Part shown: positions 1-18,233 of the stretch, one piece after another | Numbering within the stretch: the stretch's first letter is position 1 | Layout of the letters: the number at the start of each line of letters is the position of its first letter | Source: Clostridia bacterium | GTDB taxonomy: Bacteria > Bacillota_A > Clostridia > Oscillospirales > Acutalibacteraceae | Assembly (NCBI GenBank): GCA_017423885.1 | Contig: JAFPCJ010000037.1 | Coordinates: 1 to 18,233, forward strand | DNA: 18,233 nucleotides | Direction of reading: 5' to 3' | Made by a program: the position numbers and the translations under genes | Notes under the pieces: generated by a model | What the model was told of the DNA's origin: nothing | Databases searched by the model: none | Seen by the model: only the letters and a program-made list of their open reading frames with translations

Positions 1-1487
1 GCGCTGTCCTTAGCGTAAGATACGGTCTCCTTATGTCCGTCAAGGAATGTAACTGTAACGCTAAGTTCAATATTGGAAATGTCACAATCTTCCTTAAAAT
101 CGGTATAGGTAACTCCAACGAAATCCTGATAGAAGTTCTGGAAGAATTCAGAGGTTATCTTATTACCCTTATAGGTTATCTCAAACTTATCGTCCTCTTT
201 TTCCTCATCATACTTGATATCAAAGGAATAGCTTTCATCGGCGGCAGTAAGGGTAAGATTTGAAATATCCATGATGGACTTAAGATACGCCATATTGCTA
301 TAGAAGCTCTCGGTATTGTAGTCCAAGAACTCAATGCTTGAAGCAGATACCTTATGAATTATTTTACTGTTATTTGTTATAACAGCGCAATATTCAGCGT
401 CCACCTTGGCGATCTTATAGGTCTGCGAATAGTCACCCAGCTTTATTGTGGCGGTGATGTACGGAGCATCAAGTCCCACCTCTTTTAGTGACTGCGCGCT
501 CACATCAAGCGCATAGGCGCCCGAGACTGTAAGACCGTTTACAAAAAGGTTGAATACCTTATCCACCTTATCTGCAACACGTGCTTGAGGCGAAGTAATA
601 ATATAATTGAAATACTGACCAAGCTCGGAAGAATCGTTGTTAGGCTCTATTACCATTGACTTCGGGAAGTTTTTGCCCGAAACGGTAATGGAATCAAACG
701 ATGTGAGTGTGCCCTCGCTTACGTATTTCACATTAACGTCATCGGTAACTATTCCCGGAATTGACGTTGTATCAGCCATATCCAAAAGGCTGAATTCAAA
801 ATTCTGAACAAGCGAATATTCAACAAGGTATATCTTGTCTTCACCCGCAATTTGCAGATAATATCCGAGACCGTCTGCCGAAAGGGCTCCGAAATTCAGC
901 TTTATACTTTTTTCTTTTGAAGAAATATCGACAACAAAGCTCGGCTTATCAAATCCGCAATCAGCCGCAGTTCTGCCTGTTATCTCGCTCATTGCAGAAA
1001 GGCTTGCCGCCGTTTCAACAACTCCCTCTATAGCAGGAGAACTTGTAAGGCTCTTATCTGTACCCTCAACCGTCCAGACAGTTTCAAGCTCGCTTGTTTC
1101 ATCGGAAGACTCGGACTTTTTCTCGGTGCGGATAGGAACAAGCTTAAACGTAGACTTGGAATTCTTGACGGTAACGGAATCGATATCGTCAAGCTCAAGA
1201 TCTGTGACTTCAATGCTGTTATCGGAATACGGGTCGCTCTCCTCGGTCTGCTTTTCGGGAATAAGCTTTATGACGGCAACTGTACCGCCTATTAATATCG
1301 CAACTGCAAGAAATGCGGCAATTACCGAAAGCAAACGCTTATTTTTGCGTCCCGCGTGTGTTTTATCTTTGTGTTCTGTAGGTGCGGCGAAGATAGTAGA
1401 AAACTCATCGTCTGCAGAGCTTTCGCTCGTCTGAACAGTAGGCTCCTGTATCTCCTCGCGCTCCTCATTTACGGGAAAATCACTCAT
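1..1487 (-). CDS. DUF4340 domain-containing membrane-anchored protein (C-terminus cut by window edge)
   Basis: Open frame on the minus strand from ATG at 1487 to the left window edge: 495 visible codons and no stop, so the C-terminus is missing. Residues 1-50 are acidic, Ser/Thr-rich and probably cytoplasmic. Residues about 52-74 form one transmembrane helix preceded by a basic stretch (RKNKR). The rest is a long beta-rich extracytoplasmic region, with repeated units of the type found in DUF4340 proteins (for example 'VWTVEGTD' and 'GLGYYLQIAGEDKIYLVEYSL'). DUF4340 proteins commonly follow GldG-like genes in ABC operons, and here the start codon shares one base with the stop of the upstream gldG-like gene (TAATG), implying translational coupling. 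The biochemical role is unknown; it is probably an accessory surface component of the transporter. The family call is from recognition of pattern and context. Confidence 0.8.
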   Translation of the reverse strand, partial: MSDFPVNEEREEIQEPTVQTSESSADDEFSTIFAAPTEHKDKTHAGRKNKRLLSVIAAFLAVAILIGGTVAVIKLIPEKQTEESDPYSDNSIEVTDLELDDIDSVTVKNSKSTFKLVPIRTEKKSESSDETSELETVWTVEGTDKSLTSSPAIEGVVETAASLSAMSEITGRTAADCGFDKPSFVVDISSKEKSIKLNFGALSADGLGYYLQIAGEDKIYLVEYSLVQNFEFSLLDMADTTSIPGIVTDDVNVKYVSEGTLTSFDSITVSGKNFPKSMVIEPNNDSSELGQYFNYIITSPQARVADKVDKVFNLFVNGLTVSGAYALDVSAQSLKEVGLDAPYITATIKLGDYSQTYKIAKVDAEYCAVITNNSKIIHKVSASSIEFLDYNTESFYSNMAYLKSIMDISNLTLTAADESYSFDIKYDEEKEDDKFEITYKGNKITSEFFQNFYQDFVGVTYTDFKEDCDISNIELSVTVTFLDGHKETVSYAKDS

Positions 1488-3184
1488 TAGGCATTCTTTC
1501 TCCTGATAAAGATGAATATTGCTGCCGCCAAAAGGATCAAAGGCAGAATGATCATAAATATTACGCGGATCGTATTGCTTCCGCCATCGGTGACCTGACT
1601 TGAAAAGCTCTCATTTGTGATGCTCTTGGAAACAAACTCAATACCTGTCTCCTCTGCCTGTACAGCCGCCTGCGAGAGCGAAAGCGTAGCATTCTTATTA
1701 TAAACAGTCTGCTCCTCGGTATAAGCCGAAGAAATGAAATCAAGACTCGAGAAAGCAAGCACCATGCTTGAAACTTCCTTGTTGTCATAATAAGTCTTGC
1801 GTATACCCTGTGCTACTAACGCGTAATCAGAATAGTCATCCTTGGTATAAGCATTCCAATCAGTTCCTGCGGTAATGGGGGCTATAACGGTATCGCCCTG
1901 TGTTCTGATAGAGCTTACCTGAAGCTCGCTTGTTTCATCGGCAATATCCTTAACAAGGAAGGGCTGATTGTTAGAGCTTACTATCATAGCGCTGTAGGAA
2001 ACAGGTGTAACAATAGAGAACGGATCGCCCGAGAGACAATAATCAGCATTGGTCATGAACAGCTTGCCCTCAGTAGGAGTAATTCCCCAATCGGAAAGCA
2101 ACTCATAAAGCTTCGGAAGATCAGGACTTACAGAACTTCCGAAATAGATAAGACCCTTGCCGTACTTGCCGTCATTCTCAAGGAAGTCAACGATAACGTC
2201 TATCTCGCTGTCTAAAAGATCGGAATTAGGAGCAAGCAACGCAATAACATCAACATCCTCTTCGATGGTAGCGATTGGAATATTGCTTATTTCCTCTACA
2301 TCAAAGTTATTATCGGAAAGCAGCTTCATATACTGCTGTGTATAGGTAGAGGTATCAGCCGTGCTGTGTCCCGAGAAGACGACAACCTTTTTAGTGTCAG
2401 AGCCGAGAACATAGGCTATAGCGCTTGTAACGGCAGTTTCAACATTGTTACCGCTGATATACTTGGCGCTCATACCCATCATCTGATAGTAGCTGTTGCT
2501 TGTATCCTCGGCAAGATAGTAAATATCCTCAAATCCGACGATCTTAAAGCGCTCGGTATCCTTACCGTCCACTTTAGCGGCGGTAGTGATTATGATATCA
2601 CCGTACTGTATTCCCTCATTTGAATATTTCTGCTGAATAGCATCAAATGCAGGGTCATTATACATATCAACATACTCAACCGTTATCTTATCGTTAAGAT
2701 CGCCGTACTTATTGATAAGCTTAAGGGTCTGATTATAGTAATCTGTATAATCGTCACTCAGGCTGTAAGAGCTTTGAATGTAGTTGAGCATATAAGAGGT
2801 ATAATTCTCCTCGGATGCACAAACAGTTATCTTTATATTCTGCTTGATATCCTTTATATACTCAATATTCTTTTCATCCATGGTGCTGACCTTATCGGTA
2901 GAAAGGTCATATTCAAGGTTGAAACGCTTAGCCAGTGCGCCGACCAAAACATTAATTATTATTACTGCTACCAAGAAAAGTGCAGTAATAGCAAGCGAAT
3001 ATCCGCCGCGCTTTAAAAGAAGCTGATTCTTAAGCTTTTTAACCTTGGGAGCTTTTTGCTTTTTTTCCTTTTGGGGCGCAACGAAATCTTTTTCATCAAC
3101 GGGCTTTGCGGACTCTGTTACCTCATTTTCAGTACCCGACTGTTCCTCGGGCATGTTTTCTAACATTTCTTTGTTTTCATCCAT
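1487..3184 (-). CDS. GldG-like ABC-type transport auxiliary protein
   Basis: 565 residues. The cytoplasmic N-terminus (about 1-60) is charged, first acidic and then Lys-rich. A transmembrane helix spans about 62-86 and is followed by 'KRFNLEYDLSTDKVSTMDE', the entry typical of GldG / PF09822 proteins, in which a membrane-anchored extracytoplasmic domain follows 'YDLT'-like text. A second helix near 539-561 precedes a basic tail (IRRKNA). The middle is a large extracytoplasmic domain including 'KVVVFSGHSTAD', which resembles the GldG Rossmann-like domain. In Bacteroidetes GldA/F/G contribute to gliding; in Firmicutes the set exists without gliding and its substrate is not known. The ribosome binding site AAGGAGGGG overlaps the stop codon of the permease gene and lies 7 bases before the ATG. 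The gene sits between the permease and the DUF4340 gene in one operon. Confidence 0.85.
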   Translation of the reverse strand: MDENKEMLENMPEEQSGTENEVTESAKPVDEKDFVAPQKEKKQKAPKVKKLKNQLLLKRGGYSLAITALFLVAVIIINVLVGALAKRFNLEYDLSTDKVSTMDEKNIEYIKDIKQNIKITVCASEENYTSYMLNYIQSSYSLSDDYTDYYNQTLKLINKYGDLNDKITVEYVDMYNDPAFDAIQQKYSNEGIQYGDIIITTAAKVDGKDTERFKIVGFEDIYYLAEDTSNSYYQMMGMSAKYISGNNVETAVTSAIAYVLGSDTKKVVVFSGHSTADTSTYTQQYMKLLSDNNFDVEEISNIPIATIEEDVDVIALLAPNSDLLDSEIDVIVDFLENDGKYGKGLIYFGSSVSPDLPKLYELLSDWGITPTEGKLFMTNADYCLSGDPFSIVTPVSYSAMIVSSNNQPFLVKDIADETSELQVSSIRTQGDTVIAPITAGTDWNAYTKDDYSDYALVAQGIRKTYYDNKEVSSMVLAFSSLDFISSAYTEEQTVYNKNATLSLSQAAVQAEETGIEFVSKSITNESFSSQVTDGGSNTIRVIFMIILPLILLAAAIFIFIRRKNA

Positions 3185-3199
3185 TTCAAAACCCCTCCT

Positions 3200-3940
3200 T
3201 TACGCCCATCTTCTCTTCTCGAGAGAACGAACAGACAGAAACAAGAATACAATAATAAAGCTTATAAGATAAATAACATCGCTTACGTAAAATACTTCTT
3301 CATAGAATCTGTCAAAAACATTAGTGATAGCCAGCTTATCAAGTGCTGTCTGCACAGCAGTAATGATCCACTGCATGAATTTCGCATTTGCCGTAGCGGC
3401 AGAAGAAATAGTGGACGAAATGCCCGGCAGGAACATAATAAGCAGATTAACAATAAAGGTGACGATAGCTGAAATTGCGGTACTGTCGGTAAGGGAAGAA
3501 ATAAACATACCTATTGCGATAAGTGTACCGCCGTAAAGCAGCATACCGAGAAGCATATAAACATAGCTTAAAACATTAACGTCAACAAAGCTTGCTACTA
3601 TCATTTCAAAAATAACGGTAGGAGCAAAGCCTATGCCGAAAACTGCCATAGCCGCCCAGAATTTACCCAAAATAATGCCCGAAAGCTTAACGGGAGCAGT
3701 AAGCAGAGCCTGATCGACCTTTTGTCTGCGGTCTTCACTCAGCATTCGCATGGTAAGCACTGGAAGCACGAACAGAACTACTGTAGACATAAGATAAATT
3801 ATCTGCGGAACCGCGGGAACACCGGATGAGAAGATCATCCAGAAATAAAGACCGAGGAAGAAATACATAGCCGCAAGATAGATATAACCTATAGGCGACA
3901 GAAAATAAGACTTGAATTCACGCTTAAATATAGCTAACAT
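3200..3940 (-). CDS. ABC-2 type transporter permease (GldF-like)
   Basis: 246 residues with about six hydrophobic segments, the normal size and topology of an ABC-2 permease. The start 'MLAIFKREFKSYFLSPIGY' is characteristic: a short amphipathic piece with 'FKREFKSYF..PIGY' before the first helix occurs in GldF and related ABC-2 subunits. The segment 'LLTAPVKLSGIILGKFWAAM' resembles the coupling region that contacts the ATPase. The stop codon of the ATPase gene directly abuts this ATG (TAA|ATG), with GGAGGAAGAA as ribosome binding site inside the end of the ATPase gene. It should form the membrane channel of a transporter with the ATPase as motor and the GldG-like and DUF4340 proteins as partners. 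The substrate cannot be read from sequence. Confidence 0.9.
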   Translation of the reverse strand: MLAIFKREFKSYFLSPIGYIYLAAMYFFLGLYFWMIFSSGVPAVPQIIYLMSTVVLFVLPVLTMRMLSEDRRQKVDQALLTAPVKLSGIILGKFWAAMAVFGIGFAPTVIFEMIVASFVDVNVLSYVYMLLGMLLYGGTLIAIGMFISSLTDSTAISAIVTFIVNLLIMFLPGISSTISSAATANAKFMQWIITAVQTALDKLAITNVFDRFYEEVFYVSDVIYLISFIIVFLFLSVRSLEKRRWA

Positions 3941-4960
3941 TTATTCTTCCTCCTTTACATCAATTTCTTCTTCTGCAGGCTCGGAATATACCTCGTCCAC
4001 ACCGAGCATACGGCGAGCCTCGTTGTTATCGCTGACCTCGGTAAGACGCAGGAATACCTGCTCAAGAGAAAGATTACTGCTTGTAAGCGAAAGCATGGTC
4101 TTGCCGCGCTCGGAAATACGCTTAAATACATCAGCACGAACATCGGCACCGTCATTAGGCACGATACGGAAATCGTATGCACCGTCCTCCTTGCGACCAA
4201 GCGAGGTTACTTCTTTTACTCCTCTTACACTGCGAAGCATACTGAGAACATCAGCCTCATCACCCACAACGCGCGCTACAAGCGACTGATCGCGTGTGAG
4301 CTTATCCGAAAGCGTATCGGGAGTATCATCGGCAATTATCTGACCCTTGTTAATTATGATAACTCTGCGGCAGACCGCCTGAATTTCAGACAGAATATGC
4401 GATGACAAAATAATAGTATGGTTTCTTCCCAAACGGGCGATAAGATTTCTTATCTCAATTATCTGCTTGGGGTCAAGACCAACCGTAGGCTCGTCCAGAA
4501 TAAGGACATCAGGATTACCGATAAGCGCCTGTGCAAAGCCGACACGCTGTCTGTAACCCTTTGAAAGATTCTTGATAAGACGGTTTTGAACATGGTCTAT
4601 CTTAACCAGCTTCATTACCTCATCAATATGCGGTCTCTTGGGGAATTTAACCTTTTTGAGATCGTAAATAAAGTTGAGATACTCACGCACCTTCATATCT
4701 ATGTACAACGGCGGTATCTCAGGCAGATAGCCTATACGCTTCTTTGCCTCCTCGGGATTTTCGGTGATATCGAATCCATCAATCTCAACCGAGCCTTGAG
4801 TCAGCGAAAGGTAGCCTGTAAGAATGTTCATAATAGTGGACTTACCCGCTCCGTTAGGTCCGAGGAAGCCAACTATCTCGCCCTTGTCAATCGAAAAATC
4901 AACATGATCGACCGCAAGATGCGTACCGTACCGTTTGCTGAGTCCGGTGACTTCAATCAT
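3941..4960 (-). CDS. ABC transporter ATP-binding protein (GldA/CcmA-like)
   Basis: 339 residues from the chosen start 'MIEVTGLSKRYG'. All nucleotide-binding motifs are present: Walker A GPNGAGKST at 34-42, signature LSKGYRQ at 132-138, Walker B VLILDE at 152-157, D-loop GLDP at 161-164 and switch His188 (SSHIL). After the roughly 220-residue ATPase core there is a C-terminal domain of about 110 residues, as in ABC-2 exporters of the drug, Cu and gliding type, ending in a very acidic tail. An upstream in-frame ATG at 4975 would add five residues (MEEYS), but there the GGAGGAA motif would lie inside the coding sequence; from the ATG at 4960 it sits at an ideal 6-base spacing, so 4960 is preferred. 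It is the first gene of the four-gene operon and hydrolyses ATP to drive the adjacent permease. Confidence 0.93.
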   Translation of the reverse strand: MIEVTGLSKRYGTHLAVDHVDFSIDKGEIVGFLGPNGAGKSTIMNILTGYLSLTQGSVEIDGFDITENPEEAKKRIGYLPEIPPLYIDMKVREYLNFIYDLKKVKFPKRPHIDEVMKLVKIDHVQNRLIKNLSKGYRQRVGFAQALIGNPDVLILDEPTVGLDPKQIIEIRNLIARLGRNHTIILSSHILSEIQAVCRRVIIINKGQIIADDTPDTLSDKLTRDQSLVARVVGDEADVLSMLRSVRGVKEVTSLGRKEDGAYDFRIVPNDGADVRADVFKRISERGKTMLSLTSSNLSLEQVFLRLTEVSDNNEARRMLGVDEVYSEPAEEEIDVKEEE

Positions 4961-4966
4961 ACTATA

Positions 4967-4973
4967 TTCCTCC
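4967..4973 (-). promoter_or_regulatory. Ribosome binding site that fixes the ABC ATPase start
   Basis: On the minus strand GGAGGAA stands 6 bases before the ATG at 4960. The alternative ATG at 4975 overlaps this motif and has only AT-rich sequence upstream of it. This decides for the shorter protein. Confidence 0.8.
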
Positions 4974-5002
4974 ATTTAATTATTCGGCATTGCAATAATA
5001 CC

Positions 5003-5031
5003 AAACAAATTTATACTATTTGTAAACAAAT
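5003..5031 (-). promoter_or_regulatory. Candidate operator: palindrome and direct repeat in the ABC operon leader
   Basis: A palindrome ATTTGT-AA-ACAAAT (5018-5031) lies about 30 bases downstream of the predicted transcription start. The word AAACAAAT occurs twice, at 5003-5010 and 5024-5031, offset by 21 bp or about two helical turns. This arrangement would suit a dimeric repressor, for example of the GntR/YtrA type that often controls ABC-2 operons, but no regulator gene is in the window and the AT-rich composition makes chance matches likelier. Confidence 0.35.
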
Positions 5032-5068
5032 GTTTAACAATGTCAATAATGAATATATTAACTTTTTT

Positions 5069-5097
5069 ATTATAATACATATCGGCTTGTATTTCAA
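5069..5097 (-). promoter_or_regulatory. Sigma-A-type promoter of the ABC operon
   Basis: Minus strand: TTGAAA (5092-5097), a 17-bp spacer, then TATAAT (5069-5074). The -35 matches five of six consensus bases and the -10 is perfect. The predicted start near 5062 gives a leader of about 100 nt before the ATG at 4960. Confidence 0.75.
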
Positions 5098-5135
5098 GAT
5101 TTTTGTTCGCAAAGTCTGTATTTAACAATTTCCTC

Positions 5136-5160
5136 AAAAAGCAAGTGCAGATCGCACATG
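5136..5160 (-). terminator. Possible weak intrinsic terminator after trkH
   Basis: Minus strand: arms CATGTGC (5154-5160) and GCACTTG (5142-5148), seven pairs with one U-U mismatch and a 5-base loop, followed by C and five T (5136-5140). It is 25 bases past the trkH stop. The stem is short, so some read-through into the ABC operon is possible. Confidence 0.4.
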
Positions 5161-5185
5161 AAACAAATCTTCAAACTAAAGTCTC

Positions 5186-6652
5186 CTATTCTCCGCTTCT
5201 TTTACGGCGAGTGACTGCGCCCTTCCATACAGTCGGATGAAAAAGCAGCAGCAATGGGAAAAGCTCGAGTCTGCCTGCAAGCATATCAAAGATCAGAACA
5301 AGCTTTGAAAATACATTAAAGCTGCCGAAATTACCCGTAGGTCCCACAAGACCCAGTCCCGGACCGATATTATTGATAGTTGCGGCAACAGCGGTAAAGG
5401 TAGTAACAAGATCCTTATCCTCAAAGGAAATAAGCAGCATTGAAGCCGCGAAAAGGACAGTAAATGTAATAAAGTATACATTTATAGAACGAACCACCTC
5501 ATGTTCTATAGGCTTGCTGTCCATTTTAACCTTACGAATACTTTTAGGATGAATGTAAGACATCATTTCCTTGAATGAGGTCTTTACAAGTATCACAAGG
5601 CGCGACACCTTAATTCCGCCGCCCGTGCTTCCTGCGCAGGCACCGACAAACATCAGCATTACAAGCACTATGCGGCTCGTTTGCGACCATGTATCAAAGT
5701 CAGCCGTAGCAAAGCCTGTAGTGGTTATGATGGATGAGACCTGAAAAGCTGAATGGCGCAAAGCATCCCAAAGGTTGTCCATTCTTGTGCTGACATCAGC
5801 AAAAACGGTAATTACAGCCACGGCTATTATTATAAGATAAGCGCGCACCTCTTCCATAGCGAAAGCCTTTTTAAAGCGGCGCATCAGTATCAGGTAATAG
5901 GCGTTGAAGTTTATACCGAACAAAGCCATAAAAACAGTAACTACCCATTGAATATAGGGTGAATAGCTTGCAATGCTGTCATTCTTTATTCCAAATCCGC
6001 CTGTACCTGCAGTTCCGAAAGCGGTAGTGACCGCCTCGAAAAGCGGCATTTTGCCTGCAAGCAAAAGAATCATCTGCAATACGGTAAGTCCAAAATAAAT
6101 AAGATAAAGCAGTCTTGCGGTATAGCGCACCTTGGGCACAAGCTTTTCAACCGACGGTCCGGGGCTTTCCGCTCGCATAAGATTTATATGCGAGCCACCG
6201 CTGAGCGGTACTATAGCCAGCAAGAAAACAAGCACGCCCATTCCGCCTATCCAATGAGTAAAGCTTCTCCACATAAGAGAGGTGTGAGAAAGTGCTTCAA
6301 CATCACTCAAAATACTCGCTCCCGTAGTGGTGAAACCCGAAACGGTCTCAAAAAGCGCGTTTATATAGTTTGGTATCTCTTTTGTAAGCACAAAAGGCAG
6401 AGCGCCGAAAATACTCAATACTATCCAGGCAAGAGCAGTTGTAATGCAGCCCTCTTTAAGATAAAACACATTACTTTTAGGCTTACGGGCACTCATAAGT
6501 ATTCCAAGTGCTACGCACAAAAGCGCTACTGCTATATATGCCACACCCTCGCGCTCTCGATAGAAAACGGAAGTTAAGGCAGGGAGCATCAGCACCGCCG
6601 CTTCAAGCTTTAAAACATAACCTAAAATATAACGGATGATAGAAATATTCAT
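5186..6652 (-). CDS. trkH: TrkH/KtrB-family potassium uptake protein, membrane subunit
   Basis: 488 residues, the usual length for TrkH. It is a multi-pass membrane protein with the four pore-loop repeats that build the K+ filter: SGFTTTGAS (105-113), GTAGTGGFG (213-221), ITTTGFAT (309-316) and NNIGPGLG (427-434). The glycine-rich segment CAGSTGGGIKVSR (339-351) lies in the third repeat region, as in TrkH/KtrB gating loops, and the end 'GRLELFPLLLLF' is typical of the family. It moves K+ into the cell together with the cytosolic TrkA gating protein, encoded directly upstream with a gap of only 3 bases. The ribosome binding site GAGGTGA includes the trkA stop codon, so translation is likely coupled. 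Last gene of the seven-gene operon. Confidence 0.95.
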   Translation of the reverse strand: MNISIIRYILGYVLKLEAAVLMLPALTSVFYREREGVAYIAVALLCVALGILMSARKPKSNVFYLKEGCITTALAWIVLSIFGALPFVLTKEIPNYINALFETVSGFTTTGASILSDVEALSHTSLMWRSFTHWIGGMGVLVFLLAIVPLSGGSHINLMRAESPGPSVEKLVPKVRYTARLLYLIYFGLTVLQMILLLAGKMPLFEAVTTAFGTAGTGGFGIKNDSIASYSPYIQWVVTVFMALFGINFNAYYLILMRRFKKAFAMEEVRAYLIIIAVAVITVFADVSTRMDNLWDALRHSAFQVSSIITTTGFATADFDTWSQTSRIVLVMLMFVGACAGSTGGGIKVSRLVILVKTSFKEMMSYIHPKSIRKVKMDSKPIEHEVVRSINVYFITFTVLFAASMLLISFEDKDLVTTFTAVAATINNIGPGLGLVGPTGNFGSFNVFSKLVLIFDMLAGRLELFPLLLLFHPTVWKGAVTRRKRSGE

Positions 6653-6655
6653 GCG

Positions 6656-8032
6656 TCACCTCAAAATATCCCCGATATCGGAAAATCCCGAATGGGTGGT
6701 TACTATCATGACTGTATCCCCTACCTTAATGCAATCCTGACCGCTTGGGATGATTATACTTCCCTTTCGGTTGATAAAGGCGATAAGCAGACCCTTTTTA
6801 AGGTCAAGCTCCATAAGTGGGATATTAGTGACATCCGACGGCTTATCAATACGGAATTCTATAGCCTCAACTCGGTTATCAAACATGTGATAAAGCGTTT
6901 CTATATCGCTTCCCATTGATGCTTTTTTGGCTCGGACATAAGCAATTATTGCTTCACTCGTTATATAACGCGGATATACAACGCTTCCGAGATTGAGCTG
7001 ACTTATAACATCCTTAAAATTAATACGGTCTATCTTGGTTATGACCTTGGCATCCGATTTAAGATTAGCAAAAAGGGTAAGAACAATATTTTCCTCGTCG
7101 ATACCCGTAAGCGGAACGAAGGCATCCACATCGGCAATGCCCTCCTCCTTTAAAAGCTCCTCGTTGGTGCCGTCACCGTTTATGATTATTGCCTTTGGCA
7201 GCAATACGCTCAATTCCTCGCATCTTGTGCGGTCGCGTTCAATTATTTTAACCTCAAGTCCGCTATTCAAAAGCAATCTTGCAAGATAATAGCAGGTCTT
7301 TCCGCCGCCGATTATCATAACCGACTTTACCTGATTGTCTTTGAAACCGACACGGGAAAGAAACTTTCTTGCCGCCGAGCGGGTAGAAACAAAGGAAAGA
7401 TTATCCCCTGCCGCCATACGGAAGTCACCCGAAGGAATATAGACCTCGTCTCCGCGTTCTATCGCGCAGATAAGAATATCACCCGTTATATCCTTGCCAA
7501 GCTCCGCCAAAGCCGCTCCGCAAAGCGGATTACCCTCGGGTATCTTAAGCTTTATAAGCTCTGCCTGACCGTGAGCAAAGGAATCGACTTCAAGTGCTGT
7601 AGGCAGCGAAAGTATTCGAGCTGCTTCTTTTGCTACCTCAAGGTCGGGATTTATTATCATCGCAAGACCCAATTTTTCGCGCAGATATCCCGATTCCTTA
7701 CTGTAATCGGGAGTACGCACTCGCGCTATAGCCGCACAGTCACCCACCTGCTTTGCAACAGTACAGCAAAGCAGATTCAATTCATCCGAACCTGTAACCG
7801 CAATTATAAGGTCAGAGCTTTCAATGCCGACCTCCATAAGTGTGCTATAGCTTGCGCCGTTTCCGACCATTCCCATAACATCGTAAAGGTCGGCGGTCTC
7901 AATCACCTTTTGCTGATCGGTATCTATAACGGTGATGTCATGTCCCTCACGGCGAAGTGTCTCGGTAAGAGCCATTCCAACCTTGCCGCAACCGACTATA
8001 ATTATCTTAAGACCGTTTTTCTTGCTTCCCAT
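6656..8032 (-). CDS. trkA: Trk system potassium uptake protein TrkA (NAD/nucleotide-binding gating subunit)
   Basis: 458 residues, the normal full-length TrkA with two RCK halves. The first Rossmann fold shows IIIVGCGKVG with GxGxxG at 14-19 and the acidic residue Asp37 (VIDTD). The second begins at 237 with SVMIIGGGKTCYYLA and carries Glu265 (IIERD); here the third glycine of GxGxxG is Cys247. Each half ends in a TrkA-C-like domain (about 145-225 and 385-458). TrkA forms a ring under the TrkH dimer and gates it on binding NAD(H) or adenine nucleotides; the weaker second site could change ligand preference, which is inference. The start overlaps the upstream U32 stop by one base (TAATG), and trkH follows 3 bases downstream. 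Confidence 0.95.
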   Translation of the reverse strand: MGSKKNGLKIIIVGCGKVGMALTETLRREGHDITVIDTDQQKVIETADLYDVMGMVGNGASYSTLMEVGIESSDLIIAVTGSDELNLLCCTVAKQVGDCAAIARVRTPDYSKESGYLREKLGLAMIINPDLEVAKEAARILSLPTALEVDSFAHGQAELIKLKIPEGNPLCGAALAELGKDITGDILICAIERGDEVYIPSGDFRMAAGDNLSFVSTRSAARKFLSRVGFKDNQVKSVMIIGGGKTCYYLARLLLNSGLEVKIIERDRTRCEELSVLLPKAIIINGDGTNEELLKEEGIADVDAFVPLTGIDEENIVLTLFANLKSDAKVITKIDRINFKDVISQLNLGSVVYPRYITSEAIIAYVRAKKASMGSDIETLYHMFDNRVEAIEFRIDKPSDVTNIPLMELDLKKGLLIAFINRKGSIIIPSGQDCIKVGDTVMIVTTHSGFSDIGDILR

Positions 8033-9252
8033 TAATTATCATCCGCTTTCATGCGTAATACTGCGCCCATTCTTACAGGACGCTCAAAGGGTATTTGTAT
8101 CTGCATCATGGGACTCGGTGCTACATCTATCGCCTCTCCCGAAGCATTGTAAAGCTCATCGGCTTTCACGTCAAACGGTACTGATCCCATTTCAAGACAG
8201 TCAAGAAGCTGTCCGCGATAGAATTTGTTTTTCAAGGTTGCTATTATTTTTCCGTCCTTATAGCCGTCAACCGTTGCGGCAACGATATAATCACGCAGAT
8301 ACCCTGCGCTCTCATAGGTCTGCTCACCGCTCGGACGACCGAAATAAAAGCCTGTGGAATACGGACGGTGACTAATCTTGTCAAGCTCCTTCATTACCCA
8401 TTCGGGTACGGTCCATGAACCGTTTGCCGCCGCAAGCGAATCAAGAGCGCCGCGGTAAGCATTGGCAGTTACGGCAATATAATATTCCGATTTGGCTCTG
8501 CCCTCTATCTTGATGCTGTCTATTCCTGCCGCCGCCATTTTTTCAAGATGCGCCGCCATACGCATATCATTGGCATTAAGTATATAGGTGCCGCCGTCAG
8601 CCTCGGTAATATCAAAATACTGCCCCGGTCGCTTTTCTTCCATCAGAGAATAATGCCAACGGCAGGACTGAGCGCAGGCGCCGCGGTTGGCGTCCCTTCC
8701 CGTCATATAATCCGAAAGCAAGCATCTTGCCGAAAAGGAGACGCACATAGCACCGTGAGCAAAAGCCTCTAATTCAAGCTCCTTTGGGGTCTCGGCGCGT
8801 ATTTCGGCAATCTCCTCAAGCGTAAGCTCGCGCGCAAGCACTACACGCGAAGCTCCCATCTCATAAAACGCAGTAGCCGTCTCGGCATTTACCGTTCCCG
8901 ACTGCACCGAAACATGAAGCTGTGCGCTTGGAGCGTATTTCTGCACCAAACGCATCGTTCCAAGGTCAGAAGCTATGATTGCATCCACACCAAGGCTCTC
9001 GAGCAGTTCGAGAAAGGGCGGAAGCTGTTTTATTTCATTATTATGCGGAATGGTATTGCAGGTAACATGCACCTTCACTCCGCGCTCATGTGCATATTTT
9101 ATGCCCTCGGCAATATCTTCATCCGACATCGCCGCCGAGGTACGCATACCAAACTGTGAGCCTGCGATATAAACCGCATCTGCGCCGAAATCTACGGCAG
9201 TCTTAAGTCCCGCAAGCGTGCCTGCGGGACAGAGTAATTCCATTTTCTTCAT
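8032..9252 (-). CDS. U32 family protein (peptidase U32 / TrhP-like tRNA hydroxylation enzyme)
   Basis: 406 residues. The U32 signature is clear around 163-200: EAFAHGAMCVSFSARCLLS, then TGRDANRGACAQSCRWHY. Cysteines 170, 177, 193 and 197 are the likely iron-sulfur ligands; U32 relatives such as UbiU and RlhA carry Fe-S clusters. The N-terminal half is a TIM-barrel-like region (ELLCPAGTLAGLKTAVDFGADAVYIA). Although annotated as peptidases, U32 proteins of the YrrN/YrrO (TrhP) group act in 5-hydroxyuridine formation at tRNA position 34. In Bacillus these genes follow yrrL (mltG) and yrrM (trmR). Here the U32 gene follows mltG with a one-base overlap and no methyltransferase gene intervenes, which supports the tRNA-modification reading over proteolysis. 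Only one U32 gene is present, so the TrhP1/TrhP2 assignment is open. Confidence 0.88.
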   Translation of the reverse strand: MKKMELLCPAGTLAGLKTAVDFGADAVYIAGSQFGMRTSAAMSDEDIAEGIKYAHERGVKVHVTCNTIPHNNEIKQLPPFLELLESLGVDAIIASDLGTMRLVQKYAPSAQLHVSVQSGTVNAETATAFYEMGASRVVLARELTLEEIAEIRAETPKELELEAFAHGAMCVSFSARCLLSDYMTGRDANRGACAQSCRWHYSLMEEKRPGQYFDITEADGGTYILNANDMRMAAHLEKMAAAGIDSIKIEGRAKSEYYIAVTANAYRGALDSLAAANGSWTVPEWVMKELDKISHRPYSTGFYFGRPSGEQTYESAGYLRDYIVAATVDGYKDGKIIATLKNKFYRGQLLDCLEMGSVPFDVKADELYNASGEAIDVAPSPMMQIQIPFERPVRMGAVLRMKADDN

Positions 9253-10469
9253 TATCCGTTACCAAGTGTTGTAGAAAGCCAAAGACCCTTTGCTTTAAGC
9301 TCGTTGATTATCTTATTATGACCTGCAAGAGTATCGTTATAGTAGAACTTTCCGTTTTTATCGGTCACAAAATATGTCATCTCAAAATTATCGGCAGGAG
9401 CAGTAACCGCCTTTATTGAGCGCAGGCTCGGTGAACCTATGGGTCCGGGCGGCAAGCCCTCGGTCTTATAAGTGTTATATCTTCCGTTGCCGTAGGGGTA
9501 GAAGGTAGATGGGTCGGTCTGTAAGAATTTAGGTCCGTCCCAATTAACTCCCTCAAGACGGTTAAAGAAAAGTCTTGCCACCTTACTGCGGTCCTCATCC
9601 CCTGCATTTCCTGCCTCGGATTCGATAAGAGAAGCCATGGTGATAAGGTCATGGAAGTCATACTTTTCATTGCTGTCAAGCTTTTCACGAAGCTGACCGC
9701 CTATTTTTTGCTCAAAGGTAGAGAGCATCTTATCTATGGCAAGATGAGCGCACTCCTTTGAATCATAAACATAAAAGTCATAGGTTTCGGGATAGAGATA
9801 ACCCTCAAGACGGTAATAGACCGAATCTGCAGGTATCTCCTTTACAAAATCATAGTTGAACTCACCGTAACGCACTTCATATATGAAATCCGCCTTTTCG
9901 CAAACTCCGTTTTCCTCAAGTATCTTTGCAATATCATCGACCGTAGCCATCTCGGGAATCTGCACTCCCTTAACGGTTTCAGCCTTTGCACCTTCGGTTA
10001 TAAGCATTTTGGCTATTTCCTCATAGCCAAGATCCTGACTAAAGGTATATACGCCGTATTTATACTGTGCATCAAACTTCTTAAGCTTTGAGTAAAGACG
10101 GAACACAAGCGGACAGCGTACTGCTCCTGCGTTCTGAAGCTCCTCGGCTATCTGCACCGTTGCGGAGCCCTGCTTTATCTCTACAACACATTCCTTTTCT
10201 TTAAAGCCTATACCGAGGTAATCAGCGCCGACATACAGCACACCAATCGCCACTCCGATAGAAACGGCAAAAATTGCAACCACCCAGATTATGTTTTTGA
10301 CCGTGCTCGCGCCCTTGCGGCGTTTACGGTTTTTTTCCTTTTCCTGCTCGAGCTTTGTATGGGTATCATCTACCACGAAGCCTCTGCCTATTACAAAATC
10401 ATCATCCTGCGTTGGAGTATTGATATCGTTTTCCCCATCGGACTCATAAAGCTTTTCGTTGTCGTTCAT
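9252..10469 (-). CDS. mltG: Endolytic peptidoglycan transglycosylase MltG (YceG-like)
   Basis: 405 residues. A charged cytoplasmic N-terminus of about 57 residues, longer than in E. coli, precedes one transmembrane helix (about 58-80). The extracytoplasmic part has a LysM-like first domain (about 90-160, 'VEIKQGSATVQIAEELQNAG') and the catalytic YceG domain. Recognisable motifs are LEGYLYPETYDF (221-232), ITMASLIESEAG (276-287) with catalytic Glu283, FLQTDPSTFY (315-324) and YNTYKTEGLPPGPIGSP (331-347). MltG cleaves nascent glycan strands at the membrane and so sets strand length. The ribosome binding site AGAGGGG lies 24 bases after the DJ-1 gene stop. The next gene, U32, shares one base with the stop codon (TAATG). 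Confidence 0.95.
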   Translation of the reverse strand: MNDNEKLYESDGENDINTPTQDDDFVIGRGFVVDDTHTKLEQEKEKNRKRRKGASTVKNIIWVVAIFAVSIGVAIGVLYVGADYLGIGFKEKECVVEIKQGSATVQIAEELQNAGAVRCPLVFRLYSKLKKFDAQYKYGVYTFSQDLGYEEIAKMLITEGAKAETVKGVQIPEMATVDDIAKILEENGVCEKADFIYEVRYGEFNYDFVKEIPADSVYYRLEGYLYPETYDFYVYDSKECAHLAIDKMLSTFEQKIGGQLREKLDSNEKYDFHDLITMASLIESEAGNAGDEDRSKVARLFFNRLEGVNWDGPKFLQTDPSTFYPYGNGRYNTYKTEGLPPGPIGSPSLRSIKAVTAPADNFEMTYFVTDKNGKFYYNDTLAGHNKIINELKAKGLWLSTTLGNG

Positions 10470-10493
10470 TTTTTCGTTCCCCTCTTTTACCGT

Positions 10494-11033
10494 TTATTTA
10501 CAGCACATTGCCTTACTCATATCATCGGCAGTCTGCTTATCCGTAAGGAAGCAAAGTAAAGCAAAAGCAAAATCAAGTGCCGCGCCTGCACCCTTGGCGG
10601 TAATGATATTTCCGTCACAAACCACCTGCTCGTCACAGACCGTAGCGCCCGCAAGCTCCTTTTCAAAGCCGGGGAAGCAGGTAGCGCGCTTACCGTTAAG
10701 CACTCCGAGATGCCCCAAAACAGAGGGAGCCGCGCATATAGCACCTATAAGAAGCTGTTTACGGTCAGCCTGACGCACCAATTCACACAAGCGCTCATTA
10801 GCCTCAAGATTTAAAGTACCCGGCATACCGCCCGGAAGCACGATTCCTTCAAGACCCTCAAGCGTTATCTGATCAACAGTCATATCCGTGCTGACAGCAA
10901 TACCGTGCGCTCCCGTAACAGTCTTTCCCGTAACGCCGACGGTTTTAACTTCAATGCCGCCGCGACGCAGTACATCAACAGGCGCCAAGGCTTCTATTTC
11001 CTCAAAGCCCTCGGCAAAAAATACATATATCAT
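10494..11033 (-). CDS. DJ-1/PfpI family protein (DJ-1/YajL-like)
   Basis: 179 residues, the usual length of single-domain DJ-1/YajL proteins. The nucleophile elbow is GAICAAPSVLG with Cys100, and the partner acid is Glu14 in AEGFEEIEALAPVDVLRRGG, matching Glu18 of human DJ-1. VLPGGMPGTLNL (65-76) forms the conserved glycine-rich loop. Members are described as glyoxalases or deglycases and as oxidative-stress chaperones; the exact activity is disputed, so only the family is assigned. A nearby ATG at 11038 is out of frame and closes at once, so 11033 is the start, served by AAAGGAG. The gene is 21 bases after tmk and 24 before mltG, in the same operon. Confidence 0.92.
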   Translation of the reverse strand: MIYVFFAEGFEEIEALAPVDVLRRGGIEVKTVGVTGKTVTGAHGIAVSTDMTVDQITLEGLEGIVLPGGMPGTLNLEANERLCELVRQADRKQLLIGAICAAPSVLGHLGVLNGKRATCFPGFEKELAGATVCDEQVVCDGNIITAKGAGAALDFAFALLCFLTDKQTADDMSKAMCCK

Positions 11034-11054
11034 ATCATTTTCTCCTTTGGTTGC

Positions 11055-11723
11055 TCACCCTGAAATAATTTCAAGTGCCGCCGCCTTGATATCTGCGGCT
11101 ATACTCTCAATAGAACGAGCCTCACCGTTTTGGGCGCAGGGAATCACCTTCCATTTGGAATACTCGGCTGTAAATACCGCCGCCTTACGGCAACGGTCAA
11201 GATACTCGGTATCGCGCTCATGGATATCCTTTTTGCTCTCGTCTCCCGAATATCTTCCCGAAAGCAGTTTTTGAGACACCTCGATGGGCATATCAAGAAA
11301 GATAACGAGATCCGGCTTCGGTATACCGATCTTGTTATATTCAAAATCATACAGCCAATCGAGAAATTGCGTCCATTCATTTTCGGGAAGCTTTGAGCAT
11401 TGATGAACGGCATTTGAGGTGGTATATCTGCCTGAAATAACAGTACCGCCGCCGTTATAATATTCTCCCCATTTCTGCTTAAAGGATGCAAAACGGTCTG
11501 CCGCATAAAAAACCGATGCCGCAAAAGCATTTACGTCTTTAGGGTCAGTACCGAAATCCCCTTTGAGATACATTTTTATAAGTGCGCTCGAATCGCTGTC
11601 ATAATCGGGGAAGGACACGGTTCTGCACTCTATCCCCTCTTCTCCCAAGGTTTTAGGAAGAAGCTCAAGTTGGGTGGACTTGCCGCAACCGTCAAGTCCC
11701 TCTATAACGATAAGCTTACCCAT
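11055..11723 (-). CDS. tmk: Thymidylate kinase (dTMP kinase)
   Basis: 222 residues. P-loop GLDGCGKST (9-17) with Lys15 and Ser16; '[12 protein letters not shown]' matches the substrate-side loop FPDY region; DRFAS (77-81); [10 protein letters not shown] (137-146) is the core strand of the kinase; [17 protein letters not shown] (155-171) is the Arg-containing LID. It converts dTMP to dTDP. The family's usual DRY/ERY triplet before the thymidine-binding helix reads SGRY here (97-100), a Gly in the acidic position, which deserves checking against close relatives. The gene overlaps the end of thyX by 8 bases: its ATGGGTAA contains the thyX stop codon. Enzymes for two successive steps of dTTP synthesis are thus translationally linked. 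Confidence 0.92.
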
Positions 11724-12489
11724 TTTTCTTCATTTCCTCATACTTTTTTCTCATTTCTGCCGCCTTGCCGCAGGTCATCTTGCCCTCGGGACAAGCTCCC
11801 TTTATGCAGGCAGGTCCCGCCATTTTGAAGAGATTGGGAGCAACCTCACAAACAAGCTTCAGCATCTGATCGGCAACCTCTCGTATCTCCCATTGAGCGC
11901 GCGAGCAGCAACGGTGACGGAAGAAATTATGAAGCGAGCGGGCGTTCATGGTAACTACCATCTTGGTCTCGCAGGCATTAGGAAGCACAAAACGCGCATC
12001 CTCTATAGCCTTTTTCTCTGCAAGGCGCACCGCAGTCTTCTCGTCCTTGCCCTCGGCAATAAACGCGGCGGTATGCTTGGCGGTAAGTATTTCGGCTAAA
12101 CGGTCATACGCAGCCTGATCGGCTTGCATAGTCTGAACAAACAATTCCTTTGCCTGCTCATCATCCTCTATCTCGGGCGGAATTACATATTCAAAGCACC
12201 CTTCTGTAACATAGCGCTGGCTTTTTACAGAATAGGATGCAATTCTATGCCTTGTTATCTGTGCAAGCAACGCACGCGACACTCCCTCGATACCGAAGGT
12301 AAACGAAACGTGCTCTATCGGACTTTCATGCCCGAAGCTTGCGAGCATATCTACGAAGGAGGCAGTTTTTTCAGGAGTAAGTCCGTCCTGAAGCTCCTGA
12401 ATAGTGGAAGAGCTGTAGCAAAGCTTTGCGGCGGCCGCTACGGTTCTTTCGGGGTCGGGTGTATGGCTTATAAGAGTAACCGTTGACAT
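11716..12489 (-). CDS. thyX: FAD-dependent thymidylate synthase ThyX
   Basis: 257 residues. The diagnostic ThyX motif RHRx7S is at 80-90 ([11 protein letters not shown]), followed by QRYV. A second conserved segment [16 protein letters not shown] (188-203) supplies the other substrate and flavin residues. The enzyme methylates dUMP to dTMP using methylene-tetrahydrofolate, NADPH and FAD, and replaces ThyA; no thyA is in the window. Its C-terminal tail from about 225 holds three cysteines (228, 233, 240) in [17 protein letters not shown] and ends in a Lys-rich helix. First gene of the seven-gene operon: promoter at 12530-12558, ribosome binding site AGGAGA about 11 bases before the ATG, and an 8-base overlap with tmk. 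Confidence 0.95.
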
Positions 12490-12529
12490 TTTTGTTCACT
12501 TCTCCTATTGATATATAAGTATTCAATTT

Positions 12530-12558
12530 ATTATAACAAATAACATTTAAGATATCAA
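12530..12558 (-). promoter_or_regulatory. Sigma-A-type promoter of the thyX-trkH operon
   Basis: Minus strand: TTGATA (12553-12558), a 17-bp spacer and TATAAT (12530-12535). One base differs from consensus in the -35 and none in the -10. The predicted start near 12523 leaves a leader of about 34 nt. It faces away from the plus-strand prs promoter, about 100 bp off. Confidence 0.78.
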
Positions 12559-12659
12559 CAAGTATTTTCTATAAGTAATTTTTATGTTTTTTGGCAAAAG
12601 ATATAAATTTTTGCTTTAATCAATATTAAAAATTTTCTAACATTTTTTTGAAAAAGGTC

Positions 12660-12693
12660 TTTTTTTGCCGAACAAAGTATGATAATATATATA
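12660..12693 (+). promoter_or_regulatory. Probable promoter of the PRPP synthase gene
   Basis: Two overlapping readings. One is an extended -10, TG-A-TAATAT (12680-12688), with a poor T-rich -35. The other is TTGCCG (12665-12670) with a 17-bp spacer to TATATA (12688-12693). Either places the start near 12695-12700, giving a 5' leader of about 30 nt. The exact hexamers are uncertain. Confidence 0.5.
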
Positions 12694-12715
12694 CATAGAT
12701 AAAAAATTCGAGGTT

Positions 12716-12720
12716 GGAGG
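12716..12720 (+). promoter_or_regulatory. Ribosome binding site that fixes the PRPP synthase start
   Basis: GGAGG stands 8 bases before the ATG at 12729. A TTG at 12714 is in frame but overlaps this motif and has none of its own, so the ATG is taken as start. Confidence 0.85.
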
Positions 12721-12728
12721 ATTTTATC

Positions 12729-13856
12729 ATGAACAACATCCATTTTGAGCACACACCGTTCGGTGATCTTGCGATCATAAGCATGCGTGGCTGTGAGGAT
12801 ATCTCCTCAAAGGTAGACTATTATCTAAAGCAATGGCGCAATATTCCCGAGGATGAGTCCTTTGTTATAGGCGCAAACTGTCCGCGTTTCGGTACAGGTG
12901 AAGCTAAAGCGGTGCTTAATCATACCGCCCGCGGTCTTGATGCATATATCATCTGTGACTGCTTCAATTACAGCGTTAACTACAAGATGTACGGACAATT
13001 AGTTCCTATGAGCCCCGATGATCATTTTCAGGATCTCAAGCGCGTTATTGCAGCATTCGGCGGAAAGGCTCGCAGAATAACCGTTATCATGCCCATGCTT
13101 TACGAGGGTCGTCAGCATCGCCGTACCTCACGTGAGTCTATGGACTGCGCTATGGCTTTACAGGAGCTCGTTGCAATGGGTGTTAAGAACATCATCACCT
13201 TTGATGCTCACGATCCCCGCGTTAACAATGCTATCCCGCTTGATGGATTTGATAATGTTCAGGCAACCTACCAGATGATAAAGGCTCTGCTTAAGACTGT
13301 TCCCGATATCAAGCTTGACCGCGATCATGCTATGATAGTCTCCCCCGATGAGGGCGGAATGGGACGTTGCATCTACTATTCTTCCGTTCTTGGACTTCCC
13401 CTCGGAATGTTCTATAAGCGCCGTAACTACTCTGTAGTTGTAAACGGACGTAATCCGATAGAGGCTCACGAGTTCCTCGGAAACGATATTACAGGCAAGG
13501 ACCTCATTTTGGTTGACGATATGATCTCTTCGGGCGACTCCATGCTCGATATCGCCGCAAAGCTTAAGGAGCGCGGCGCAGGACGTATCTTTGTATTCTC
13601 CACCTTCGGTCTTTTCGTTGAGGGTCTCGAGAAGTTTGATGAGTACTACGAGAAGGGTCTTATCAACAAGGTATTTACCACCAACCTCATTTACCAGACT
13701 CCCGAGCTTCTCTCCCGCGAGTGGTACTGCAGCGTAAATATGTCCAAGTACATCGCTCTTATTGTTGATACTCTTAACAACGATAACTCCATAAGCGGAC
13801 TTCTCGATCCTGCCGACCGTATCAACAATATTCTTAAGAAATACGGACAGAGATAA
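12729..13856 (+). CDS. prs: Ribose-phosphate pyrophosphokinase-like protein (long, divergent PRPP synthase)
   Basis: 375 residues, longer than the roughly 315 of classical Prs. The PRPP-binding loop of type I phosphoribosyltransferase folds is clear: LILVDDMISSGDS (259-271). FDAHDPRVNNAIP (158-170) corresponds to the conserved Asp-x-His metal/ATP loop of PRPP synthases, and MPMLYEGRQHRRTSRES (121-137) to the flexible catalytic region (classical IPYYGYARQDRK). The N-terminus has a classical-like nucleotide region and the C-terminus an extra roughly 60-residue tail. It should make PRPP from ribose 5-phosphate and ATP for nucleotide, His and Trp synthesis. Monocistronic, and the only plus-strand gene in the window, with its own promoter and strong terminator. 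Such long forms occur in Clostridia; a non-catalytic paralogue cannot be excluded without seeing the rest of the genome. Confidence 0.85.
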   Translation: MNNIHFEHTPFGDLAIISMRGCEDISSKVDYYLKQWRNIPEDESFVIGANCPRFGTGEAKAVLNHTARGLDAYIICDCFNYSVNYKMYGQLVPMSPDDHFQDLKRVIAAFGGKARRITVIMPMLYEGRQHRRTSRESMDCAMALQELVAMGVKNIITFDAHDPRVNNAIPLDGFDNVQATYQMIKALLKTVPDIKLDRDHAMIVSPDEGGMGRCIYYSSVLGLPLGMFYKRRNYSVVVNGRNPIEAHEFLGNDITGKDLILVDDMISSGDSMLDIAAKLKERGAGRIFVFSTFGLFVEGLEKFDEYYEKGLINKVFTTNLIYQTPELLSREWYCSVNMSKYIALIVDTLNNDNSISGLLDPADRINNILKKYGQR

Positions 13857-13875
13857 TTCTTTAATCTTTAAACCG

Positions 13876-13912
13876 ACAGACCGCACCTCAAACGAGGTAC
13901 GGTCTGTTTTTT
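13876..13912 (+). terminator. Strong intrinsic terminator of prs
   Basis: Arms ACAGACCGCACCTC (13876-13889) and GAGGTACGGTCTGT (13894-13907): 14 positions with a single C-A mismatch, loop AAAC, then five further T. It is 20 bases after the prs stop codon. Confidence 0.92.
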
Positions 13913-14102
13913 ATCGCCTGCGTACATAACGGAAAGTCGAGGACGGTAAGTCCCTACGCGTGCGCCGCCGGAAGATGCAAAAAAGGGACGGGAGACCCGC
14001 CCCCTACAAATATATTTTTTAAATATGGTCGGGCACAAAAATTGCGTTTTAAATCAAAGACGGCAACGATTGCCCCCCGAGGCACTCGGGTCGGGCGCTT
14101 GT
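13913..14102. repeat. GC-rich palindrome-dense intergenic block
   Basis: No gene is seen. The block is more GC-rich than the AT-rich spacers elsewhere in the window. Visible elements are CCCGAG-GCA-CTCGGG near 14076-14090, GGCAA-CGA-TTGCC near 14062-14074, the G/C hairpin at 13985-14003, an AT palindrome around 14010-14026, and the direct repeat GGTCGGGC at 14027-14034 and 14089-14096. Its texture resembles dispersed intergenic palindromic elements of gut Clostridia, but a second copy is not present in this window, so this is a suggestion only. Confidence 0.35.
13979..14003 (-). terminator. Intrinsic terminator of the SLOG-like gene
   Basis: Minus strand: GGGGCGGG (13996-14003), loop TCT, CCCGTCCC (13985-13992), eight pairs including one G-U, then six T (13979-13984). 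It is about 100 bases after the stop at 14103, within the GC-rich block. Confidence 0.75.
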
Positions 14103-14576
14103 TTATGGAAACAGTATTATTTCCTTTTTTAAAGCTTTAGCATAATCAAGAGCAATCTTCGCACCGCTTTTACGTGTTGTCGGCGCGTTTTCGGGATCAT
14201 AATAAATGATACATATATCACTTTGCTTTATCATTTCATAATTACGTTCTACGTATACCGATTTGTTGGCGTTTATTATGCTTTCAGGATAATAAGTATC
14301 CTCATATCTCTCCAAAAGATATTCCGTATATTCATCTGATATTTCAGGGTATTCTGCCCGCACATATATCCTTTTTATATGCGGATATTTTTCTTTTAGT
14401 GCGGACACCGTCTCAACACTCAATCCGTTAAAACGGCTCTTGCTTCCGAAAAGAAAGGTGTCCGCTTTTTCTTCTGTAATCAGCCTTTCAACAGTCTCGG
14501 TAAGCTTCAATTTAAGCTCTTTAGTCTCATTTATCGTTCTGTTGCCTATAAAACATACTTTTTTTACGTTATCCAT
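14103..14576 (-). CDS. SLOG-superfamily / DUF1273-like small protein
   Basis: 157 residues from the ATG at 14576. It begins with a beta strand and glycine loop, VCFIGNRTIN, followed by FLFGSKSRFNGLS, IKRIYVRAEYP, SVYVERNYEMIKQSDICIIYY and KSGAKIALDYAKALKKEIILF. This order (nucleotide-binding-like glycine start, then a strand with 'xxIIYY' and a Gly-rich 'SGxxIAxDYAxxxxxxII' end) is that of small Rossmann-like SLOG/YpsA (DUF1273) proteins, which are thought to bind nucleotides or nucleotide-derived ligands. No precise function is known. An in-frame GTG at 14588 would add four residues but has no ribosome binding site; GGGTGA at 14581-14586 is well placed for the ATG. The gene has its own promoter, a long structured leader and its own terminator. 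Confidence 0.65.
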   Translation of the reverse strand: MDNVKKVCFIGNRTINETKELKLKLTETVERLITEEKADTFLFGSKSRFNGLSVETVSALKEKYPHIKRIYVRAEYPEISDEYTEYLLERYEDTYYPESIINANKSVYVERNYEMIKQSDICIIYYDPENAPTTRKSGAKIALDYAKALKKEIILFP

Positions 14577-14593
14577 ATTTTCACCCACAAAAT

Positions 14594-14623
14594 AAAAAAG
14601 TGCGACAACCTAAGTCATCGCAC
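14594..14623 (-). terminator. Leader (attenuator) terminator upstream of the SLOG-like gene
   Basis: Minus strand: GTGCGATGAC (14614-14623), loop TTAG, GTTGTCGCAC (14600-14609), ten pairs of which two are G-U, followed by six T (14594-14599). It stands 17 bases before the gene's start codon, so it would stop transcription before the gene unless relieved. Confidence 0.75.
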
Positions 14624-14684
14624 CGAAAAGCACAAATCCCCGATTGTCGCCAAACAAAACCAAAGTAAAAGCAGGCATAGCCAC
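14610..14684 (-). CDS. Possible 24-residue leader peptide
   Basis: A GTG at 14684 with AGGGG (14693-14697) 8 bases upstream opens a frame of 24 codons that ends with TAG at 14612-14610, exactly in the loop of the attenuator terminator. The peptide (start (V)AMPAFTLVLFGD) is hydrophobic. The frame extends upstream to an ATG at 14792 (60 residues), but that start has no good ribosome binding site. The GTG and part of its ribosome binding site are buried in the 13-pair leader helix. Whether it is translated is unproven; T-rich sequence gives hydrophobic frames by chance. Confidence 0.3.
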   Translation of the reverse strand: MAMPAFTLVLFGDNRGFVLFGAMT

Positions 14685-14821
14685 GCAAATTACCCCTGTA
14701 GGAATTTGTGTTTTTACAAAATCCGTAAAGATAACTTGCGTGATAAAAATGAAAATATACACTTCCCCCAAAGAGAAAATGTTTACCTGCATTTACTTAT
14801 TTAGTTTTGTTTGGCTTTTTT

Positions 14822-14850
14822 ATTTTATCACAAGGCATAAAAAATATCAA
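14822..14850 (-). promoter_or_regulatory. Sigma-A-type promoter of the SLOG-like gene leader
   Basis: Minus strand: TTGATA (14845-14850), a 17-bp spacer and TAAAAT (14822-14827). It begins 2 bp past the T-run of the preceding terminator, so this unit is separated from the HAD operon. Predicted start near 14815. Confidence 0.7.
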
Positions 14851-14851
14851 C

Positions 14852-14900
14852 AAAAAAATGCAGACCGTACTTCATACTTTAAAGCATGAAGTACGGTCTG
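14852..14900 (-). terminator. Strong intrinsic terminator of the beta-helix/HAD operon
   Basis: Perfect 15-bp arms, CAGACCGTACTTCAT and its complement (14861-14875 and 14886-14900), with further internal pairing of CTTT/AAAG. On the minus strand the stem is followed by CA and seven T (14852-14858). It lies 20 bases after the HAD stop codon. The stem shares the ACAGACCG.AC word with the prs terminator at 13876. Confidence 0.92.
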
Positions 14901-14919
14901 TTATTTATACCCCGACATT

Positions 14920-15909
14920 TTAAATTATTTTATTCAAAATGCTGTTAAGATCGGGTTCATAGTAGGTGCAAAAATCCTTTGTTCCGCTGCTGACTATATT
15001 TCCTCCGCCTATACCGATAGTGGTATAGCCTGCAAGACGCGCGGAGCATGCTCCTGCACCGCTATCCTCTATAGCAACCACTCGACTGCGGTTTTCAAAC
15101 AGCATTCCGAGACCAAATCTTCCTGTTTCTGCATAAAGCCAAGGATGCGGTTTTATCGGCAGTTCACTTAAAGTACCTGTACTTCCCTTGCCGAAAAGAG
15201 TACCTGCGGTGATTATCGCATCATAAAATACAGTTGGATCACCCATACCGAGAGTTTGGAAGGCAGAAATTATCTCGGGCATCGCCTTTTCGTAAAGTCC
15301 TGAAGTAACAAGTCCTATCTTAATATTGCGCTCTTTAAGTTCGAGCAAGAAATCTTTCAATCCCGTTGCAGGAGTAAACACTCCTTTTTTTCCTCTTCCT
15401 GCCATAATCTCGCGCATCTCATACTCGACCTTGGCGTTATAGCAGCGTCTTGCCGCATCAAGAGAAAAACCCGGAATGTATTTATCTATGCAGTAGCTTA
15501 AATGCTCTCCTATACTATGTCCGGCAACATACGGAAAATCCTCAGGAACAAGACGGAATGACGGATCACACTTAACCTCTGCCATTGTCTGTTCGATTAT
15601 CCACATCCAGAATTCTTCACTTTTAACGCTTGTACCGTCAAGATCCATAAGCACAGCTTCGATAGGCTTTTCAAGACTGACAGGACGAACAGGATAATAA
15701 GCATCATAACCGATAGCCGAGGGCACATAAGCCATTGTCTTATCCTCGAAGCCTATAAGTTCGAGTTTTCGGTCAGCAGTGGCAAAGATAGCCTTTACAC
15801 CATCCTTGCCAACAGAAAATGCACCGTTGCTCGTAGCGTCAAGCGCCTTCATACCGCCTTCGGCAGTGACGGCGCCGAAACCAACAAGTTCATAAAGTAT
15901 ATTACTCAT
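14920..15909 (-). CDS. HAD-superfamily hydrolase (phosphatase / beta-phosphoglucomutase-like) with N-terminal extension
   Basis: 329 residues. The HAD core starts at about 84: motif I LMDLDGT (Asp89 nucleophile, Asp91), motif II VTSG (Thr202, Ser203), Lys253 in PIKPHP, and motif IV AIEDSGAGACSA (Glu281, Asp282). A helical cap of the C1 type lies between motifs I and II (about 98-190). The first 80 or so residues (MSNILYELVGFGAVTAEGG...YDAYYPVRPVSLEKP) precede the hydrolase and match no domain I recognise. Members of this group dephosphorylate or isomerise sugar phosphates; the substrate cannot be deduced. The gene is 21 bases after the beta-helix gene, with AGGGTGA as ribosome binding site, so the two are likely co-transcribed, and a strong terminator follows. 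Confidence 0.85.
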   Translation of the reverse strand: MSNILYELVGFGAVTAEGGMKALDATSNGAFSVGKDGVKAIFATADRKLELIGFEDKTMAYVPSAIGYDAYYPVRPVSLEKPIEAVLMDLDGTSVKSEEFWMWIIEQTMAEVKCDPSFRLVPEDFPYVAGHSIGEHLSYCIDKYIPGFSLDAARRCYNAKVEYEMREIMAGRGKKGVFTPATGLKDFLLELKERNIKIGLVTSGLYEKAMPEIISAFQTLGMGDPTVFYDAIITAGTLFGKGSTGTLSELPIKPHPWLYAETGRFGLGMLFENRSRVVAIEDSGAGACSARLAGYTTIGIGGGNIVSSGTKDFCTYYEPDLNSILNKII

Positions 15910-15930
15910 TTTTTCACCCTAAATAAACGG

Positions 15931-18233
15931 TCACATTACAAAATTGCCATAATTTGTACAGCCCTCACCCAAAGCCTTGGAGTTTGCCGAGAATAACTCA
16001 TTGCCGGAATTTCCGACAATATTTCCGATAAACTTTGAATTGGTGCAGGCAATTCCTATAGTCATTATAGAGAAGCCCTGTTGATAGGTGTTAGCCAAAA
16101 TGCTTATTCCGTTTCCTGCCGAGATTATAATCTCAGGAGGAGCAATTCCCGTTACCCCATCAACAACGCGGGCATCGGTACGGAAAGTATTGCTTGATAT
16201 CTCAATACCGGTATTATAGGATTTCTGGAAGCTCATACGTATACAGCACATATTTACATCAAAGTAATTGGATGTAATGCGATGTCCCTTAACGTTGTCG
16301 CCCTTTATAGTGATATGGGTAGCGGTTTCGCAGGTCTCAAAGTGGTTGGATTGCAAGGTATTATTGCTTCCATCCATAAGGATAAACGACGGACCGCCTG
16401 TGCAATAAAGATTCTGGAACTCACAATCGCTTCCGCGGACAAGGAACGGAGCGTAAAGTGCAGAGCCTCCGCCTATCTTGCTTGAATCGACCTGAATATT
16501 ACTTGATTTGCCGTCAATATTAACCGCATACGGCATTGAGCCCGACGCATCGGTACCGAACTGACAGTTAAAGAAGAAGCAATTCTTTGAACGCATAAAA
16601 TAGATGCCGCCGTAGGTGGCTTTATTGGTTGCACTCAAATTGCTTACAGTACAGTTGATAAATCCGCTGTTTTCCGCGTTTCTGACAACGAACATACTGT
16701 CTACCGTACCCTTTGGGAAGAATTGGTTTCTGTCAATAAAGCCATGTCCTACAATATATACATTTGAAGGAATAACAACGGTATCACCAATGCCGTATTC
16801 ACTGCCCTCACAGTAAACTACGCCGCCCTTTTTGGCAACTCTTGCAACAGCCACCTTGAACGTCTGACTCCAATCGCCGTCCACGTCGCTTCCGCAATCC
16901 TCGAGTCTTACATACTCTAACTTATCGTTGCCACTGATAATATTGAAGGCTTTTTCGTAGAATTCAAACTGAGTATCATCAGCCATGTAGCCTGTTTTGC
17001 CAAAGGAGGTTGCATTAAAGGTGTTGCCGTCAGAGAAGCTCTTGCCGCCAAAGCCCTTAATATCAGCCGCCTTAAAGGTATTGTTCATAAATGTAGAGCC
17101 GCCATTATTGGTAGCATCTATTCCTACATCAGATTTCAAAACACAATCCTTTACAGAAAGCATAGATGTGTATGCAGTATATATATCCGCTTTACCGTTA
17201 CCCTCAAAGAAGCACTCAGAAACAGTAGACTGCTTTGAATAGCTGCTGTTATTGTAGTTGGCTGCAAACAAGCCGTATTCCGCGCAATTTACAAACGAGC
17301 AGTTACGCACGGTAACATTAGCGTTCTTGTTTACATCACCCTCAATGTAATCGGGGCTACCTATTGCAAGACCGTTACGCTTACTGTTCTTAACCAAAAT
17401 GTTAGAATAACAGTTTCCGCCGTAGTTATAGGCTTGAATACCGAGACCGCCGTCTACCGTTATATGGCTGAAGGCAGAGTCGGAAAGAAGTGAACGAAGC
17501 GCGTAGCCACCAAGGTTATCAAACTGCAGCTTTACAAACCACGTTACCCAAAGTTGACCGCCGCCGTTTGAGGCGCAGTTTATTCCGCCGCCCGTAATAT
17601 TGGTAACGCGGCAATTAAAGACCTTGGTTGAACGCGGGCTCCAGAGATTCATACCCCACTCAACCTTTTTACCCTCATTGGCAGAACCATCAATAGTGAA
17701 ATTGGCAATATACATTCTCATGGAAAGGTTGTTCCATCCCGAGAAAACGGAATCCATATCGGCTCCCGCTTTAATTACGGTCTTGCCCCCCACGCCCTTA
17801 TCAAGCGCCGCACCGATCATATTAACATCGGAGGATATCTGAATGGGTTTAGTTACAAGGTATGTACCTGCAGGGAAATAAACGGTCTGATTAGATGCTA
17901 TATTTATAGCCTTTTGAATGGCTTCGGTATCGTCAGTCTTACCGTCACCCACAGCACCGTGTTCCTTTACATTGACATACATTGAGTCTACGTAATGCTC
18001 GACAGAAGTATCTATCTTGAGTTTGTTTACGATCTCCTCGATAACCTTGTCATCATCCTCGGTGCCCTCGATAGAGAGATCCTCGTCTTCCTCGTAATAA
18101 TCCTCGTAATCATCAGCGTCCGAAGAAGCATCAGGCTCCTTGGTAACATAGATGGTCTGCTTTTTCTTCTTTTTCTTCTTTTTCTTGGTAGCAGACGAGG
18201 TCTGCTTATCGGCATCGGTAGGTATATTGTTAC
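15931..18233 (-). CDS. Parallel beta-helix, pectate-lyase-superfamily protein with low-complexity linker (N-terminus cut by window edge)
   Basis: 766 codons are visible and the frame stays open to the right edge, so the true start is outside. Numbering from the first visible residue: a run of nine lysines at 16-24, then a highly acidic stretch (about 33-60), then VNVKEHGAVGDGKTDD (86-101), the classic opening of Pectate_lyase_3 (PF12708) domains. A second such module begins near 441 (DCGSDVDGDWSQTF, then VYCEGSEYGIGDTVVIPS). The remainder consists of Asn/Gly-rich coils ('NCSFVNCAEYGLF', 'SNTFRTDARVV') typical of a right-handed beta-helix. Such proteins bind or cut polysaccharide. The ATG at 17982 has no ribosome binding site and is internal. 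The linker suggests an N-terminal membrane anchor or attachment domain just beyond the window. The HAD gene follows in the same operon. Confidence 0.8.
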   Translation of the reverse strand, partial: NNIPTDADKQTSSATKKKKKKKKKQTIYVTKEPDASSDADDYEDYYEEDEDLSIEGTEDDDKVIEEIVNKLKIDTSVEHYVDSMYVNVKEHGAVGDGKTDDTEAIQKAINIASNQTVYFPAGTYLVTKPIQISSDVNMIGAALDKGVGGKTVIKAGADMDSVFSGWNNLSMRMYIANFTIDGSANEGKKVEWGMNLWSPRSTKVFNCRVTNITGGGINCASNGGGQLWVTWFVKLQFDNLGGYALRSLLSDSAFSHITVDGGLGIQAYNYGGNCYSNILVKNSKRNGLAIGSPDYIEGDVNKNANVTVRNCSFVNCAEYGLFAANYNNSSYSKQSTVSECFFEGNGKADIYTAYTSMLSVKDCVLKSDVGIDATNNGGSTFMNNTFKAADIKGFGGKSFSDGNTFNATSFGKTGYMADDTQFEFYEKAFNIISGNDKLEYVRLEDCGSDVDGDWSQTFKVAVARVAKKGGVVYCEGSEYGIGDTVVIPSNVYIVGHGFIDRNQFFPKGTVDSMFVVRNAENSGFINCTVSNLSATNKATYGGIYFMRSKNCFFFNCQFGTDASGSMPYAVNIDGKSSNIQVDSSKIGGGSALYAPFLVRGSDCEFQNLYCTGGPSFILMDGSNNTLQSNHFETCETATHITIKGDNVKGHRITSNYFDVNMCCIRMSFQKSYNTGIEISSNTFRTDARVVDGVTGIAPPEIIISAGNGISILANTYQQGFSIMTIGIACTNSKFIGNIVGNSGNELFSANSKALGEGCTNYGNFVM

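Follow-up and report, generated by a model that had tools for sequence, protein, structure and literature searches.

Pseudoknotted riboswitches of the preQ1, SAM-II and c-di-GMP-II type lie next to their expression platforms, and c-di-GMP riboswitches control multicopy regulons with surface proteins and peptidoglycan hydrolases. T-box leaders, multicopy in Clostridia, set a terminator against an antiterminator, while the type III toxin-antitoxin RNA ToxI follows the order promoter, structured RNA, terminator and then gene. How does the leader of a small YpsA/SLOG gene from a Clostridia bacterium compare with these systems? We analyzed the 18,233-nucleotide stretch that contains it (contig JAFPCJ010000037.1, positions 1 to 18,233), referred to here as the window. 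From its sequence and predicted folds, the element is most likely a riboswitch-like transcription attenuator. It is a multicopy family that is not tied to SLOG genes. Neither this nor the pseudoknot and antiterminator hairpin described below had been part of an earlier, sequence-only reading of the window. Comparison of family sequences supports four conserved and covarying structures: an outer helix (P1), a long-range pseudoknot, a terminator and, less strongly in short members, a competing antiterminator.

The leader in the window

The leader (14815-14594, minus strand) begins at the predicted transcription start; from the position of the extended -10 element, +1 is placed near G14815, the first base of P1. 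The promoter that the sequence-only reading had assigned to the small gene is present (Table 1), as is every other structural feature it described. The terminator hairpin carries its T6 tract (14599-14594) and stands 17 bases from the ATG at 14576, and the strand 14650-14642 is able to pair at nine positions with 14610-14602. The whole leader has a minimum free energy of -92.5 kcal/mol against a mean of -50.4 (sd 4.05) for dinucleotide shuffles (z -10.4), none of 200 shuffles being equally good, and this fold reproduces the nested domain of an outer helix around a 13-pair helix that had been proposed.

Table 1. Features of the leader and its gene, in window coordinates
Feature	Position	Strand	Detail	Basis
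Sigma-70 type promoter	14822-14850	minus	-35 TTGATA 14850-14845, 17-base spacer, extended -10 TGATAAAAT 14830-14822	sequence
P1 (outer helix), 5' strand	14801-14815	minus	GCCAAACAAAACTAA, from predicted +1; partner 14663-14649	fold
P1, 3' strand	14649-14663	minus		fold and family covariation
Inner domain	14664-14797	minus		MFE fold
P2 (13-pair helix)	14797-14792 and 14790-14784 with 14677-14671 and 14669-14664	minus		MFE fold
Side hairpin, inner domain	14782-14773 with 14768-14759	minus		MFE fold
Long arm, inner domain	14743-14727 with 14697-14681	minus		MFE fold
Apical segment	14705-14715	minus	AAAAACACAAA, pseudoknot strand 1	type II covariation
Tail segment	14626-14636	minus	TTTGTGCTTTT, pseudoknot strand 2	covariation and fold
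Antiterminator hairpin	14605-14647	minus		fold of tail before terminator 3' arm emerges
Intrinsic terminator	14594-14624	minus	hairpin 14624-14614 with 14609-14599, U tract 14599-14594	sequence, fold, family covariation
Regulated gene, YpsA/SLOG (DUF1273) protein	14103-14576	minus	157 aa; SD-like GGGTGA 14586-14581	

P2, the side hairpin and the long arm align poorly across members and are placed by folding, not by covariation. The ACAAA end of the A-rich apical segment doubles as the 3' side of a local apical stem (partner 14720-14716), and the tail segment also sits within the antiterminator hairpin. The pseudoknot between the two segments (14715-14705 with 14636-14626) is interrupted by one A-C mismatch. 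In the antiterminator, 14647-14639 pairs with 14614-14612 and 14610-14605, and an inner stem joins 14635-14629 to 14624-14618. The downstream protein matches Pfam YpsA (PF06908; E 3.5e-10, 40.6 bits, cut-off 27.7). The SLOG unit lies between a HAD gene upstream and a convergent PRPP-synthetase-like gene downstream, and is flanked by strong hairpins at 14851-14899 and 13873-13908; with the stem sequence CAGACCGTAC common to both, these look like related terminators bounding the unit.

The sequence-only reading had recognized no known riboswitch class, and a search with Rfam 15 agreed, with no match at the gathering score in the window or in 11 family loci. A known Rfam class is rejected; all matches were below threshold and the window's best resemble chance. 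Examples are sbrA (21.4 bits in L115, cut-off 45) and the lysine riboswitch (17.3 bits in L112, cut-off 30); the latter resemblance falls on a type I member (L112, 1352-1505) with an E value of 0.013 and is probably chance. The passages searched in PMC11109978, PMC8632094 and PMC8040213 contained no matching RNA, and an earlier unnamed listing is possible. The RNA family would itself be new, its general kind known, and it may exist as an unnamed candidate in supplementary lists.

A multicopy family and its competing structures

A blastn search with the gene and its leader against phage records matched only the leader end, on two unannotated faecal contigs. Both share a layout of promoter, variable long helix, conserved tail and terminator, followed by different genes, one EcoRI-type methylase-like and the other secreted-protein-like. 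A pattern scan of one family found matches in 90 of 295 genomes versus four genomes with the pattern reversed; not all of these matches are members (L103 is a non-member), and those fetched were checked. Two pattern scans of IMG/VR returned 3 and 8 stretches, of which L084, L085, L118 and L119 are members. A covariance model of the tail (R1; 68 positions, built from 33 copies) was run on 245 genomes of the class and matched 66 of them at E ≤0.001, 62 of these at 1e-5, with up to at least 19 copies per genome; scoring covered up to 20 candidates per genome, making the counts lower bounds. Among 299 genomes sampled across the phylum only the query genome matched R1 at 1e-5, so the family looks lineage-restricted and chance matches to R1 rare. 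Named carriers are metagenome assemblies labelled Oscillospiraceae, Clostridiales or Clostridia bacterium. A phage or plasmid origin of the element is not supported: blastn with two 101-base pieces of it matched 3 of 50,697 phage records and none of 72,556 plasmid records. A scan of IMG/VR for SLOG relatives found none.

In all, 157 copies were assembled: 149 from genomes, four from IMG/VR, two from phage records, one beside a SLOG orthologue (L075) and the window's own. L083 and L103, judged non-members, and L093, a near copy of L091, were removed before A2 was built. The R1 tables omit L083, the second matches of L163 and L214 (24.6-25.4 bits) and two matches with E >0.4 in the SLOG-orthologue scan. 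Setting aside nine of the 157 R1 matches that lacked P1 by score and six that were redundant left 142 members, classed by length as type I (≤190 nt; 73), type II (190-235 nt; 65, including the window) and longer (4). Covariation was assessed in members selected for the presence of P1 and aligned with MAFFT (A4, 46 of 61 eligible elements; A5, 48 of 67), and permutation tests and swapped-half folding covered 140 of the 142.

P1 scored above 16 in 148 of the 157 copies; for the 154 with enough upstream sequence, the comparison is 148 real against 22 of 462 with that sequence shuffled. A TGnTATAAT-like extended -10 stands directly upstream of P1 in 113 of the 142 non-redundant members. Of the 142, 40 were drawn at random for folding of the domain that P1 encloses, and their z scores range from -5.8 down to -13.7 (all 40 at or below -5.8). 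As expected of a riboswitch, a conserved folded domain thus appears to lie upstream of a predicted expression platform.

In the 46 type II members, preselected for P1, this helix is 99.8% paired and has double changes at seven of its 11 pairs. Pairing in the pseudoknot helices is 97.5% and 96.7%, but only two of their 11 pairs show double changes; in the terminator helices it is 100% and 92.7%. Taken together, 98.1% of cells in P1, pseudoknot and terminator pair in these members and 97.6% in the 48 of type I, where the pseudoknot shows double changes at six of 10 pairs. Four of the five measures were matched by no shuffle out of 500 in either type, and the remaining one, the number of pair types, was reached by two of 500 in type II and four of 500 in type I; column counts here are sequences rather than independent events, and sequence relatedness inflates all shuffle tests. 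Sliding one partner out of register lowers pairing to 31-62% over both types (31-49% in type II). Permutation tests on 140 elements supported both the pseudoknot and the antiterminator. The attenuator-like architecture first proposed for the window is backed by this family-wide covariation.

The lower stem of the type II antiterminator is 94.9% paired, and no shuffle of 500 reached its pairing or covariation score; its double-change pairs were reached by 37 and its pair types by 125. The type I counterpart is 83.6% paired, with its covariation score reached by 11 and its double-change pairs by 285 of 500 shuffles; support from fixed columns is weak in this type, and there appears to be a register shift. 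When the tail is folded before the terminator 3' arm emerges, a longer antiterminator is predicted, whose inner part joins the pseudoknot core to the terminator 5' region in every one of the 140 members folded. Because the predicted hairpin takes both the pseudoknot tail strand and the terminator 5' region, antiterminator, pseudoknot and terminator compete. An element's own tail halves fold together at -15.9 kcal/mol versus -11.8 (sd 0.12) when swapped between members, a cost of about 4 kcal/mol. Covariation and modelling together suggest that a mutually exclusive terminator and antiterminator are conserved, weakly so in type I by fixed columns.

Folding of the full tail without the pseudoknot gave the terminator form, by the criterion used, in only 64 of 142 minimum-free-energy structures, and the terminator and antiterminator forms therefore seem close in energy. 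Such near-equal predicted energies fit a switch without demonstrating one. A fourth structure, the local apical hairpin, is built from the same apical segment as the pseudoknot. Local pairing takes up at least four of five A-run bases in 57 of the 73 type I members and at least four of 11 apical bases in 66 of the 69 longer ones; in type II the local apical stem is 85.7% paired, with modest covariation.

Genes behind the element

What does the element control? In 102 of the 157 copies the start of an ORF with an SD-like motif lies no more than 60 nt beyond the end of the tail match, and in 76 it lies at 9-19 nt. The same rule gave 3/157 and 0/157 on the opposite strand, and 87/456 and 17/456 at random points; 20 of the 157 copies have no ORF inside 200 nt by the rule used. 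A Pfam scan of the downstream proteins (set A3, 116 of 124 proteins, trimmed at 200 aa) returned BspA-type leucine-rich repeats most often (12), then the copper amine oxidase N-domain (8), another leucine-rich repeat model (6) and EcoRI methylase, DUF6809, WG repeat and SHOCT (3 each); CHAP, LiaF and YpsA, at 2 each, are among the 25 most frequent of 37 families. The element probably governs many different genes, with secreted leucine-rich-repeat proteins commoner targets than SLOG. EcoRI-type adenine methylase-like genes lie behind the element at L094, L095 and L001, and the leaders of L094 and L095 closely resemble the window's. A small Cys-rich protein with an IDITG-ELTPG-like start also recurs. 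Its motifs, CLGNGE/CPGNGE and ECCCDEC, occur at L115, L092, L109, L157, L160, L161, L176 and L193, and the two members checked against Pfam (L115 and L157) had no match.

Other copies stand alone by eye, with another terminator or a gene of opposite orientation behind them (L099, L101, L215, L168, L171, L174), and tandem copies occur at L184, L200, L147, L225 and L239. By eye, the units of L200 and L147 each have their own promoter, as does the second unit of L184. Given the standalone copies and the tandem units with separate promoters, part of the family may function as free small RNAs. The standalone copies form two sets (L168, L171 and L174; L099, L101 and L215), each sharing downstream surroundings across different genomes, which suggests free RNAs or exapted copies. 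Additional tail-only repeats of about 70 bases each were seen at L184.

The R1 scan found the element at one (L075) of 80 close SLOG orthologues, the best 80 of 178. A SLOG-specific leader is rejected, the other 79 having no significant R1 match. The nucleotide-type ligand that the sequence-only reading had guessed from SLOG biology finds no support in this count or in the mostly unrelated genes behind other copies. That reading had also looked to orthologous SLOG leaders for covariation; these seldom carry the element, and it was the copies of the multicopy family that covaried. A second SLOG-like group does lie downstream of the element (L108, L219, L226 and the short, broken L151). It matched the window's family in a profile comparison (probability 98.8), and its proteins singly fall below the Pfam YpsA cut-off or have no match. 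A search with this group in 55 genomes (53 with R1 or pattern matches) found 108 SLOG-like places, of which 60 were examined. At eight of these the element immediately precedes the gene in the same orientation (L239, L244, L256, L263, L264, L265, L267 and L288), excluding L233 (267 nt away) and L260 (26.6 bits). Four of the eight are proteins that defined the search, and the remaining 4/56 exceed the roughly 0.3 expected by our own estimate of about 10 elements per 2000 genes at random; SLOG genes thus appear to be recurrent yet minor targets. The pairing of leader and SLOG gene first noted in the window recurs at more distant SLOG genes, a minority of the targets, above a rough chance estimate, and is rare among the close orthologues.

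Switching model, alternatives and known systems

Whatever signal drives it, sequence and modelled structures make it quite probable that the leader is a cis-acting transcription attenuator belonging to a multicopy RNA family. Covariation and folding support the strand competition; for the direction of switching and its signal, we infer the following. The nascent tail would expose the antiterminator 5' strand first, the pseudoknot strand next and the terminator 5' arm last. Docking of the pseudoknot strand on the apical segment would deprive the antiterminator of its inner half and leave the terminator 5' arm free, so that transcription stops and the gene is off. Were that segment held in its local hairpin instead, the antiterminator, which averages about 13 pairs, could form and the gene would be on. 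A signal acting on the apical domain would pick the fold, a small ligand being more likely than a protein. We give even chances to the fuller proposal of a new, Clostridia-confined riboswitch class in which a global small-molecule signal controls a regulon of surface, envelope and accessory genes, SLOG included, through four-way competition among apical hairpin, tail-invading pseudoknot, antiterminator and terminator.

Might a protein be the signal instead? If an antiterminator or repressor protein bound the RNA at its apical domain, the mechanism would be as above and the signal alone would differ. The many unrelated targets and a genome with up to at least 19 copies would suit a global regulator, but the known candidates fail to co-occur with the element across 27 element-rich genomes, and we consider this reading, perhaps with a new protein, possible though doubtful. 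LoaP scored over its cut-off in none of the 27 and in four of 20 genomes that R1 did not match (46 of these 47 genomes have weaker matches of NusG type), CAT_RBD of BglG/RAT antitermination in none of the 27, and an ANTAR protein was present in 10. Control by LoaP, BglG/RAT or ANTAR is disfavoured by these counts, with the genomes perhaps incomplete and single absences weak. It is rather unlikely that the element is chiefly a small RNA gene, made of promoter, structured RNA and terminator and acting in trans, with downstream genes reached by leaky read-through only. The standalone copies and the tandem units with separate promoters speak for such a gene; the excess over random points of SD-preceded ORFs at 9-19 nt speaks against it, as does an antiterminator hairpin kept by covariation, which a plain terminated small RNA would not need.

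The proposed regulon, with its many copies, surface proteins and peptidoglycan hydrolases, resembles those of c-di-GMP riboswitches. A variant sensing c-di-GMP is nonetheless very improbable: Rfam gave no match at the gathering score, and no GGDEF match was found in seven of the 27 element-rich genomes, which may be incomplete. Diadenylate cyclase is present in 26 of the 27, but it is widespread anyway and neither supports nor excludes c-di-AMP. Least credible of all is a ribosome-coupled attenuator using a leader peptide. The 60-aa ORF at 14792-14610 covers much of the leader, but in the alignment with the close leaders L094 and L095 its start is immediately followed by a stop codon, and the peptide has no Pfam match. 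A coding role for the leader ORF (P0002) is rejected on the same grounds, its frame being broken in both leaders examined.

For the riboswitch-like attenuator that we prefer, the covarying competition of pseudoknot, antiterminator and terminator offers a directly testable switching model, and a specific structural change around GGUAAAAANGC would point to a ligand. In gut Clostridia this RNA is abundant and probably regulatory, and Rfam has no entry for it. Knowledge of its signal would delimit a regulon of largely uncultured bacteria, with secreted and envelope proteins among its members, and for some SLOG/YpsA proteins would offer a route to learning when they are made.

Compared with ToxI, the element has the same order of promoter, structured RNA, terminator and gene, but no toxin family is among the 25 most frequent of the 37 downstream Pfam families. 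Like the LoaP, BglG/RAT and ANTAR systems it places an RNA element ahead of a terminator, whereas the cognate proteins were not found in all or most of the 27 element-rich genomes. Like T-box leaders it is multicopy in Clostridia and sets a terminator against an antiterminator; unlike them, it has no Rfam T-box match and no aminoacyl-tRNA or amino-acid family among the same 25. It differs from the preQ1, SAM-II and c-di-GMP-II type in lacking an Rfam match, in its greater length (141-310 nt by our ends), in its long variable P1 and heterogeneous targets, and in a tail strand that appears to invade the apical hairpin. With that same type it shares, according to our model, a loop-to-tail pseudoknot that decides the downstream structure.
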